Shown here one piece after another: positions 1 through 64,000 of a stretch of DNA of 64,000 bases. The notes under the pieces were generated by a model, which worked only from the letters and a program-made list of their open reading frames with translations, did no database searches and was not told the origin of the DNA. The translations under genes were made by a program, and so were the position numbers. The DNA is taken from assembly GCA_002507545.1 (NCBI GenBank), contig DAVR01000024.1, forward strand, positions 62,001-126,000, written 5' to 3'. The stretch is from Archaeoglobus sp. UBA230. GTDB lineage: Archaea; Halobacteriota; Archaeoglobi; Archaeoglobales; Archaeoglobaceae. Every line of letters begins with the position of its first letter. Within the stretch, counting starts at the first letter, position 1.

Positions 1-446
1 ATTTTCTCATTGTAGGGTTTGAGATACCTATCAGTAATTTCTCTCCCAAAAACATAGTAAAACCACTCTAATAGGTTTTCCGGCTCTTTTTTCTCCCTTA
101 TCATGTTTTCCACAAAGTCCTTTAAGATTTGAAATCTCTCCTCAGCCGGAAGCATTGAAATGCCATTTTCAAAAGGATACTTTATAAACTGGTTATTGTA
201 AAAGATGAAAGTTCTTCTTCTGTGCTCGACGTAATTCCCAATTGTCGCCAGCATCTCGAAAAGTGTTTCGTCGTCTTTTGAAAATATTATGTGGGAGCCT
301 CCAGTATCAAATGTATAGCCTTCAATGGTATCTGTTCTAAGCAAACCTCCTGGTCTGCTTTCAGATTCAAAAACTACTGCATTTTTAATATTGTTTGCAA
401 TGGCAAGACCTGATAGCCCAGCTCCAACGATGCCGATTTTGCTCAT
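1..446 (-). CDS. FAD/NAD(P)-dependent amine-oxidase-like oxidoreductase (N-terminal part)
   Basis: The first 148 codons of a flavoprotein; the C-terminal part lies outside the window. The N-terminus MSKIGIVGAGLSGLAIAN carries the GxGxxG dinucleotide-binding motif, followed by a FESESRPGG segment (ribose-binding acid, then GG). This pattern is typical of the protoporphyrinogen oxidase/amine oxidase/UDP-galactopyranose mutase superfamily. The substrate cannot be decided from this fragment. The ATG at 444-446 sits 28 nt from the centre of an AT-rich palindrome at 469-479, which fits a leaderless transcript. It is divergent from the flippase-like gene that follows. Confidence 0.8.
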   Translation of the reverse strand, partial: MSKIGIVGAGLSGLAIANNIKNAVVFESESRPGGLLRTDTIEGYTFDTGGSHIIFSKDDETLFEMLATIGNYVEHRRRTFIFYNNQFIKYPFENGISMLPAEERFQILKDFVENMIREKKEPENLLEWFYYVFGREITDRYLKPYNEK

Positions 447-468
447 CAATTGCACAAGATATTCTGGC

Positions 469-479
469 AATTTAAATTT
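469..479. promoter_or_regulatory. Palindromic TATA-like box between divergent genes
   Basis: AATTTAAATTT is self-complementary. Its centre lies 28 nt from the ATG of the leftward oxidoreductase, and it would place a rightward start of transcription near 500, just ahead of the flippase-like gene. One box could therefore serve both directions. This is inferred from spacing only. Confidence 0.5.
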
Positions 480-543
480 GTTTGGAAGCGTAAAGGATAA
501 GTTACTTAAGTTTGTGAAGCAGAATAAAATTCGGAGGGAGATA

Positions 544-1563
544 TTGAGTGGCAAATCGAGCGCAAGGGCAGCAGTGATTGGTATTTTAATCAGTATCGTA
601 GTTACGGTAATCATCTTCAAGTATACCGAAAGTGAGATTACGTGGAGTGTTCTGAGGAGGGCAAACTGGATTTATCTCCTTCTTGCATTTCTGATGCAGG
701 TTTCTTTCTGGTTGCTCTGGGCGTTCAGACTCAAGCTACTCACAAACTATCTCGGTTACAAGGTCTCATATTTCCACTCTTTGGAAATAACAATGGCAAG
801 CATGTTTACTGCAGCTATAACCCCATCATCAGCAGGAGGAGAACCGGTTAGAGTTAAAATGTTGTCAGACAGAGATGTTGATGTTGGAACTTCAGCGTTT
901 ATAGTGCTCGCTGAGAGAATACTTGATTCCATGTTTTTCTCCTCTGCCCTTCCCGTATTTCTGATAATAACAGGTTTTTCTACCAGCTTCGGATTCAAGA
1001 TTGCTGTTGTTTTCACTACACTTCTTGCCATTTTCATCTATATGCTTTTCAGAATATTCAGAAACGAGGCAAGTATTGACAGGTTTTCAAAAATACTTTA
1101 CAGATTAGTGAAATGGTTCAATGAAGAGAAGGCAGAGAATTACTCCAGCGTTTTCTCAAGAGAGCTGAGAAGATTTAGAGAGGCAACAATTCAGATGCTG
1201 TCGAACTCGTTGAGTGGTATCTTTGTGCTTTACATTCTGACACTAATTTTATGGTCTGCAGGATTCATGGTTCCGTCTTTCATCCTTTTGTCTCTCGGCT
1301 ACGACCCCTACTTCCTCTACTCATACACAGCACAGCTTATAATCGTGATAGTATCTCTTGTTCCACTCACTCCCGGCAGCAGCGGTATTGCAGAGGTCAG
1401 CATGGCTTACCTCTACTCAAACTTTGTTGACACGAACATACTCGGTGTTCTTGTAGCGCTATGGAGAATAATCACGTATCATGCAAACATATTCTTCGGG
1501 GCGCTTTTTGTGAATTACAGCCTAATAAAATCGAGGATATTAAAAAGTAAGAGTGTTAACTGA
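544..1563 (+). CDS. Flippase-like integral membrane protein (UPF0104/TIGR00374 family)
   Basis: Polytopic membrane protein of about 339 aa with many hydrophobic segments, resembling the membrane region of lysylphosphatidylglycerol synthase and archaeal flippase-like proteins. Visible family features include a conserved early ITPSSAGGEPVR segment and a later PLTPGSSGIAE loop. The frame stays open upstream to 325, but that would run through the divergent oxidoreductase start. I prefer TTG at 544, preceded by the Shine-Dalgarno-like GGAGGGAG; GTG at 514 is the alternative. It probably moves or modifies a lipid-linked substrate in the cytoplasmic membrane; the substrate is unknown. Its stop overlaps the convergent acidic protein by 8 bp. 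Confidence 0.8.
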   Translation: MSGKSSARAAVIGILISIVVTVIIFKYTESEITWSVLRRANWIYLLLAFLMQVSFWLLWAFRLKLLTNYLGYKVSYFHSLEITMASMFTAAITPSSAGGEPVRVKMLSDRDVDVGTSAFIVLAERILDSMFFSSALPVFLIITGFSTSFGFKIAVVFTTLLAIFIYMLFRIFRNEASIDRFSKILYRLVKWFNEEKAENYSSVFSRELRRFREATIQMLSNSLSGIFVLYILTLILWSAGFMVPSFILLSLGYDPYFLYSYTAQLIIVIVSLVPLTPGSSGIAEVSMAYLYSNFVDTNILGVLVALWRIITYHANIFFGALFVNYSLIKSRILKSKSVN

Positions 1564-1822
1564 CATAACTTTCGTCATCTTCAAATCCAAAGCTCATATC
1601 CTGAAGCATTTTCGTCGCAAGTCCCATAAGGACTTTATCATCTCCTACAATCTCCCTAATCAGCATCAGAGAGGCAGATTCTTTAAGTTCAAAACTCTTA
1701 ATACCTTCAAGTAATGTCAAAAGTCTGGAGGCAAGCTTGTATATTTCTGCAAGCTTGACGTCATCTTCTCCCTCAACCTCTTCTTCATCATCCTCCATTA
1801 AAATATACTCAAATTCATCCAT
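1556..1822 (-). CDS. Small acidic hypothetical protein
   Basis: 88-aa protein with a strongly acidic N-terminal stretch (EDDEEEVEGEDD) followed by predicted amphipathic helices. I recognise no family. The frame extends to a GTG at 1840, but the ATG at 1822 lies about 27 nt downstream of a TATA-like box at 1844-1853, so a leaderless start at 1822 is favoured. It overlaps the convergent flippase-like gene by 8 bp. Confidence 0.55.
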   Translation of the reverse strand: MDEFEYILMEDDEEEVEGEDDVKLAEIYKLASRLLTLLEGIKSFELKESASLMLIREIVGDDKVLMGLATKMLQDMSFGFEDDESYVS

Positions 1823-1843
1823 GCTAAATTTTAACCGCACGGC

Positions 1844-1853
1844 TTAATTTAAG
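1844..1853 (-). promoter_or_regulatory. TATA-like box for the small acidic protein
   Basis: The minus strand reads CTTAAATTAA, centred about 27 nt before the ATG at 1822, the spacing expected for a leaderless archaeal transcript. Confidence 0.4.
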
Positions 1854-1896
1854 CTTTTCCGTAAAAAGATAAATTACTAAACTGTAAATTCCACTG

Positions 1897-3279
1897 ATGG
1901 ATATTCCGAGGATTGTTATAGCTGGCACGAGCAGCAAAGTTGGGAAGACGATGGTTTCCATCGGTCTAATGAGGGCTCTGGTAAACAGGGGCTATGTTGT
2001 GCAGCCCTACAAAGTAGGTCCGGATTTTATTGACCCCGGTTTTCATCATCTTGCCACTGGCAGATACTCGAGGAATCTTGACAGTTTTATGCTCAGCCAA
2101 AGCGCCATCCTCGAGACATTTGTTAGAAATTTTAGAGGTGCAGATATTGCGGTTATTGAGGGCAAGACAGGTTTGTATGATTCTTCGGATGCTGTAAGTG
2201 AGAAGGGAAGCGTTGCAGAGGTTAGTAAAATTTTGAGAGCTCCAGTAATCCTTGTAGCAAATGTTGAAAGGTTGAACAGAACCTCTGCGGCGATAGTTCT
2301 TGGCTACAAGGTCTTTGACCCTGAGGTAGACTTGAGGGGGGCGATACTTAACAGAGTTGGAAGCGAGAGGCATGCGAACAAAGTCCGGACTGCTGTCGAG
2401 AAGCTTGCAAAGGTTAAGGTATATGGAGTAATTCCAAGAAAAGATGTTAGAATGCCTTACAGGCATCTTGGGCTGGTTACTGCATACGAAAGAGGAGATA
2501 TTGACGAACTCATAGACAATGTGGCCAGTATAATTGAGGAGTGTGTTGACATTGATGCGATCGTTGAACTTGCGAATAACGCTCCACCCATTGACGCGTT
2601 TGCCTACGATGAGAGAGAAAGGGGCAAAGAAGATGGAGAGAGAGACCTCAAGATAGGGATACTGAGAGACGAAGTTTTCTCCTTCTACTATCAGGATAAT
2701 CTGGATGAACTTTCGAAGTACGCTGATCTTGTTTTTATTGACGCATTGCGGGACAGAAAGCTTCCAGATGTTGATGCGCTCTACATCGGCGGTGGATTTC
2801 CAGAAGTATTTGCCGATAAGCTTGAAGGGAACAAAAAGTTGAGAGAGAACATATACGAATTTTGCGATTCTGGAAAGCCCGTTTATGCAGAATGTGGTGG
2901 ACTCATGTATTTGGGAGAGAGTATTGACACTGGAGAAAGTGAATATGAAATGGTTGGTTTTCTACCCCTGAAAACAGTTATGTTCAAGAAGTTTCAGGCT
3001 CAGGGCTACTCCATTTACCGGGCAGTGAAAAGCTGTCCGATAGCGAAAAGAAATCAGAACATTACTGGGCACGAGTTTCACTACTCAAAGGCAGTTTTAA
3101 CCGGAAAGGCAGAATTTGCATTTTCCGTGAAAAGGGGTTTTGGAATTGACGGAAGGAGAGACGGGATTATGGTAAAAAACGTTCTTGGAAATTACATACA
3201 TGTTCACTTTCTATCTGACAGAAGCATTGCAAGAAGATTCGTTGAGCAGGCAAAAAAATCGAGAAAAATAAATGATTAG
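1897..3279 (+). CDS. CbiA/CobB/DsrN-family glutamine-dependent tetrapyrrole amidase
   Basis: 460-aa, full-length member of the cobyrinate a,c-diamide synthase family. The N-terminal P-loop domain (GTSSKVGKTMVSIGLM near residue 10) activates side-chain carboxylates with ATP. The C-terminal class I glutamine amidotransferase domain shows IGGGFPEVFA and the nucleophile motif YAECGGLMYLG, with the late catalytic histidine probably in the GHEFHY region. Homologues amidate cobyrinic acid (cobalamin), Ni-sirohydrochlorin (F430) or siroheme (DsrN of sulfate reducers). Its tail-to-tail position with dsrC makes the DsrN role attractive, but the sequence alone does not settle the substrate. The stop shares 4 bp with the dsrC stop. 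Confidence 0.85.
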   Translation: MDIPRIVIAGTSSKVGKTMVSIGLMRALVNRGYVVQPYKVGPDFIDPGFHHLATGRYSRNLDSFMLSQSAILETFVRNFRGADIAVIEGKTGLYDSSDAVSEKGSVAEVSKILRAPVILVANVERLNRTSAAIVLGYKVFDPEVDLRGAILNRVGSERHANKVRTAVEKLAKVKVYGVIPRKDVRMPYRHLGLVTAYERGDIDELIDNVASIIEECVDIDAIVELANNAPPIDAFAYDERERGKEDGERDLKIGILRDEVFSFYYQDNLDELSKYADLVFIDALRDRKLPDVDALYIGGGFPEVFADKLEGNKKLRENIYEFCDSGKPVYAECGGLMYLGESIDTGESEYEMVGFLPLKTVMFKKFQAQGYSIYRAVKSCPIAKRNQNITGHEFHYSKAVLTGKAEFAFSVKRGFGIDGRRDGIMVKNVLGNYIHVHFLSDRSIARRFVEQAKKSRKIND

Positions 3280-3623
3280 ACACAGCCAGTAGGCTTTGGC
3301 AATCCGGCAATTCTACAGGCATCCTTTGCAGGACCCTGTGGGAAGAGCTTGTAGATATACTGAAGGTTGCAGTCGGGTTTCACTTCCTTCTTGCACTGTT
3401 TGACAAGCATTCTTACTGGCGGAGCAACACCGTATTTGATGAAGTAGTCCCTGAGATATTTTATTATCTTCCAGTGCTCCTCAGTCAGTTCAATAGGTTG
3501 CGGGCTGAATCTTGTATCTTTGGCCAAAGCCTCTGCAACCTCCTCATCCCACTCTTCCCAATCCTGCAGAAAACCGTCCTCGTCAAGTCTGAGCTTTTTT
3601 CCTTTAACTTCTAAATCTGGCAT
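3276..3623 (-). CDS. dsrC: DsrC sulfur-carrier protein of dissimilatory sulfite reduction
   Basis: 115-aa DsrC/TusE-family protein. The C-terminal arm carries both functional cysteines, Cys103 (KDACRIAGLPK) and penultimate Cys114 (PTGCV), 11 residues apart. This pair distinguishes true DsrC from TusE-like paralogues with one cysteine. In the known system DsrC carries the DsrAB-reduced sulfur as a trisulfide between the two cysteines and hands it to the membrane DsrMK(JOP) complex. A strong GGAGGTGA lies just upstream of the ATG. dsrAB is not in the window. It converges on the CbiA/DsrN-like gene with a 4-bp overlap of stop codons. Confidence 0.95.
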   Translation of the reverse strand: MPDLEVKGKKLRLDEDGFLQDWEEWDEEVAEALAKDTRFSPQPIELTEEHWKIIKYLRDYFIKYGVAPPVRMLVKQCKKEVKPDCNLQYIYKLFPQGPAKDACRIAGLPKPTGCV

Positions 3624-3737
3624 TACGTCACCTCCGTCTCACTGTCGTTTTCTACCTACGCATAAATAATTTACGGTATTTATCCACTCTACTTTCGAAT
3701 CTATTGAAATTAAATGTTTTGTCATTTCAGCAAAAGT

Positions 3738-3748
3738 CTTTAAATACG
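3738..3748 (+). promoter_or_regulatory. TATA box of tRNA-Pro
   Basis: CTTTAAATACG, centred about 27 nt upstream of the first base of the tRNA, the canonical archaeal spacing. Confidence 0.6.
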
Positions 3749-3769
3749 TGCCTTGAATCTAAGACTGCT

Positions 3770-3842
3770 GGGGCCGTGGGGTAGCCTGGTAGCCTCTCGG
3801 CCTGGGGCGCCGGTGACCCGAGTTCAAATCTCGGCGGCCCCA
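3770..3842 (+). tRNA. tRNA-Pro (anticodon GGG)
   Basis: The 73-nt sequence folds into a standard cloverleaf. The acceptor GGGGCCG pairs with CGGCCCC. The D arm is GGGT/GCCT, the anticodon stem TCGGC/GCCGG with loop CTGGGGC (anticodon GGG), the variable loop 4 nt, and the T arm CCGAG-TTCAAAT-CTCGG. The discriminator is A and the CCA end is not encoded. No intron is present. Confidence 0.95.
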
Positions 3843-3874
3843 CATGTTTTTATCCTGAAACTTCAACAATCTCA

Positions 3875-4702
3875 ATGATGTATCTCGGAGTTGTGGGCTA
3901 CCCCATCAAACATTCCGTATCGCCAGCAATGCACAATGCGGCTTTGAAAAGGGCAGGAATCGAAGGGATTTACCTTGCCTTTGAAGTAAAGCCAGAAATG
4001 CTTGAAAAGGCAGTTATAGGAGCAAAGGCTCTTGGTTTTACCGGGTTGAATGTTACTATTCCCTTTAAAGAAGAGGTTGCGAAGTTTGTCAGACTTGAAG
4101 GTCACGCTGCAAAACTCAAAGCTGTGAACACGGTCAACCTGAGAAACATGGTGGGATACAATACGGACGTTTATGGCGTCAAAGCATCTTTTTCCGAGGT
4201 TGATGTTGATGGAAAAGTGGCCCTTGTGGTTGGCGCAGGTGGTGCTGGAAAGGCCGCTTCCCTTGCATTGATGGAGCTTGGAGCAACGGTTGTTTTGACA
4301 AACAGAACCGAATCCCGAGGATTAGAGACAGTTGAAATGCTCAGAAAGTATGGAGACTGTATGTTTCACCTCTACACCAGAGTTAAAGAGCTGAAGGGCA
4401 AAATTGACATCCTCGTAAATGCCACGCCAATTGGAATGAAGGGTTTTGATCAAAGGCTGCCCGTGCCCGAGGAAATTCTGCAGCCGGGCATGGTTGTGTT
4501 CGATACCGTATACAACCCCCTCGAAACCCCCCTCATCATGAAGGCGAAAAAAGTGGGCTGCAGGGTGATTTATGGCATAGAAATGCTCGTCCACCAGGGG
4601 GCTAAGGCCTTTGAAATTTGGACTGGTGTTAGGCCTGATGTGAACGTGATGAGGAAAGCAGCATTGGAGGCATTGAAAAAACAATTTATTACCCAACCTT
4701 GA
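3875..4702 (+). CDS. aroE: Shikimate dehydrogenase
   Basis: 275-aa protein of typical AroE length. It catalyses NADPH-dependent reduction of 3-dehydroshikimate to shikimate in aromatic amino acid synthesis. Visible features are the N-terminal substrate motif GYPIKHSVSPAMHNAAL, the catalytic-lysine segment NVTIPFKEE, the NADP-binding loop VVGAGGAGKAA followed by LTNRT, and NATPIGM. Start at the first of two adjacent ATGs (3875/3878), 32 nt after the tRNA. It is followed immediately by gatC-gatA on the same strand. Confidence 0.95.
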   Translation: MMYLGVVGYPIKHSVSPAMHNAALKRAGIEGIYLAFEVKPEMLEKAVIGAKALGFTGLNVTIPFKEEVAKFVRLEGHAAKLKAVNTVNLRNMVGYNTDVYGVKASFSEVDVDGKVALVVGAGGAGKAASLALMELGATVVLTNRTESRGLETVEMLRKYGDCMFHLYTRVKELKGKIDILVNATPIGMKGFDQRLPVPEEILQPGMVVFDTVYNPLETPLIMKAKKVGCRVIYGIEMLVHQGAKAFEIWTGVRPDVNVMRKAALEALKKQFITQP

Positions 4703-4711
4703 GTGGTTCTC

Positions 4712-4993
4712 ATGGTATCTGTCGAGGAGGTTTACCATACCGCAGAACTTGCAAAAATTGAAATTTCTGGGGAAGAGGCCGAAAAATTCCGCAAGGAGTT
4801 TGAGAGCATTCTGGATTACTTCAACATTCTCGATGAGGTTGAAGAGGATGTTGAACCCACATTTCAGGTTTTACCTCTAAGAAACGTTTTTAGAGAGGAT
4901 AAACCGGGCGAATGTTTGAGTCAGGATGAGGCACTGAAAAATGCAACCCACAAGGAGGAGGGATACTTCAAAGGGCCGAGGGTGGTTGAGTGA
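4712..4993 (+). CDS. gatC: Asp-tRNA(Asn)/Glu-tRNA(Gln) amidotransferase subunit C
   Basis: 93-aa GatC. This small subunit stabilises GatA and bridges it to GatB in the complex that converts misacylated Asp-tRNA(Asn) or Glu-tRNA(Gln) to the amidated form. The sequence has the family pattern: N-terminal VEEVYHTAELAKIEIS, a helix around FESILDYFNILDEV, and the C-terminal LRNVFREDKPGE. ATG 4712 is preferred over GTG 4703. Its TGA overlaps the GTG start of gatA. GatB is not in the window. Confidence 0.92.
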   Translation: MVSVEEVYHTAELAKIEISGEEAEKFRKEFESILDYFNILDEVEEDVEPTFQVLPLRNVFREDKPGECLSQDEALKNATHKEEGYFKGPRVVE

Positions 4994-6357
4994 AGATTGC
5001 CGAATGGAAGGAGAAGGTTGAGAATCACGGATGTTACGATGCAGTTGCAGAGATGCTGGATAGGATAGAGAAGAGCAAACTGAACGCATACATCACCGTC
5101 TGCAGGGATCAAGCCCTCAGGATGGCTGAGAAATACGACAGGGGAGAGCTGAATGGGAGACTTGCTGGTGTGCCAGTAGCGGTTAAGGACAACATTTCAA
5201 CCAAGGATGTTTTGACGACCTGTGCTTCAAAGATACTGAGCAACTACAGACCGGTTTTTGATGCTCATGTTGTCGAGAGATTGAAGCATGAGGGAGCCAT
5301 AATAATTGGCAAGGCCAACATGGACGAATTTGCAATGGGGACTACCACAGAAACGAGCTATTACGGAGTAGTCAGAAACCCTTACGACCTCGAAAGGGTT
5401 GCGGGTGGAAGCAGTGGAGGGAGTGGAGCGGTGGTAGCTGCTGATGAAGCAGTTTTATCACTCGGAAGCGATACAGGTGGGAGCATAAGGTGTCCTGCGA
5501 GCTTCTGTGGAGTTTACGGTTTGAAACCAACTTACGGTTTGGTTTCGAGGTATGGCTTGATCCCTTACGCCAATTCGCTGGAGCAGATAGGGCCGATGGC
5601 GGACTGTATCGAAGACCTCGCTCTGCTACTTGAAGTGATTGCAGGTAAGGATGTGAGAGATTCAACAAATGCGGGAAGAGAGTTTAGATTCGTTCCAGAT
5701 GAGAAGAGGTTGAAGGTTGGTATTGTGAAGGAAATGGGTGGCAACGATGAGGTCATGGGCAGATTTAATGAGGTTGTTGAGGTCATAAAGCAGCACCACG
5801 AGGTCGGGGAGGTGAGCATGCCCTCCTTCAAGTATGCTTTGGCTGCATACTACATCATCGCCATGAGCGAGGCATCATCCAACCTTGCGAGATACGATGG
5901 TGTGAGATACGGCTTCGCTCTGGAAAAGCTCGACTCTTGGAGAAGATACTTCAGCAAGGTTAGAGCAGAGGGATTTGGTGAGGAGGTCAAGAGGAGAATA
6001 ATGCTTGGCAGCTACGCTTTGTCTGCCGGATACTACGGCAAGTATTATTTGAAGGCTCAGAAGGTGAGAACGCTTGTGATAAGGGACTTCAGAAGAGCCT
6101 TTGAGCAATATGATGTCCTGATCTCCCCAACAATGCCAGCGCTGCCCTTCAAGATTGGCGAGCTTGCTGACCCCCTCACAATGTACAAGGCCGATGTCAA
6201 CACTGTGCCAATAAACCTCGCAGGATTGCCAGCTCTAAGCGTTCCAGTTGGGTTTGTGAAAAAGCTGCCCGTAGGATTGCAGGTGATAGGCAACTACTTC
6301 TCAGAAAACACGCTGCTTAATTTCGGGAAGCAGGTATCAGAGTTGTGGAGTGGCTAA
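4990..6357 (+). CDS. gatA: Asp-tRNA(Asn)/Glu-tRNA(Gln) amidotransferase subunit A
   Basis: 455-aa amidase-signature enzyme that releases ammonia from glutamine for tRNA-dependent Asn/Gln synthesis. The Ser-cisSer-Lys triad is visible: Lys in VPVAVKDNIS, the Ser-rich loop RVAGGSSGGSGAVVAA, and the nucleophile region LGSDTGGSIRCPASFCG. GTG start at 4990 overlaps the gatC stop (GTGA), so the two are translationally coupled. Its stop shares 4 bp (CTAA) with the convergent nuclease gene. Confidence 0.95.
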   Translation: MKIAEWKEKVENHGCYDAVAEMLDRIEKSKLNAYITVCRDQALRMAEKYDRGELNGRLAGVPVAVKDNISTKDVLTTCASKILSNYRPVFDAHVVERLKHEGAIIIGKANMDEFAMGTTTETSYYGVVRNPYDLERVAGGSSGGSGAVVAADEAVLSLGSDTGGSIRCPASFCGVYGLKPTYGLVSRYGLIPYANSLEQIGPMADCIEDLALLLEVIAGKDVRDSTNAGREFRFVPDEKRLKVGIVKEMGGNDEVMGRFNEVVEVIKQHHEVGEVSMPSFKYALAAYYIIAMSEASSNLARYDGVRYGFALEKLDSWRRYFSKVRAEGFGEEVKRRIMLGSYALSAGYYGKYYLKAQKVRTLVIRDFRRAFEQYDVLISPTMPALPFKIGELADPLTMYKADVNTVPINLAGLPALSVPVGFVKKLPVGLQVIGNYFSENTLLNFGKQVSELWSG

Positions 6358-6743
6358 AGATACCCAAATTCTGCCAAGTAATAGTGCAGCTCCGTCAAAA
6401 ATTCGTTAAGAGAGTGGAAAGGGACGATTATACAGCCCTCGTGGAACCTGACGCTGTCGTCTATAAATGAAACAATAACTGGCACGACTTCCTTTCCCGT
6501 AAGGACAGAGAAACGCTCACATCTCTTCTTGTGCTTTTCCGCCTCCTTTCTCAGCTGAGATGCTCTATATCGGGATGCAGAGTAAAGCTTTGCGTCAAAG
6601 CAAAGGATTAATCCGTATCTCTCGGCAACAACATCAATCTCACCCCTTCCCCCCTCATCCTTGAAAACGTGTCTGAAGCTCGTCTTAAATCCATGAGCCT
6701 CGCAGACTTTCCTTACCTCCTCCTCGAACTCCTGCCACCTCAT
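6354..6743 (-). CDS. PD-(D/E)XK-type nuclease-like protein
   Basis: 129-aa protein with a recognisable restriction-endonuclease fold core: a conserved early Glu, then GRGEIDVVAERYG, then LILCFDAKLYS, giving the D-x(n)-(D)xK metal-binding arrangement (Asp in EIDVV, Asp-x-Lys in FDAK). The downstream arginine/lysine-rich helix is usual for Mrr/RecB-like or Holliday-junction-resolvase-like archaeal nucleases. The substrate is unknown. It lies downstream of, and overlaps by 4 bp, the 92-aa hypothetical gene on the same strand. No methyltransferase is nearby, so it is not an obvious restriction system. Confidence 0.65.
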   Translation of the reverse strand: MRWQEFEEEVRKVCEAHGFKTSFRHVFKDEGGRGEIDVVAERYGLILCFDAKLYSASRYRASQLRKEAEKHKKRCERFSVLTGKEVVPVIVSFIDDSVRFHEGCIIVPFHSLNEFLTELHYYLAEFGYL

Positions 6744-7018
6744 CTTACTGCCTTAACCCCAGCTTCGCTGAGCATATCCTTATCTACGAAGACAACAACA
6801 TATTTCATCAACTCGTCAATTTCGTCCTCATCTGCATTAAATATGTCTGTAGGGATCGCGAACTCCGTGAAGCAGTATTCCTTCTCCCCAACCATTGACT
6901 CAGTCTTTTCCACTCTGAAATCCGTGATGTCGCTGGAAACCACAATAACAACATCCTCATCCAGATGTCCCTCCAGAAACTTCAGGAAGCTCTCCCTGCT
7001 AAACACGTAGGCGGGCAT
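6740..7018 (-). CDS. Hypothetical protein, 92 aa
   Basis: Acidic alpha/beta-looking protein starting MPAYVFSRESFLKFLEG, with hydrophobic strands VVIVVSS and KYVVVFVDK. I recognise no family. It overlaps the nuclease-like gene by 4 bp (ATGA), implying a two-gene operon and possibly a joint function; that is inference from context only. Confidence 0.6.
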   Translation of the reverse strand: MPAYVFSRESFLKFLEGHLDEDVVIVVSSDITDFRVEKTESMVGEKEYCFTEFAIPTDIFNADEDEIDELMKYVVVFVDKDMLSEAGVKAVR

Positions 7019-7091
7019 AGTATAAGTTGGGAGGGAGGGTAAATAATTTTTTGAATGTCATACCTACAAAACAAAATCCCTCAGGAGTTAT

Positions 7092-7129
7092 TATTCATGA
7101 TACCAAAAAATATTCATGATACCAAAAAA
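7092..7129 (+). repeat. Two perfect tandem copies of a 19-bp unit
   Basis: TATTCATGATACCAAAAAA occurs at 7092-7110 and again at 7111-7129 in the 203-bp gap between divergent genes. Each copy contains the palindrome ATCATGAT-like core TCATGA. It could be an operator for either flanking gene; no further copies were noticed. Confidence 0.7.
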
Positions 7130-7221
7130 ACTTGTTTTGCAAACCTCTGCGGCAGACACTACACAGCTTCAACAGTTACTTCCAACCATAAGTTAAATTT
7201 TACCAACCCCTAATTAGACCA

Positions 7222-7701
7222 ATGACGAAGATTAAGGTAAACGTCACATACAAAAACGTGAACATATACTTCTTCACTTACACCGGGAACAGCAGGAAGA
7301 TTGCGGAAATCGTAGCGAGTAGGTTAAACACCAAGCCGAGGGAAATTAGGACTTACGAATTTCCTTACCCTATCTGGCTTATACTATCTTTCATCCCCTA
7401 TTTGGGGGTTAAAATAGACGTGGACAAACCTGATGAAAGTGGAATCATTCTGTGCTTCCCGAAGTGGACCTTCAACTGCCCCCCAATTACAACCTTCCTA
7501 AAAAAGTTCGCCAGAGGCAAGGAAATCCTTATGATAATCTGTTACGGTGGTTTCGACGAGAGAAGATACGCAGAGTTTTACAGAAACTTTGCCCTGAAAT
7601 GTGGGGCGGTTAAGGCAGAATGTCTGCTAATTAAGCGTAGAAAGCTAAAGGAAAATTCAGTAGAGGTCGAAAAAGAGGTTGAAGGGTGGCTTAACCTTTA
7701 A
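7222..7701 (+). CDS. Flavodoxin-like protein
   Basis: 159-aa protein with an N-terminal FMN phosphate-binding loop (FFTYTGNSRKIAEIVA), equivalent to the flavodoxin T-x-(T/S)-G-N-T motif, and an alpha/beta pattern of flavodoxin length. Later strands ESGIILCFPKW and ILMIICYGGFDE fit the isoalloxazine-binding loops. It is probably an electron carrier or a flavodoxin-domain protein with an unknown partner. The 3' end overlaps the convergent aconitase X gene by 11 bp. Confidence 0.75.
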   Translation: MTKIKVNVTYKNVNIYFFTYTGNSRKIAEIVASRLNTKPREIRTYEFPYPIWLILSFIPYLGVKIDVDKPDESGIILCFPKWTFNCPPITTFLKKFARGKEILMIICYGGFDERRYAEFYRNFALKCGAVKAECLLIKRRKLKENSVEVEKEVEGWLNL

Positions 7702-8812
7702 CGGCCTCCTCCACACATCTTTTCAGGTTACCAAACGCCACATTGACTTTTCTCATTGATGGCAGATAGTTGAAGGCTTTGCCCGAGTTCACCATGACAC
7801 ACTCAAATCTCTGTGTTGCAGGAGAGACCACCATACACGTGTCGTTGAAAACCTTCACACCCAGAGTTTCAAGCTTCTTAACAACATCCCTCTTCTCGGA
7901 AAAAACTTTACGTGAAGTGAATATCCAAAATTCTTTTTTAACCTTCCTCCCATCCAGTAGCTTAAGAATTGTTTCTAATTCCTGGCCAGAGGTGTGGGGA
8001 CAGCCAATTGTGATTAAATCCGGTTCACATTCAGCTTTAAGCTCTCCGGAAATCTCAATCTTCTCCGAAGGTTTCTCAAAATCCTCCCATTCCGGCGTGA
8101 TTCCTTCAGCATGAAACATCACAGTGTTGCCGGATGCAGCAAGTGCAGCTCCTAACAGCTTGAGTTCCCACTCTTCCACCTCTCTCTCGAAAACAAAGTA
8201 GGGAATCTCATCTTTAAGCTCTTTTCCTCCAATATATCCCGCTGCTGCGAGATTACCCTTGATTTTAACTGTAATCGTCGGAGCTCTGTTCTCCTTTATG
8301 TGCAGCCCGTAGTAGGGTGTTTTTCCGATTATCGCTGCAGCTAATGCACAAGGCCCGCATTCTCTGTTCGTTCTCGCGCCTATAATGGAATTGGCATAAA
8401 CTATGGCGGAACTCTCAGCCCATGCTATGTGTTCTCCAAATTTCGGCCTTGAAAGGTAGTAGGGTGTGCAAGTCAAAACAATCTCCACCCCAAGTTTTTC
8501 GAAGACCTCCAATACCTTCATCTGATTCTCGTAAAAATCCTCGCTTATACCCATCTCCCTCCATCTTTTCAAATCCATTCCGGCTGGATTAAGAGTGGTC
8601 GGAACTCTAACTCTTCCATCCAGTGATTCGAGCCACTCTAAACCCGCATCACCGATATTGTCATAGCTAACACCAGAAATATGTGCAGAGGTTATTTCAA
8701 CCAGCCTTTCAGCGTCATTAGTCTCTCCTACTGCAACAAGAATCTCCATACACTTTCTGATGGTTTCATTCTCACTGTTAAGCATCCTCTCCTCCTCTTT
8801 TGTCAAATACAT
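7691..8812 (-). CDS. Aconitase X large subunit (phosphomevalonate dehydratase-type)
   Basis: 373-aa protein of the DUF521/aconitase X catalytic family: MYLTKEEERMLNSEN at the start, then AHISGVSYDNIGDAG, TNRECGPCALAAAIIGKTPYYG and the late DTCMVVSPATQR. Conserved cysteines suit an Fe-S cluster. In archaea this large subunit, with a separate small DUF126 subunit, dehydrates 5-phosphomevalonate to trans-anhydromevalonate phosphate in the modified mevalonate pathway; bacterial homologues act on hydroxyproline-derived substrates. ATG 8812 has an upstream GGAGGTGGAG and overlaps the speE stop by one base (TGATG). The small subunit is not visible nearby. Confidence 0.85.
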   Translation of the reverse strand: MYLTKEEERMLNSENETIRKCMEILVAVGETNDAERLVEITSAHISGVSYDNIGDAGLEWLESLDGRVRVPTTLNPAGMDLKRWREMGISEDFYENQMKVLEVFEKLGVEIVLTCTPYYLSRPKFGEHIAWAESSAIVYANSIIGARTNRECGPCALAAAIIGKTPYYGLHIKENRAPTITVKIKGNLAAAGYIGGKELKDEIPYFVFEREVEEWELKLLGAALAASGNTVMFHAEGITPEWEDFEKPSEKIEISGELKAECEPDLITIGCPHTSGQELETILKLLDGRKVKKEFWIFTSRKVFSEKRDVVKKLETLGVKVFNDTCMVVSPATQRFECVMVNSGKAFNYLPSMRKVNVAFGNLKRCVEEAVKG

Positions 8813-9612
8813 CACTCCACCTCCTTTTTGAGCCATTCGGGTAGAGCAAAGGCTGCTCTATGAACTTCGGGATTGTAGTGCTTAGTTTTACCCCTAAGTC
8901 TCTCGAATCTCTCTTCTAACCTATCAAAGTCAAAATTTCCGGCGATTATGAAGCTCCACAGTGCAAGCGGATAGGTGGGGATGCAGGAAGTGTAAACTCT
9001 CCTCTTCTCAAAAACCCTCGAATTTTCGATTAGTATTTTGAAGTACTCCTTTTGGACCAGAGGGGACTGGGACTGGCAGCAAAATACGTCACATTTCTTG
9101 GCAGCAAATTCGAAGAATTCTTTATCGAAGAGCGTGTCACTTACACCAACCGGATCGGTGCTGTCCACAATAACAACATCAAATCTTTCACAATTTGCGA
9201 GAAATTCTTTGCCGTCGGAAATCACAACCTCAACCCTTTCATCATCAAAAGCCCTCTCGTCAATTCCAACATACTTCCTGCAGAGGTCTATTACGTTTCT
9301 GTCTATGTCCACCAAAACAGCTCTGTCAACATCATGCTTCAGAACTTCCCTCAAAGCTCCACCATCTCCCCCTCCAATTATCGCCACCTTTTTCGGGTGA
9401 GTATGGGAAAGCATGGGAACGTGAACGAGCATTTCATGATAAATTGCTTCATCAAACTCGGTAAGCTGAATCTTACCATCTATTACAAGCATCTTTCCGA
9501 AGGACTCAGTTTCATAAATCTCAATTTTCTGAACCCCACTTACCTCGTAAATCTTCCTGCGGACTTTAATGGTCAATCCGCATCCATTGTAATACTCAAC
9601 AAACCAATCCAT
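8812..9612 (-). CDS. speE: Spermidine synthase-family aminopropyltransferase
   Basis: 266-aa polyamine aminopropyltransferase. It transfers an aminopropyl group from decarboxylated AdoMet to putrescine or agmatine; archaeal members often have broad or agmatine specificity. Visible motifs are the amine-binding entry FDEAIYHEMLVHVP, the cosubstrate-binding IIGGGDGGALREVLKH, the Asp-containing VISDGKEFL, and the catalytic-loop DSTDPVG. The start is 33 bp from the divergent isochorismatase-like gene. It is translationally coupled to aconitase X. Confidence 0.92.
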   Translation of the reverse strand: MDWFVEYYNGCGLTIKVRRKIYEVSGVQKIEIYETESFGKMLVIDGKIQLTEFDEAIYHEMLVHVPMLSHTHPKKVAIIGGGDGGALREVLKHDVDRAVLVDIDRNVIDLCRKYVGIDERAFDDERVEVVISDGKEFLANCERFDVVIVDSTDPVGVSDTLFDKEFFEFAAKKCDVFCCQSQSPLVQKEYFKILIENSRVFEKRRVYTSCIPTYPLALWSFIIAGNFDFDRLEERFERLRGKTKHYNPEVHRAAFALPEWLKKEVE

Positions 9613-9645
9613 AAGCTAATAAAGAGGCTGTGGAATTATAAAGGT

Positions 9646-10161
9646 ATGGCTCTGGTGGTTGTAGACTTCCAAGAAAAACTCGCTCCGCACATCGAAGGAA
9701 TTGATGACATCCTGAAAAGTGTAGTTAAGCTAATAAAAGCTTTGAAGGTGCTAAAAATCCCCGTTCTGGTTACAGAGCAGATAAAACTCGGAAAAACTGT
9801 TGATGTCGTGGCAGATGTAGTAGAGAGCAAAGCAATCGAGAAAACGACCTTTAGCTGCTTCAAAAACAGGGAATTTAGAGGGAGGCTGGAAGGTCTCAAC
9901 ACGGACAGGGTAATTCTTGCTGGAATAGAGGCACATATATGCGTTCTTCAGACAGCAATTGAGCTGAAAAAGGCAGGATATGAGGTTTATGTTGCAGCAG
10001 ATTGCATAGGATCGAGGAGGAGCTATGACAAAGACATTGCTATTATGAGGATGCAGAGTGAAGGAATAAGGCTCACAACGTCAGAGAGCATAATCTACGA
10101 AATCACGGAGAGCGCTGAACATCCAGCCTTCAAAGAAATTCTGGAGATTGTGAAAGGTTAA
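9646..10161 (+). CDS. Isochorismatase-family cysteine hydrolase (nicotinamidase-like)
   Basis: 171-aa isochorismatase-fold hydrolase. The Asp-Lys-Cys triad is readable: Asp in ALVVVDFQEKL, Lys in AIEKTTFSCF, and Cys in GIEAHICVLQTAIEL. The cis-peptide GIEAH precedes the nucleophile. Substrates in this superfamily include nicotinamide and various amides, so the substrate is not assigned. The frame is open far upstream, but ATG 9646 aligns with the family N-terminus and clears the divergent speE start. The stop shares 4 bp with the convergent alpha/beta hydrolase. Confidence 0.85.
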   Translation: MALVVVDFQEKLAPHIEGIDDILKSVVKLIKALKVLKIPVLVTEQIKLGKTVDVVADVVESKAIEKTTFSCFKNREFRGRLEGLNTDRVILAGIEAHICVLQTAIELKKAGYEVYVAADCIGSRRSYDKDIAIMRMQSEGIRLTTSESIIYEITESAEHPAFKEILEIVKG

Positions 10162-10901
10162 AATTTCTTTAAAAACTCCTTAACTGCCCTGTTAAACTCT
10201 TCAGGTTTTTCGAGCATTACCATGTGCCCGGCTTCTGGTATAACCACCATCTCGGAATTCGGTATATGTTGCTTTAAAAATTCCGAGTATTTTACTGGTG
10301 TCAGCATATCCTTCTCCCCAACAATTATCAGCGTGGGAACGTCAATCTTAATTTCTCCACCTCTGTATTTCTCCAGAAGGTCAAACCTGTTGCAGAGAGA
10401 CAGGTCTTTCAGAAGAATGGTAGCTCTCTCCGCAAACAGCTTTGAAAACTCATCTGCAAGCTTTTCATCTGAAAAAGCGTATCTCGATGTCATCTTTGCG
10501 GTTTCTTCAGGTTTCTCCTTCAATCCTTCGAGAATTTGTGGCAGAACTCTAAGTCTGACACCTGTTCCAACCAAAATCAGACCTTTTACGACCTTAGGAT
10601 GGTTCAAATACACCTTTTGGGCTACCGCCCCTCCAAGGCTGTGTCCAACAACAATAGCTTCACCCAGTATTTTCTTTATGGCCTTTGCAACGAAATATGC
10701 GTAGTCATCAATATCCCTTATCTCAGCCTTGCAACTCTCCCCATGATTTGGCATATCCACAGCGTATCCGCCTATGTCTGAAAGCTGACTCTCCCACAAA
10801 GTTGCGTCACAACCCGAACCATGGATATAGACAATATCCACATCCTTTCCTTTAAGAAAAGACAGCTTGACAGCATCTACATCCACTTCAACCCTTTCCA
10901 T
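10158..10901 (-). CDS. Alpha/beta hydrolase
   Basis: 247-aa alpha/beta-fold hydrolase: oxyanion-hole strand IVYIHGSGCDATLW, nucleophile elbow VVGHSLGGAVAQ (Ser in GHSLG), acidic residue near IVGEKDMLTP, and final histidine in PEAGHMVMLEKPEEF. It is a cytoplasmic esterase/lipase-like or C-C hydrolase-like enzyme of unknown substrate. The closing segment EFNRAVKEFLKKF is typical. No signal peptide is visible. Confidence 0.85.
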   Translation of the reverse strand: MERVEVDVDAVKLSFLKGKDVDIVYIHGSGCDATLWESQLSDIGGYAVDMPNHGESCKAEIRDIDDYAYFVAKAIKKILGEAIVVGHSLGGAVAQKVYLNHPKVVKGLILVGTGVRLRVLPQILEGLKEKPEETAKMTSRYAFSDEKLADEFSKLFAERATILLKDLSLCNRFDLLEKYRGGEIKIDVPTLIIVGEKDMLTPVKYSEFLKQHIPNSEMVVIPEAGHMVMLEKPEEFNRAVKEFLKKF

Positions 10902-10980
10902 ACAACAAGTTTATTTTACAGGATATAAAATTTAGGATTTGCCGGCGAAAATTATTAAACAACGTTGCATTAAAGCCAGC

Positions 10981-11736
10981 ATGGAGGCTGAAATTACACG
11001 GGCGATAATTGAGAGTGCATCTGAAGAGTGGGTCGAACTTGCTGAATCCGACGTAATAGTTGTTGGAGCTGGTCCCTCAGGATTAACTGCTGCAAAATAC
11101 ATAGCAGAGAAGGGGTTCAAAACACTCGTCCTCGAAAGAAGACTGAGCTTTGGTGGCGGTATAGGTGGAGGAGGTATGCTCTTTCACAAGATTGTAGCTG
11201 AAGAAGAGGCAAAAGAAGTTCTCGATGACTTCGATATAAAATATAAAGTCCGCAGAAATCTTCTTGTTATTGATGCAGCCGAAATGATGGCCAAGCTTGC
11301 TGCCAAAGCCATAGACAGCGGGGCGAAAATCATCCACGGTGTGTCGGTTGAGGACGTGATTTTCAGGGAGAATCCGCTTGCTGTAAAAGGTGTTTGCATT
11401 CAGTGGAGCGCCGTTGAAATTTCCGGCTTGCATGTTGACCCCATCTTCTTAAGAAGTGGAGCGGTTGTTGATGCCACCGGGCACGATGCAGAGGTGATAT
11501 CTGTAGCTGCGAGGAAGATACCTCTTGATATCCCGGTTGTTGGAGAGAGATCAGCATATTCTGAGGTTGCAGAGAAGGAGATAGTGGAAAAGACGGGCAA
11601 AGTTGTGAAGGGTCTTTATGCTGCTGGTATGGCAGTAGCTGCAGTCCACAACCTACCCAGGATGGGGCCGATATTCGGCGGTATGCTCATGAGTGGAAAG
11701 AAGATCGCGGAAATAGTTGCTGAAGACCTCTCATGA
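10981..11736 (+). CDS. thi4: Thi4-type sulfide-dependent ADP-thiazole synthase (or ribose-1,5-bisphosphate isomerase-like)
   Basis: 251-aa Thi4-family flavoenzyme-like protein with the NAD-binding loop [17 protein letters not shown], the glycine-rich [13 protein letters not shown] and the C-terminal [12 protein letters not shown]. The residue aligned with the sulfur-donating cysteine of yeast THI4 is His151 (GLHVDPI), as in archaeal enzymes that use free sulfide catalytically. That suits a sulfidogenic organism. The alternative upstream start (10939) is less likely: ATG 10981 lies 26 nt after a TATA-like ATTATTAAAC. It overlaps the next gene by 4 bp. ThiC is encoded elsewhere in the window. 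Confidence 0.88.
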
Positions 11737-12545
11737 AGGTGGTCTTAACCTCTCACAGAGTTGAGAACCTTTCTTTTATTAAAAAAGAGTTCGAAAAGGC
11801 CAGCATAATCATACTGGAGGAGCCAAAAAATGATTTGTTCCACGATGTTATTGAGGGGAAACTGGAGATAGAGGAATATGTGAGAAGGCTGGACACTCCA
11901 TTCCCAATTTACACAAAAAAGCTCGTGGAGATGCTGAGGAATTTGAAAGGCAAAGAGATTTTACAGGTTGAACCTTATCTCGAAGAGGTAGAGAAGCTCA
12001 GAACTTTCAATTCTGGGGATGAGCGAGTTAGAGAGATGGAAAGGAAAGTCAACATGGCTTACATTGATTATACTGAGTCCTTTCTAAAATCCGACTTTGA
12101 CGAGGTTGTTGAGAAGGTTATAAGGTTTGCACAGGCTGACGCGGAGAGGTTTATAATGAGAGACAGAATGAGGGCTGATGCAATCGAACCAGCAGATAAT
12201 CAGGTTATTGAGGCTGGATTAATGCACAGGAAGCTCGCTGAATTTCTCGACGCTGAAGTTGTGAATATTCCGGAGATGATAGCAGAGAAGATTGGAGCAA
12301 AATATCTTGAAAGTCCGGGTAATATACTTACACAGGCCTTTATAAATGGTGAGGAATGCGACTTCAATTTACTTGCAGCGAGAAATCTCGTTTTTGTAAC
12401 TCTCCTTGAAAAAAAGGAGATGACGCCTGATTTTGAGGGTGATTTTCCCCACTTCATCCACGAGCAGAAACTCGTGAGGTTTGTGAACAAGCTTGATTAC
12501 GAGAAATGTAGGAAAGTCTTCACCAAATTCTGGAGTCACAAATAA
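11733..12545 (+). CDS. Conserved-looking hypothetical protein, 270 aa
   Basis: Soluble, mostly helical, highly charged protein starting [16 protein letters not shown] recognise no domain. Notable segments are the [20 protein letters not shown] helix and an invariant-looking [14 protein letters not shown]. Its ATG overlaps the stop of thi4 (ATGA), so the two are probably co-translated and may act in the same process. A role in thiamine metabolism is only a contextual guess. Confidence 0.75.
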
Positions 12546-12555
12546 GCTCAGCAAG

Positions 12556-12564
12556 GTTTATATT
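12556..12564 (+). promoter_or_regulatory. TATA box of aspartate kinase gene
   Basis: GTTTATATT, centred about 27 nt before ATG 12588; predicts a leaderless or near-leaderless mRNA. Confidence 0.5.
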
Positions 12565-12587
12565 TCCTGCCAAAATCAGGCAGAAAG

Positions 12588-13976
12588 ATGAGAATCGTAA
12601 TGAAATTTGGAGGAGTCAGCGTAAAGGACGGTAAGAACATACTTCATTGCGCTAATCTTGTTAAAAAGTTCTCAGAAGGTAACGAGATTGTTGTAGTGGT
12701 ATCAGCGATGTCTGGTGTTACTGATTCGCTCATAAAGGCTGCAAACAAGTGCTGTTCAGAGCCATCAGCAGGATACATAAAGATGTTCATCGCTGAGATG
12801 ATGAAAAAGCATTACGAAGCAATCGAATACGCAGTGAGAAATGAAGAGGTTAAAGCAAAAGTCATTTCAGCCACTGAACGTCTTCTGGACGAGCTTGAAA
12901 AGGTTTTGCTTGGAATAAGCTATCTTGGAGAGCTTACAAGGAGGAGCGAAGATTACATAGTTTCTTTCGGAGAGAGATTGCTGGCTCCGATATTCTCAGC
13001 CACACTTCTTTCAATCGGTGTTGATTCTGTCGCTTTAACAGGCGGTGATGCGGGCATTCTGACAGACAAGAACTATGGAAGAGCAAAGCCAATTCCGGGT
13101 GTTTACAATACGATAAAGAGTAGGCTCGAACCTCTGTTAACCATAAAAAAGACAGTTCCCGTTGTCACAGGATTCATTGGAGCAACTGATGACGGAAACA
13201 TAACGACACTTGGAAGAGGGGGGAGTGATTTCACAGCAACGATTTTAGCTGCGGCATTAGATGCAGATGAAGTCTGGCTTTGGAAGGAAGTTGATGGGAT
13301 TATGACCTGCGATCCCAAGTATGTTCCCAACGCCAAAGTTATTCCTGAGATATCATACCAGGAGGCGATGGAGCTTTCGCATTTCGGAGCTAAAATCCTG
13401 CATCCGAGAGCTTTAGAGCCAGTAATGAGAAAAAATATACCGGTTAGAATCAAGAACACATTTAATCCCGACTCACCTGGCACCGTGATCGGAAGCAGAA
13501 CTGAAGAAACAACAGACATAGTAAAGGCACTTAGCCTGATAACCAATGCAGGCATCGTAAACGTGAGCGGAGCAGGATTTGATTTTGCAGAGATAATGTC
13601 TGAGGTTTTCAGAAGGCTTGCCGACGAGAAAGTAAATGTAATCATGGTCGCTCAGAGTTCTTCGGAACTAAATCTATCCATTGTAGTTGACAGTAGAGAC
13701 CTTGACAAGGCATACAAAACTCTAAAGAAACTTGAGAATGGGAATATAAAGGTTGACAAGTTATTAGATATAGCAGTGATAAGCGCTGTTGGATCAGGCA
13801 TGGCTGGGACACCCGGTGTTGCGGGCAAGATATTCTCTGCACTTGGAAGAAACAAGATAAATGTTATAATGATAAGCCAGAGTTGTTCTGAATTTAACGT
13901 TTCATTTGTTGTGGATAACAAGGATGGAGTAAGTGCTGTGAGAGTTGTTCACGATGAGTTCAAACTCGGGGATTAG
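12588..13976 (+). CDS. lysC: Aspartate kinase
   Basis: 462-aa aspartokinase that phosphorylates aspartate in the first step to lysine, threonine, methionine and isoleucine. The N-terminal amino-acid-kinase domain shows MKFGGVSVKD, the phosphate loop TTLGRGGSDFTATILAAAL, and LWKEVDGIMTCDP. The C-terminus has two ACT domains (around residues 315-455, including VSGAGF and a later AVGSGMAGTPGVAGKIFSAL) for amino acid feedback. dapA, dapB and hom elsewhere in the window use its product. The DHH gene starts inside its last 23 bases. Confidence 0.95.
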   Translation: MRIVMKFGGVSVKDGKNILHCANLVKKFSEGNEIVVVVSAMSGVTDSLIKAANKCCSEPSAGYIKMFIAEMMKKHYEAIEYAVRNEEVKAKVISATERLLDELEKVLLGISYLGELTRRSEDYIVSFGERLLAPIFSATLLSIGVDSVALTGGDAGILTDKNYGRAKPIPGVYNTIKSRLEPLLTIKKTVPVVTGFIGATDDGNITTLGRGGSDFTATILAAALDADEVWLWKEVDGIMTCDPKYVPNAKVIPEISYQEAMELSHFGAKILHPRALEPVMRKNIPVRIKNTFNPDSPGTVIGSRTEETTDIVKALSLITNAGIVNVSGAGFDFAEIMSEVFRRLADEKVNVIMVAQSSSELNLSIVVDSRDLDKAYKTLKKLENGNIKVDKLLDIAVISAVGSGMAGTPGVAGKIFSALGRNKINVIMISQSCSEFNVSFVVDNKDGVSAVRVVHDEFKLGD

Positions 13977-15270
13977 TCTGCTCAGAGAAAGGGCGAGAAA
14001 AGCAGCCGATCTTGTTGAAAGGCACGATTTCATCAGAGTATACACTCATCACGATGCAGATGGAATATCCGCAGGAGCGATTATCGCCAAAGCGCTTCTC
14101 AGGGCAGGAAAGAATTTCCAGATTTCTTTTTTAAAAGGTTTGAATGAAAGTTTTGATTACGAAAAAGGCGATTTACTGCTTTTTGCCGATATGGGGAGTG
14201 GTTATGCTGACCTAATGTCTGAAGTTGACACCGACCTTGTAATTCTCGACCACCACACTCCAAGCGGGGAAATTAATCCCAAGAGAAATCTTGCTCATGT
14301 CAATCCTCATCTTGTGGGTATGGATGGAACTTACGAACTTTCAGCAAGTGGTGTGTCCTATCTGTTTGCAACCGAACTTGGCAGAAACAGGGATTTGGCT
14401 TCGATGGCTGTTGTCGGCATGCTCGGTGACAAGCAGAAAATAGTTGGCGGCAATGCAGAGATCATCAAGGAGGGGATTGAGGCTGGAGTAATTGCGGAGA
14501 GGAAGGGGATAGCGCTGCATTCGGGTAAGCTCAGGGATTCTTTACTTAAAAGTCTTGAACCCTACCTTGATTTTTATGGTAAAAAGGAAGAACTTGAGGA
14601 ATTCCTTAGAAAAGCCAAGCTCGATGGAGACAAAGATGTTGACGATTTAAGTGATGACGAGGTTAGAAGGCTCTCGGATGCAGTTGTTTTGAGGCTACTT
14701 CAAATGAAAGCATACACTGGCGTCTTTGAACATATTATCGGCAAACAGTTTATTTTGAAAAATATACTTGTAAAGAACTCGGTAATGTTAACAGACATTG
14801 TCAATTCATGCGGAAGGGCTGGAGTGATGAGTTTGGCTCTGTCACTGCTACTCGGAGACGTTGACTCGCTAAACAGGGCCTTGAAAATTAACGAAGATTA
14901 TGTCATCCAGCTTCTTGAGGAACTCAAAAAGAGAAGGAACGAAATCAGAGAGGGGTTCTGCATCCGATACCTTGTCATGGAGAACGGTCTTTCGGCCAGT
15001 CCCATAGCAACAACCTTCTCCCGCTACCTTATGGCCGATAAACCGCTTGTAGTGATTAACATTAAAAATGAGCACGCCAAAGTTTCGGCGAGAACAAATG
15101 AGAATTTAGCAAAGAGGGTTGATCTTGCTGAGGTCATGAAAGTTGCAGCAGAGAAGGTCGGGGGAAGGGGAGGAGGGCACAGAGTTGCTGCAGGCGCCAA
15201 CATATCTGCAGAGAAAGTTGATGAGTTTCTAAAGGAGGTAGATAGACTTTGCTGTGCCATGCTCGCTTAG
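13954..15270 (+). CDS. DHH/DHHA1 phosphoesterase, archaeal RecJ-like nuclease
   Basis: 438-aa DHH-superfamily protein. N-terminal metal-binding motifs are YTHHDADGISAGAI, LLFADMGSG and LVILDHHTPS. The C-terminal DHHA1 substrate-binding domain ends with the GGRGGGHRVAAGA signature. Archaeal relatives include GINS-associated RecJ-like nucleases (GAN) and nanoRNA/ssDNA exonucleases. ATG 13954 lies within the end of lysC; an upstream start at 13945 is possible but adds only three residues. Its 3' end overlaps pcc1 by 22 bp. Confidence 0.88.
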   Translation: MSSNSGISLLRERARKAADLVERHDFIRVYTHHDADGISAGAIIAKALLRAGKNFQISFLKGLNESFDYEKGDLLLFADMGSGYADLMSEVDTDLVILDHHTPSGEINPKRNLAHVNPHLVGMDGTYELSASGVSYLFATELGRNRDLASMAVVGMLGDKQKIVGGNAEIIKEGIEAGVIAERKGIALHSGKLRDSLLKSLEPYLDFYGKKEELEEFLRKAKLDGDKDVDDLSDDEVRRLSDAVVLRLLQMKAYTGVFEHIIGKQFILKNILVKNSVMLTDIVNSCGRAGVMSLALSLLLGDVDSLNRALKINEDYVIQLLEELKKRRNEIREGFCIRYLVMENGLSASPIATTFSRYLMADKPLVVINIKNEHAKVSARTNENLAKRVDLAEVMKVAAEKVGGRGGGHRVAAGANISAEKVDEFLKEVDRLCCAMLA

Positions 15271-15464
15271 AAATCGAAATAGATTGTGCAGAAAGAATTG
15301 TAGAAGCGCTGAAGCCCGATGATCCTGAGTGGTGCAGATGTTACGCTGAAAACGAAAAAATAATCATAGTTGTTGAAGTAAAAAAGCTCGGAACCCTTCT
15401 TTCAGCACTTGATGACTATCTCATGAACATAAAGATGTGTGAAAAAATACTGGAAGCTCTTTAA
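15249..15464 (+). CDS. KEOPS complex subunit Pcc1-like protein
   Basis: 71-aa Pcc1-family protein. Pcc1 is the small dimerising subunit of KEOPS, which makes N6-threonylcarbamoyladenosine (t6A37) in tRNA. The strand-helix pattern [19 protein letters not shown]...[24 protein letters not shown] (broken here for brevity) matches the family. The start is a TTG, supported by a strong AGGAGGT at 15234-15240 that lies inside the DHH gene. The overlap suggests co-expression with the DHH nuclease. The stop shares 4 bp with the convergent small membrane protein. Confidence 0.8.
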
Positions 15465-15649
15465 ATTTCACCCTTCATCCTCTCCAGTCTCGCCCTTATC
15501 TGTGACAGTTCGTCCTTTGTCACGCTTACTCTTGCACCTACTTCTCTCAATTCTCTGTTTAGTGCTCTCACTTTTTTTAGCAGCACTAAATTCAAAACTA
15601 TGCTTATCAAAAGAAGTACTATCAGAAGGTATTCAACTACGCTCTCCAT
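15461..15649 (-). CDS. Small membrane-anchored coiled-coil protein
   Basis: 62-aa protein: an N-terminal hydrophobic helix ([18 protein letters not shown], residues about 7-24) followed by a charged coiled-coil tail. It begins 4 bp after the MinD stop on the same strand, so it is probably translated with MinD. No named family is recognised. It could be a membrane partner of MinD, but this is inference. Confidence 0.65.
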
Positions 15650-15653
15650 CAGA

Positions 15654-16463
<810 letters not shown>

Positions 16464-16536
16464 TTATCTCCTAATACTCATTATGAACTTCCCATATTTA
16501 AACATTTTCAAGTTTTTAGCTAAAGCTTGGATAAGG

Positions 16537-16546
16537 CTTTAATAAG
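16537..16546 (+). promoter_or_regulatory. TATA box of RNase P RNA gene
   Basis: CTTTAATAAG, centred about 26 nt before the predicted 5' end at 16567. Confidence 0.45.
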
Positions 16547-16566
16547 CGTTGATATTATTTAATATC

Positions 16567-16807
16567 GGGAGCGGCGGTGGGCGGCTGACCGAAAGGAGGA
16601 AAGTCCCCCCACCCGTAATGGCGGAAAGTCCCCGAGAGGGGGTGGAGGAGGCACAGAAACGATACCGGAATGGGGAAATGCGATGAATCCGAGAGGATGA
16701 GGTCACCCATTTCCGGATGAAACGAGCTCCTCCCCGCCGGGTGCAAGGCCTTGAGCCGCTCAGACTAATGCCGCCGGAACAGAAGGGGGCTTACCACCGC
16801 CACTCCC
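16567..16807 (+). ncRNA. rnpB: RNase P RNA
   Basis: About 241 nt with the universally conserved RNase P elements: the 5' block GACCGAAAGGAGGAAAGTCC (CR-I) and the 3' block CTCAGACTAATGCC with ACAGAAGGGGGCTTA (CR-IV/V). The ends close as helix P1: GGGAGCGGCGGTGG at the 5' end pairs with CCACCGCCACTCCC at the 3' end. The short length fits the reduced M-type RNase P RNA known from Archaeoglobus and methanococci rather than the longer A type; a folded comparison would confirm this. Confidence 0.93.
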
Positions 16808-16853
16808 ATCTCAGTTACGCTAAAATTTTATAACTTTATGTCTTTGTCCCGGC

Positions 16854-17783
16854 ATGAGGTCGCTGCTGCTCTGTGCTCTACTGACAGTTGCCCTTCTCGT
16901 GATGGGATGCTCTGCAGAGAAACCAGCAGAGACAAAGATCAGAATCGGAATCCTCCCTATTGAAGATTCCTTACCGATTGTTGTTGCAGGTGACGAAGGG
17001 ATTTTCTCAAAGCATGGTCTTGAGGTGGAGATTATCTCCTTCAACAGCGCTCTTGAGAGGGATGCTGCCCTCATGGCTGGAGATGTTGATGCTGTTATAA
17101 CCGACCCGCTTGCTGTAATTCTTCTGAGAGATAAGGAGTATGATGTTAGAATAGTCTCGATTTGTCTCGGCAAGAAACCGGATGAAGGTGTTTTTGCAAT
17201 TCTGGCTGCACCCAACTCAACTATAAGCACAGTAAAGGATTTAAACGGAAAGGAGATTGCAATTTCAAGCAATACAATTATAGAGTATATAACAGACGTT
17301 ATGCTGTCTAAATACAACATAAGTTATAAGAAGGTCGAAATAAAACAGATACCCGTAAGACTTAGGACGTTGCTTGACGGGAAGGTTGATGCCGCTACGC
17401 TGCCAGAACCTCTTGCGAGTTATGCCATGAGTCAGGGTGCAAAGCTGATTCTCAGTGATGCAATGATGAATGAGAGCCTAACTCAGACTGTAATTGTCTT
17501 CAGAGGAGATTTCGTTGACGATCATAAGGATGAAGTCAAGAAATTCCTCGAATCATATAGAGAAGCAGTGAAAAAAATTAATTCGGAAAAAGACAGATAC
17601 AGAGAGAAATTCATTGAAGTTGCAAGAGTTCCCGAGAACATAGCAAACAGCTATCCCATGCCGGAGTATCCTGAGCCTGAAAAGTTCCCTATAAATTTCT
17701 ATCAGAGATACCTCGACTGGGCAACGAAGAAGAGCCTGATAAGTAAGGAAGTGGCCTATGAGGAAGCTGTGGCAGATATATGA
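16854..17783 (+). CDS. ABC transporter substrate-binding lipoprotein, NitT/TauT (SsuA/THI5-like) type
   Basis: 309-aa extracytoplasmic solute receptor. Signal peptide with lipobox (LLVMGCS, lipid-modified Cys19). The mature domain opens KIRIGILPIEDSLPIVVAGDEGIF and has the NMT1/SsuA pattern: GLEVEIISFNSALERDAALMAGDVDA, then DLNGKEIAIS. Family members bind sulfonates, nitrate, bicarbonate, or thiamine pyrimidine precursors. The ligand cannot be read from sequence. First gene of a three-gene importer operon; it overlaps the ATPase gene by 4 bp. Confidence 0.9.
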   Translation: MRSLLLCALLTVALLVMGCSAEKPAETKIRIGILPIEDSLPIVVAGDEGIFSKHGLEVEIISFNSALERDAALMAGDVDAVITDPLAVILLRDKEYDVRIVSICLGKKPDEGVFAILAAPNSTISTVKDLNGKEIAISSNTIIEYITDVMLSKYNISYKKVEIKQIPVRLRTLLDGKVDAATLPEPLASYAMSQGAKLILSDAMMNESLTQTVIVFRGDFVDDHKDEVKKFLESYREAVKKINSEKDRYREKFIEVARVPENIANSYPMPEYPEPEKFPINFYQRYLDWATKKSLISKEVAYEEAVADI

Positions 17784-18517
17784 TTTCAGTTAGGAACGTA
17801 TCAAAATCCTACGGCGATGTGAGAGCCTTAGAGGACGTAAGTCTTGAAGTTGAGAGAGGTGAGAGCTGTGCAATCATCGGACCTTCTGGCTGTGGGAAGT
17901 CAACCCTTCTTTTAATCATTTCCGGACTGTTACAGCCATCCAGTGGAGAGGTTTATATTGAAAACAAAATTGTGGGTGGTCCTGTGAAGAATGCGGCCTT
18001 AATTCTGCAGGATTACGGTCTGTTCCCCTGGAAAACCGTTTACGATAACGTGGCTTTAGGTCTGAGGATCAGAGGGGTAGAAAGAGATGTGGAAAGGGAG
18101 AAAGTAGAGGGGCTTCTGGAGAAATTTGGGCTTAAGAGGTTTGATAGGTATTATCCAAAGCACTTGAGTGGTGGGATGAGACAGAGAGTTGCAATCGCGA
18201 GAGCTTTGGCTGTGGAACCAGAGATACTGTTGATGGATGAACCGCTCTCTTCTCTCGATGCATTATCAAGAGAGAAAATGCAGAATTTCCTGTTGAATCT
18301 TTGGAAGGAGACCAAGACGACAATGATTCTCGTTACTCACAGCATAGAGGAGGCTGTATTTCTGGGAAAGAAAATTGTCGTGCTAACACCAAGACCGGGA
18401 AGAGTTAAGGCCATTGTGAATAACCCGAAGGTGGGAAAAGAGGACTACAGGCAAGAAGAGGTGTATTTCGAGAAATGCAGGGAGATAAGAGAGATAATAG
18501 AGGTTGGAGCTACTTAG
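17780..18517 (+). CDS. ABC transporter ATP-binding protein, NitT/TauT type
   Basis: 245-aa nucleotide-binding domain: Walker A GPSGCGKSTLLLIISG, Q-loop ILQDYGLFPWKTV, ABC signature LSGGMRQRVAIARAL, Walker B EILLMDEPLSSLDA, switch histidine VTHSIEEAV. It energises import of the ligand of the adjacent lipoprotein. Its ATG overlaps the lipoprotein stop, and its last 43 bases overlap the permease gene. Confidence 0.95.
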   Translation: MISVRNVSKSYGDVRALEDVSLEVERGESCAIIGPSGCGKSTLLLIISGLLQPSSGEVYIENKIVGGPVKNAALILQDYGLFPWKTVYDNVALGLRIRGVERDVEREKVEGLLEKFGLKRFDRYYPKHLSGGMRQRVAIARALAVEPEILLMDEPLSSLDALSREKMQNFLLNLWKETKTTMILVTHSIEEAVFLGKKIVVLTPRPGRVKAIVNNPKVGKEDYRQEEVYFEKCREIREIIEVGAT

Positions 18518-19218
18518 GAACTCTCATCATTCTTCTAATACTCTGGAAGGGTCTGTCAGTCCTGATAGCCCATCCCGCACTCCCATCTCCTGAGGTTGTC
18601 TTAGCTTCCCTAATCAACTCTGCACACGAGCTGTCGAGGCATGCTGCTGTTAGCCTGCTTAGAGTCGTTTATGCTCTCCTTCTGGCTTTCAGCCTTGCCT
18701 TTCCTGCTGGCATTCTGAGCAGAGAGGACACTGTTGACAGGCTTATCTCCCCTCTCATTTACCTCCTCTACCCGATTCCACATATCGTTCTCCTCCCCCT
18801 CTACATACTTTTATTTGGCATTGGTGACTTTTCAAGGGTTGCACTGATTGCCACAATTCTCTTCTTTCAGATTGCAGTAACAACGAGAGATGCGGCGAGG
18901 CAGGTAAGCGAGTATTACATCTATTCGATTAAATCGCTTGGAGCTTCAAAACTGGATGTTTACAGATATGTCATAATTCCGGCAGCGATGCCGAAGATAA
19001 TAACTGCCCTGAGAATAAGTGTCGGCACAGCAGTAGCTGTTCTTTTCTTTGCAGAAAGCTTCGCCACAAACACCGGTCTTGGATACGTAATTCTGGACTC
19101 TTGGAGCAGGGCTGATTACGAAATAATGTATGCAGCTATAGCTGCAATGGCCTTGCTCGGCTTCTCCCTTTACATCATACTCGAAATTGCAGAGAGGAGG
19201 ATTTGCAGGTGGATGTAG
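18475..19218 (+). CDS. ABC transporter permease, NitT/TauT type
   Basis: 247-aa inner-membrane permease with about six membrane segments. The cytoplasmic coupling (EAA-like) loop is visible at YYIYSIKSLGASKLDVYRYVIIPAAMPKI (quoted in part: LGASKLDVYRYVIIP). ATG 18475 lies within the ATPase gene, giving a 43-bp overlap. It completes a binding protein-ATPase-permease importer. Confidence 0.93.
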   Translation: MQGDKRDNRGWSYLGTLIILLILWKGLSVLIAHPALPSPEVVLASLINSAHELSRHAAVSLLRVVYALLLAFSLAFPAGILSREDTVDRLISPLIYLLYPIPHIVLLPLYILLFGIGDFSRVALIATILFFQIAVTTRDAARQVSEYYIYSIKSLGASKLDVYRYVIIPAAMPKIITALRISVGTAVAVLFFAESFATNTGLGYVILDSWSRADYEIMYAAIAAMALLGFSLYIILEIAERRICRWM

Positions 19219-19497
19219 CCTTTTTGGAGGGCTATACTCATACATACAAATTTTTAATGTCTCTGGATATTCCATAGAAGCAAACTCAAAAAATGCCAAA
19301 AATCCACATCAGATGGTCAAACAGCAATAAGCATACAGTGTGAGACAGCAAAATACGTTAAGAAGTTCCACTCTGAGTTGCAGATTACGGCAAAAGGTTG
19401 AGGGGCTTAAGAACAAAAATGCGAAACTGACGCATGGATTTCGGGTTATGATAATAGAGTGGCAAACGTTAAATAATCTTGCTTAAGCAGTCAAATC
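19219..19497. other. 279-bp intergenic region
   Basis: No convincing gene. Short in-frame stretches exist but are interrupted by stops. The only support is a TATA-like CGTTAAATAA near 19467-19476, about 26 nt before the rps17e ATG, which suggests a leaderless ribosomal-protein transcript. Confidence 0.5.
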
Positions 19498-19695
19498 ATG
19501 GGGACGGTAAAACCTGCATATATCAAGGTTATTGCGAGAGAGTTGCTAAAGAAGTATCCAGAAGTGTTTACTGGAGATTTTGATGAGAACAAGAGACTTG
19601 TTGCCGAATTAACCAATATTCAAAGCAAGAAAGTTCGCAACAGGGTTGCAGGGTATATCACAAGGAAGGTGAACAGGGGGTTGGTCAATGTTTGA
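19498..19695 (+). CDS. rps17e: Small ribosomal subunit protein eS17
   Basis: 65-aa archaeal S17e, full length for the family. It opens [20 protein letters not shown] and continues [18 protein letters not shown] and [12 protein letters not shown], matching the conserved core. Its 3' end overlaps dapA by 8 bp, so translation of ribosomal protein and lysine-pathway genes is coupled in one operon. Confidence 0.95.
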
Positions 19696-20554
19696 GGGCG
19701 TTATACCTGCAATGGTGACGCCATTCAGGGAAGATTTCAGTGTTGACTTTGAGGGGATAGCTAAAAATCTAGATTATCTGGAAAAACACGTAGATGCTCT
19801 GGTTCCTGCTGGAACAACTGGTGAAGCTGCAACACTAAGTTACGAAGAGCATGTTGATGTTGTGAGATACGTAGCTGAGACGTCAAAGCTTCCCGTGATA
19901 GGGGGGGCAGGGTCAAATTCCACGAGAGAGGCTATATGGCTTGCTAAAGAAGTGGAAAAGTCTGGAGCTGAAGCTGCGATGCTTGTTACACCCTATTACA
20001 ACAAACCAAATCAGGAGGGGTTGTATCAGCACTATAAGACCGTGGCTTCTGAAGTTTCAATACCGGTGATAATTTACAATGTACCGAGCAGGACGGGGAT
20101 CAACACAACACCTGAGCTTATTAGAAGGCTGGCAGAGATAGACAACATCGTTGGAATTAAGGAGGCAAGCGGGAACCTGAAGCAGATTTCCGAGATAATC
20201 AGAACAACACCCGATGATTTCGTCCTTCTCTCAGGAGATGACTTTCTGACTTTGCCAATACTTTGTCTTGGCGGGAAAGGTGTTATAAGCGTTGCAGCGA
20301 ATGTTGCCCCACATCTGATGAAGGAAATGTACAACGCTCTTGCTGCGGGTAACCTGAAAAAAGCCGCCGAGATTCATCACAAACTTTCACCCCTCTTTGA
20401 CGTGCTCTTCATTGACACAAACCCGATTCCTGTTAAGAAGGCCATGAACCTGATGGGTCTTGCAGCGGGGAGGCCAAGATTGCCACTTGTCGAGCTTTCG
20501 GAAGAAAAGACTGATAAGGTTAGGGCTGTCCTAAAAGAGCTTGAGCTTATCTAA
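19688..20554 (+). CDS. dapA: 4-hydroxy-tetrahydrodipicolinate synthase
   Basis: 288-aa class I aldolase-type enzyme that condenses pyruvate with aspartate semialdehyde. Motifs: [18 protein letters not shown], the tyrosine segment [10 protein letters not shown], and the Schiff-base lysine in VGIKEASGN. Length is normal for DapA. dapB follows 30 bp downstream; lysC and hom in the same window share the aspartate-family pathway. Confidence 0.95.
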
Positions 20555-20584
20555 AATTTTTAAAATCTCGCGTCTATTTCTTTC

Positions 20585-21361
20585 ATGAGAGTTGCTGTTT
20601 GCGGAGCAGCAGGGAGAATGGGGAGACTTGTTGTAAAAAAGGCTGTCGAGAGTGGTTTGAACATCGTTCAGGCTTTTGACGTTGTAGAAGTTGGGAAAGA
20701 TGCGGGTGAGCTTGCAGGAATCGGTAAAATTGGTGTGCCGATACAGGATGATGTTTCAAAACTCGATGCGGATGTTATGATTGACTTCACCGTTGCCGAT
20801 GCTGCAGTTCAGAACGCAAGGATTGCAGCTGAAAAAGGTGTTAAGATCGTAATGGGCACAACAGGTTTTACTGAAGAACAGAGAAAAGAGCTTGAGGAAC
20901 TTTCGAGAAAAGTTCCCTTTATTCTCTCACCGAACTTCAGCCTTGGCGTCAACGTTTTCTTTAAGGTTGTTGAATATGCTGCGAGCTTTCTGAGTGACTT
21001 TGATGTTGAAATTGTCGAGATACACCACAAACACAAACGAGATTCGCCGAGTGGGACGGCATTGAGAGCTGCAGAGATATTAAGAAGTGTGATGGCTGAA
21101 AAGGGGAAAAGCTTAGACATTAAAACCTGTAGGGAAGGCCTATCGCCGAGAGGGGATGAAATAGGAGTATTTGGCGTGAGAGGAGGAGATGTTGTTGGAG
21201 AGCACATGGTTTTCTTCTTTGGCAATGGAGAGAGGATAGAGATCACACACAGAGCGACGAATAGAGAGTGTTTCGCATCAGGTGCTGTCAAGGCTGCATT
21301 GTGGCTGGCTGAGGTTGATAAACCTGGCCTTTACTCGATGGCCGACGTGCTGGGGTTCTGA
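20585..21361 (+). CDS. dapB: 4-hydroxy-tetrahydrodipicolinate reductase
   Basis: 258-aa NAD(P)H-dependent reductase. N-terminal Rossmann loop VAVCGAAGRMGRLV, MGTTGFTEEQ, SPNFSLGVNVFF, and the catalytic EIHHKHKRDSPSGTA with its HHK motif are all visible. A TATA-like AATTTTTAAA about 25 nt before the ATG suggests an additional leaderless promoter between dapA and dapB. Confidence 0.95.
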   Translation: MRVAVCGAAGRMGRLVVKKAVESGLNIVQAFDVVEVGKDAGELAGIGKIGVPIQDDVSKLDADVMIDFTVADAAVQNARIAAEKGVKIVMGTTGFTEEQRKELEELSRKVPFILSPNFSLGVNVFFKVVEYAASFLSDFDVEIVEIHHKHKRDSPSGTALRAAEILRSVMAEKGKSLDIKTCREGLSPRGDEIGVFGVRGGDVVGEHMVFFFGNGERIEITHRATNRECFASGAVKAALWLAEVDKPGLYSMADVLGF

Positions 21362-21373
21362 ATCGGTAGAATT

Positions 21374-21880
21374 ATGAACCCCTCACCCCCATATTTCCCC
21401 ATGATCCTGAGCATAGTGGGCACTTCTGACAGCGGCAAAACAACTCTCATAACCAGAATTGTTCCCATTTTGAGGGAGAAAGGGTTGAGGGTTGTTGTTG
21501 TAAAAAGACACGCTCATGGGGATTTTGAGATAGATAAAGAGGGAAAGGACTCCTGGAAGATATACCAGAGTGGTGCTGATGTCGTTATCGCCTCACCCGT
21601 GAAGCTCGCACTCATCAGAAGGGTTAATGAGGAAGAGGGAAGTGATCTCGACTGGATTTGTGAACGCTATCTTAGTGAATACGATATTGTGTTGACCGAA
21701 GGGTTCAGCAAGGCTGGAAAGGATAGGATAGTTGTTGTTAAAACGCCGGATGAGGTTGAACACTTCAGACAGGGCAGAATTTTGGCTGTTATCTGCGACG
21801 AGAGAGTTAATGGGTACAGGTGGTTCAGGAGAGATGATATTGAGGACATTGCGGAGTTCATGATAAGCCTCTTACCTTAG
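21374..21880 (+). CDS. mobB: Molybdopterin-guanine dinucleotide biosynthesis protein B-like GTPase
   Basis: 168-aa MobB-family P-loop protein: SIVGTSDSGKTTLITRIVP, VVVVKRHAHGDFEID with the conserved histidine region, and YDIVLTEGFSKAGKDRI. MobB supports attachment of GMP to molybdenum/tungsten pterin cofactors. An internal ATG at 21401 would place the P-loop nearer the N-terminus, as in most family members, and is the main alternative start; no strong Shine-Dalgarno separates the two. It lies 12 bp after dapB. Confidence 0.85.
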   Translation: MNPSPPYFPMILSIVGTSDSGKTTLITRIVPILREKGLRVVVVKRHAHGDFEIDKEGKDSWKIYQSGADVVIASPVKLALIRRVNEEEGSDLDWICERYLSEYDIVLTEGFSKAGKDRIVVVKTPDEVEHFRQGRILAVICDERVNGYRWFRRDDIEDIAEFMISLLP

Positions 21881-21911
21881 CTTTTTTATTTCCTGAAATT
21901 CTCAACAAGCC

Positions 21912-22490
21912 ATGCAGGAGAAAAGAATAGTCTATTTCGATAAGCCGGGTAGGAAAAATACGGACGCAACTCTCAAGCTTGCGGTTGACAGGGCAAGGGA
22001 GCTTGGAATAAAGCACATTGTTGTTGCATCCTCCTATGGCGATACTGCTCTGAAAGCAGCGGAGATAATAGACGAGAGTATGCAGCTGGTTATCGTGACA
22101 TACCACACGGGTTTTTTGAAAGAGGGAGAGAACACGATGCCTCCTGAGGTTGAGGAAGAATTAAGGAGAAGAGGTGTAAAGATTGTCAGACAGTCCCACA
22201 TACTCTCAGGGCTTGAGAGGAGTATTAGCAGGAAACTTGGTGGCGCAAGCAGAACCGAGGCAATTGCCGAAGCTCTTCGCTCTCTATTTGGGCACGGACT
22301 TAAAGTTTGCGTTGAGATAGCGATTATGGCAGCAGACAGCGGAGCGATACCGATTGAAGAGGTTGTTGCAATTGGTGGGAAAAGCAGAGGTGCTGACACG
22401 GCAGTTGTGATAAGGCCTGCTCACATGAACAACTTTTTCGATATGGAAATTAGAGAGATAATCTGCATTCCAAGGTTTAAGCGATCCTAA
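21912..22490 (+). CDS. Stand-alone pyruvate kinase C-terminal-domain protein
   Basis: 192-aa protein consisting of a pyruvate-kinase alpha/beta (C-terminal) domain without the catalytic barrel. Segments [23 protein letters not shown] and [18 protein letters not shown] fit the family of archaeal/bacterial proteins annotated this way. The pyruvate kinase domain binds allosteric effectors; here it may be a small-molecule sensor or a hydrolase-like enzyme of unknown function. The stop shares 4 bp (CTAA) with the convergent PPC-domain gene. Confidence 0.8.
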
Positions 22491-22906
22491 GACCAGAGAA
22501 ACAGTCCCGTCTGCCTGTCAAATTCCCTTACTGGTGCTTCACCGTCCAAAACCAAAAGGAAAATTTCACACGCAAAGACTTCGGCAGAAAAGAGATGTCC
22601 CGCATAAACATTACCATCCTTGCCAAGAACTACGTGGATGTGGGGATATGGTCTACCATCCTTTAACGATACGTTGCCAGAAAGACTCAGTATCTCAAGT
22701 TCTTCCTCAATCCTCCTTTTCACGTACTCTTTCTTTTCTTGGTCATAATATCCAATTTCAGCATTTTTAACAGCTCCAATTCCGCTTACGTAAGCAGCCT
22801 CTATCCCTTCTTTCTCCAGAAAGCTGGAAAGCTGATCAACCAGATTCTTTCCATAATCCAGCCTTAATAGATGGCATTTTTCAATCTGAAATTCGAATTG
22901 TTTCAT
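22487..22906 (-). CDS. PPC/DUF296-domain protein
   Basis: 139-aa protein made of one PPC (plant and prokaryote conserved, DUF296) domain. Typical features are [20 protein letters not shown] near the N-terminus, [15 protein letters not shown], and the metal-site-like [11 protein letters not shown] with GHLF. These proteins trimerise and are often called DNA-binding, although the biochemical role in archaea is not established. Confidence 0.85.
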
Positions 22907-22938
22907 AATTCCTGATAAAAAAGATTAAAATAAAAAGG

Positions 22939-23301
22939 TTAGGTTTCAAAGCTTCCGACCTGTTGCTCGGCTATGTCTCCAACAACTGGAAGTTTGAACC
23001 ACTCACCCTTGTATGCCTTGTACATGCAGACTATCCAAGTGACAAAGGCAACTATGTTGATTAGCATCACCAGCAGTCCGCCAAAGAACAAGAATCCAAA
23101 TCCCATCACCGGGATCAGGGCATATGACAAAATCATACCGACGATCCAGAATCCAGCGAACGTAATCGCGGATTGCATCGCATGAAATCTGACAAACTTG
23201 CTTTCCTTCTCAACAATTAGAAACACTATACCCGTTATGAAGCCGAGCAGATACGCAAGTGCACCCTCTACATTCTCATTTAGCCCTACAGATGTCGCCA
23301 T
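22939..23301 (-). CDS. DUF4870/Tic20-like small membrane protein
   Basis: 120-aa protein with three to four hydrophobic helices and the DUF4870 hallmark: LAYLLGFITGIVFLIVEKES followed by FVRFHAMQSA. Function unknown; integral to the cytoplasmic membrane. It starts 1 bp after the stop of the lipoprotein gene on the same strand, so the two are likely co-transcribed. Confidence 0.8.
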   Translation of the reverse strand: MATSVGLNENVEGALAYLLGFITGIVFLIVEKESKFVRFHAMQSAITFAGFWIVGMILSYALIPVMGFGFLFFGGLLVMLINIVAFVTWIVCMYKAYKGEWFKLPVVGDIAEQQVGSFET

Positions 23302-23302
23302 T

Positions 23303-23818
23303 TTAGCTACCCTCTCCCCATACTACAGTGATATAATTTCCACCGATATCCCCACCAACTATCAGGATTTTGTTGTCTTTGACAAACTGGAAACCAAAAC
23401 TGTCACTCTCCATCCCACCATAAATCGAAGTATATCCCGCAGATGCAATTCTGTCCCTGAGTTCCTGAGCTTTTCCTGAATCTATAGTATTTTTGACAAC
23501 ATATACGAGCGAAACACCCTTACCTCCCGGTCCCTGACTTGATAGGTAATCGGTAAGCTTAGCACCTCCGAAAACTGAATCGAGAATGGGCTTTATAGTT
23601 TCGTGCACGTCAGCTGCTTCTGGTGGGGGAGATATCTCATTTGCTGTATCATAGGGATTGCCACTTCCCTCCTGTCCCCCTGCCTCTGTAGGTGTAGGAG
23701 TTGTTTCTGCTGTCCCAGCTCCTGACTCTGGCTGGCCACCACTACAGCCTGCAAGCAAAACGCTCGCTAATACGAGCGAAAGAAACAGTAGTTTTATTTT
23801 ACCATTCACTTTCTTCAC
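23303..23818 (-). CDS. Secreted lipoprotein of unknown function
   Basis: 171-aa protein with a signal peptide and lipobox (VLLAGCSGG, Cys25), then a Thr/Pro/Gly/Glu-rich low-complexity linker of about 40 residues and a compact C-terminal domain ending NYITVVWGEGS. I recognise no family for that domain. It is probably anchored to the outer face of the membrane. Upstream of the DUF4870 gene in a likely two-gene unit. Confidence 0.75.
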   Translation of the reverse strand: MKKVNGKIKLLFLSLVLASVLLAGCSGGQPESGAGTAETTPTPTEAGGQEGSGNPYDTANEISPPPEAADVHETIKPILDSVFGGAKLTDYLSSQGPGGKGVSLVYVVKNTIDSGKAQELRDRIASAGYTSIYGGMESDSFGFQFVKDNKILIVGGDIGGNYITVVWGEGS

Positions 23819-23893
23819 CTCAACTAAATTTTTTAAAATTAAGAGCTATTGGTATTAATATCTTACTCTGATTTGAAAAAATATTCAAAAATT

Positions 23894-25138
23894 TTAAAAT
23901 GGCTTTTGTATAGTGGCATCAGGAAACACAGCAACCCTCTGCTTTTCCCTCCCAATTTCTTCGACTACATCTTCCATTGATTTAACTTTGATTACTCTAT
24001 CGTCATATACCTCAAGCCAGGGCTGTTTTTCCTGATATTCAGACACAAATAAGACTTTTCCTACCTTCTTCAGTGTATCTGGAGGGGGAAGGTACAAAAG
24101 TCCACCTTTTTTCCTCATTCCCCACCTTCCGTGAACATAATGGCTGATCTGACCAGTTTTCGAGTTGCAGACAATGACAAGGGTTCCTCCTTGTTTCAGA
24201 CATATGGATGTCCACGTGGCAATAGCAGATTCGCTTGCCTTCGAATATGCGTTTGATATAACTACATCAAAATCCATTGAAATCTGTGTGGAATAGTGAC
24301 TTTTCGCCACCTCAACCCCTTTTCTCTGTGCCTCGATTATGTCTCCTGCAAATACATGCGTGTTCTCCCTTTTTGTATTCACAAGAGTGTTGACAATGAA
24401 ATCGAACTCTGCCATCCTTGCTGCCTCTTCTGCATCTTTTCTCAGAATATTCTCTTCATTTACCCTTCCGTAAGCCATTTGGCAAGTAGGGTGTAGTTCT
24501 CTCACGCTCATCGCCGCACTCCAACCCCCTATCACCCCGTGGTTATAGGTTATACTCCTTATGCCAGCTACACCCGGTAAAACCAACTTCGCTCCACCGC
24601 CGTAACCAAACTGTGGGTGAGGAACTATGCATCCCAGTCCGATTTTTAGACGGTAGCTCATCACCTCAGCATTTATATCAACCGGAGTTCCTGCTGTTGT
24701 GTCTCCAAGATATTCGAGGTTTGTGAGGCAGTTGTGGTTGAAAGTGGGGTAACTTTCCACAATATCTTCCCCGAGCTTCTTTGCGAAATCTTCTCTGTCA
24801 TAAGTTCCGTGAGCACCGTTTGCACAGACGAAGACAATATTCTCATCCGAGACACCACCCTTCTTAATCTCCTCAATAACAGTCCTTGCTATTTCGTCAA
24901 GCTTTGTTGGTCTCGTCATGTCATCAAACACTATCACTGCCTCCCTCTTCTCTTCGGCGAGCTTAGATAGCGGTTTCGATGCTACAGGTTCTCTCAGGCT
25001 TTGAATTATTTCTTCCCTGCTGATTGAAGCAGCCGAATCACCTGACATCCTGAAAACGGTAACATCCCAGTTCTCTGGTGGTTCAAAGCGCAAAGGCTCA
25101 TCTTCATACCAGACATTACTTGGAAGCTCAATCATCAA
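23894..25138 (-). CDS. LarA-like nickel-pincer-dependent racemase/epimerase homologue
   Basis: 414-aa protein of the LarA (DUF2088) family. Family landmarks include VIVFDDMTRPT, ANGAHGTYDREDF, and HPQFGYGGGAKLVLPGVAG followed by SITYNHG, which carries the lysine and histidine positions that bind the nickel-pincer nucleotide cofactor in LarA. LarA itself racemises lactate; relatives act on other 2-hydroxyacids. Cofactor-synthesis genes larB, larC and larE are not in this window. It is divergent from metK. Confidence 0.82.
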   Translation of the reverse strand: MMIELPSNVWYEDEPLRFEPPENWDVTVFRMSGDSAASISREEIIQSLREPVASKPLSKLAEEKREAVIVFDDMTRPTKLDEIARTVIEEIKKGGVSDENIVFVCANGAHGTYDREDFAKKLGEDIVESYPTFNHNCLTNLEYLGDTTAGTPVDINAEVMSYRLKIGLGCIVPHPQFGYGGGAKLVLPGVAGIRSITYNHGVIGGWSAAMSVRELHPTCQMAYGRVNEENILRKDAEEAARMAEFDFIVNTLVNTKRENTHVFAGDIIEAQRKGVEVAKSHYSTQISMDFDVVISNAYSKASESAIATWTSICLKQGGTLVIVCNSKTGQISHYVHGRWGMRKKGGLLYLPPPDTLKKVGKVLFVSEYQEKQPWLEVYDDRVIKVKSMEDVVEEIGREKQRVAVFPDATIQKPF

Positions 25139-25239
25139 TTGAAATTGTAAACAATATTTTAGATTTTTCCTTAAATTTTGGATTTATAACGAGAAGGGAT
25201 CGAAGGCAAGACGAAGGGTAGTTTAAATTCCCAACTGCA

Positions 25240-25250
25240 ACTTTTATATT
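25240..25250 (+). promoter_or_regulatory. TATA box of metK
   Basis: CTTTTATATTT, which predicts transcription from about 25271, with a GGTGA Shine-Dalgarno-like sequence immediately ahead of ATG 25281. Confidence 0.5.
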
Positions 25251-25280
25251 TCCTATCATAAGCTCAAGTCAGGTGAGTCT

Positions 25281-26480
25281 ATGCCGAACATTTACGTGGA
25301 AGAACTGGTTCACACCCCTATTGAAGAGCAGATAATCGAGATAGTCGAGAGAAAGGGCATCGGTCATCCCGATAGCTTGGCTGACGGAATGGCTGAAGCT
25401 ATGAGTAGGGAACTGAGTAAAGAATACATCCGACGTTTTGGCGCTATTTTACATCACAACACAGACGAGACGCAGATCGTTGCTGGCCGCTCTAACCCCC
25501 AGTTCGGAGGGGGAGAGGTGATAGAGCCGATTTATGTCCTCCTCGTTGGCAGAGCGACGAAGTACTTCAATGGCGAATACATCCCTACCGACAAGATAGC
25601 ACTCAAGGCGGCAAAGGACTACATAAAGCAGCACATGCAGAACCTCGATGCTGATTTAGACGTTGTTTTTAACGTAAGGCTTGGAGAGGGCAGCACTGAT
25701 CTGCAAGATGTGTTCAGGAGAAGGAAAGGTCAGGTTGCTCTTGCAAACGATACTTCGTTCGGCATAGGTTTTGCCCCACTATCTGATACTGAAAATCTGG
25801 TCTACAATGTCGAAAGGAGAATTTATGAGGAATTCAGAAAAATTAATCCGGCTATTGGAGAGGACGTGAAGGTAATGGGTCTGAGAGAGAAGAACAAAAT
25901 AACCCTTACGATTGCCGCTGCCTTTGTTGACAGATATGTTGAAAGTATAAAGGACTACGATGCGATCAAGGAAGAGCTTGAGAGGTTTGTCAGGGATATC
26001 TCTTCAGAATATACAGAGAGGGAAGTGGAGGTCTTCGTTAACACCGCGGATGACTATGAGGCAGGCTGCATATATCTGACCGTCACGGGCACATCTGCCG
26101 AAAACGGCGATGATGGAAGTGTGGGTAGAGGAAACAGGTGTAACGGGCTCATAACTCCCGGAAGACCCATGAGCATGGAGGCAAGTAGTGGAAAAAACCC
26201 GATAAACCATGTTGGAAAGATTTACAACCTTCTCGCAAATCTAATTGCAAGGAAAATTTCAGAGAATGTTGAGGGCATACAGGAAGTTTATGTCAGAATA
26301 CTGAGCCAGATAGGGAAACCGATTGATGAGCCGAGAGCTCTGAGCATTCAAGTCATCCCCAAGAGAGGTTACGATATTCAGAAGATAGAGAGACCTGCAA
26401 GGGATATCGCCGAAGATATGCTTGGGAGGGTAGGAGAGATTACAGATATGGTAATTGAAGGCAGGGTTAGGACCTTTTAA
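25281..26480 (+). CDS. mat: S-adenosylmethionine synthetase, archaeal type
   Basis: 399-aa archaeal methionine adenosyltransferase (distinct from bacterial MetK). It opens with the conserved [30 protein letters not shown] core (partial: [14 protein letters not shown]) and has [18 protein letters not shown], the glycine-rich [20 protein letters not shown] region and [16 protein letters not shown]. Makes AdoMet, used by the methyltransferases, radical-SAM enzymes and speE. The 3' end overlaps the convergent M20 peptidase gene by 14 bp. Confidence 0.97.
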
Positions 26481-27606
26481 AGTTTGAAAAGAGCTCAACC
26501 ACTCTTCTGTAGATTTTTCGAACCCTTTCAAGCTCGTCAATGTAGACGAATTCGTCATCACCGTGCATGTTTCCACCTCCCGGTCCGAGGTAGAACGCTG
26601 GAATTCCATATTTTCTAACATGCCTCGTATCACCGACACCAAGAGAGAAGACAGCCTTTGGACTCAATCCCTGAGACTTTATCGCTTCTGAGATTATTTT
26701 AAGAAAAGCCACGTCATCTTCAACCTTTACCCTGTCGCACAGCACACCATACGGCTGAAGAAAGCCCTCAACCTTGAACTCGACATCCTCTTCATAAAGC
26801 TCTTTTCTAACATCATCTATGCTCACCCACGGTGCAAATCTGACATCAGCCCCAACGGTGCATCTTGGAGCAACAACGTTTCTCTTAACCCCTCCTCTTA
26901 TCATTGATGGGTTGAAGACTGCATGCCAGCTTTTGATTATGAAATCCATTCCCAGTCTGGTGAAGAATTCTTTATAACGGGAAAAATCACCCTCAAGTCT
27001 TCTGAACGTCTCAACTTTATCAACTATATAACTCGAGGCTTTGTAAACCGCACCCTCCTTAGAGTCTTGAGAAGCCGTGTGTCCGGCATTTCCAATAAAC
27101 TCAAGGTCAACGGCAAGCACTGCTGCCTGTATAGCACCGATAACAGCACTTCCGGTCGGTTCACCAATTAACACGGCATCAGCTTTCTCCCTCTCAAAAA
27201 CATATCCAAGACCGCTGACCCCACCAGTTTCTTCATCGCATGTAAAGGCCAGCTTCAAACCACAATCAACATCCTTCAATCCAAGAACTGCAGAACAAAT
27301 AGCTGCAACGCATCCCTTGGCATCACAGCTCCCCCTACCATAAAGTTTCCCATCAACAAGGACAGGATTCAGCAGTTCATCCCCTGAAGGAACTGTATCG
27401 AGGTGAGATGTAAGCATCAAAGTCGGTTCTCCTTTTTTTATTACAACAATAAGATTCTCTTTTCCATCTTCTTTTTTATATATTTTTATTTTATAAGATG
27501 AAAAAAGCTCTTGAAGATACTCTATGGCTTCAGTTGTTATGCCGGGTGGGTTTCGTGTATCTATTTTAATTAGATCGGCCGTAATTTTTGTTGTATCCAT
27601 CATCAC
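26467..27606 (-). CDS. M20-family deacylase (ArgE/DapE-like)
   Basis: 379-aa dinuclear-zinc amidohydrolase: LTSHLDTVPSGD, GRGSCDAKGCVAAI with bridging Asp, TCDEETGGVSG with catalytic Glu pair, LIGEPTG, and the late MHGDDEFVYIDEL. Family members remove acetyl or succinyl groups from ornithine, diaminopimelate or LysW-bound intermediates. The window also has dapA and dapB, so a desuccinylase/deacylase in lysine or arginine synthesis is plausible, but the substrate is not resolved. Starts at the first of three consecutive ATG codons. Confidence 0.88.
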   Translation of the reverse strand: MMMDTTKITADLIKIDTRNPPGITTEAIEYLQELFSSYKIKIYKKEDGKENLIVVIKKGEPTLMLTSHLDTVPSGDELLNPVLVDGKLYGRGSCDAKGCVAAICSAVLGLKDVDCGLKLAFTCDEETGGVSGLGYVFEREKADAVLIGEPTGSAVIGAIQAAVLAVDLEFIGNAGHTASQDSKEGAVYKASSYIVDKVETFRRLEGDFSRYKEFFTRLGMDFIIKSWHAVFNPSMIRGGVKRNVVAPRCTVGADVRFAPWVSIDDVRKELYEEDVEFKVEGFLQPYGVLCDRVKVEDDVAFLKIISEAIKSQGLSPKAVFSLGVGDTRHVRKYGIPAFYLGPGGGNMHGDDEFVYIDELERVRKIYRRVVELFSNFKRS

Positions 27607-27730
27607 TGGCCAGATTCGGGCAGGTTACTTAACAATTATTCAGGTTGTGCATATCTTGTCACTATCATAATTGTGGATTACACGATAATATGCGAAAAAT
27701 TTATTATTTCCAAGATTAAACATAAAGTAG

Positions 27731-28207
27731 ATGGTAGTTACACTTAGCGAATTCGCTCAGTTGTTGATAGCTACTGTTGACTTACTTTTGCAAATACTTG
27801 AAAATATCGCTACCCTTCTTATTCATGCTTCTACAAACAATACTCTTGCTACTCAAAATGCAAATCTGAATTTTTCCAACGTTTGGGGTGTTGCTTACGG
27901 AGCGTTGGTAGCAAACTACTGGATTTCTCAGATATTGATCGAAACGTTGAATGCTACAAAGTATAACATTGATGCACTGAAAAATTTCTCACTTGCTATA
28001 AACTATCTTGGAAGCAATGCTACGGTTGTGTTTGGTGACATAAACGCAAATTCAGGAATTTCCTATATTCAGAAGGGTGTTTATCAGAGACTGGTTACAA
28101 ACCAGACCGAACTAAATAGCCTTGCTTTAAGCCTCTCAAAGACCTTCAAAGCACAGGTGGAACTTCTCATCAAGCTAACTGAAGCCATTAACAAGACCTT
28201 TACCTGA
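27731..28207 (+). CDS. Hypothetical sequon-rich protein, 158 aa
   Basis: Unrecognised protein with a hydrophobic N-terminal helix (LLIATVDLLLQILENIATLL region) and at least seven Asn-X-Ser/Thr N-glycosylation sequons (NNT, NFS, NAT, NFS, NAT, NQT, NKT). It is rich in Leu, Asn, Thr and Ala and mostly helical. The sequons suggest an extracellular or surface location, although no classical cleavable signal is clear. A TATA-like AATTTATTAT lies about 27 nt before the ATG. The histidine-kinase gene follows 43 bp later. Confidence 0.65.
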   Translation: MVVTLSEFAQLLIATVDLLLQILENIATLLIHASTNNTLATQNANLNFSNVWGVAYGALVANYWISQILIETLNATKYNIDALKNFSLAINYLGSNATVVFGDINANSGISYIQKGVYQRLVTNQTELNSLALSLSKTFKAQVELLIKLTEAINKTFT

Positions 28208-28250
28208 TTTCCGAAAGCAATATATCTCTGTTCGTGCAGAGGGAAAAATA

Positions 28251-29225
28251 GTGATAGATTGGAAAAGGGTTGTTGATGGTCTACCAGCCGGGGTTGCTAT
28301 TTTCGACGATAAGGGCAGGATTGTATATGTAAATGGCAGAATATCTGACAGGACGGGTATAGAGGACGAACAAGTGAAAAAGAATCCTCTGAGCCTCATC
28401 CATCCAGAAGATGTGGACAAAGCAATCAAAACTATTGATGCAGCGTTGAGAGGTGAGACAAACAAGGAAGAATATCCGCTGCTTGTGAGAGCGGTAAAAA
28501 AAGGTGGGGGTTATCAATGGATTGAGGTAAGATTTAAGGAGATGGAGAGTGATGGTAGAAGGTACTTTGTGGCTGTTTTTACAGATGTCTCAGAAAGAAT
28601 CAGACTACAGAAAAAGATTGAAAGTCTTCTGGACTACTTAAAGTTCCTTAACAAGATGTTGAGGCACGACATTCTTAATGTCTTCACGAGAGTTTATACC
28701 TACGCAGAATTGCTGGAGGAAAAGCACGATGCAGGATTGATCCAGAAGATTAAAGAGAGTGTCGAAAGTGGTGTGAGAATAATTAAAAAGGTTGGGGAGC
28801 TTGAATCTTCTGCTGAAGAAGATAAAAAGCGTTTTAGGATTGGGGAGGTCGTAAGAGAGGTTGCTAAGGGATACAACGTGAGGGTAGAGGTGAAGGGCGA
28901 TGCTGAAATCATGGCGAATGATGGAATATACAGTGTGTTTGAAAACCTAATAGGGAATTCTGTTAAGCACGGTAAAGCAAGCAGAATCGAGATTGAAGTT
29001 CAAAAGGGTGAAAATGGTGTCTGTATAAGGGTTGCAGATGATGGAGTTGGCATACCTCCCCATATAACAGACAAAATCTTCGAAGAAGGTTTTACAACTG
29101 GTCCTGGTAACGGTTTAGGACTTTACATCGTCAGGAAGCTTGTAGAGAGTTTTGGTGGAAGTATAAAAGTTGAAAAAAGTGTTCCAAAAGGGACGGTTTT
29201 TGTGATTGAAATACCACAAACTTAA
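28251..29225 (+). CDS. PAS-domain sensor histidine kinase
   Basis: 324-aa cytoplasmic kinase without membrane segments. PAS domain at about residues 5-115 (VAIFDDKGRIVYVNGRISD; TDVSERIRLQ at its end), dimerisation helix with phospho-acceptor His139 (MLRHDILN), then HATPase domain with N-box ENLIGNSVKHG, G1 VADDGVGIP and G2 GNGLGLYIV. GTG start at 28251. No response regulator is adjacent. The stop shares 4 bp with convergent thiC. Confidence 0.92.
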   Translation: MIDWKRVVDGLPAGVAIFDDKGRIVYVNGRISDRTGIEDEQVKKNPLSLIHPEDVDKAIKTIDAALRGETNKEEYPLLVRAVKKGGGYQWIEVRFKEMESDGRRYFVAVFTDVSERIRLQKKIESLLDYLKFLNKMLRHDILNVFTRVYTYAELLEEKHDAGLIQKIKESVESGVRIIKKVGELESSAEEDKKRFRIGEVVREVAKGYNVRVEVKGDAEIMANDGIYSVFENLIGNSVKHGKASRIEIEVQKGENGVCIRVADDGVGIPPHITDKIFEEGFTTGPGNGLGLYIVRKLVESFGGSIKVEKSVPKGTVFVIEIPQT

Positions 29226-30505
29226 ACTTGGCGTTCTTCGAGGGCTTCCTTAACAAGTTTTATCGCACACAGATCGCCACACATGCTGCATGCATCGCTT
29301 TCTGACCTTCTTCTACCGTGCACTTCCTTCGCCTTCTCAGGATCAATGGATAGCTCAAATTGCCTCTTCCAATCGAGATTTTTTCTGGCAAGAGACATTT
29401 CATAATCTCTCTGCCTTGCCCTCTCTCTCTGCCCGTCCTTTACCAAGTCTATTGCGTGAGCTGCAATCTTTGCCGCAATAACGCCCTCTCTGACGTCCTC
29501 AACTGTCGGCAGTGCAAGGTGTTCTGAAGGAGTCACATAGCAGATAAAATCTGCTCCGGCCATTCCCGCAATGGCTGCGCCAATAGCTGCGGCTATATGG
29601 TCATATCCAGCGGCTATGTCGGTCACAAGAGGACCAAGGAGGTAGAGGGGGGCATTGTCGGTGACGCTCTTCATCGCCTTTACTGATGTCTCAATCTGGT
29701 CGAGAGGCACATGCCCTGGCCCTTCAACCATGCACTGCACTCCAGCTTCTCTGCATTTCTCAACAAGCTCACCAAGCATTATAAACTCGGTGTACTTCAC
29801 CCTATCTCCAGCGTCATGGATGCATCCCGGCCTGAAAGCATCACCAAGGCTGATGGTAACGTCATATTCCTTTAAAATTTCAAGAAGATAGTCGAAATCC
29901 TTGTAGTAGGGATTTTCCCTTTCATTGTGGAGCATCCAGCCGATAATAATTGCTCCTCCTCTGCTTACCACACCAAGGAGTCTGTTTGACCTTTTCAACC
30001 TTTCCACGCTCACCCAATTAACTCCAGAGTGAATTGTCATGAAGTCAACCCCATCCTTCGCCTGCCTCTCCACAACCCTGAAAAAGTCATCCTCGTCCAT
30101 GTCAACAACCATCCTGCAGTCCCTTGCAGCCTGATAAATTGGCACAGTACCAAATGGAACTTTAACAACTTCCATTATCCTCTTTCTAATTGAATCGAGG
30201 TCTCCTCCCGAAGATAAATCCATAACTGCATCTGCTCCTGCCTTCTGTGCAATGACTGCCTTTTCAACCTCCTCTTCAACGTTGATGTAGTCTGCTGAAG
30301 TTCCGACGTTGGCGTTGACCTTTGTTGAGGTGAGCATACCTATGGCTCTCGGCTTTATTTCCTCCCTAAGCACGTTTTTTGGTAATACAACATACCCGTG
30401 AGAGATAAGCCTAACCAACTTTTCAGGCTCAATTCCTTCATATTCTGCCGCCTTTCTGACAAATTCGGAAATGACTGCCTTTTTTGCCTCAGTGATTAGG
30501 GTCAT
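29222..30505 (-). CDS. thiC: Phosphomethylpyrimidine synthase (radical SAM)
   Basis: 427-aa ThiC that converts aminoimidazole ribotide to the HMP-P pyrimidine of thiamine. The unusual C-terminal cluster motif CxxCxxxxC is present (SDACSMCGDLCAIK). Core segments include TSADYINVEEEV, DLSSGGDLD, TIHSGVNW, GDAFRPGCIHDA and VEGPGHVPLDQ. With Thi4, this supplies both thiamine halves. No TPP riboswitch was recognised upstream. Confidence 0.96.
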   Translation of the reverse strand: MTLITEAKKAVISEFVRKAAEYEGIEPEKLVRLISHGYVVLPKNVLREEIKPRAIGMLTSTKVNANVGTSADYINVEEEVEKAVIAQKAGADAVMDLSSGGDLDSIRKRIMEVVKVPFGTVPIYQAARDCRMVVDMDEDDFFRVVERQAKDGVDFMTIHSGVNWVSVERLKRSNRLLGVVSRGGAIIIGWMLHNERENPYYKDFDYLLEILKEYDVTISLGDAFRPGCIHDAGDRVKYTEFIMLGELVEKCREAGVQCMVEGPGHVPLDQIETSVKAMKSVTDNAPLYLLGPLVTDIAAGYDHIAAAIGAAIAGMAGADFICYVTPSEHLALPTVEDVREGVIAAKIAAHAIDLVKDGQRERARQRDYEMSLARKNLDWKRQFELSIDPEKAKEVHGRRRSESDACSMCGDLCAIKLVKEALEERQV

Positions 30506-30544
30506 AATACTAAAAAAGACATGAGGGCAAAAAAATTTTGCCCG

Positions 30545-31636
30545 CTAAAAGTGACTCATGATCTCATCAACGAGGGCATAGGAAGATTTTATCTTGCTCA
30601 CATCTCCGAAGTATGTCAGATTCCATATCACGATGTGGCTCACTCCGAGTTTTTCATACTGCTCAAACTGCTGAACGATTTCTTCAGGCGTTCCTGCCAC
30701 ATAGGCGATTCTCATTATTTCATCGGGAACTTGCTTTATTGCCTCCATGATTTGATCCTTGGTATATTTTGTTGGAATGTAGTCCAGCAGGCCATAGAAC
30801 TTCCCGAAGGGATGTTTGTAGCCGAGAGCTTCATAGAATTCCGAGGGAAGGAGAAGGGCGTGCACCTTCAGAATCGGAGATTGCAGAAGTTTCTCCACAT
30901 CTTCTGGCTTCTCATCAACGATCAGGCTAATGAATATGGCTTTTGTTATCTCATCCGGGTCTCTACCGAACTCCTTCGCGTATTTGTCCAGCTTCTCTGC
31001 TCTCTCTGCGTATGCTTGGGGTGGAAGAGTGGTAGGCAGCCATCCATCCCCATGCTTTGCCGTAAGCTTTAGCATTCTGTCTCCATGAGCGCCGAACCAG
31101 AAAGGCATCTCCCCAACAGGTTTTACGTCAAATACAGCATCCTCCAGTCTGTAAAACTTACCCTCATAGTTAACAGTCTCTCCATAATCCGTAGAGAGGA
31201 GCAGTTTCATGATCTCAACAGCCTCTTCAAGTCTTGCTACAGGCCTTTCAAAGTCTATGCCATAGGGCACAATGTTTTCCGCCTCTCCTGCACCGATACC
31301 CAGAATAAACCTTCCGTTGGTAGCGTGATCTGCTGTTACAGCCTGCTGAAGTAAAACAGCAGGATGTCTCCTGAAAACCTCAGTGACGCTCACTCCAAAC
31401 TTTATTCTTTCCGTAAAAGGTGCAGAGTAGCAGATTTCGCAGAAAGCGTCATAGAACATGTGGCATGATGGATAGCGCATTGCAAATACAGTCTCTTTCC
31501 ACAGATCATGTGGATACCAGCCCATCAGGTGGTCGGCAACCCATATTGCAGCGTAGCCCTTCTCTTCCATCCTCTTGGCAGTTTTTGGAACATCACCAAT
31601 CGGCGGGAAGGTTGGTGCAACGGTTCCGAACTCCAT
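30545..31636 (-). CDS. Luciferase-like (LLM) F420-dependent oxidoreductase
   Basis: 363-aa LLM-class TIM-barrel protein: EFGTVAPTFPPIGDVPKTAKRM, AIWVADHLMGW, GVSVTEVFRRHPAVLLQQAVTADH and GRFILGIGAGEAEN with the F420/flavin-binding pattern. It is related to methylene-tetrahydromethanopterin reductase and F420-dependent dehydrogenases. The substrate is unknown; F420 as cofactor is inferred from the archaeal context. Confidence 0.85.
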   Translation of the reverse strand: MEFGTVAPTFPPIGDVPKTAKRMEEKGYAAIWVADHLMGWYPHDLWKETVFAMRYPSCHMFYDAFCEICYSAPFTERIKFGVSVTEVFRRHPAVLLQQAVTADHATNGRFILGIGAGEAENIVPYGIDFERPVARLEEAVEIMKLLLSTDYGETVNYEGKFYRLEDAVFDVKPVGEMPFWFGAHGDRMLKLTAKHGDGWLPTTLPPQAYAERAEKLDKYAKEFGRDPDEITKAIFISLIVDEKPEDVEKLLQSPILKVHALLLPSEFYEALGYKHPFGKFYGLLDYIPTKYTKDQIMEAIKQVPDEIMRIAYVAGTPEEIVQQFEQYEKLGVSHIVIWNLTYFGDVSKIKSSYALVDEIMSHF

Positions 31637-31681
31637 GACTGCAAAAAGATTTCGGACTTTATGAACTTTTTCATTTAAAAA

Positions 31682-32164
31682 TTAACGATACATAGACATG
31701 TCAACTTCCGAATGTCCTCCAAAGGTCTTCTGCATCACCCAGATGACGAAGAGCTTGCAGCGGTGAACCTGCTTTAAGGCATCCATGAACAGATTCTTGT
31801 TCAGACCATCAAAGTAAACCTCCCTCGTGAACTGGAATATCTGGGGGTCTTTCACATTCGGTAGAATCTGAAAACCAGTCTCAAGAAACAGCAGCCTGAA
31901 TCGTATATCCCATAAAATCTCATCTCTTTTTGCTTCTCCGAGGCTCATGATGGAGCGATAATGTTCATCACTAAGCTTAACACCGGACGCTATCACAATC
32001 ATGTCGTCCCTGTTTTTGGGGAAAACGATGTCTATATACTGTCTCGAATTAGGAGGAATTTCGGCAATGAAGTGGTAATCGGCATTTTCGTCGGCAATCT
32101 TGTCCTTGTAAACCCCCTCGTCAACCAGCCAATCCCTGACTTTCTTTGCTATTTCATCCTTCAT
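31682..32164 (-). CDS. DUF2299-like hypothetical protein
   Basis: 160-aa soluble protein starting MKDEIAKKVRDWLVDEGVY, with strands ADYHFIAEIPPN and YIDIVFPKNRDDMIVIASG. This resembles the DUF2299 family found in several archaea; function unknown. It lies downstream of the Fe-S protein gene on the same strand. Confidence 0.65.
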   Translation of the reverse strand: MKDEIAKKVRDWLVDEGVYKDKIADENADYHFIAEIPPNSRQYIDIVFPKNRDDMIVIASGVKLSDEHYRSIMSLGEAKRDEILWDIRFRLLFLETGFQILPNVKDPQIFQFTREVYFDGLNKNLFMDALKQVHRCKLFVIWVMQKTFGGHSEVDMSMYR

Positions 32165-32180
32165 ATGGTTCGATTGTCAA

Positions 32181-32915
32181 TCAGGCTTTATTTTTCTTCC
32201 CCCATGGGCAAACTTTGATGCAAATTCCACAGACCATTGTTCCTATGTTCGGGTCTGCGGCAAATTCCTTGAGCTTTGAGGCACATTTGTCAACGTCAAA
32301 GACCTCCTCTCTTTCGGGATAATTTTCGAATTCGGAGAAATGCAAAGCCTTGGTGATACAGTGATCAATGCACTCCTTGCATTTCCCACATCTGTTTTTC
32401 GCTGGTTTTCCAGCTTTGAGTGGCATATCTGTCAGAATGCTTGCCAGCCTTAACCTTGGACCGAATTCAGGGGTGATGAGGAGAAGATTTCTGCCGATCC
32501 ACCCCACACCAGCAGCCCTCGCAATGGCCTTATGGGAGATGTAGCTCCTCCAGTAAAGACCATCTATTACCTTAGATGCCGGGATAGGAAGTGCTTTATA
32601 CCCTTCTTTTTCAATGTATCTGCTCAACCTGAGGGCAATGTTATCGAGAAGGTCGTTGGCCACAACATAATAGCGGGAATATACTGGCCTTGATTCGGGT
32701 AGCAAGTCAAATATCGGGTCTGGAAGTTTCACACCAACAGTGATTCCAAAGTCAAAACTCTCGAGCAGGTTTTCAGGGTAAACGGGGTAACCTCTGATAG
32801 CGTCCAAATCTGCAACCCCAAAAATGTCCGCTCCCAACTCAAATGCCAGTTCTGAAATTTCCATGTGGTGTGATGTTTTTAACCAACTTAAATCTTCCGC
32901 AGCCTTTTTTAACAT
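32181..32915 (-). CDS. Double 4Fe-4S cluster protein, epoxyqueuosine reductase (QueG)-like
   Basis: About 244 aa. It has the QueG/reductive-dehalogenase-like segment GVGWIGRNLLLITPEFGPRLRL and a C-terminal ferredoxin-type pair of cluster motifs: CGKCKECIDHC and a second set completed by VCGICIKVCPWG. Shorter than bacterial QueG and lacking its HEAT-repeat tail, so the substrate is uncertain. ATG 32915 lies 26 nt from a TATA-like box; an upstream TTG at 32924 is possible. Confidence 0.75.
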   Translation of the reverse strand: MLKKAAEDLSWLKTSHHMEISELAFELGADIFGVADLDAIRGYPVYPENLLESFDFGITVGVKLPDPIFDLLPESRPVYSRYYVVANDLLDNIALRLSRYIEKEGYKALPIPASKVIDGLYWRSYISHKAIARAAGVGWIGRNLLLITPEFGPRLRLASILTDMPLKAGKPAKNRCGKCKECIDHCITKALHFSEFENYPEREEVFDVDKCASKLKEFAADPNIGTMVCGICIKVCPWGKKNKA

Positions 32916-32933
32916 GACCGACAAATTAGCACA

Positions 32934-32946
32934 GCATATTTAAAAA
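32934..32946. promoter_or_regulatory. Shared bidirectional TATA-like box
   Basis: CATATTTAAAAAA lies about 26 nt from the leftward ATG (32915) and about 28 nt from the rightward ATG (32970). One AT-rich element may drive both divergent, leaderless genes. Confidence 0.5.
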
Positions 32947-32969
32947 ATGTTGCCGTCTAAGCTTAAACA

Positions 32970-33584
32970 ATGAAGCTGTTCGACAAGGTTTACGCCTACA
33001 TTTGGGGAAAGGCATTTTATGACTCCTCAAACTGCTATATCATAGCCGATGAGGAGTTTGTTGTTATTGATCCGGGCACTTTTAAGAGTTACACCAACCT
33101 ACTCGGTTTGATGAGGAACGATGGGATTGAAAAAGTTGATTTCGTAATAAACACGCATTTGCACAGGGATCATTGCGAGAGTAACGTCATGTTTACTGAA
33201 AAAGGTGCCTTGCTTGGATTTGACGAAAAGGATAGCCAGGTTTCCCAGTTCCGCTTTAATTCAGACATCAAGCTTGGAAAGGTTTTTGTTGTTGGCAGCA
33301 CTGAGATAGAGGTAATCAGGACGCCCGGACACTCGCCCGGTAGTCTGACCTTCTTCCTCCCTGATTATTCCGCCGCCATAACCGGTGATTTGATTTTTGA
33401 AGGTGGAGTTCCGGGTAGGTTCGACATATATGGCAGCAACAAAAAGGATTTGGCTAAGTCACTCGAAAAAATAAGAACACTGGAGGCGGAATACATCCTC
33501 CCCGGCCACAAGAGGATTATGGAGGGTAGAGAGGGTATTGACGCTCTTCTCGAGAGAGGAATAGAGTTTCTCAGCATCTACTGA
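32970..33584 (+). CDS. Metallo-beta-lactamase-fold hydrolase
   Basis: 204-aa MBL-fold protein: VINTHLHRDHCESN (HxHxDH variant HLHRDH), later IRTPGHSPGSLTFFLPD with the third histidine, ITGDLIFEG with bridging Asp, and ILPGHKRI. The fold fits glyoxalase II-like thioesterases or similar hydrolases; substrate unknown. Cytoplasmic, probably leaderless. Confidence 0.88.
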   Translation: MKLFDKVYAYIWGKAFYDSSNCYIIADEEFVVIDPGTFKSYTNLLGLMRNDGIEKVDFVINTHLHRDHCESNVMFTEKGALLGFDEKDSQVSQFRFNSDIKLGKVFVVGSTEIEVIRTPGHSPGSLTFFLPDYSAAITGDLIFEGGVPGRFDIYGSNKKDLAKSLEKIRTLEAEYILPGHKRIMEGREGIDALLERGIEFLSIY

Positions 33585-33623
33585 TGGCATAACCCATTTA
33601 TTACCTCCTGTCGAATCACATAA

Positions 33624-35924
33624 GTGGTGGAGGAGTTATTCTGCTCGCAATGCGGCAGACTCAAGACAAGGTGTATCTGCAGGAAGGAAACGATAAGGCA
33701 GAAAAATCTGGAGATGCTCCGGAAAGTTGGTTACAGAAAAATGCTCGAACCTATTTTTAACTGCGAAGATGAAATCGTAATGTACAGAATTTTCAGCCCT
33801 TTCCGTGAATATCCGACAAAACCCCTTGATTTTCTACCCCATAAGCTCTCAGAAGTGTTGAAGAGTAGGGAGATAACCAAACTTTATGAATTTCAGAAAA
33901 AAGCCATAGAACTTCTCATGAAAGGTAAAAATGTGGTAATTACGGCTCCAACTGGTTTTGGTAAAACTGAGGCCTTCGCCATTCCGCTTATCGAGAAAGT
34001 GTTAAGAGGAGGAAAGGGCATAATATTTTATCCCACAAAAGCGCTTGCAAGAGATCAAGAACTGAAAATAAAAGAATACTCGGCATCTGTTGGATTGAAG
34101 GCAGTAAGATTCGATGGCGATTCGGATTCTACAAGCAGAAAGCTTGTTCTCGGTGGTAAAGCGGATATAATACTAACCAACCCAGATATGGTTGACTACC
34201 ATCTCAGGTATACTCCAGCCTTTCGCCATTTCTGCCGTGATGTCGTTTTTGTCGCAGTTGATGAACTTCACACCTATACTGGGGTTCTGGGAAGCAACAT
34301 GCATTATCTCATGAAAAGACTTTCGAGATTTGCCGATTTTCAGGTTGCGTGTGCGTCAGCAACTCTGTCAAACGCCAAAGAGTTTGCGGAGGAGCTTTTT
34401 GATCGAGAATTTATCCATGTGAGTGGAGAGCACAGAAAGGCAACGCTATACCTCATCGCTCGCTACACGCCGAGTATGTATTCTACAATCAGAGACATCG
34501 TGATGGCTTTGAGAAACAGGAAAATAATTGTTTTTGGTAACAGTTACAGGAGCGTTGAGACCATAAATCTTGTCCTGAGGAGATCAGGCATTAAATCTGC
34601 AATACATAAAAGCGGGCTGCCCAAGGACGTAAGGAGGGGTGTGGAGGAAAGATTCCGGAATGGTGAGATAAATGTTGTTGTGGCAACTCCAACTCTCGAG
34701 CTTGGAATTGATGTCGGCGATGTGGATGTCGTGATTTCTGAGCTTGTCCCCTACAGCCAGATGCAGCAGAGAATGGGAAGAGCGGGGAGGAAAGGACAGG
34801 AGAGTGTGGGAATCATAGTTTTGAGAGAAGAAGATTCGATAAGCACCTACTACAAAAACAATCCAGAAGAATATTTCAGGGATGAGGCAAGTGGTTATGT
34901 GGAGAGGAAAAATGAGGAGATTATGAAGTACCAGATACTTTCTATGTGCATCGAGAGACCGCTAAAGGATGATGAGGCGGAAGAATACATCCAGACTTTG
35001 AATGAGCTTGAAAGTAGGGGGCTGGTTATAAAGAGGGGCGGCATGTATTTACCAACAGCCCTTGGACTCGAGTTTGCAAAAAGCTTCAGCATGCGTGGCA
35101 TAGGAGATTCGGTCAAAATGTACTGCGATGGAAAGCTTATTGGAGAAAGAACTTTGCCCATCGCCGTTAAAGAACTCTTTCCCGGCAGCATAATAATTCA
35201 CAACGGCGTGAGATACCGCTCCCAAGAGCTTGATTTAAGAAAACTTAGAGCAGAACTCGTTAGTATCGGGGACGGGAACGAGATCACTGATCCCCTCTAC
35301 ACAACAATTCCAAGGGTCGTTGATGTTGAAGCCGAGATTTTCGAACCTGTAAACGCCTGCTACTGCACCCTTGAAATCACAATCATCCTCCACGGATACA
35401 TCGAGAGAAACGTCTTTGAGAAGGAAAGAAAGAGCATTCGTCATCTCGACGAGCCCGTCAGCTACACCTTCAGGACAAAGGGTGTGATCTTCTCCGCCCC
35501 TTTCCCCAACCCCGAGGATTACGAGGACTACTATGCTGGAAGCTTCCATGCCCTTGAGCATGTTCTGATTGAAACGACTGATGCTATAACCGGAGGAGGT
35601 AGCAGAGAAATGGGAGGAATTTCCGTTCCGGAAGGAGATATTTTTATATACGACGCAACAGCTGGTGGCAGTGGTTTATCCAAGCTGCTTTTCAAAAGAT
35701 TAAACCGAGCATTCAAAATTGCACAGAGCATACTCAAGGGTTGTGAGTGCAACAGAGTTGACGGCTGTCCGAGATGCACCTACAGCTACCAGTGCGGAAA
35801 CAACAACCAGCCCCTAAACAGAATAGGGGCTTTGAACATTGCTGAAAAAGTTCTAAGAGGTGAGATAAGAAGAACTGACTGGAAAAAGTATAGTGAAGTT
35901 GCTGAGTTTCGATATTTTCCTTAG
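33624..35924 (+). CDS. DEAD/DEAH-box helicase with DUF1998 domain (MrfA/Hrq1-like)
   Basis: 766-aa superfamily 2 helicase. A short N-terminal Cys cluster (CSQCGRLKTRCIC) precedes the motor: motif I APTGFGKTEAF, Ia YPTKALARDQ, II VDELHTYTG (DELH), III ASATLSN, V ELGIDVGDVDVV, VI QMQQRMGRAGRKGQ. The C-terminal DUF1998 region ends in a four-Cys site (CECNRVDGCPRCTYSYQCG). Related proteins (Hrq1, MrfA) act in DNA crosslink or mitomycin-damage repair. GTG 33624 lies about 27 nt after a TATA-like CATTTATTA. The stop shares 4 bp with UPF0058. Confidence 0.88.
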   Translation: MVEELFCSQCGRLKTRCICRKETIRQKNLEMLRKVGYRKMLEPIFNCEDEIVMYRIFSPFREYPTKPLDFLPHKLSEVLKSREITKLYEFQKKAIELLMKGKNVVITAPTGFGKTEAFAIPLIEKVLRGGKGIIFYPTKALARDQELKIKEYSASVGLKAVRFDGDSDSTSRKLVLGGKADIILTNPDMVDYHLRYTPAFRHFCRDVVFVAVDELHTYTGVLGSNMHYLMKRLSRFADFQVACASATLSNAKEFAEELFDREFIHVSGEHRKATLYLIARYTPSMYSTIRDIVMALRNRKIIVFGNSYRSVETINLVLRRSGIKSAIHKSGLPKDVRRGVEERFRNGEINVVVATPTLELGIDVGDVDVVISELVPYSQMQQRMGRAGRKGQESVGIIVLREEDSISTYYKNNPEEYFRDEASGYVERKNEEIMKYQILSMCIERPLKDDEAEEYIQTLNELESRGLVIKRGGMYLPTALGLEFAKSFSMRGIGDSVKMYCDGKLIGERTLPIAVKELFPGSIIIHNGVRYRSQELDLRKLRAELVSIGDGNEITDPLYTTIPRVVDVEAEIFEPVNACYCTLEITIILHGYIERNVFEKERKSIRHLDEPVSYTFRTKGVIFSAPFPNPEDYEDYYAGSFHALEHVLIETTDAITGGGSREMGGISVPEGDIFIYDATAGGSGLSKLLFKRLNRAFKIAQSILKGCECNRVDGCPRCTYSYQCGNNNQPLNRIGALNIAEKVLRGEIRRTDWKKYSEVAEFRYFP

Positions 35925-36199
35925 TACGTCGCCCTAACCATCGCGATTTTCTTAAGAGTTTTGCAAACTTCTTCAGCTTCTCTCTCCTTTCCCATTGCCT
36001 TCATTATTCCCATGCATAGTTTGAAAATTGCTTCCTGATGCTCGTTTTTCTGTCTGAAAATCTGCACGGGCGATATCTTCAAATCGTCGTACTCTCTGAA
36101 GTATTCGTTGTCAATACCATAGCATTCAAAAGTTTTTTTGACATGGAAAAGCAACAAATGCAGATGAACAAGCTCTTCTTTGCCAAACTGGCCAGACAT
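35921..36199 (-). CDS. UPF0058 family protein
   Basis: 92-aa archaeal protein. The KEELVHLHLLLFHVKKTFE helix and the following EYDDLKISPVQIFRQKNEHQEAIFKL-like helices (short quote: ISPVQIFRQKNEHQ) match the UPF0058 family. All-helical; function unknown. Convergent with the helicase gene, sharing a 4-bp stop overlap. Confidence 0.75.
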   Translation of the reverse strand: MSGQFGKEELVHLHLLLFHVKKTFECYGIDNEYFREYDDLKISPVQIFRQKNEHQEAIFKLCMGIMKAMGKEREAEEVCKTLKKIAMVRATY

Positions 36200-36297
36200 A
36201 ATTTCGCTTCGAATAAGGACACTTAAATGTATCGGTAAATCCGAAATTAGGAAAATTTAAATTTTAAAAAAGAATATAATAATTTATCATCACACAA

Positions 36298-36588
36298 CTA
36301 TACAAGTGTAAACAATTGCTCAAGAATTCTAACAAGCCTCTTGCCACTCTCAGTCAATTGATAGGAATCAGAAGTTTTATCTACTATCCTAAGCTGCATC
36401 AGGGCCTTTAAATGTCTGTCTAAAATTCCAGGATTCAACTTGGTCTCAAACATCAACTGAGAAAATCGAAGGGGCTTTCTGTCGAGGCTAAAAAGGATGT
36501 TACTCATGCCACTGCGGGATATGATTTTCAAAACCTTTTCACTTTCTCCGTTCGGTTTTTTTCCGAACAATGTATCGACATCTAGCAC
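36298..36588 (-). CDS. Winged-helix transcriptional regulator
   Basis: 96-aa protein with a single wHTH: ILFSLDRKPLRFSQLMFETK, recognition helix PGILDRHLKALMQLRIV, and a wing SDSYQLTESGKRLVRILEQ. This matches HTH domains of the ArsR/PadR-like small archaeal regulators. GTG start with upstream GAGGTGG. Divergent from a small unknown gene, which may be its target. Confidence 0.75.
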   Translation of the reverse strand: MLDVDTLFGKKPNGESEKVLKIISRSGMSNILFSLDRKPLRFSQLMFETKLNPGILDRHLKALMQLRIVDKTSDSYQLTESGKRLVRILEQLFTLV

Positions 36589-36763
36589 CCTACCACCTCA
36601 CTGATCACGTTTTCATGATTACTATAATTGTAATTACCGACATAATATAACCTTTGTGGTTGGGCTTGAAATTACAAAAATGCAATTCAATACAATTATT
36701 TATAAGATTTAAATCACACAATTGCAGAAAAATGCTTTATTTTGTCGAGAAATAGACTCTGCA

Positions 36764-37006
36764 ATGGTCATTAGCACTCTTGAGAGCAATATCATAAAGT
36801 TATCTATTGTTCAAAGAAAAACAATGGCACTTATAGTTATGGATGTCGAAAAACTGAGCTACAGGGTTGTTGACTGTTCTCGAAAACTCTTCTGCAGAAT
36901 CCATGTCTCAAAAAGTTGTCCTGCTTACTGCCCAGTAATTGTTGCAGCTAAGGATTTTGTTACGAGAAGACGGGAACCAAAAGCAGAAGTTAAGGTTTTG
37001 GAGTAG
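36764..37006 (+). CDS. Possible small cysteine-containing protein
   Basis: 80 aa if started at ATG 36764 (the frame is open to TTG 36722). The C-terminal half holds a tight group of cysteines (DCSRKLFC and SKSCPAYCPVIV). I recognise no family. TATA-like sequences at about 36698-36716 support transcription in this direction. Its 3' end overlaps the RHH-like gene by 17 bp. It may not be a real gene. Confidence 0.4.
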   Translation: MVISTLESNIIKLSIVQRKTMALIVMDVEKLSYRVVDCSRKLFCRIHVSKSCPAYCPVIVAAKDFVTRRREPKAEVKVLE

Positions 37007-37586
37007 CCTTAATCTCCGTATTATTTGAAACCCCAAACTTGGGTTCCTTCTCCCTAATAAAAAGGCTGTAACCCTGCGGAAAAACTTCAAATGTAACCGT
37101 AACGCTGTAATTTAATTCAAAAAATCTTCTCAAAGCCTCACATATTATCAAATCAGTGTTCTGACCGAGATTTGAGGTAACTAAAAGATAGTATCCCGTA
37201 TCATCTCGTTTAAGACTAACTTTTGTTGCTTTTCTCGTTGTGATTAGACACGTTTTAACACCTTCAACAGCTTCTGAAAGGGATATCTCGGAGATGGGTT
37301 TGTTGTACTGTTTCCTGATCAATATTTCGAGTTCGTTATCACAAAGAGCCCTTTCAATTTCGCCAGAAACAACGAGTTCAATCGTTTTAGCGTTGAACGC
37401 AACGAGATTTGCCTCGTCCATTATCTCAGAAAGGTTGCAGGCCTCCTCGCCCACCCCTCTTTTGTATCTGTCGAAAACAGTCAAAGCCTCCTCGATCACA
37501 TTGTTGACTCTTCCATATTCTGGAAGATACCTCTCAATTATCCTGCTTGCCTCTTCGCTGATTGTTGTGTGCAGTCTTCTTTTCAT
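36990..37586 (-). CDS. Hypothetical protein with ribbon-helix-helix-like N-terminus
   Basis: 198-aa protein. The N-terminus RRLHTTISEEASRIIERYL followed by VNNVIEEALTVF resembles a ribbon-helix-helix DNA-binding/dimerisation unit. The rest is an unrecognised alpha/beta domain with CLITTRKATKVSL and YYLLVTSNLGQNTDLIICEAL. It may be a regulator with a sensor domain. The ATG is about 26 nt from an AT-rich TTTTAAAA box. Confidence 0.6.
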   Translation of the reverse strand: MKRRLHTTISEEASRIIERYLPEYGRVNNVIEEALTVFDRYKRGVGEEACNLSEIMDEANLVAFNAKTIELVVSGEIERALCDNELEILIRKQYNKPISEISLSEAVEGVKTCLITTRKATKVSLKRDDTGYYLLVTSNLGQNTDLIICEALRRFFELNYSVTVTFEVFPQGYSLFIREKEPKFGVSNNTEIKATPKP

Positions 37587-37711
37587 AGTGAATAATAATC
37601 ATCAAAATTTTAAAAGATTTGTGCATGAACCAAGCTATTGTGTGCATGGAACAATTAAATATTATCATATTCATCCCATAATGATTTTATCTTTGTTGAT
37701 GGCATGTGTGG

Positions 37712-38860
37712 ATGATGAGAGCAAAACTCGACCCCCTTGCTGAACTCAGGAGCGATACTGCTGAGATGATCACCAGAAGCATTAAAGAGTGGGCTGAGAA
37801 GGAGGTAATGCCCTACCGCCACGAAATTGACGACAATTTCGAGATATCCGAGAGAGCGATGAAAAAACTGTTTGTTGATATCGGCATGCAGAAGCTGATA
37901 GTTCCAGAATCTGCCGGAGGAGCAGGGGTGAGCTTTGATGAGCTTCCGCCAATTGTTTACCACAGCTTTTCAGAAATAGGAAAGGCTGATGCTGGAATTG
38001 GTTTCGTTCTTTCTGCTCTTGTAGCCTCCTCTGCTTCAGCAATTGGCAGTGAGGCTTTTGACTTTATAGTTGATAGGCTGTCCAGCAGTTTCTGCAGAAT
38101 ATCTATCATGCCACCACAGTTCGGGAATGACGATTTCAGAGGGTTTGAACTCGCCAAAGCGGTTGAGAAAGGAGACAAAGTTAGGATTAAATGTTACGGG
38201 AGGCCCCTCAATTCTGGCTTCGATGCTGACGTCTTTGTTGTGTTCTGCAACTATGATGGAGTCTCTCTTGCCCTTCTTGATGGAGAAGAGGTGGAGAGAG
38301 GAGAAATTGTAAAGACTGCTGGGCTAATTGCAAGCAGAAACTGTGATGTAAAGATAAGGGCTGAAGTTGAGAAGAGCAGAATCATAAAGGGCGATGCTTG
38401 GAAAAGGCTGGAGGTCTACCTAAACCTCTGCCTGTCCTCACTATGTGTTGGGTCTGCAATGGATTCATGTAGAATTGTGGGTGACTGGGCTGAGAAGAGG
38501 TTCATAAGGGGGAAACCGCTTAAGGATAACACGGTTGATGCTGAGGTCCTTGGAGAGGTAGCGAAAGAGGCAATTGAGGCAAACATGGCTGCTCAGTTTC
38601 TGGCCAAGACAATGCTTGAGGACAGGAGCGATGATGAGATACACGCGCTATCTAAAATTACAGCTTTGAAATGCTCAAGGGCTGCCTTCAATGTCGCTGA
38701 TAGGGCAATGGAACTCATGGCGTCTCAGGGATACGCGAGAGAGGGATTACTGGAGAAGCAGTGGAGAGATACCAAGAGCATTGCAGCATTGTTGAAGCAG
38801 CAGCACTCTCTGCTTGAGCTCTCTGAAAGATTTTTCGCCAGTAAACTGTGGGAGGGGTGA
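37712..38860 (+). CDS. Acyl-CoA dehydrogenase-like protein, degenerate (operon gene 1)
   Basis: About 382 aa with the overall acyl-CoA dehydrogenase layout: N-terminal helices, PESAGGAGVSFDELP, C-terminal four-helix part ending QGYAREGLLEKQWRDTKSI. Key motifs are eroded: the FAD-site TEPxxGSD is MPPQFGNDD, and the segment that normally holds the catalytic YEGT glutamate reads ALLKQQ. It is therefore probably a non-catalytic partner or a neofunctionalised copy, perhaps forming a complex with the next gene. Starts at ATG 37712 or 37715 (GTG 37706 possible). First gene of the ten-gene aromatic/hydroxyacyl-CoA-type operon; 4 bp before gene 2. Confidence 0.8.
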   Translation: MMRAKLDPLAELRSDTAEMITRSIKEWAEKEVMPYRHEIDDNFEISERAMKKLFVDIGMQKLIVPESAGGAGVSFDELPPIVYHSFSEIGKADAGIGFVLSALVASSASAIGSEAFDFIVDRLSSSFCRISIMPPQFGNDDFRGFELAKAVEKGDKVRIKCYGRPLNSGFDADVFVVFCNYDGVSLALLDGEEVERGEIVKTAGLIASRNCDVKIRAEVEKSRIIKGDAWKRLEVYLNLCLSSLCVGSAMDSCRIVGDWAEKRFIRGKPLKDNTVDAEVLGEVAKEAIEANMAAQFLAKTMLEDRSDDEIHALSKITALKCSRAAFNVADRAMELMASQGYAREGLLEKQWRDTKSIAALLKQQHSLLELSERFFASKLWEG

Positions 38861-38864
38861 TATT

Positions 38865-40118
38865 TTGGAGTTCGCGAGAGTTCGAGAGTTTGAGTCCCCC
38901 CTTGAGAAGTATCTGGCAGAGATGATAAAGGATTGGGGAGAAAAATACGTCTTGCCCTACAGAAGAGAGTTTGACGAGGACTGGAAGGAGCACCGCTACG
39001 TTGAACCTGCTCTTGAGAAGCTGATGGTTGATTACGGCTTTCAGATTGCTGTTTTTCCTGAAGAGTTTGGTGGATGGGGATTCGGCAATTCCGATTATTT
39101 TGGTTCCGTAACTGCAAGACTGATGGAAGAGATTGGAAGATACGACACGGGCATCGCTGTTTCAGTGGGTGTAACCTTCTGGCCGCTTTTCATGATAACT
39201 GTAAAGCCTCATGTGAATTATGATCTCTGTGCTGAATTTTCCCAGCTTTTTGCCAGGAAAAAGCTGACAATAGCTGCAAACGCCATGACAGAACCGCAAG
39301 GTGGCTCGGACATCGAGAATCTGGACGAGTTGAAGGGAAAGACTATCAGAACGACCGCAGTTCTTGAGGGGGACGAGTGGGTGATCAATGGGCATAAACT
39401 TTGGCCTACCAACACGGGTGGAGTGGCGGATTTGTTCGGTGTTGTATGCACAACGAAGCCCGGAGAGGCTGATGAGAAACATTTTACCTACATATACGTC
39501 CCCGCCACTTTACCGGGAGTCAAGCAGGGTGAACCGTATCGCAAGGCAGGGATGGCGGCGGATAAAAACTCGGACATATGGTTTGACAACGTCAGGGTGC
39601 CAAAGTATTACAGAGCGTGGGGGGAGGGGCTGGATGCCAAGTACTTCAGAGAGATAATCACTACAGGTTGTCTCGGGAGCGCTGCGATGGCTCTGGGTGC
39701 GATGGAAAACATATATGAAATTCTGTACGAGAAGTGCAGTGAGCTGAGATACCGAGGGAAGCCTTTAAAGGAGAACACCGCTGTTGCAGCAGTTCTGGCA
39801 GATATAGCTGCTGAGATTGAGGTAAGCAGAGCAGCAGTTTACACCTACGCAAGGATGCTCGACCGCCCGGATATCTATGGTGAGAGGTATTCTGCTGAAA
39901 TGGTTGCGAGAGGTAGGGCTTTGAAGCTGAAGGTTTGCGATGTCTGCTGCGACGTGGCAAGAAAAGCCGTGGATCTGCTTTCTCATTATGGAATAGACAG
40001 AAACTTCGACATAGAGAAGCACTGGAGGGATGTCAAAATGATCCAGCTCTGGATGGGAGGAAGGCAGCTCTGCCAGATGGATGTTGCGAGGCATTTTTAT
40101 GATTGTAAGCAGCTTTGA
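38865..40118 (+). CDS. Acyl-CoA dehydrogenase family flavoprotein (operon gene 2)
   Basis: 417-aa acyl-CoA dehydrogenase-type protein with intact FAD-binding motifs: AMTEPQGGSD, then WVINGHKLWPTNTGGVADL. At the usual catalytic position the sequence is QLWMGG instead of QIYEGT, so the canonical glutamate is missing; FREIITTG supplies a Glu near the alternative isovaleryl-type position. The reaction may be a dehydrogenation or reduction of a cyclic or branched acyl-CoA made by the downstream reductase. TTG 38865, with GGAGGGG 9 nt upstream, is preferred over upstream in-frame starts that overlap gene 1. Confidence 0.85.
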   Translation: MEFARVREFESPLEKYLAEMIKDWGEKYVLPYRREFDEDWKEHRYVEPALEKLMVDYGFQIAVFPEEFGGWGFGNSDYFGSVTARLMEEIGRYDTGIAVSVGVTFWPLFMITVKPHVNYDLCAEFSQLFARKKLTIAANAMTEPQGGSDIENLDELKGKTIRTTAVLEGDEWVINGHKLWPTNTGGVADLFGVVCTTKPGEADEKHFTYIYVPATLPGVKQGEPYRKAGMAADKNSDIWFDNVRVPKYYRAWGEGLDAKYFREIITTGCLGSAAMALGAMENIYEILYEKCSELRYRGKPLKENTAVAAVLADIAAEIEVSRAAVYTYARMLDRPDIYGERYSAEMVARGRALKLKVCDVCCDVARKAVDLLSHYGIDRNFDIEKHWRDVKMIQLWMGGRQLCQMDVARHFYDCKQL

Positions 40119-40127
40119 GGTGGTTTT

Positions 40128-41411
40128 ATGGGCGATATGAGTTTTGGGATTTTCAGGATTCTCGCAGGGTCTCCCTTCTACAAAGACTTTCTCAGAAAGA
40201 CCGCAAATGAGTTCTTTGATCCTGCTGTTGTGGAAAACGAGGTTAAAGAGATACTGGATAAAGACATAGAGTTTACAGCAACGATCTTCAGCCTCATGCC
40301 AAGAACCGCAAACACCCTGTTCGGTGTAATGAGAGGATTTAACGCATATTCAAGCAAATTCACAAGCGATGCTCTCGTAGGAATACTGAAGGGGGTTGCA
40401 GGAGATTTCGATGCAAAATATGCTGCAGAAACGCTAAACGAGTTCTTTGATGGAATGGAGAGGCTAAGAAAAGACTATCCAAAGCTCTTTGCTGAAATCA
40501 CAGGTCAGAAAATAGAGGAGTTTTTCGATACACTGGATTTTGGCAAGCTGAGGAAGTTTATTGAGGATACTGCCTATTGCTCGCAAGGTATCTTTGAGAT
40601 ACTAAATGAAAAGATTATCGGTAACCCGATTAAGCTCGCAAATCTCATGGCTTCAATGCCTGCAGTAACTAATGCCAGCATTGCCATTGCAAATGATGCT
40701 TTACAGAGGACCGAGATGCCATCTGAACTTCTTGCAAGTGCAACCTTTAACACTCTGGAAAGCTTGAATGTGGAGGATTTAGCCAAACTGGTTGAGAATC
40801 TGGCAAAATTCGTGAATAAGCTGCATGAGGGCAATTATATACTGGGAAGGGGAGAGGCAAAGTTCAAAGAAGTTGCTGAAAATATAATTGAGCGGTTTCT
40901 GAACAGTATAGATGTCGAGGAGCTGAAAAAAGCCGTTCTTGCCCTTCTGGATGATGCAAGGGATGTGAATGAAGCTTTTACCAACGCACTCTGGCGAAAT
41001 CCTCTTGCGTTGATGTCTCTGTCATCCTTGGTTCCAATTGCCGTTAACGTCCTTGTTGAGATGCTGGGCAAAATCCTGTCAAAATTCGAAGAGCTGCCAG
41101 TTGAACTGACAGCACAGATCGTAACAACAATCATCAAGGAAATAGATGCCGACAAGTTGGGCGATGTTATCACTGTTGCTGCAAGAACCTTCAACGAGGT
41201 TGCAAAGAGAAATCCCGAGGTTATTTCGGGAGTAATCAACGCGGCAATTGCGTCTGCAGACAGCAAGGAGATTGAAAAGCTAATCAACAACCTCACGAAG
41301 TCTTTTGTTGATGTTTTACTCTCCAATCCTGAAGTCCTCACAGCAGCTGTAACACCACTTGTCCAGTCCTTTGCTGATATTGTTAAGATTAACAAAGGAG
41401 GTGAAGAATGA
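40128..41411 (+). CDS. All-helical repeat protein of unknown function (operon gene 3)
   Basis: 427 aa, no recognised family and no signal or membrane segment. Almost entirely helical with internal repeats. Units begin with a short acidic cap plus LxxhhxxhA (DTLDFGKLRKFIEDTA; SLNVEDLAKLVENLA; SIDVEELKKAVLALL; EIDADKLGDVITVAA; SADSKEIEKLINNL). Several contain an NP turn (IIGNPIKLANLMASMPAV; WRNPLALMSLSSLVPIAV; KRNPEVISGVI; LSNPEVLTAAV). Two 80-residue blocks (about 142-225 and 260-340) look like duplicates. It may be an ARM/HEAT-like scaffold. Its stop overlaps gene 4 (ATGA), embedding it in the operon. Confidence 0.85.
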   Translation: MGDMSFGIFRILAGSPFYKDFLRKTANEFFDPAVVENEVKEILDKDIEFTATIFSLMPRTANTLFGVMRGFNAYSSKFTSDALVGILKGVAGDFDAKYAAETLNEFFDGMERLRKDYPKLFAEITGQKIEEFFDTLDFGKLRKFIEDTAYCSQGIFEILNEKIIGNPIKLANLMASMPAVTNASIAIANDALQRTEMPSELLASATFNTLESLNVEDLAKLVENLAKFVNKLHEGNYILGRGEAKFKEVAENIIERFLNSIDVEELKKAVLALLDDARDVNEAFTNALWRNPLALMSLSSLVPIAVNVLVEMLGKILSKFEELPVELTAQIVTTIIKEIDADKLGDVITVAARTFNEVAKRNPEVISGVINAAIASADSKEIEKLINNLTKSFVDVLLSNPEVLTAAVTPLVQSFADIVKINKGGEE

Positions 41412-42520
41412 GTTTATCGAAAATTCATGAAATAGCATCAACTCTTGAAAACGAATACGTTAGGAAATGGAAGTCAGAAGGAAATGCAGTTATAGGGCAT
41501 GCCTGCATAGCGATGCCAAAAGAGGTGGCTGAGGCTGGCAGAATCTTGCCCTTCAGACTTAGGGGGGCTGAGAATGCCGACACATCCACAGCAGACTCTT
41601 ATCTGTCAAGGTACAATTGCAGTTTATGCAGAAGCTGTCTCGAATTGGTTCTTAACGGTAGCTATGACTTTCTTGACGGTCTTGTGAGGATAAGAGGATG
41701 TGACCACTGGATGGGCACCTTTGACGAAATCCAGCATGCGAAAAATCCAGAGTTTATGCACTACCTCAAAGTTCCCCATCTCGTTAACGAAGATACGCTG
41801 GACTTCTTCTCAAATGAGATAAAGAGGTTGAAAGAGGCTTTTGAGAACAGATTTGGTGTGGAAATTACCGAAGACGAAATTGTAAGGTATGCAAAAGTTC
41901 AGGACAAAATAAACAAGAAAATGAGGGAGTTTTACAGGCTGAGATTCAAGAAGTCGAGATTTTACGGAAGTGATGCAATAGCAATTATGGTGGCGAGAGA
42001 GTCTTTACCCTCTGAAGCTTTCTTACCGCTGCTTGAATCTGCAATGGCTGAGAAAAAGAAAGTAGAGTATAGGGCCAAGGTTCTGCTCGCTGGTAGCCCT
42101 CTTGATGAGATCGAGCTTATAAGGAAGATAGAAGAGATGGGTGCTTTGATCGTGGCTGAAACTACATGTTTCGGAGGGGGGAGCTTCTGGAACATGGCTG
42201 AGTATGACGGAAGCGAGATTTACGAGTTTTTGGCAAGTAAATACCTCAACAACCTGAAGATTTGTGCAAGAATGTTTGGAGAGTATGCTTACAGAAAGAA
42301 TTTCATTAAAACCATAGCCGAAGAGGCTGAGGTGGATGGTGTGATTCTGCAGCACAACAAGTTCTGCGATCTATTCGGCATCGAAAATGCAAAGCTGAGA
42401 ATAGACCTTGAGAGGGAGGGTTTACCGACACTCGTTCTTGAGAAGGAATATGCCTCGACAGCTGACATTGGCAGGATAAAGACGAGGGTTCAGGCTTTTC
42501 TTGAGAGATTGAAGAGGTGA
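41408..42520 (+). CDS. Benzoyl-CoA reductase/2-hydroxyacyl-CoA dehydratase catalytic subunit, BzdN/BcrC/HgdB type (operon gene 4)
   Basis: 370-aa member of the HGD-D family. Cluster-binding cysteines are visible: GHACIAMPKEV, YNCSLCRSCLEL, RGCDHW, and the late NKFCDLFGIENAKLRIDLEREG followed by GLPTLVLEKEYASTADIGRIKTR-like closing region. Length matches BzdN/BcrC. With the larger subunit it should bind a [4Fe-4S] cluster that passes a low-potential electron to an acyl-CoA (aromatic ring reduction or radical dehydration). Two distinct activator ATPases downstream favour a benzoyl-CoA-reductase-like arrangement. A good AAAGGAGGTGAAG precedes the ATG. Confidence 0.88.
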   Translation: MSLSKIHEIASTLENEYVRKWKSEGNAVIGHACIAMPKEVAEAGRILPFRLRGAENADTSTADSYLSRYNCSLCRSCLELVLNGSYDFLDGLVRIRGCDHWMGTFDEIQHAKNPEFMHYLKVPHLVNEDTLDFFSNEIKRLKEAFENRFGVEITEDEIVRYAKVQDKINKKMREFYRLRFKKSRFYGSDAIAIMVARESLPSEAFLPLLESAMAEKKKVEYRAKVLLAGSPLDEIELIRKIEEMGALIVAETTCFGGGSFWNMAEYDGSEIYEFLASKYLNNLKICARMFGEYAYRKNFIKTIAEEAEVDGVILQHNKFCDLFGIENAKLRIDLEREGLPTLVLEKEYASTADIGRIKTRVQAFLERLKR

Positions 42521-42526
42521 GGGCTT

Positions 42527-43906
42527 ATGACCTCACTGCCGGGACTTGTAAAAAGAAGTTATGACTTGATCAAAACAATTGAAAGATTGGAGAATTATAC
42601 CCCGATGGAAGTTGAGGGGCTTTACAGAATTGTTGGAAAGGATTTGGGTCAGAGTGCAAAAGCTCTATTAGATGAAAGACATGACGGAGCAGGACTGCAC
42701 TTCATGAGAGTTATTGCAAGACATATAGCGGAGGCTGTCGAGGCAAAAGAGGATGGAAAGAAGGTAATTCTGATCCCTTTCAACTTTCCACCCGAACTCA
42801 TCCACGCTTTTGAGAACGCTGTTCCTTTGACAACCGAAGTTATCAGCACAATCGGTGTTACAACCCTTGAAGGACAGGGAGAGCCATACTGGGATTATGC
42901 CATGTCCCTCGGCATTCCTGACTATGTATGTTCTGCAAACACTATCGAGCTTGGTTCTGCATTGATGTCGGTCGAAACCCTTGAACTTGCACCTGATATA
43001 ATCATATCTGGTGCTCCGGGGTCATGCGATGCCAACTCGAAAATTCATGAGTTTGTTGCTGAATATCTTGACATTCCTGAACTTACAATAGACAAAACCG
43101 GGAGTGGTAAAAGAGACTACGAACTCTACAGAAAACTCTTTCTGAATATGGTTAAAGAACTTGAGGAGTTTGTTGGAGAGGATATAGATGAAGACAAGAT
43201 AATTGAGGTCATGGAAAGAGCAAACGAATGCACGGAACTCTACTGGGAGCTTCATGAACTCAAGAAACACTCACCGTGTCCAGTTCCCAACATGTTCACA
43301 CTCTTCACCTACGGGACGAGATTTACCATGTGGGGAAGAGATGAGGCAATATCAATGTTCGAAAAGCTCGTGGATGTAGCAGAGAAGAGACTGAAGAGAG
43401 GAGAGTATCCTGCGGAGAAAGAGATAGCGAGGAGTTTGTGGGTTTACACGGGTTATTACATAGACCTCTACGACCTCTGGATATGGATGGAGAATAATGG
43501 GATAACGTATCTGACTGACGGTCTGAACTCCTTTTTCCCAGCCCAGTTCGAGATTGAAACAAAGGAGGATGCTCTTGAAGCCATTATTTCTTCAGCATGG
43601 AACTATCCAATGACAAGGCAGATGGGGGCTGACAACATGGGGATAAGATGGTTCGAGGATTTGACACATGTCGGTAAAGAACTTAATGCAAACTGTGCGA
43701 TTTACTGCGGTCACCACTCATGCAAACAGACGCAAAGCGTTTTCAGAATCTTTAGGGATGAAGCAAATAAAATCGGAATTCCCGTTTTGAGGCTCGATGG
43801 GGATGCATGGAATCGGAGAATAACACCTGTCAGTGTCCTTCAGGAGATGATTCTCGATTTTGTTCAGAATGTTGTTACCAAAAGAAGGAGGAGAAGGAGA
43901 AGGTAG
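42527..43906 (+). CDS. BzdO/BcrB-like catalytic subunit, copy 1 (operon gene 5)
   Basis: 459-aa second catalytic subunit of an ATP-dependent benzoyl-CoA reductase or 2-hydroxyacyl-CoA dehydratase family enzyme. Candidate cluster or active-site segments are PDYVCSANT, APGSCDANSKIHEF, KKHSPCPVPNMF and YCGHHSCKQTQ. The protein ends in a run of seven arginines (TKRRRRRRR). The downstream copy shares identical DNA blocks with it (see repeats). Length fits BzdO better than the shorter HgdA. Six bp separate it from gene 4, and GAGGTGAGGG precedes the ATG. Confidence 0.87.
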   Translation: MTSLPGLVKRSYDLIKTIERLENYTPMEVEGLYRIVGKDLGQSAKALLDERHDGAGLHFMRVIARHIAEAVEAKEDGKKVILIPFNFPPELIHAFENAVPLTTEVISTIGVTTLEGQGEPYWDYAMSLGIPDYVCSANTIELGSALMSVETLELAPDIIISGAPGSCDANSKIHEFVAEYLDIPELTIDKTGSGKRDYELYRKLFLNMVKELEEFVGEDIDEDKIIEVMERANECTELYWELHELKKHSPCPVPNMFTLFTYGTRFTMWGRDEAISMFEKLVDVAEKRLKRGEYPAEKEIARSLWVYTGYYIDLYDLWIWMENNGITYLTDGLNSFFPAQFEIETKEDALEAIISSAWNYPMTRQMGADNMGIRWFEDLTHVGKELNANCAIYCGHHSCKQTQSVFRIFRDEANKIGIPVLRLDGDAWNRRITPVSVLQEMILDFVQNVVTKRRRRRRR

Positions 43907-45304
43907 AAAAGGTGACATAATGTCCGAAATTGTAGGAATAACCAAAAGAAGTTCTGAAATTCTAAGAACTATTGAAAAAATTGAAAAATACAGCGAGAGT
44001 GAACTTGAAGGACTTACGAAGCTGGTTGGAGACATACAGGCTCATACGATTCTCTCTTTTCTTGATGAGAGACATGGTGATGCCGGTTTGTATTTTCTAC
44101 AGAATATACTTTCAAAACACGTAAACGAGGCAGTGAAGGCGAAAGAAGAGGGGAAGAAGGTAATTCTGATCCCTTTCAACTTTCCACCCGAACTCATCCA
44201 CGCTTTTGAGAACGCTGTTCCTTTGACAACCGAAATGATGAGCACGATTGGCTCTCTTGCACTTCAAGGACAGGGAGAGCCATACTGGGATTATGCCATG
44301 TCCCTCGGCATTCCTGACTATGTATGTTCTGCAAACACTACCGCTCTTGGCTCAATGCTTACTGCTGTAAAGGGCTTTGAAATAGCTCCTGATGCTATGA
44401 TCTCAGCCTGTCCGGGAGCGTGTGATGCCAACTCGAAAATACATGAGTTTGTGGCTGAGACGCTCAACGTCCCTGAATTCATGCTGGATAAAATGGGAGA
44501 TGGTGTTTCCGACTACGAACTCTACAGAAAACTCTTTCTGAATATGGTTAAAGAACTTGAGGAGTTTGTTGGAGAGGATATAGATGAAGACAGAATTGTG
44601 AAAGCAGTAGAGAATGGCAATATCTGCACGGAACTCTACTGGGAGCTCCATGAGTTCAAGAAACACTCACCATGTCCAGTTCCCAACATGTTCACCCTGT
44701 TTAGCTGTGGAACCCGTTTCACAATGTGGGGAAGAGATGAGGCAATATTAATGTTCGAAAAGCTCGTGGATGTAGCAGAGAAGAGACTGAAGAGAGGAGA
44801 GTATCCTGCGGAGAAAGAGATAGCGAGGAGTTTGTGGGTTTACACGGGTTATTACATAGACCTCTACGACCTCTGGATATGGATGGAGAATAATGGGATA
44901 ACGTATCTCACAGACATTTTGAATTCGGGTGGATTTCCCCAAATTTACGAAGTTTTCACGAAGGAAGATGCACTTGAAGCTATCATCAGAACTTCCTGGA
45001 ATTACGGGATGACAAAGCAGATGGGTGCTGAAAACATGGGTTTGAAATGGACTGAAGATTTTATCTTTTTGGCGGAAGACTTGAATGCAAACTGTGCCAT
45101 TTACTGTGGTCATCACGCATGCAAGCAATCGCAGGCGGTTTTCAGAATACTTCGCGATGGCATGAGTAGTAGGGGAATTCCAGTTTTAAGACTCGATGGA
45201 GATTGTTGGAATAAAAGAATAACACCTGTCAGTGTCCTTCAGGAGATGATTCTCGATTTTGTTCAGAATGTTGTTACCAAAAGAAGGAGGAGAAGGAGAA
45301 GGTA
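42758..45304 (+). repeat. Mosaic tandem duplication between the two BzdO-like genes
   Basis: Blocks identical between copies: 42758-42838 = 44154-44234 (81 bp), 42870-42944 = 44266-44340 (75 bp), 43115-43196 = 44511-44592 (82 bp), 43328-43512 = 44724-44908 (185 bp, one mismatch), and 43817-43905 = 45216-45304 (89 bp). Sequences between blocks differ at many positions, including synonymous ones. The first four blocks share a fixed offset of 1396 bp and the last 1399 bp. The pattern indicates block-wise gene conversion after an old duplication. Confidence 0.9.
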
Positions 45305-45305
45305 A
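43920..45305 (+). CDS. BzdO/BcrB-like catalytic subunit, copy 2 (operon gene 6)
   Basis: 461-aa tandem paralogue of gene 5, with the same order of motifs but local differences at likely functional sites: SACPGACDANSK (an extra Cys) where copy 1 has SGAPGSCDANSK, SCGTRF for TYGTRF, and DGDCWN for DGDAWN. It has the same C-terminal seven-arginine tail. ATG 43920 has GGTGA just upstream; the frame is open into the end of copy 1. Two O-type subunits with one N-type subunit implies either alternative complexes or a three-subunit catalytic core. Confidence 0.87.
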   Translation: MSEIVGITKRSSEILRTIEKIEKYSESELEGLTKLVGDIQAHTILSFLDERHGDAGLYFLQNILSKHVNEAVKAKEEGKKVILIPFNFPPELIHAFENAVPLTTEMMSTIGSLALQGQGEPYWDYAMSLGIPDYVCSANTTALGSMLTAVKGFEIAPDAMISACPGACDANSKIHEFVAETLNVPEFMLDKMGDGVSDYELYRKLFLNMVKELEEFVGEDIDEDRIVKAVENGNICTELYWELHEFKKHSPCPVPNMFTLFSCGTRFTMWGRDEAILMFEKLVDVAEKRLKRGEYPAEKEIARSLWVYTGYYIDLYDLWIWMENNGITYLTDILNSGGFPQIYEVFTKEDALEAIIRTSWNYGMTKQMGAENMGLKWTEDFIFLAEDLNANCAIYCGHHACKQSQAVFRILRDGMSSRGIPVLRLDGDCWNKRITPVSVLQEMILDFVQNVVTKRRRRRRR

Positions 45306-45319
45306 TCGGAGGTGATTGA

Positions 45320-46108
45320 TTGCTTTTCGGTGGGACTGATGTCGGATCTCTCACAGCACAGGCAGTTTTGCTTGAAGATAGCAAAATAGTCGGATACAGA
45401 AACATCAGAGTGCTGCCAAATCCGGTTGAGTCAGCTAAGAAAGTTATGGGAGAACTTCTTGAAGAGATTGGGGTGAATCAGGACGAGGTGGTGATATTCT
45501 CAACTGGCTACGGTAGAGAGAAGTTAGTTGAAGCTGGCTTTGCGAGAGAGCACGTGAGTGAGATAAGCTGCCATGGTCGAGGAGCTTTCTGGCTAAATTC
45601 AGCGATAAGAACAATAATTGATATCGGTGGACAGGATGCGAAGGTTGTCAGAATTGACGAAAATGGAAATCTGACTAATTTCGTGATGAACGACAAATGT
45701 GCAGCAGGAACCGGAAGATTTCTTGAGATACAAGCAAAAGCCCTCGGTCTGACTCTGGATGAACTTGGAGATATGACCTTTAGAGCTTCAAATCCAGTTG
45801 CAATAACCGCGAGGTGCAGCATCTATGCTGAAACAGAAGTTCTGCACTACATGCAGCGTAGATTTGCCAAGGAGGACATAGCCGCTGGAGTGAACAGGTC
45901 AATGGCAGAGAGAATCTACTATCTTGCAAGGCGAGTTGGGGTTGAGAGAGAGGTTACGCTAACTGGAGGTGTGGCAAAGAACAGGGGGGTCAAGCAGGAG
46001 CTTGAGAAGATTCTGGGAGTTAAGTTCGTTGATCTTGGCGTTGATCCGCAGATTGTAGGGGCTCTTGGGGCAGCAATTTTTGCAATGGAGAAATACGGAG
46101 GTGAATGA
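45320..46108 (+). CDS. BadF/BcrA/HgdC-type activator ATPase, first subunit (operon gene 7)
   Basis: 262-aa ASKHA-fold ATPase: GTDVGSLTAQAVLLED phosphate-1 loop, FSTGYGRE, IIDIGGQDAKVVRID phosphate-2 and TLTGGVAKNRGV adenosine loop. The two cysteines that bridge the subunit-interface [4Fe-4S] cluster are Cys127 (NDKCAAGTGRF) and Cys166 (TARCSIYAETEV). It would drive ATP-dependent electron transfer to the catalytic subunits. TTG start at 45320 with GGAGGTGA four bases upstream. Paired with the non-identical gene 8, as in BCR (P/Q or A/D) rather than homodimeric HgdC. Confidence 0.92.
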   Translation: MLFGGTDVGSLTAQAVLLEDSKIVGYRNIRVLPNPVESAKKVMGELLEEIGVNQDEVVIFSTGYGREKLVEAGFAREHVSEISCHGRGAFWLNSAIRTIIDIGGQDAKVVRIDENGNLTNFVMNDKCAAGTGRFLEIQAKALGLTLDELGDMTFRASNPVAITARCSIYAETEVLHYMQRRFAKEDIAAGVNRSMAERIYYLARRVGVEREVTLTGGVAKNRGVKQELEKILGVKFVDLGVDPQIVGALGAAIFAMEKYGGE

Positions 46109-46852
46109 ATGTTTCTCGGCGTTGATGTTGGAATGAGATTCACCAAAGCCGTTCTGTGGGACGGAGAGATAGTTTCCACCATCATTGAGGAAACAAGAGG
46201 AGACATGAAGCCCATACTGGAGAGAATTAAAGGTGTGGATGACTTTAAACTCTGCTGCTCCACAGGTAGCGGGGCAGAACTGGTGGATTTTGCGGAAGTA
46301 AAGGAAGATGATGTGGTATGCTTGGCAATTGCTGCGAGAGATATTGTTGATGTAGACTTCGTTCTGGACATAGGCGGGCAGAGCATCACAGCGATATCGG
46401 TTGATAAGGAAGGTAACGTAATTGATTTCATGAGAAACGACAAGTGTGCGAGCGGGAGCGGGAGGTTCTTGGAGGTCATGAGTTCAGCACTTGGAATTGA
46501 GATAGAAGACGTTGATACTGTAGCATCAAAAGCTAACAGGAAGCTGTCAATAACATCCCAATGCGCGGTTTTTGCAGAAAGCGAGGTGATTTCCTACGTA
46601 AACGAGGGAGAAAGCAAGGAAAATATCATTGCTGCCGTTTGCGATTCGATTGCTAAGCTTGCGGTTGCTCAGGCGAACAGGTTCGGTATGGGGGGGAGAT
46701 ACACGATTACCGGTGGTGTAGCAGGGTTTAAAAGCATAACTGAGAGAATCGCAGAGGCTGTTGGCGGGGAATACGTGGAATTCCCGCAACCTCAGCTGGC
46801 TGCAGCCATAGGGGCTGCGATAGTTGCGGAAGAGGAATTCGGAGATGTTTGA
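46109..46852 (+). CDS. BadG/BcrD/HgdC-type activator ATPase, second subunit (operon gene 8)
   Basis: 247-aa ASKHA ATPase homologous to gene 7 but diverged: GVDVGMRFTKAVLWDG, FVLDIGGQSITAISVDKEG, cluster cysteines Cys113 (NDKCASGSGRF) and Cys152 (TSQCAVFAESEV), and YTITGGVAGFKS. Probably forms a heterodimer with gene 7 around one [4Fe-4S] cluster. ATG directly follows the gene 7 stop, with GGAGGTGA upstream. Its end overlaps gene 9 by 8 bp. Confidence 0.92.
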   Translation: MFLGVDVGMRFTKAVLWDGEIVSTIIEETRGDMKPILERIKGVDDFKLCCSTGSGAELVDFAEVKEDDVVCLAIAARDIVDVDFVLDIGGQSITAISVDKEGNVIDFMRNDKCASGSGRFLEVMSSALGIEIEDVDTVASKANRKLSITSQCAVFAESEVISYVNEGESKENIIAAVCDSIAKLAVAQANRFGMGGRYTITGGVAGFKSITERIAEAVGGEYVEFPQPQLAAAIGAAIVAEEEFGDV

Positions 46853-47522
46853 AGAATTAGTTAGTGAGATTCGTCGGTTTGTGATGAGAGGGGTTGAGGA
46901 GGGGTTGATTGATGTAAGAGACTATCAGGAATTTCCAAGATGGGAAAGGAGAAAGGACGTAATTTTGAGAGGAGAGCTTGCCTACGAGTTTGGGAAGCAG
47001 AACTCAATATTGCTTCTCACGTGGGGAAAGGCTGAGAACAGGATTTATCTACCCACAAACAATGGTAAAGATCGGCTGGCTGTTATTGTCATCTCCGATG
47101 CCGAAATTGAGGACGTGTACGAATGTTTCAGGGCTATGAGAGACACCTTTTACAGCTTGAATCTGAGAGGTGTTACCATCAGAAGTCTTCCAAGCCAGAT
47201 GAGGGTTTGGCTGAGGGTTGGAAGGGGCGCAGATAGAGAGGGTTTTAACCTTGGGGTTTTTGGCAGGGCAATCATCGAGTCCATGAATTCCCTCGATTTT
47301 GTCAGAGCTACCGATGTTGTCTTTTTCACATCGAGAGAAGAGATTGAAAAGTTAAAGGAGCAGTTTTCGAAGGGAAAGAAGATTGTAGAGGCACTGATAA
47401 AAATGCATGAGGAAAAGTTGTTGAACTGTGAGGAGTGCGATTACAGCGATGTATGCAGCGAGATTCCTGAACTCAGAAGGATAAGGGAGAGAATGAGGTT
47501 GAAAGAGAGGGACAAGAGATGA
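46845..47522 (+). CDS. Acetyl-CoA synthase beta (CdhC)-like partial-domain protein (operon gene 9)
   Basis: 225-aa protein. From memory of the family, residues about 80-210 follow the pattern of the acetyl-CoA synthase/CdhC middle domain: W(I/L)RV followed by GF and FG (seen here as VWLRVGRGADREGFNLGVFG), then a DxVxFFTSREE strand-helix, then a Cys group (LNCEECDYSDVCSEIPELRR). The last resembles the C-x2-C-x8-C of the A-cluster, with shorter spacing. The Ni-binding CGC segment of true ACS is absent. Function unknown; the neighbouring CooC-type ATPase supports a metallocluster role. Start ATG 46845 overlaps gene 8. Confidence 0.6.
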   Translation: MFEELVSEIRRFVMRGVEEGLIDVRDYQEFPRWERRKDVILRGELAYEFGKQNSILLLTWGKAENRIYLPTNNGKDRLAVIVISDAEIEDVYECFRAMRDTFYSLNLRGVTIRSLPSQMRVWLRVGRGADREGFNLGVFGRAIIESMNSLDFVRATDVVFFTSREEIEKLKEQFSKGKKIVEALIKMHEEKLLNCEECDYSDVCSEIPELRRIRERMRLKERDKR

Positions 47523-48262
47523 GAATCGCAGTTGTCGGGAAAGGCGGTGTGGGAAAGACGTCAATCTCTGCGATGCTTGTCAAAGTACTGTCGGAGAGGC
47601 ACAGGATTCTGGCTGTTGACGCTGATCCTGCTGGAGGACTGGCAACGTCCCTTGGCATTGAAGTTCACAAGACGCTGAACGATGTTAGAGAGGAGATTAT
47701 CCAGATGTTGAGACAAAAGTATGACAAAGTAGAGATTGCCGCGTCTATAGACTACAGGGTATTTGAGGTGCTTGTTGAGGAGGGCAGCTTTGCTTTACTT
47801 GCCGTTGGTAGACCTGAGGAGGAAGGTTGCTACTGCCAGCTTAACACCATGCTCAGGGAGGCGATTGAAATTTTATCCAAGTCCTTTGATTATACAGTTA
47901 TTGATGGAGAGGCGGGAATAGAGCAGATAAACCGCAGAGTCATGAGAAGTGTTGACACACTTCTTGTCGTTACCGACATGTCGAAGAAGGGGTTTCAGGT
48001 GGCTGGTCAGATAATACAGGTTGCAAAGAGGGCCACTGGGTTTAAAATAGCGGGTTTAATCGTTAATAGGGTGAGTATGGTGGGAAGTGTAGATGTTAAG
48101 GTTGAGGCGGAGGCAAGAAACAAAGGATTTGATTTTATCCACATTGTTCCTGAGGATGAGACGATTTCAAGATTCGACGTCGAGGGCAAGTCTTTCTTGG
48201 AGCTTCCCGAGTGTGTTGCTCTAAGGGCTGTGAAGGGTATTGTTAAGTTGTTAAGTATTTAG
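47519..48262 (+). CDS. CooC-type nickel/metallocluster maturation ATPase (operon gene 10)
   Basis: 247-aa MinD/SIMIBI-class ATPase with deviant Walker A AVVGKGGVGKTSISAML, AVDADPAGGLATSLG, and the CooC-diagnostic CxC at Cys104/Cys106 (EEGCYCQLNTM). CooC proteins insert nickel into carbon monoxide dehydrogenase. No CODH catalytic gene is in the window, so its client could be the CdhC-like protein of gene 9 or a distant CODH/ACS. ATG overlaps the gene 9 stop by 4 bp (ATGA); last gene of the operon. Confidence 0.9.
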   Translation: MRIAVVGKGGVGKTSISAMLVKVLSERHRILAVDADPAGGLATSLGIEVHKTLNDVREEIIQMLRQKYDKVEIAASIDYRVFEVLVEEGSFALLAVGRPEEEGCYCQLNTMLREAIEILSKSFDYTVIDGEAGIEQINRRVMRSVDTLLVVTDMSKKGFQVAGQIIQVAKRATGFKIAGLIVNRVSMVGSVDVKVEAEARNKGFDFIHIVPEDETISRFDVEGKSFLELPECVALRAVKGIVKLLSI

Positions 48263-48366
48263 ATGAACATAGAGCCTGAATTTGCCAATTTTACCAGCTA
48301 CCCAGTAGCAAGTAGTTCTATTGATAATGAGAGACCGAGATAAAGTCAAATGCCTTTTGATTGATT

Positions 48367-48381
48367 CTAAAAACTTTTTAG
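48367..48381 (+). terminator. Possible terminator of the ten-gene operon
   Basis: CTAAAAACTTTTTAG is an inverted repeat with a T run, 105 bp after the CooC-type gene. A T-rich tract is enough for many archaeal terminators; this is a suggestion from sequence only. Confidence 0.35.
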
Positions 48382-48558
48382 CGCCGTTTCAGTCCTTAAA
48401 TCGCTCCTTTGTGTTAGGACTTAAAGCAATTAAAAAGTTCAGGAATTGAAAAAGTCCCAAACCCAACTTCGCTCATCTCATCACCGAGGCTTTCTTTTTA
48501 CCGTAACTACCATCAACTCCATTCTATTATTATGAACTGCCCGCTGGTAAGCAAAAGG

Positions 48559-48569
48559 TTTAAATATAT
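48559..48569 (+). promoter_or_regulatory. TATA box of the S-layer-like gene
   Basis: TTTAAATATAT, centred at about 48564, predicts a transcription start near 48590, about 105 nt ahead of the ATG. This is a long leader compared with the many leaderless genes here. Confidence 0.55.
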
Positions 48570-48591
48570 GTAGTGACCATTAAATTAAGGT

Positions 48592-48629
48592 GGCGGCGGG
48601 TTAGCTGATGCTGTAGCTTTCCTGCCGCC
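48592..48629 (+). promoter_or_regulatory. Strong 5'-leader hairpin of the S-layer-like mRNA
   Basis: Nested inverted repeat: GGCGGCGGG pairs with CCTGCCGCC (two G-U or near matches), and inside it AGCT pairs with AGCT around an 8-nt loop, with symmetrical TT bulges. It sits at the predicted 5' end of the mRNA, well ahead of the GGAGGT Shine-Dalgarno at 48681-48686. Confidence 0.6.
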
Positions 48630-48694
48630 GTAGAAATGGGAGAATTTATATAGTGGAAGGTGAGATGAAAGGTGAAAAAAGGAGGTAGAGAAAT

Positions 48695-51600
48695 ATGAAA
48701 AAGGTAGGATTAATAGGCTTAGTAATAGCGGCACTTTTAGTGATATCAGTGACTCCAGCGATGGCGGCTCAGGTAAACAATGTAACTTTAAACACCAGTG
48801 GGCTTTATCTCTACAACTTCGAAGTAAACACCACATCGGGTGTCCTGCCCTTGACTGTCCAATTCACGTTCTACATGAACAACACTAATGCTACTAATAC
48901 ACTATCCGGAACTGTTTACGTTTACGTTGACGGAGTAAAAACAGCCACTAGCAAATCTGTTACCGTAGCAAATAACACGTCTAAAGCCACTGATACCATC
49001 ACATACACTCTTACAACCTTCCCCACAACCGGAGAGTATAAAGTTTCGGTTGGTAACAACTCAGACTGGCTACCAAACGCGACAATAAAAGTCTTTGTAC
49101 AGGATGCTGGACCGGTTAACATACCCGGAATGCAGATAGATCGCTTTGAACTCTCTGACGATGAAATAGACCTTGGAACCGAGCTTGAGATTTATGTAGA
49201 CTATGGAAAGAACGAAACTCAAACGAGGAGAGTTGCCGTTATTGATTGGGCAACATACAACTCCGATGTTAGAGGAGATATTCCAACACTGCTGAGCAAG
49301 GCTGATGCAGTATGGACTCTTGGTGATGGACCGGCAAGTGATACCTACACGTTTACACCCGATGAACCGGGTTACTATCTTGCAATAGCCTTCAACAGCA
49401 CGAGTATAGGCAAAGTCCTTGGATTCAGAGTTGTTCCAGCTGTCTCAGGTAAGCCAACAGTCAGCATAAGCGTTGACAAGAGTTCGGTGGCTATTGGAGA
49501 TTATGTCAAAGTTGAAGCTTCAATGTCAACCGACGTGCCAGTTAGTGTTGTGAAAGTTTTCGTTACAGGTTCAGGATACTTCCTGAATGAGACCGGCTAC
49601 GGAGGAACAAGCTACATGCTTTGTTATGCAACGGGAGGCGAGTGGTACAGAGTTGAGGATGCCTGTGGCGACGATACCTGGTGGGTCAAGATAAGTGACG
49701 TGCCAGAAGGAGTATATGTAGCAAAGATTGATGTTGGAGATGGGCCGACGAGGGCTGAAGCAACTGCAGTTTTCAGTGTTGTTAAGCCAGCAATTCTCAG
49801 CCTTACTGTTCCATCAACCCACGTGAAGGGTACAGACCTGGTCATAGAGGGTACAACCAACCTTGCAAAGAGCGGAGAGAATGATGACAATGCCAGCATA
49901 GCACCACAGGTTGAGAACTGGGCATACCTCACAATTGAAGACCTGTCTGGCAAAGAGATCGTGAACTCAACCATTACCAGTGCCGCAATGTCATACATCG
50001 ATGAGGGAGGAAAGTTCAGATTCAAGCTCGACAACTTCGGAACTACGGGAGCAGGAGGTAATCTTGACACTGGTTACTACAAGGTGACTGTGCAGATAAA
50101 CTCAGGAATTAGAACCGATGAGGAAACAGCAGTATTTGAACTTGTAAAGGCTGAGATTAAGTTGACTGCCGACAAGAACTCAGTAACAAGAGGTGATACA
50201 GTAACCTTCACAATTGACACCAACATGAAAGTCAACAATCCTGTTAACTTCACAATCGAAGATACCGACTTCTGTACTGGCGATCCAGACTGTGTAGAAG
50301 AGAAGACGTATTACGTAGATGTGCTCGGTGATGTAGTAATCAAGCTTGACGTTAACACTATGGCTCCGCTTACAGACTATAAGTTTACTGCTGAAATCGT
50401 TGATCTTGGCGTGTCCGATGAGGTTAGAGTCACTGTTGTAAAGCAGGCGCTCAATATCTCTGCCGAAACTAATGTTGTGGTAAGAGGCGGAGATGTTAGA
50501 TTCACGGGTTCAACCACTGCTGACGTCGTGTATGTGTACGCTGACGAACCAGGAGTATTCCAGATTGGAAATGTAGATGTTGCAGAGCTCCCAAGTGACA
50601 CGATCCTTGACACTGCAGCTGAGCTAACTACAGCTATGGTTTACCCAGACAGTAACGATATGCTCGACTTCAAGGTTGACGTCTTGGTGCAGACCAGCCA
50701 GTATGGAGATGTGTCACCAGGAACGTATTATCTGTACTTCTACGCTCCGGCAAACGTCACAGGTGGTGTAGCCAATGAAATCGACAGAGCATCAGACGCT
50801 CAGGCAATAGTCGCGATCTCTGTCACAGATCCAAAGATCGAATCTGTAGATATCCCAAGCAAGCTACCATATCAGGGCGAGGTAGAGGTAAGCATACTTA
50901 CAGCTCCAGGCGATAGAGATAACGTAGAACTAACATTCACACTCGAAGGAAGCAACATCAAAGCGAGACCAAACGACTTCGGAATAAGCACCGAACAGAA
51001 ACCAAATGCCAACAATTATGTGAACTTTACACTTGACTTCAAGGAGTATGCGGTCAGAAAAGGTTCCACACTTGAACCTGGACTCTACGTGTTCACAGTT
51101 AAGCTGAGTTTCGTTGATGCTCTCGGAGGGGACGAAGTAGATTCAAAGGAGATATTGGTTGAAATAGTTCCACAGACACTTGACGTCCAGATTGATCCCG
51201 CATCACCAGTGGTTGGAGACAAGATAACTGTCACAGTTACCACCAACCGTGAGGGCGTCTCAGGCTACGACCACATCTGGGTGACAATGGTTGGTACAAA
51301 TTACAAGGCTGTCCAGAGAGTGACGCTGAATAGCGAAGGAAAGGGAACAGTAAGCTTCGAGACAGTCGGACTTGCACCCGGAACTTACAAGTTCTATGTC
51401 AGAGATACTGCTGGAACGGTAGACCAGATGACTGAAGTTGAACTCGTTGAAGAACTCTACGACCTCGATGCCGCTGACACACTGGCCAAGGTTTATGATG
51501 CACATGACGATCTCCTCGTAGTTAAAACTGTTGAAGTTCTCGAAACTGCGCCAACCCCAACGCCAACAACTCCAGCCCCAACCACACCTGCACCAACAAC

Positions 51601-51760
51601 TCCAGCCCCAACCACACCTGCACCAACAACTCCAGCCCCAACCACACCTGCACCAACCACCACAACACCTGCACAGCAGCCAGGTGGCGTACCCGGATTT
51701 GAAGCAGTGTTTGCAATTGCCGGACTGCTTGCGGTGGCATACCTGCTGAGGAGACGATAA
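48695..51760 (+). CDS. S-layer-like surface glycoprotein with PGF-CTERM anchor
   Basis: 1021-aa secreted protein. Signal peptide ends near residue 24 (TPAMA). The body is a series of beta-rich Ig-like domains with recurring strands such as TADKNSVTRGDTVTF, plus N-X-S/T sequons (NVT, NTT, NAT, NTS). A Thr/Pro linker of APTTP repeats precedes the C-terminal sorting signal GGVPGFEAVFAIAGLLAVAY plus LLRRR, a textbook PGF-CTERM tripartite signal recognised by archaeosortase A. Probably the major cell-envelope protein or an S-layer component. Strong GGAGGT upstream. It is followed by two membrane-anchored coiled-coil proteins. Confidence 0.9.
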   Translation: MKKVGLIGLVIAALLVISVTPAMAAQVNNVTLNTSGLYLYNFEVNTTSGVLPLTVQFTFYMNNTNATNTLSGTVYVYVDGVKTATSKSVTVANNTSKATDTITYTLTTFPTTGEYKVSVGNNSDWLPNATIKVFVQDAGPVNIPGMQIDRFELSDDEIDLGTELEIYVDYGKNETQTRRVAVIDWATYNSDVRGDIPTLLSKADAVWTLGDGPASDTYTFTPDEPGYYLAIAFNSTSIGKVLGFRVVPAVSGKPTVSISVDKSSVAIGDYVKVEASMSTDVPVSVVKVFVTGSGYFLNETGYGGTSYMLCYATGGEWYRVEDACGDDTWWVKISDVPEGVYVAKIDVGDGPTRAEATAVFSVVKPAILSLTVPSTHVKGTDLVIEGTTNLAKSGENDDNASIAPQVENWAYLTIEDLSGKEIVNSTITSAAMSYIDEGGKFRFKLDNFGTTGAGGNLDTGYYKVTVQINSGIRTDEETAVFELVKAEIKLTADKNSVTRGDTVTFTIDTNMKVNNPVNFTIEDTDFCTGDPDCVEEKTYYVDVLGDVVIKLDVNTMAPLTDYKFTAEIVDLGVSDEVRVTVVKQALNISAETNVVVRGGDVRFTGSTTADVVYVYADEPGVFQIGNVDVAELPSDTILDTAAELTTAMVYPDSNDMLDFKVDVLVQTSQYGDVSPGTYYLYFYAPANVTGGVANEIDRASDAQAIVAISVTDPKIESVDIPSKLPYQGEVEVSILTAPGDRDNVELTFTLEGSNIKARPNDFGISTEQKPNANNYVNFTLDFKEYAVRKGSTLEPGLYVFTVKLSFVDALGGDEVDSKEILVEIVPQTLDVQIDPASPVVGDKITVTVTTNREGVSGYDHIWVTMVGTNYKAVQRVTLNSEGKGTVSFETVGLAPGTYKFYVRDTAGTVDQMTEVELVEELYDLDAADTLAKVYDAHDDLLVVKTVEVLETAPTPTPTTPAPTTPAPTTPAPTTPAPTTPAPTTPAPTTTTPAQQPGGVPGFEAVFAIAGLLAVAYLLRRR
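51571..51660 (+). repeat. Three 30-bp tandem repeats encoding the Thr/Pro linker
   Basis: The unit TCCAGCCCCAACCACACCTG plus CACCAACAAC is present at 51571-51600, 51601-51630 and 51631-51660 (last copy slightly changed). It encodes PAPTTPAPTT-type sequence. Such repeats typically vary in copy number between strains. Confidence 0.85.
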
Positions 51761-51797
51761 ACTTCAAATTTTTACTTTTTTATTTTTGAAATAGATA

Positions 51798-51807
51798 AGT
51801 TTTTAAG
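51798..51807 (+). promoter_or_regulatory. TATA-like box of the first coiled-coil surface gene
   Basis: GTTTTTAAGC, centred about 26 nt before ATG 51829; predicts a leaderless transcript separate from the S-layer-like gene. Confidence 0.4.
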
Positions 51808-51828
51808 CTAAGACTCCTTAGAGTTGTT

Positions 51829-53022
51829 ATGAGAAAAATTCTATTGATACTGGCATTCATTCTTCTTATCCAGCCGGTGATAGCACTTGAGCACTTAACT
51901 GCCGATAACTTTGATCAGCCGGAAACATCTGTGAATCCGGAGAAAAATTACTATTTTCCTGGAGACAATATACAAGCTACGTATATAATAACACCTAAAA
52001 CAGATGATGATATGGAGCTTATAGGTGGAGAAAAGGATAATCCAAGAACTTATACTTTTAAAACATCCCTTGAAAACGCACAATGGACAGAAGTTACGAT
52101 TAACTACTATCTGGGAAGCTGGAGCGAAGATGTCAAGGGCAATGAGGCAAAGATCGATGTAAAATACTTTTACCTTGATGAGGAGAGAAAAGGGGTCAGG
52201 AGCATAGAAGTAAATATTTCTGGAATTATACCTCAGGTTGATGAAAGAATTAAGAATGTGATCATTGTTAACGTAACTGTAGAAGATTGTGACGATGACG
52301 CTTTATCTCCGCTGACAGTTAAAGTTGTGAACGTAGAGAGATTCTTAGAGGATATTCAAAAGTTAAGATCTGATGCAGACAACCTAAAATTAGATTTAGA
52401 AAATGCAGGCGTAACCTACAATGAATCAGACTTTGATGAAGTTTACTCTTTGCTTGATAGCGCGGAGAAGCTTGTAGATAAGGGGAGCTATGTTGAAGCG
52501 GATGATAAGATTACACAAGCTGAAAATAAGCTTGAAGACATCTCTTCCAAGGCCGATAAACTAAAAGCCGAAACTGCAAGAGATTACGTAGACAGTGTGT
52601 TGGATGAGGCATACCTCAATTTGAGCGTTACTGAAGTATCTCTAAACAAGGTCGCCGAGAGTGAAAACTACACACTATTTGTAGAGAGTTACGCAGAACT
52701 GAAAAGCACATACGATGAACTGAAAAAAGAGTTTGATGACGCAATTCAGATGATAGAAGAAGGTAAGTATATTCAAGCATACGAAAAGCTCACAGAATTA
52801 AAACCTAAAGCAGATACATTGTTGAAAGACGTTAACGATCTACTGAGCAGAATTGAGGGGGAGCCAAAAGGCGAGGGAGGGTTTAGTATACCATTTAACC
52901 TGCAATTCACTCTGCCTTTTTCACTACTGTATCTCGTCGCTATAGTGGGGGCGGCGGCTGTTGCAATTGCTGTGGCAATAGTTCTCAGAAGGAGGCGTGG
53001 AAAATGGGACGAATTGCGCTGA
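51829..53022 (+). CDS. Membrane-anchored extracellular coiled-coil protein 1
   Basis: 397 aa. Signal peptide (LILAFILLIQPVIALE) and N-terminal beta-rich domain with sequons, then a long helical/coiled-coil stalk (about residues 165-345) containing the motif DSAEKLVDKGSYVEADDKI. A C-terminal membrane helix (LLYLVAIVGAAAVAIAVAIV) is followed by RRRRGKW, giving an outside-facing, C-terminally anchored protein. No PGF-CTERM signal. Paralogous to the next gene, which it overlaps by 19 bp. Possibly a stalk or accessory protein of the cell envelope. Confidence 0.8.
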   Translation: MRKILLILAFILLIQPVIALEHLTADNFDQPETSVNPEKNYYFPGDNIQATYIITPKTDDDMELIGGEKDNPRTYTFKTSLENAQWTEVTINYYLGSWSEDVKGNEAKIDVKYFYLDEERKGVRSIEVNISGIIPQVDERIKNVIIVNVTVEDCDDDALSPLTVKVVNVERFLEDIQKLRSDADNLKLDLENAGVTYNESDFDEVYSLLDSAEKLVDKGSYVEADDKITQAENKLEDISSKADKLKAETARDYVDSVLDEAYLNLSVTEVSLNKVAESENYTLFVESYAELKSTYDELKKEFDDAIQMIEEGKYIQAYEKLTELKPKADTLLKDVNDLLSRIEGEPKGEGGFSIPFNLQFTLPFSLLYLVAIVGAAAVAIAVAIVLRRRRGKWDELR

Positions 53023-54044
53023 TTCTTCTTTTTCCATTTATTGCTGCTGTCGTGAATGTTTCTGCCTTTGACTTCAGTTACACTTGCAATAAGGAATTTG
53101 GCGAATACTACTTTGGAGGCGAATATCTTTACTTCTACTGCACCCTAAGGCCTGATTCTAACAGCGATGCAGAAAATATGGCGGGGGTGAGTTACAAGAT
53201 ACTATCTGCTCTTGATTCTGCAGTTATCCAAGTCGAGGTGAAATTCGAAGATGGGAAGGTTCTGCTCCATCCTGCTCCAGAGGACGAGTATTCGGCTGGA
53301 AATGCTACATCTCTGGGGTTCTATGTACCAAAACTTGATAAAATTGATGAAATTGTTATGAGAATTCAAGGATACGTGCCAGTTCCCGACAGCAGACTTG
53401 AAAATATCACTGTTCTTTCAGCATATGCAGACGAGAAATTGTTCATCGAGACAATTACTGTTGTAAACAAGCAGAAATTTTACGATGACATAAGAAGTTT
53501 CAGTAAAAGTGACTGTGCAGATAAGAACAAACTTGAGGAGGCTGAGGCATACTTCAACGATGGTAAATACCTGAAAGCTGACAGTTTGATGGATGAAATT
53601 GAGACAAATGTGATTGAATGTGCTCTAAATTCTGAGAAGGAGAAGTACGAGGAAATACTGGATAGTATCAAGGAGAAGTTTAATGAGCTAAAGAAAGACC
53701 TGATGGTTTTTGAGTTGACGGTTGAAAGAGATGCTGCTGAAATAGAGAATTACGACGAAGTTGTAAACAAGCTTGCGGAGCTTAAATCAGAAGTTACTGC
53801 AGTTGAAGGAGCAATTGATAACATTGAAGATTTTATTAGAGATGCAAAATTTAAAGAGGCTGATGACGGGTTTGATTACGTGGATTCAAAAATTATGGCT
53901 TTGCAGCAGAATCTTACAGAGCTTGAAAATTCCATTAAAAAGAAGAGTTTTGATTGGGTATTGATAGTGGCTATCGGAGCCGCCATTGTAGTTGTGGCGG
54001 TAGCCCTACTTATTTTGCGGGGTAGAGAAGGAGACAAGTGGTGA
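53004..54044 (+). CDS. Membrane-anchored extracellular coiled-coil protein 2
   Basis: 346 aa with the same design as the preceding protein: signal peptide (ALILLFPFIAAVVNVSA), beta-rich N-terminal domain, helical stalk with the related motif EEAEAYFNDGKYLKADSLM, and a C-terminal membrane helix (WVLIVAIGAAIVVVAVALLI) followed by LRGREGDKW. Several cysteines, unlike copy 1. The 19-bp overlap with copy 1 indicates co-translation, perhaps as partners. The stop abuts the convergent rpiA stop with zero gap (TGATCA). Confidence 0.8.
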   Translation: MGRIALILLFPFIAAVVNVSAFDFSYTCNKEFGEYYFGGEYLYFYCTLRPDSNSDAENMAGVSYKILSALDSAVIQVEVKFEDGKVLLHPAPEDEYSAGNATSLGFYVPKLDKIDEIVMRIQGYVPVPDSRLENITVLSAYADEKLFIETITVVNKQKFYDDIRSFSKSDCADKNKLEEAEAYFNDGKYLKADSLMDEIETNVIECALNSEKEKYEEILDSIKEKFNELKKDLMVFELTVERDAAEIENYDEVVNKLAELKSEVTAVEGAIDNIEDFIRDAKFKEADDGFDYVDSKIMALQQNLTELENSIKKKSFDWVLIVAIGAAIVVVAVALLILRGREGDKW

Positions 54045-54707
54045 TCAAGCTCTACCAACAATGACCTCATCCAATATTTTATTTGAAAAAATCCCATTCT
54101 CCACAACACCTGCAATCAGCTTAATCTCTCTCTCCACTTCCTCGACCTTCTCGTCCTCTAAAACTCCAAAATCGCAATCCAGAATAAAGTTGCCGTTATC
54201 AGTCACAACTGGTCCGACTTTACCGCTTCCATACCTCAGATTAACTCTTGTTGCCCCCAACTCTTCGATCTTCTTGGAAACATACCCATAGGCAAAAGGC
54301 AGAACCTCAACCGGCACGGGCATTGAAAGCTTTTCAACTAGCTTGCTCTCATCAACAATGATCACAACCTTTTTACTCGCCTTCGCCACTATCTTCTCTC
54401 TTGTAAGTGCTCCACCTCCCCCTTTAATGCAATTCATCTTCACGTCAACCTGATCTGCCCCGTCTATGCACAACTCTGGCTCACGCTCAACAAGATCAAC
54501 GATCTTTATTCCATTTCTGATCGCAACGAAATAGGACTGATATGAGGTCGGCACACCATATATTTCCAACTCCTCTTCCCTAATCCTCTCTCCGAGCAGA
54601 TTCAGGAAAATTTCAACCGTAGTCCCACTACCGATGCCCAAAACCATACCGTCCTTAACAAGCTTTAAAGCCATCTCAGCTGCCCTATACTTCCCACCCG
54701 AGCCCAT
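54045..54707 (-). CDS. rpiA: Ribose-5-phosphate isomerase A
   Basis: 220-aa enzyme interconverting ribose 5-phosphate and ribulose 5-phosphate. Motifs: LGIGSGTTVEIFL, LCIDGADQVD, GGGGALTREKIVAKASKKVVIIVDESK (short form GGGALTREK). ATG 54707 is preferred because AAGGTGG lies just upstream and the N-terminus then matches the family; it starts inside the last 23 bp of surE. Confidence 0.94.
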   Translation of the reverse strand: MGSGGKYRAAEMALKLVKDGMVLGIGSGTTVEIFLNLLGERIREEELEIYGVPTSYQSYFVAIRNGIKIVDLVEREPELCIDGADQVDVKMNCIKGGGGALTREKIVAKASKKVVIIVDESKLVEKLSMPVPVEVLPFAYGYVSKKIEELGATRVNLRYGSGKVGPVVTDNGNFILDCDFGVLEDEKVEEVEREIKLIAGVVENGIFSNKILDEVIVGRA

Positions 54708-55470
54708 CAAACCACCTTCTAAATTTTCCAAAATTAACTTTTGCTGTTAAATCAATTGAAAGGGGTGTTATGGAGACGTATCCACTCCTCAGGGCGTGAA
54801 TATCTGTGCCATCTTCGGCATCCTCTACCTCTTCTCCATGTATCCAGAAATACTCCCTTCCTCTTGGATCCAGCCTTTTCTCAACACTCACCTTGTACAT
54901 TCTCCTCGCAAGCTTCGTTATGGCAATCTTCCCGTTTGGCTTTGCAGGAACGTTTACGTTTAGCAGATCCACGCCCTCTGGCAATCCCCTATCCACTACT
55001 ACCTGAGCAATGTCCTTTAACACACGACACGCAAAGCTGAAATCATCGTTACTTGTAAGTTCAAATTTGGTTATATCAGGCATCTGAAGGGATATCGCAA
55101 TAGCCATACTGCCATGGGTTGCTGCTTCGAGGGCAGCACAAACAGTTCCGGAGGTTGTTGCAGCTTCTGTTGACAAATTTTCCCCGAGATTTATCCCGCA
55201 GACAGTTAAATCCGGTATATCTCCTATAACCTCATATATGCCGACTATAACAGAATCTGTAGGTGTGCCGTCAACGGCAAAAACTTTCATACCGTTAACT
55301 GTTACCTCTGAAACTCTGATTGGCTCCATGATTGACAGGCTCCTTCCAACACCACTTTTCTGAACAGCAGGTGCAACCACAAAAACCTCTCCGATGCTCT
55401 CTAATGCCGTATAGGCAGCTTTCAATCCTGCTGAATAAAGTCCGTCGTCATTCGTAAGGAGTATCTTCAT
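54685..55470 (-). CDS. surE: 5'-nucleotidase SurE
   Basis: 261-aa metal-dependent nucleotide phosphatase. N-terminal ILLTNDDGLYSAGL with the paired aspartates, APAVQKSGVGRSLS, SGINLGENLS-like NLGENL segment and SGTVCAALEA. Overlaps the upstream 115-aa gene by 4 bp and rpiA downstream by 23 bp, so the three form one operon. Confidence 0.94.
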   Translation of the reverse strand: MKILLTNDDGLYSAGLKAAYTALESIGEVFVVAPAVQKSGVGRSLSIMEPIRVSEVTVNGMKVFAVDGTPTDSVIVGIYEVIGDIPDLTVCGINLGENLSTEAATTSGTVCAALEAATHGSMAIAISLQMPDITKFELTSNDDFSFACRVLKDIAQVVVDRGLPEGVDLLNVNVPAKPNGKIAITKLARRMYKVSVEKRLDPRGREYFWIHGEEVEDAEDGTDIHALRSGYVSITPLSIDLTAKVNFGKFRRWFDGLGWEV

Positions 55471-55814
55471 ATTCTCTTCTCAACCTGATCTATGTACAGA
55501 GCAATATCATTTACGACTTCAGGTTCGAGAGTCGCGTCTATTATTTCAACTCCTTTACTTTTGGCAAGCTCTTTTACTTTCTCAAAATGTAGGGTAAGCT
55601 GCGAAACGACATAGACCTTGAGAAGGTGTAGATTTTTCTTGACATCCTCATAATCAGCTTCACCACTGCTGTACATCCTCATGATCTCTTCGCAATCCTT
55701 AACAAACATCTCAACTATTTTCTTCTGATCTGTCAGATCCCTTGCAAGGCTAACATCTGCCTCTCCTCTCACCAGTTCACCAAGTCTGTCCAAAAACGTG
55801 TTTATGTACAGCAT
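55467..55814 (-). CDS. Hypothetical helical protein, 115 aa
   Basis: Soluble, helical, charged protein starting MLYINTFLDRLGELVRGEADV. No family recognised. First gene of a unit with surE (ATGA overlap) and rpiA. Divergent from top6A. Confidence 0.65.
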   Translation of the reverse strand: MLYINTFLDRLGELVRGEADVSLARDLTDQKKIVEMFVKDCEEIMRMYSSGEADYEDVKKNLHLLKVYVVSQLTLHFEKVKELAKSKGVEIIDATLEPEVVNDIALYIDQVEKRI

Positions 55815-55858
55815 CGTTTTTAGTTTCTGAAGAGGCTATAAATTCGTTGCGATAGGGA

Positions 55859-55868
55859 TTTAAATATA
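55859..55868 (+). promoter_or_regulatory. TATA box of top6A
   Basis: TTTAAATATA, centred about 24 nt before the ATG at 55887; predicts a leaderless transcript. Confidence 0.5.
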
Positions 55869-55886
55869 GATGCTGTATTTTTCCTG

Positions 55887-56969
55887 ATGAAGGACATCGA
55901 GCGAAAGTGTTTGCTTTCCCTTATAGGAATAGTTCAGAATATATATGATCAAATGAGAGCTGGCAGAGTTCCAGAAATAGAAATTGCGACAAGAACCAAG
56001 CACAATATAGAGTTTAACGAGGAAAGTGAAGTATGGGTTTATGGCAGCAGAAAGTCCGTTAGATCAGCGAAAACTGTCAAAGGTGCTTACAGAATCCTCA
56101 AAATGACCTACGTGATTGGCTTTCTTAAGGATCAGCTAAATCTGAACAAATCATCAACCCTCAGAGAGCTTTATTACATCTCAGAAGGCTGGGACGCTGC
56201 AAAATTTGAGGAACAATCTGAAAGCGACCGCCTCATTGAAGACCTTGAGATACTGACCAGTTTTCAGAGAGAACACTTCCACATACGTCCTGAAGAGGAT
56301 GGAGCAACAGTCATAGGGCCTCTGAGAGTTAGAGAAGAGACGAGAAGGGGTGTTAGAGAGATACACTGCCAAGATGATGTGGGTGAGGGAGGCTACCAAA
56401 TCCCAGTGAATGTTGACAAAATTGAGTTTGTTGACCATGATGCCAAGTTCGTGATAGCAATCGAAACCGGTGGTATGAGGGACAGGCTTGTGGAGAATGG
56501 GTTTGATGAGAAATACAATGCCATAATAGTCCACCTAAAGGGGCAGCCTGCCCGTAGCACTCGCAGACTGTTGAGAAGATTGAATACGGAACTCAATCTT
56601 CCCGTCGTTGTGTTCACGGATGGTGATCCTTGGAGCTACAGGATTTTTGCAAGCGTAGCTTACGGGAGCATAAAGTCAGCCCACCTCTCAGAATACCTCG
56701 CCACTCCTGCAGCTCAGTTTGTGGGCATAAGGCCCACTGACATCACCAAATATGATTTACCTGCAGACAAGCTCAGCGAGGAAGACATAAAGGCGTTAAG
56801 GTCCATCCTTACCGACCCAAGATTTGATAGTGAGTTCTGGAAGAGGGAGGTCAACTACCAGCTTGAGATAAATAAAAAGTCAGAACAGCAGGCTTTGGCA
56901 AAGTACGGTTTGGATTACGTCACAGACGTCTACTTGCCAGAAAGGCTTTCTGAGCTGGGCATAATTTAA
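55887..56969 (+). CDS. top6A: DNA topoisomerase VI subunit A
   Basis: 360-aa Spo11/Top6A-family protein of normal length. The winged-helix (CAP) domain holds the catalytic tyrosine in [11 protein letters not shown] (Tyr97 by alignment with Spo11). The Toprim domain shows [11 protein letters not shown] with its Glu and [14 protein letters not shown] with the DxD metal ligands. With Top6B it makes the type IIB topoisomerase that relaxes and decatenates DNA. top6B is not in this window. The stop shares 4 bp with convergent RNase Z. Confidence 0.96.
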
Positions 56970-57880
56970 TCATACTTTACCTCCAAGTTCAGGAAGTCCT
57001 CAGCGACAGTGGTGTTTTCAAAGACCTCTTTTGCCTCTTCGAGAAGTGGAGAGACATCTTTCGAGTATCTCGTGCTTATGTGCGTCAGAATTAACTTCTT
57101 AACTCCAGCCTGTTTGGCAACTTCAGCCGCCTCCCTTGCCGTTGAATGTCCACTCTCAATGGCCCAATCCTTCAACTCTTCTCCAAAAGCCGCATCGTGA
57201 ATCAGTATATCCGCACCTCTCGCCACCTCCACAGTCCTTTCTGTCGGGCGAGTGTCGCCTGTATAAACCACCTTCCTACCCCTCCTCTTCTCTCCAAGAA
57301 CCATCTCTGGTGTTATCAGCTTCCCATTCCATATGATACTCTCACCCCTGGCAAGTTTCGCGTAGAGTGGGCCGGGTGGAATTCCGAGCTCTTTTTCAGC
57401 CTTATCTCTGTTAAATTTCCCTCGCCTGTCGTCCTCTATTACGGCGTAACCCACGCTCTGGACTATGTGCTCCGTTTTGAATGCTATGATTTTGAAGCCA
57501 TTAAATTTCACTTCCTCCCCGTCCCTCAGTTCTCTCACATTGACTGGGTAGTTCAGCATTTCATAGCCAAATACGTCAAAAAGGGCTTTCAGCACCTTTG
57601 CTCTCGGAGCGTAAACGTTCAAGGGTTTGGTTCTTTCATTCAAAGACATTGTTTCGAGCAAGCCAAAAAGGCCAATGAAATGATCCGTGTGCAGGTGGGA
57701 GATGAAGATGTTGTCGAGATTTCTGAAGCCCGTCTTTGCAATCATCATCTGCCTCTGCGTCCCTTCACCGCAATCAAAAAGAAATCTATGTCCACCAAAC
57801 TGAACAAAAATCGCAGGAGAATTCCTCTCAACGCTCGGAACAGTACCGGAAGTTCCGAGAAAAGTAATTTTAAGAAGCAT
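56966..57880 (-). CDS. rnz: Ribonuclease Z (tRNA 3'-endonuclease)
   Basis: 304-aa MBL-fold nuclease that trims tRNA 3' trailers; appropriate here since the visible tRNA lacks an encoded CCA. Motifs: [36 protein letters not shown] (HxHxDH), the flexible-arm region [30 protein letters not shown] and LTHISTRY. It overlaps the stop of rps10 by one base. Confidence 0.96.
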
Positions 57881-58200
57881 TAAGACTCAAGAACGATTTC
57901 AATGTTCACATCCTTCGGAACCTGTATCCTCATTATCTGTCTCAAAGCCCTCTCGTCTGCCGAGATGTCAATCAGTCTCTTGTGAACTCTCATCTCCCAG
58001 TGATCCCACGTCTCGCTACCCTCACCGTCGGGTGCCTTCCTAACTGGCACCACAAGTCGGCGGGTTGGAAGTGGCACCGGACCGCTGAGTTCAACACCGG
58101 TCTTGTTTGCGATCTCTTTAATCTGACTGCAAATTCTGTCGAGCTCCCTTGGATTCAAACCAGAAAGCTTGATTCTCGCTTTTGGACCTTTTATTGGCAT
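57880..58200 (-). CDS. rps10: Small ribosomal subunit protein uS10
   Basis: 106-aa archaeal/eukaryal-type S10 with [40 protein letters not shown] and [12 protein letters not shown]. Located 21 bp downstream of EF-1alpha, the order seen in many archaeal translation operons. Confidence 0.97.
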
Positions 58201-58221
58201 GAGATCACCAAAAAAATAAGG

Positions 58222-59493
58222 TTATTTTCTTGGGGTTAGATCAAGAACCATCCCCGCACCGATGGTCATACCCATATCTCTGATGGCAAATCTGCCCATG
58301 GGCGGAATGTCTTTGACTTTCTCGATGACCATCGGTCTTGTCGGCTCAAGCTTAACCACTGCTGCATCTCCGGTCTTCAGGAACTGTGGGTTCTCTTCTT
58401 TAACCTGACCAGTCCTTGGATCAATCTTTTTCTGCAGTTCAACGAATCTGCAGGCTATCTGTGCAGTGTGGGCGTGCACGACTGGAGTGTAACCAACGGT
58501 GATGGCTGTTGGGTGCTGCAGCACAACAAGCTGGGCTGTGAAGTCCTTCACGACAGTGGGTGGCGTGTCCGGATGTCCAGCGACATCTCCTCTCCTTATG
58601 TCCTTCTTGCTGACACCTCTTACGTTGAAACCGATATTGTCTCCCGGATATGCCTCTTGGATTGGCTCGTGGTGCATCTCAATGCTCTTAACTTCACCGC
58701 TCACATCTGCCGGCTCGAATACGACTTTATCTCCCACTTTCAGCACACCGCTCTCAACTCTCCCTACTGGAACCGTTCCGACACCGCTGATTGAGTAAAC
58801 GTCCTGAATCGGGATTCTGAGTGGTTTGTCAACGAGCTTCTCTGGTGGCTTGAGCATGTCAAAAGCCTCAAGCAATGTGGGTCCATCATACCAGGGTGTT
58901 TTGTCGCTCTTCTTGGCGATGTTGTCACCATAGTAAGCTGAAGTCGGGATGAAGGGAATCTCGTCAACCTTGTAACCTACCATCCTGAGAAGCTTTGATA
59001 CAGCCTCCTTTGCTGCCTCATACTCCTTCTGATCGTAGTTAACCCTGTCCATTTTGTTAACCGCAACTATTAGCTGATTAATACCGAGGGTTCTCGCGAG
59101 GAATACATGTTCTCTGGTCTGCGGCTGGACTTTCTCAACAACATCCATGACGAGTACTGCAGCATCCGCCTGAGATGCTCCTGTAATCATGTTCTTGATG
59201 AAATCTCTGTGTCCAGGGCAGTCCACAATGGTAATGTAGTATTTCTCAGTCATGAACTTCCTGTGGGCCACGTCTATGGTCAAACCCCTCTCTCGCTCCT
59301 CCTTGAGTCTGTCCATTACCCATGCAAACTCGAATGTTGCTTTGCCTTTCTCCTGAGCTTCTTTTCTGAATTTCTCTACAATGTGCTCCGGAATCTCTCC
59401 TGTCTCATAAAGCAATCTACCAATCAGTGTGCTTTTTCCATGGTCCACATGCCCTATAAAGGCAACATTAATGTGCTCCTTTTCCTTTGCCAT
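58222..59493 (-). CDS. tef1: Translation elongation factor 1-alpha (aEF-1A)
   Basis: 423-aa GTPase delivering aminoacyl-tRNA to the ribosome. G-box motifs [25 protein letters not shown] and the effector region with RGLTIDVAH are all present. The second ATG (59493) is preferred over 59499: GGGAGGAG then lies at a proper distance. Upstream TATA box at 59538-59547. Operon with rps10 and rnz. Confidence 0.97.
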
Positions 59494-59537
59494 ATTCATC
59501 TCCTCCCTTTGAGTTTTTCATCTCATCCATTTGAAGG

Positions 59538-59547
59538 ATATATAAAC
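59538..59547 (-). promoter_or_regulatory. TATA box of the EF-1alpha operon
   Basis: The minus strand reads GTTTATATATCC; it predicts a start near 59516 and a short purine-rich leader with a strong Shine-Dalgarno. Confidence 0.6.
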
Positions 59548-59550
59548 CTT

Positions 59551-60282
59551 TCACCAGCTTGAAATGTTGGAAATAAGGAGATAAAGTAAATCGCCGAGAA
59601 AGAAGGCAGCAATATATCCTGCCGTTATGAAAACGAGGAATGGAAGGGCTGGCGTTACCCAAACAGTCTCAATCTTCTTCCCCCTCAACCTCTCGATCAA
59701 TTCTTCATCTGGTTCGACTGCCCTTCTCACCCTTCTGAGTTTCCCATTTTCATCTACATATTCCAGCAGATTGTGGAATTTAGGCAGGTTGTCCACCTTA
59801 GCTTTGTATCCTGTTAAGTAATACAGGAAATTCCCCTTCAGACCTCTGACTCCTTCCACTGCCAGATTTCTTATGAACATGCCGATCAGAAGGGCTGGAG
59901 CGGCGATAACAGAGTTGGCAAGGGTTGAGAAGGCAAATGATCCGAATCCAAAGTTGAGCATTGGGAAACCATTGAAAGTAGGGTAGAAGGGGAATATGAC
60001 AGAAAGGCACATCAGTGCTTTGGCATCAGCACCTCCGTAAGCTCCGATGTAGTAAAGGAAATATGCAAGGGAGACAACCATCAAAATCTGAATTCCAGCC
60101 AGCATGTAGAACAACTGGGGCTGGAGTTCAGTTACGATCTGAAAGATCGTAATGGGGAGGGTTAAAATCAGCATATATTTCCAAACTCTGTTTGGCACAA
60201 TTCTGCTCTCTATATCCAGTTTGCATGCGTAGAGCAAAAATCCGAAAACTAAAATGAACTTGAGAAGGTCAATTGCTGACAT
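59551..60282 (-). CDS. Prepilin/preflagellin-type peptidase (A24 family)
   Basis: 243-aa polytopic aspartic protease that processes type IV pilin-like signal peptides. The two catalytic aspartates lie in CKLDIESRIVPNRVW and in YGGADAKAL (GxHyD form of the GxGD motif). A large hydrophilic insertion around residues 155-210 contains KVDNLPKFHNLLEYVDENG (short). The ATG lies inside the last 14 bp of hom. No pilin or archaellum gene is nearby. Confidence 0.85.
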   Translation of the reverse strand: MSAIDLLKFILVFGFLLYACKLDIESRIVPNRVWKYMLILTLPITIFQIVTELQPQLFYMLAGIQILMVVSLAYFLYYIGAYGGADAKALMCLSVIFPFYPTFNGFPMLNFGFGSFAFSTLANSVIAAPALLIGMFIRNLAVEGVRGLKGNFLYYLTGYKAKVDNLPKFHNLLEYVDENGKLRRVRRAVEPDEELIERLRGKKIETVWVTPALPFLVFITAGYIAAFFLGDLLYLLISNISSW

Positions 60283-61246
60283 ATATATCGTAGAGGTCAG
60301 AAAGCATTGCCGAAGCCGTCTCTTCCTTCCCTGCCCCTCTTCCAGCTACGAATATATTTCCCGCTGTGTCTGTTTTGAACATTGTAGCATTCATTGTACC
60401 TTTAATAGCCAGCGGGTGGGACAACGGAACAAGTCTCGGGGAGACTCTCAGTGTTTCCTTGCTCACTTCTGCAATGAGCCTAATTGTGTATCCCTTCTCC
60501 TCAGCCACGTTGAAGGCCTCTGGTGTAATTTTCCTGATCCCAACTCTCTCCACATCTTCGAACTTTGCATCCACACCAATTGTGTTGGCGATTATGATTA
60601 GCTTTGCGGCAGCGTCAATTCCCTCGACGTCGTAGGTCGGATCGGCTTCAGCAATACCAAGCTCCTGAGCCTCGTTTAGTATCTGTTCATAAGGCAAGCC
60701 TTCTTCCTCCATCCTTGAAAGAATGTAGTTACACGTGCCGTTCAGTATCCCCCTCACACTCTCGATCTCGCAGAAGGCGAGATATCGCTTTATCAGCTTG
60801 ATAACCGGCATCGCCCCTCCAACCGTGGCTTCGTACATTAGCTTTACACCCTTCTTTTCTGCAAGGGTCATCAGTCCCTCGAAGTCCGCCACAAGAGGAC
60901 CCTTATTGGATGTGATCACATGACTACCTTTTTTTAGAGCTTTTTTTATATAACTCAATCCACTTCCACCGTCGAGCTTTGTATGGGTGGCTTCAACAAG
61001 TATGTCGAAGTCAACTTCATCAATCAACTCATCAGCCTTTCTATCATCTCTCAGCCTTCCTTCTTCCCTTTTCATCTTGATAGCTTCATCAATGCTGAAT
61101 TCTCCGGAAATTGAGCTCTTAGAGTCGGCAATCGCAACAACTTTAAACTCCCCAATTTTTTTCCTTATCTCCTCTCTTTTCCTCTCCAGCAGTTCGGCAA
61201 ATCCCTGCCCAACTGTTCCAAAACCGACGATTGCTATTCTTATCAT
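60269..61246 (-). CDS. hom: Homoserine dehydrogenase
   Basis: 325-aa single-domain enzyme reducing aspartate semialdehyde to homoserine. NAD(P)-binding RIAIVGFGTVGQGFAELL, VEATHTKLDGG, HVITSNKGPL with the conserved Lys, and the family signature NGTCNYILSRM plus EAQELGIAEADPTYDVEGIDAA (quoted in part). No C-terminal ACT domain; a separate ACT protein is encoded immediately upstream (4-bp overlap) and may provide regulation. Confidence 0.95.
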   Translation of the reverse strand: MIRIAIVGFGTVGQGFAELLERKREEIRKKIGEFKVVAIADSKSSISGEFSIDEAIKMKREEGRLRDDRKADELIDEVDFDILVEATHTKLDGGSGLSYIKKALKKGSHVITSNKGPLVADFEGLMTLAEKKGVKLMYEATVGGAMPVIKLIKRYLAFCEIESVRGILNGTCNYILSRMEEEGLPYEQILNEAQELGIAEADPTYDVEGIDAAAKLIIIANTIGVDAKFEDVERVGIRKITPEAFNVAEEKGYTIRLIAEVSKETLRVSPRLVPLSHPLAIKGTMNATMFKTDTAGNIFVAGRGAGKEETASAMLSDLYDIYVSN

Positions 61247-61758
61247 ACTAAATCCTCGTTTATAGGTTCAATCATAGTAATTTTCTTCCTTCTGCATATC
61301 TCCCTGAGCTTCTCCACCGCTTCCTTCAGCCTCTCATTTCCTGCTGCCGAAATCGTTACTATGGCGGTTGATGGGCCTGAAATCTCAGGCATGCTTACGT
61401 GCATCTCAACACACTCCGCCTCTCCGTCAATATCAATGCTCTGGATCGTATCGCTTATGTCAGTATGAATAAGATGTCCGATTAGAAGAACTGATGTTGT
61501 GGCAGTAAGCTTAACTTCATTGAAGCTTCTTACAAGAATTCCGGAAGACCTTAGTGATCCGATGAGCCTCTCAACTTTTTTGCTATCAATTTTGAAGGAT
61601 ATCTCTACCGGAAGACGATTCAGAGGTGTTTTCTTTCCTCTCTGATGCACTATACCCACAATATTTCCACCCATCTTGGAGATCGGCTCAAGCACCTTGA
61701 GCAACTGCCCCGGCCTATCTTCAAGTTCGACTATCAGAGTTATCAATACTTCATTCAT
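61243..61758 (-). CDS. ACT-domain amino acid-binding protein
   Basis: 171 aa. N-terminal ACT domain: [20 protein letters not shown] and [13 protein letters not shown] second less clear alpha/beta domain follows ([34 protein letters not shown] in part). Placed between ilvE and hom with overlaps of 8 and 4 bp, so it is likely to sense an amino acid such as threonine and regulate homoserine dehydrogenase; inferred from context. Confidence 0.85.
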
Positions 61759-62623
61759 AGATCGGCACGCCTTCCACTTCTGTAAGCTTTCTGAATTCGT
61801 CCATCAGCATCTTCGTGATTTTGCCCGGCTTTCCATCTCCAATCTTTCTGCCATCTATCACAACTATCGGGGCTATCTCAGCTGCCGTTCCAGTCACAAA
61901 AACTTCGTCTGCTGTATAGAGATCGTAAAGGCCGAGATTTGTTTCTTTGAACGGTATTCCGAGCTTTTCAATTAATTCTATCACCGCCTCTCTCGTTATC
62001 CCCTTGAGATTGTTTATTGTCGGTGGAGTTGAGACCTCTCCGTTCTTGACTATGAAAATGTTGTCTCCACTCCCCTCTGAGATGTAGCCGTTTCTGTCCA
62101 GAAATATTGCCTCATCCCCACCCTTTGCATTCGCCTCAATCTTTGCGAGTATGTTGTTAAGGTAATTCAGCGACTTTATGTTGGGTGGCAAAGCATCAAA
62201 GGAGTTTCTTCTCACACCCACCGTCACGGCAGTTAGCCCCCTTTCGTAGAGATCACCATACAGCTTGCCCCACGGCTTCGTTATCACTATGATCGAGGGC
62301 TTGGAGCACTTTCTCGGGTCGAGACCGAGATCACCGATTCCTCTCGTGACGATTGGTCGGATGTAAGCATCTCTTAGATTGTTCTTTCTGAGCGTTTCAA
62401 GTATTATCTCTACAAACTCATCCTTGCTGACAGGTATTTCGAGATCAATTGCCTTTGCTGAATCATAAAGTCTGTCTATGTGCTCTTTAAGCCTAAAAAC
62501 TCTACCGTTATAGGCTCTGATGCCCTCGAAAACCCCATCCCCATACAGGAATCCATGATCAAACACACTGATCTTCGCTTCATTTTCCGGAACAAACTCT
62601 CCGTCAAGATAGACGAGCAACAT
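61751..62623 (-). CDS. ilvE: Branched-chain amino acid aminotransferase
   Basis: 290-aa class IV PLP aminotransferase: [29 protein letters not shown] (quoted in part: [18 protein letters not shown]), [12 protein letters not shown], the PLP-lysine region [16 protein letters not shown], and [10 protein letters not shown], followed by [11 protein letters not shown]. It catalyses the last step of Leu/Ile/Val synthesis. Operon with the ACT protein and hom. Confidence 0.94.
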
Positions 62624-62645
62624 TATGCTGAAATTACAGAATAAA

Positions 62646-64000
62646 TTAAAAATTGTTTCGTTTCTGACATATGACTGCAGCAGTTTTTGCTGCTCTCTCT
62701 ACTGAGTTAAACAGTACGACATTCCTTCCTTCAAGAGCCTTTTTGACTTCTGAATAATTTTCAGGCGTTGATGAGTAAACGAATATTGCAGGTTTCTTCA
62801 TCCTGCTGGCTATACCCCCTACAGCCTCCGGAGGAATCACCCAACTTGGTGGAGCTACAGCATAGAGGAACATTATTATTCCTGTATCTGCATCACTCGA
62901 AATGGCATCTATCACCCCGGTAAATTTGTATACGTCAAGCCCGCTAAAGGAGAGGTCTATAGGATTCTCTCTCATGGTTATTGGTGGTAAAAGCTCCTTC
63001 AGCTTTTTGATTGTCTTCTCCTCAAATTCTGCAAGCCTTCCACCACTCGTCTCAATTATATCTGCAGCAACAATTCCAAGTCCTGCCTGAATTGTTAGCA
63101 CAGCCACACCCTTTCCCTTAGCGTTCTCCAGTCCTTCGAGCCTTTCCAAAGCTATTGCAACATCCATCAGCTCAATCGGGGTTTCTGCAACAACTCCACC
63201 AGCCTGTTTGATTGCAGATGTGAAAACCCTGTAATCTCCTGCCATGCTCCCTGTATGACTAAGAGATGCTTTATCTGCAACGCTACTCTTTCCTGACTTC
63301 ATCACCACGACTTTTTTTCTCTCTGCCAGCCTTTTGATTTGCTCGAAAAAAGCTCTGCCATTATCAACTCCCTCCACATACACTGCTACAACATCAGTAT
63401 TCGGGTCATTCTTCAAAAATTCGAAAACATCGGGAAAGTCTACATCACAGCGGTTGCCGAGATGGATTATGTAGCTGAAACCAGTATCCCGAAATTCGTG
63501 GAGGACGTAATGACAAATCCCTCCACTCTGAGAAAGGAGAGCTATTCTGCCATTTTTAACTTCATTGAATATCGGTGTAAAGCTCATGTTGATACCCTTC
63601 ACGATGTTGACCACACCAAAGGTGTTGGGCCCTATTATCCTCAAACTCTTTTTTTCTGCAATTTCTCTGAGCTTATTTTCCAGAACCTTCCCTTCTTCGT
63701 ATTCAGCCTCCTTGAATCCGGACGTTATTATTACTGCACCTTTAACACCCAGCTCAGCAGCCTCGTTAACAGCACTCAAAACCTTGTCAGCCGGGAGGGC
63801 TACAATGACGACATCTGGGACCTCAGGCAGAGCTTTTAATGATGTGTACGACTTCAGCCCGTGAATTTCGTCGGCACTCGGATTGATTGGATAAACTCTA
63901 ATACCCTTATTGGCAATAAGGCTCCTCAAAACAGAGTTTCCAACCTTTATCGGGTTTGTTGAGGCGCCAACAACTGCAATTGATTCCGGGTTGAGGACGT
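62646..64000 (-). CDS. NDP-forming acyl-CoA (acetate-CoA) ligase, alpha subunit; 5' end beyond window
   Basis: The visible 451 codons are open to the window edge. CoA-binding domain ([21 protein letters not shown], just downstream of the edge), then [38 protein letters not shown] and the phospho-histidine region [21 protein letters not shown]-forming acetyl/acyl-CoA synthetases of archaea conserve energy by converting acyl-CoA to acid plus ATP. The beta subunit is not seen. Confidence 0.88.

Follow-up and report, generated by a model that had tools for sequence, protein, structure and literature searches.

The window, by which we mean the whole stretch of 64,000 nucleotides from Archaeoglobus sp. 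UBA230 that was analyzed, carries ten open reading frames (ORFs) lying back to back on the plus strand from 37712 to 48262 with gaps of no more than 14 bp, just as the initial annotation of this DNA had described. Start codons were set by eye from the sequence for ACD2 (TTG at 38865), O2 (ATG at 43920), and gene 9 (ATG at 46845); intergenic gaps range from -8 to +14 bp with the starts so chosen and from -14 to +14 bp with the ORF limits used in the comparison of loci. The ten genes, together with a probable divergent regulator that lies outside the span covered by the initial annotation, are as follows.

36990..37586, minus strand: probable divergent regulator, 198 aa
37712..38860, plus strand: gene 1 (ACD1), degenerate acyl-CoA-dehydrogenase-fold protein with Pfam ACAD N and C domains
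38865..40118, plus strand: gene 2 (ACD2), acyl-CoA dehydrogenase family, ACAD N, middle, and C domains, TTG start after GGAGGGGTGAT
40128..41411, plus strand: gene 3, 427-aa all-helical repeat protein of no known family
41408..42520, plus strand: gene 4 (N), BzdN/DCCP-type subunit, HGD-D, six conserved Cys (33, 71, 98, 254, 286, 320)
42527..43906, plus strand: gene 5 (O1), O-type subunit, HGD-D, cluster Cys and Glu kept
43920..45305, plus strand: gene 6 (O2), second O-type subunit, HGD-D, Cys137, Cys169, Cys402, Glu106, Asn172
45320..46108, plus strand: gene 7 (act1), BadF-type ATPase, BcrAD_BadFG, TIGR00241 at 254 bits
46109..46852, plus strand: gene 8 (act2), second, unlike BadF-type ATPase, BcrAD_BadFG, TIGR00241 at 170 bits
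46845..47522, plus strand: gene 9, ACS/CdhC middle-domain protein ending in CxxCx5C, from profile and fold comparison
47519..48262, plus strand: gene 10, CooC-type ATPase with Walker A GKGGVGKT and GCYC

Pfam places genes 1 and 2 in ACAD, genes 4 to 6 in HGD-D, genes 7 and 8 in BcrAD_BadFG, and gene 10 among the CbiA/AAA_31 P-loop proteins, and returned no family above cut-off for genes 3 and 9. The family labels first given to the ten genes hold, except that the two copies called BzdO-type score nearer to HadB than to BzdO, with no family cut-off reached. Of 20 dN/dS comparisons against two congeners, the 19 yielding a value were all below 0.13; saturation prevented a value for O1 against L023, and, each congener having a single O, two of the values obtained compare O paralogues. 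On these codon comparisons, the operon genes are under purifying selection.

The 198-aa protein, which retrieved no match in a Pfam search and has what we take by eye to be a ribbon-helix-helix-like N-terminus, probably regulates the operon. Divergent orthologues at 66-88% identity directly precede the operon in L021, L024, L028, and L035, so that with the window counted it is present in five of six Archaeoglobi; the contig of the remaining one, L023, stops there. In ACD1, the ACAD middle domain was not matched by Pfam, and Leu stands where MCAD has its catalytic Glu (presumably Glu376), as read by eye without a tool alignment. ACD2 has Met at this position in alignments to solved ACADs, and among the 22 ACD rows showing the LWxGG motif, Met occurs in 16, Leu in two, and Glu in four. 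Since ACD1 and ACD2 lack the canonical catalytic Glu, a plain dehydrogenation step by these proteins appears doubtful. Gene 3 retrieved no Pfam or NCBIfam family above cut-off and one weak PADLOC match (E 3e-4); profile self-alignment detects internal repeats (E 2e-13), and the predicted model is helical throughout and of poor quality (pLDDT 53).

Gene 9 was found in 6 of the 59 genomes of the class (Archaeoglobi), and the operon order is kept in all six, in one of them (G045) over two contigs and with act1 appearing as two ORF pieces. The full order with two O copies is also present in Ca. Geothermincola (Actinomycetota), and L034, a locus classed as Myxococcota in treekit, keeps the core without the ACDs and the helical gene. 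Among 47 loci picked by the presence of gene 9, N, O, at least two activators, gene 9, and CooC occur together within the fetched stretch in 26, and 16 of these also have an ACD and the helical protein. The ten-gene order thus recurs in homologous loci with genes 1-3 and 9-10 included, a point on which the initial annotation had made its reading depend. Pairwise distances were correlated in all eight gene pairs tested, with the observed value reached in 0 of 999 shuffles; shared species descent contributes to this correlation too.

Near four to eight of the 46 clustered loci are genes for acyl-CoA synthetase, short-chain dehydrogenase, MaoC/MFE-2 hydratase, GMC oxidoreductase, and ferredoxin-type proteins; as a clue to the substrate these neighbors were set aside, none being consistent over the 46 loci. 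We would like to note that some recurrent flanking clusters are plainly antisense ORFs. A link to alkanes was rejected as well, as MCR is found in 7 of the 59 class genomes and in only two of the six operon genomes (G045 and G053) and is not a general partner. Upstream of the L034 core lie FrhB-like and 2-oxoacid:ferredoxin-oxidoreductase-type genes, a plausible source of ferredoxin.

For N, the best match in the PDB is BzdN (118 bits). The six Cys columns of the double-cubane [8Fe-9S] cluster, whose chemistry in BzdN we take from the available parts of PMC11971306, are kept in all 6 Archaeoglobal N, all 36 other N, and all 7 BzdN rows. These columns are not exclusive to such proteins, being present in both rows of an Archaeoglobal HadBC-like pair. 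DCCP has one reductase and is not known to have a separate O subunit. The operon shares with it (PDB 6eno, 7yyl) the six-Cys N-type subunit and differs in having N, O, and two activators; against the DCCP profile NF040772, N reaches 175 bits (cut-off 350).

In the O subunits, Cys137, Cys169, Cys402, and Glu106 are present in all seven Archaeoglobal rows, and in 54, 54, 50, and 51, respectively, of the 54 other O rows. Glu106 is the equivalent of the catalytic Glu65 of BzdO, and the same Glu is found in both HadB-like rows. The column of BzdO His131 is His in 7/7 BzdO rows and Asn in 7/7 Archaeoglobal O and 35/54 other O rows, and the column of the thioester-binding Tyr97 is Tyr in 7/7 BzdO rows and Ala or Ser in 7/7 Archaeoglobal O rows. 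The DNA of O1 and O2 shares five identical tracts of 75-159 bp each. The additional O copy, which the initial annotation placed outside both textbook systems, is not an oddity of this operon, as homologous loci with O hold one to three copies. The sequence C-x-I-Y-x-G-H-H-x-C near the third O ligand was considered as a nickel site and rejected, being a clade feature that does not follow CooC; in the other CooC-linked clade, the first Cys of the motif is replaced by Phe, Met, or Leu and the HH is missing.

The trees built were quick ones with SH-aLRT support only, long-branch warnings, and some open forks, and with BcrABCD, MbdNOPQ, and tetrahydronaphthoyl-CoA reductase left out; in them, N forms a group apart from the Archaeoglobal HadC-like and BzdN rows, and act1 and act2 form separate clades, both outside the BzdP and BzdQ clades. 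The first N/O tree was built with five of the seven BzdO rows and without the HadB-like O rows, and the later O tree, which includes all of these, splits all 61 gene-9-linked O rows from the BzdO and HadB-like rows (SH-aLRT 98). A benzoyl-CoA-reductase-like N accompanied by two unlike activators, as originally proposed, is borne out. A placement among ordinary hydroxyacyl-CoA dehydratases, which the initial annotation had named as refuting its reading, was not seen for N or O in these trees.

The operon might be an ordinary 2-hydroxyacyl-CoA dehydratase operon of the HadBC/HgdAB type, serving amino acid or hydroxyacid metabolism. HadB is both the top NCBIfam match of the two O copies (68 and 54 bits, cut-off 750) and their closest solved relative (46 bits), and the operon has in common with the 2-hydroxyisocaproyl-CoA dehydratase HadBC (PDB 3o3m) the HGD-D fold, a three-Cys cluster in O, and a BadF-type activator. 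It differs from HadBC in its accessory genes, in having two activators that are unlike each other, and in the extra double-cubane Cys of N, at least two of which are missing from solved HadC when aligned to N. The operon O also lacks the Tyr kept at the Tyr97 column by HadB-like and BzdO rows and groups apart from both. The genome has a separate HadBC-like pair with one activator elsewhere; that pair reaches only 270 and 138 bits against the strict NF052455/NF052456 cut-offs, and N itself scores 111 bits against these profiles (cut-off 700). To our knowledge, 2-hydroxyacyl-CoA dehydratase operons do not include ACS-like or CooC genes. We therefore regard a plain dehydratase as unlikely.

We hold it to be rather improbable too that the operon encodes a strict class I benzoyl-CoA reductase, dearomatizing benzoyl-CoA in aromatic degradation. 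The operon shares with BzdNOPQ (PDB 8s02; PMC11971306, in the parts available), of which BzdNO has been made in E. coli, a six-Cys N, a three-Cys O with the catalytic Glu, and two unlike BadF ATPases, and among solved structures its N is nearest to BzdN. Nevertheless, against the benzoyl-CoA reductase family profiles (the TIGR03190/03191/03192 set), N scores 118 bits (cut-off 453.8), O2 18 bits (cut-off 448.6), and act1 215 bits (cut-off 380.2), all far below cut-off, whereas the Archaeoglobal BzdO used as control scores 504 (448.6), BzdN 428 (453.8, just short), and BzdQ 434. The operon further differs from BzdNOPQ in the replacement of His131 by Asn and Tyr97 by Ala or Ser in O, and in that N, O, and the activators all stand in clades apart from Archaeoglobal bzdNOPQ; such loci hold one to three O copies and add the ACDs, the helical protein, the ACS domain, and CooC. 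A BzdO above cut-off is found in 0 of the 6 operon genomes compared with 14 of the 59 class genomes. Oah-like matches of ~133-145 bits occur in 15 mostly bzd genomes, compared with at most 106 bits in operon genomes, a weak contrast in which none of the 59 genomes passes the cut-off. A benzoyl-CoA role is disfavored.

Gene 9 retrieved a weak NCBIfam match to ACS beta (E 4.8e-5) and aligned to CdhC over residues 26-211 with hhalign (E 9e-9). Foldseek and VIA were applied to the gene 9 model alone: Foldseek matched ACS at E 3e-8, with all 21 of its matches at E <= 0.001 being ACS, and VIA gave Z 16.0 for ACS compared with 4.1 for the first non-ACS row among the matches listed. The protein shares the fold of ACS residues ~319-498, and its CxxC...C is profile-aligned to the first three Cys of the A-cluster cubane. 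In contrast to ACS, it is only ~225 aa long and stops before the fourth cubane Cys and the CGC nickel motif, both absent, and its spacing is CxxCx5C where ACS has CxxCx8Cx9C. This three-Cys end near the C-terminus is present in 48/48 gene 9 rows; the model is of low confidence there (blocks 49-64), and the structural alignment does not reach it. The protein is a true ACS middle (A2) domain that lacks the ACS nickel site. In L114, L125, and L126, gene 9 has a single ACD as its neighbor and the stretch contains no N or O, so that gene 9 may serve more than N and O.

Gene 10 shares with the nickel-insertion ATPase CooC (PMC6006190, in the parts available) the deviant Walker A and the CxC metal motif, and differs in its separate clade and in having benzoyl-CoA-reductase-like genes rather than CODH as neighbors. 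The clade comprises 37 rows, the window included, and is separated from the CooCs of CdhC loci (SH-aLRT 99). The GC(Y/F)C-type motif is found in 36 of 37 CooC rows; the one without it is a distant ATPase from a bzd locus. The initial assignments of gene 9 as ACS-beta-like and gene 10 as CooC-type are confirmed by these profile, fold, and motif matches. Since the two families have relatives among CODH/ACS proteins, the pair could be a maturation or redox unit of CODH/ACS kin, separate from the enzyme and merely sharing the cluster, and CooC, which lies no more than 500 bp from gene 9 in 36 of the 47 loci, does not adjoin it in 11. We give this reading little credence: the pair accompanies N, O, and the activators in archaea and bacteria with correlated divergence, the genome's CdhC has a second CooC of its own nearby, and no CODH or full ACS is found among the ten genes. 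Chance adjacency of unrelated genes, for which no support was found, is negligible given an order kept in archaea and bacteria, overlapping genes, and purifying selection.

The ten-gene cluster is probably a real, undescribed enzyme system. We favor, at a probability of roughly 0.55, a complete ATP-driven acyl-CoA reductase (or reductive dehydratase) forming its own branch of the HGD-D/benzoyl-CoA reductase superfamily, with an ACS-derived accessory protein and a chaperone of its own. In such an enzyme, act1 and act2, probably as a heterodimer, would accept electrons from ferredoxin and, upon ATP hydrolysis, pass single low-potential electrons to the double-cubane [8Fe-9S] cluster in N, which would hand them on to O. 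There, at a [4Fe-4S] cluster held by three cysteines and leaving one iron site open, the acyl-CoA would be reduced by one-electron chemistry. ACD1/ACD2 would be a flavoprotein acting on the same acyl-CoA series, gene 9 and its dedicated CooC would be accessory proteins that assemble or load the enzyme's metal site, and the helical repeat protein may be a scaffold or binding protein. Of the earlier proposal of an ATP-driven reductase/dehydratase with its own metallocluster assembly, the cluster, the families, and the recurrence stand, while the reaction is one we infer and nickel is possible.

A bolder version, in which gene 9 and CooC would supply nickel to the O cubane or to gene 9 itself, giving a Ni-Fe-S ATP-driven reductase, a hybrid of benzoyl-CoA reductase and ACS with chemistry new to both, strikes us as speculative. 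The stretches examined for L110, L113, and L116-L120 contain gene 9, N, and O and lack CooC (the contig of L117 ends at gene 9); CooC is thus either not strictly needed or acts from elsewhere, and these seven loci partly argue against nickel.

We know of no earlier link between ATP-driven reductases of this kind and the ACS lineage. No description of such a system was found in searches of an open-access library. The 'Magic' benzene cluster (PMC13101534) and BzS1 (PMC13416013) were set aside, as the available parts of these papers concern other genes; in those of PMC7306483 and PMC10134865, DCCP and CooC genes are separate, or 'cooc' stands only within the word cooccurrence.

If the favored reading of an ATP-driven acyl-CoA reductase is true, the operon would represent a further branch, shared by archaea and bacteria, of the enzymes that spend ATP to drive electrons beyond the usual biological limit. 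An ACS domain has here been reused without its nickel site, the clients of this CooC clade are probably not CO dehydrogenases, and BzdQ-like or BzdN-like matches in metagenome genomes need not imply aromatic degradation.

All ten ORFs of the operon proposed in the initial annotation are present on the + strand, neighbouring genes overlapping or lying no more than 14 bp apart, in the order ACD1, ACD2 (acyl-CoA-dehydrogenase-like), helical protein (gene 3), N (BzdN/DCCP-type), O1, O2 (O-type HGD-D subunits), act1, act2 (unlike BadF-type ATPases), gene 9 (ACS/CdhC middle-domain protein) and CooC (gene 10). Of 20 gene comparisons against two congeners, 19 gave dN/dS below 0.13, among them those of the helical gene and of gene 9; the remaining one (O1 against locus L023) was saturated. 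The operon and its surroundings in the window are:

37712-48262, + strand: ten-gene operon.
36990-37586, divergent, upstream: 198-aa ORF, kept at the same position in other Archaeoglobi; a Pfam search with it gave no match.
48695-51760, downstream: large protein whose start is signal-like and whose C-terminal part carries Thr/Pro repeats; judged by eye, it looks like an S-layer protein.

The finding is real, and its distribution is wider than the initial annotation, made from this one sequence, could tell. The gene 9 probe matched strongly in 6 of the 59 genomes of the class (the window's own, G000, and G003, G004, G032, G045 and G053), and the ten-gene order recurs around gene 9 in the other Archaeoglobal matches and also in Ca. 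Geothermincola. O is single in four of the other five Archaeoglobal operon genomes and present in at least two copies in G045, where the operon is spread over two contigs and act1 reads as two ORF pieces. A scan of the species-genome collection with two short peptide patterns from the O alignment, which misses distant members because only these two were used, retrieved 7 relatives, of which five are Archaeoglobal loci and the others Ca. Geothermincola secundus (Actinomycetota) and a ‘Deltaproteobacteria’ MAG listed under Myxococcota. The Geothermincola locus is complete (ACD1, ACD2, helical, N, O, O, act1, act2, gene 9, CooC), and the MAG locus (L034) has N, O, act1, act2, gene 9 and CooC after FrhB-like and 2-oxoacid:ferredoxin-oxidoreductase-type genes. 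These FrhB-like, POR/TPP-type and POR-gamma-type genes lie immediately 5' of N (L034:5037-8700) and perhaps encode its ferredoxin-reducing partner.

At E <= 0.001, the gene 9 profile matched in 137 of 297 genomes from the phylum of the MAG, 36 of 198 from that of Geothermincola and 77 of 392 from that of the window. Among the matches listed, the majority are weakly scoring, ACS-length frames; gene-9-like rows outscoring full-length ACS frames number at least 31, 13 and 7, respectively, and their frames as printed are mostly 219-377 aa (a few reach 467-571 owing to frame run-on). With 40 further loci added from these matches, the study covered 47 loci. In 26 of them gene 9 is accompanied by N, O, CooC and at least two activators; an ACD and the helical protein are present as well in 16 of those 26. 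On the strand of gene 9, 36 of the 47 loci have CooC no more than 500 bp away, 37 have O no more than 3 kb away and 36 have N no more than 8 kb away; since gene 9 was the criterion for choosing loci, and some of the contigs are short, these figures describe gene 9's company and not operon frequency. All 8 gene pairs tested showed correlated pairwise distances (Spearman 0.48-0.88, values that none of 999 permutations reached), the pattern that co-inheritance predicts, although shared species descent contributes to it as well. Five loci (L101, L103, L105, L106 and L107) carry a second N-O set after CooC, with an activator in most and a 4Fe-4S protein in some, whose N and O belong to other clades. 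At L110:9862-14064, a 1400-aa protein that combines two BadF stretches with DUF2229 lies near a gene-9/N/O/activator set.

In class I benzoyl-CoA reductase (BCR), six Cys of BzdN carry a double-cubane [8Fe-9S] cluster, and Cys95, Cys128 and Cys380 of BzdO bind a [4Fe-4S] cluster, with Glu65 and His131 next to its water ligand (PMC11971306). The window's N retains all six Cys columns (Cys33, 71, 98, 254, 286 and 320), as do 6/6 Archaeoglobal, 36/36 other and 7/7 BzdN rows; solved HadC, aligned to N, is non-Cys at the first and fourth positions. An Archaeoglobal HadBC-like pair (HadBC, 2-hydroxyisocaproyl-CoA dehydratase) elsewhere in the window's genome has all six too, so the trait is common property and not diagnostic. 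Outside the operon, that pair, which has one activator (L171:6034-8961, contig C27), is the only occurrence of HGD-D genes detected in the genome, and similar matches occur in many class genomes. O keeps the three cluster Cys and Glu106, which profile and multiple alignment agree is the BzdO Glu65 equivalent, but where class I BCR has His131 and Tyr97 it has Asn172 and Ala/Ser, the Tyr being kept in HadB-like and BzdO rows. This pattern suggests that the BCR electron path is present and that the active-site pocket is different.

N and the activators cluster with homologues from similar operons and not with Archaeoglobal bzd or HadC-like rows. In the O tree, seven BzdO and two HadB-like rows form one group (SH-aLRT 98) opposed to 61 gene-9-linked O rows that include O1 and O2 (SH-aLRT 98), with long deep branches, some forks open and a long-branch-attraction type warning from the program. 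O1 is sister to the G004 copy and O2 to the G003 copy, so the duplication predates these species. These old, diverged paralogues (window 42527-45305) have in common five DNA tracts of 75-159 bp that are identical and alternate with regions of 53-83% identity, a mosaic indicative of gene conversion.

By Pfam, ACD2 is a full ACAD and ACD1 a degenerate one. The usual catalytic Glu is replaced by Met in ACD2 (aligned to solved ACADs) and by Leu in ACD1 (by eye); at the LWxGG/LYxGG motif position, 22 ACD rows have Met (16), Leu (2) or Glu (4), the Glu rows being lone ACDs beside gene 9 (L114, L125, L126) and the third ACD of L099. ACD1 and ACD2 may form one heteromeric flavoenzyme using another base, or may have a role other than dehydrogenation. 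The product of gene 3 is a helical repeat protein, for which bacterial loci often have two or three genes.

Gene 9 and CooC were confirmed as an ACS-type domain and a CooC-type ATPase, as annotated. In profile-profile alignment with nine CdhC sequences, gene 9 matched over residues 26-211 (E 9e-9, calculated as for one comparison), placing its CxxCx5C, present in 48/48 gene 9 sequences, opposite CxxCx8C of CdhC, which supplies the first three ligands of the A-cluster cubane. All 21 Foldseek matches of its AlphaFold model (pLDDT 86) at E <= 0.001 are ACS, and VIA-align placed model residues 24-186 on ACS 319-498 (Z 16.0, rmsd 2.6 over 158 residues; first non-ACS row listed, Z 4.1). The Cys end, with blocks at pLDDT 49-64, lies beyond this structural alignment and is supported by sequence alone. 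Unlike ACS, gene 9 is without the region in which the fourth Cys of the cubane and the nickel-site CGC lie; its three-Cys motif may bind either a cluster that has an open iron site or zinc. Gene-9-like proteins at L114:9811-10614, L125:1944-2747 and L126:2024-2827 adjoin a single ACD with the catalytic Glu, and N, O and CooC were not found in those stretches.

Gene 10 has GKGGVGKT and GCYC motifs, the latter type occurring in 36 of 37 CooC rows (the remaining row, from a bzd locus, is a distant ATPase). With the window, these 36 form a 37-row clade (SH-aLRT 99) separate from the CooC rows of CdhC loci, and the window's genome has another CooC near CdhC (contig C39); hence gene 10 is probably a dedicated chaperone serving this system. 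In C. hydrogenoformans CooC-1 both Cys of the motif bind one nickel per dimer, nickel binding across all CooCs being described as unclear (PMC6006190), and a survey of CODH neighbourhoods discusses CooC in CODH operons (PMC13056359). That nickel is involved, as the initial annotation's nickel-type maturation pair implied, appears unlikely. In its favour are the CxC of CooC and the ACS descent of gene 9; against it, the nickel ligands of ACS are missing from gene 9, seven loci with gene 9, N and O (L110, L113, L116-L120) have no CooC in the stretch, although L117 ends next to gene 9, and an extra Cys/His motif in O does not follow CooC.

Most likely, electrons would pass from ferredoxin through act1/act2 (with ATP) to the N double cubane, the O cluster and an acyl-CoA, ACD1/ACD2 would draw on the same pool of substrates, and assembly or metal loading would be the task of gene 9 and CooC. 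Benzoyl-CoA is disfavoured as the substrate, since BzdO passed its cut-off in 0/6 operon genomes (14/59 class genomes) and the O pocket differs. Oah matches stayed below the cut-off in all 59 class genomes and so speak neither for nor against benzoyl-CoA. MCR-based alkane activation was rejected as a common partner, MCR being present in 2/6 operon genomes. Among the open-access papers listed, none gave an account of this cluster in its title, the opening of its abstract or the text consulted. The strangest feature of the cluster, the linkage of an ACS domain and CooC to a BCR-like enzyme, is firmly supported by sequence and fold, and the two may play an accessory role in it.
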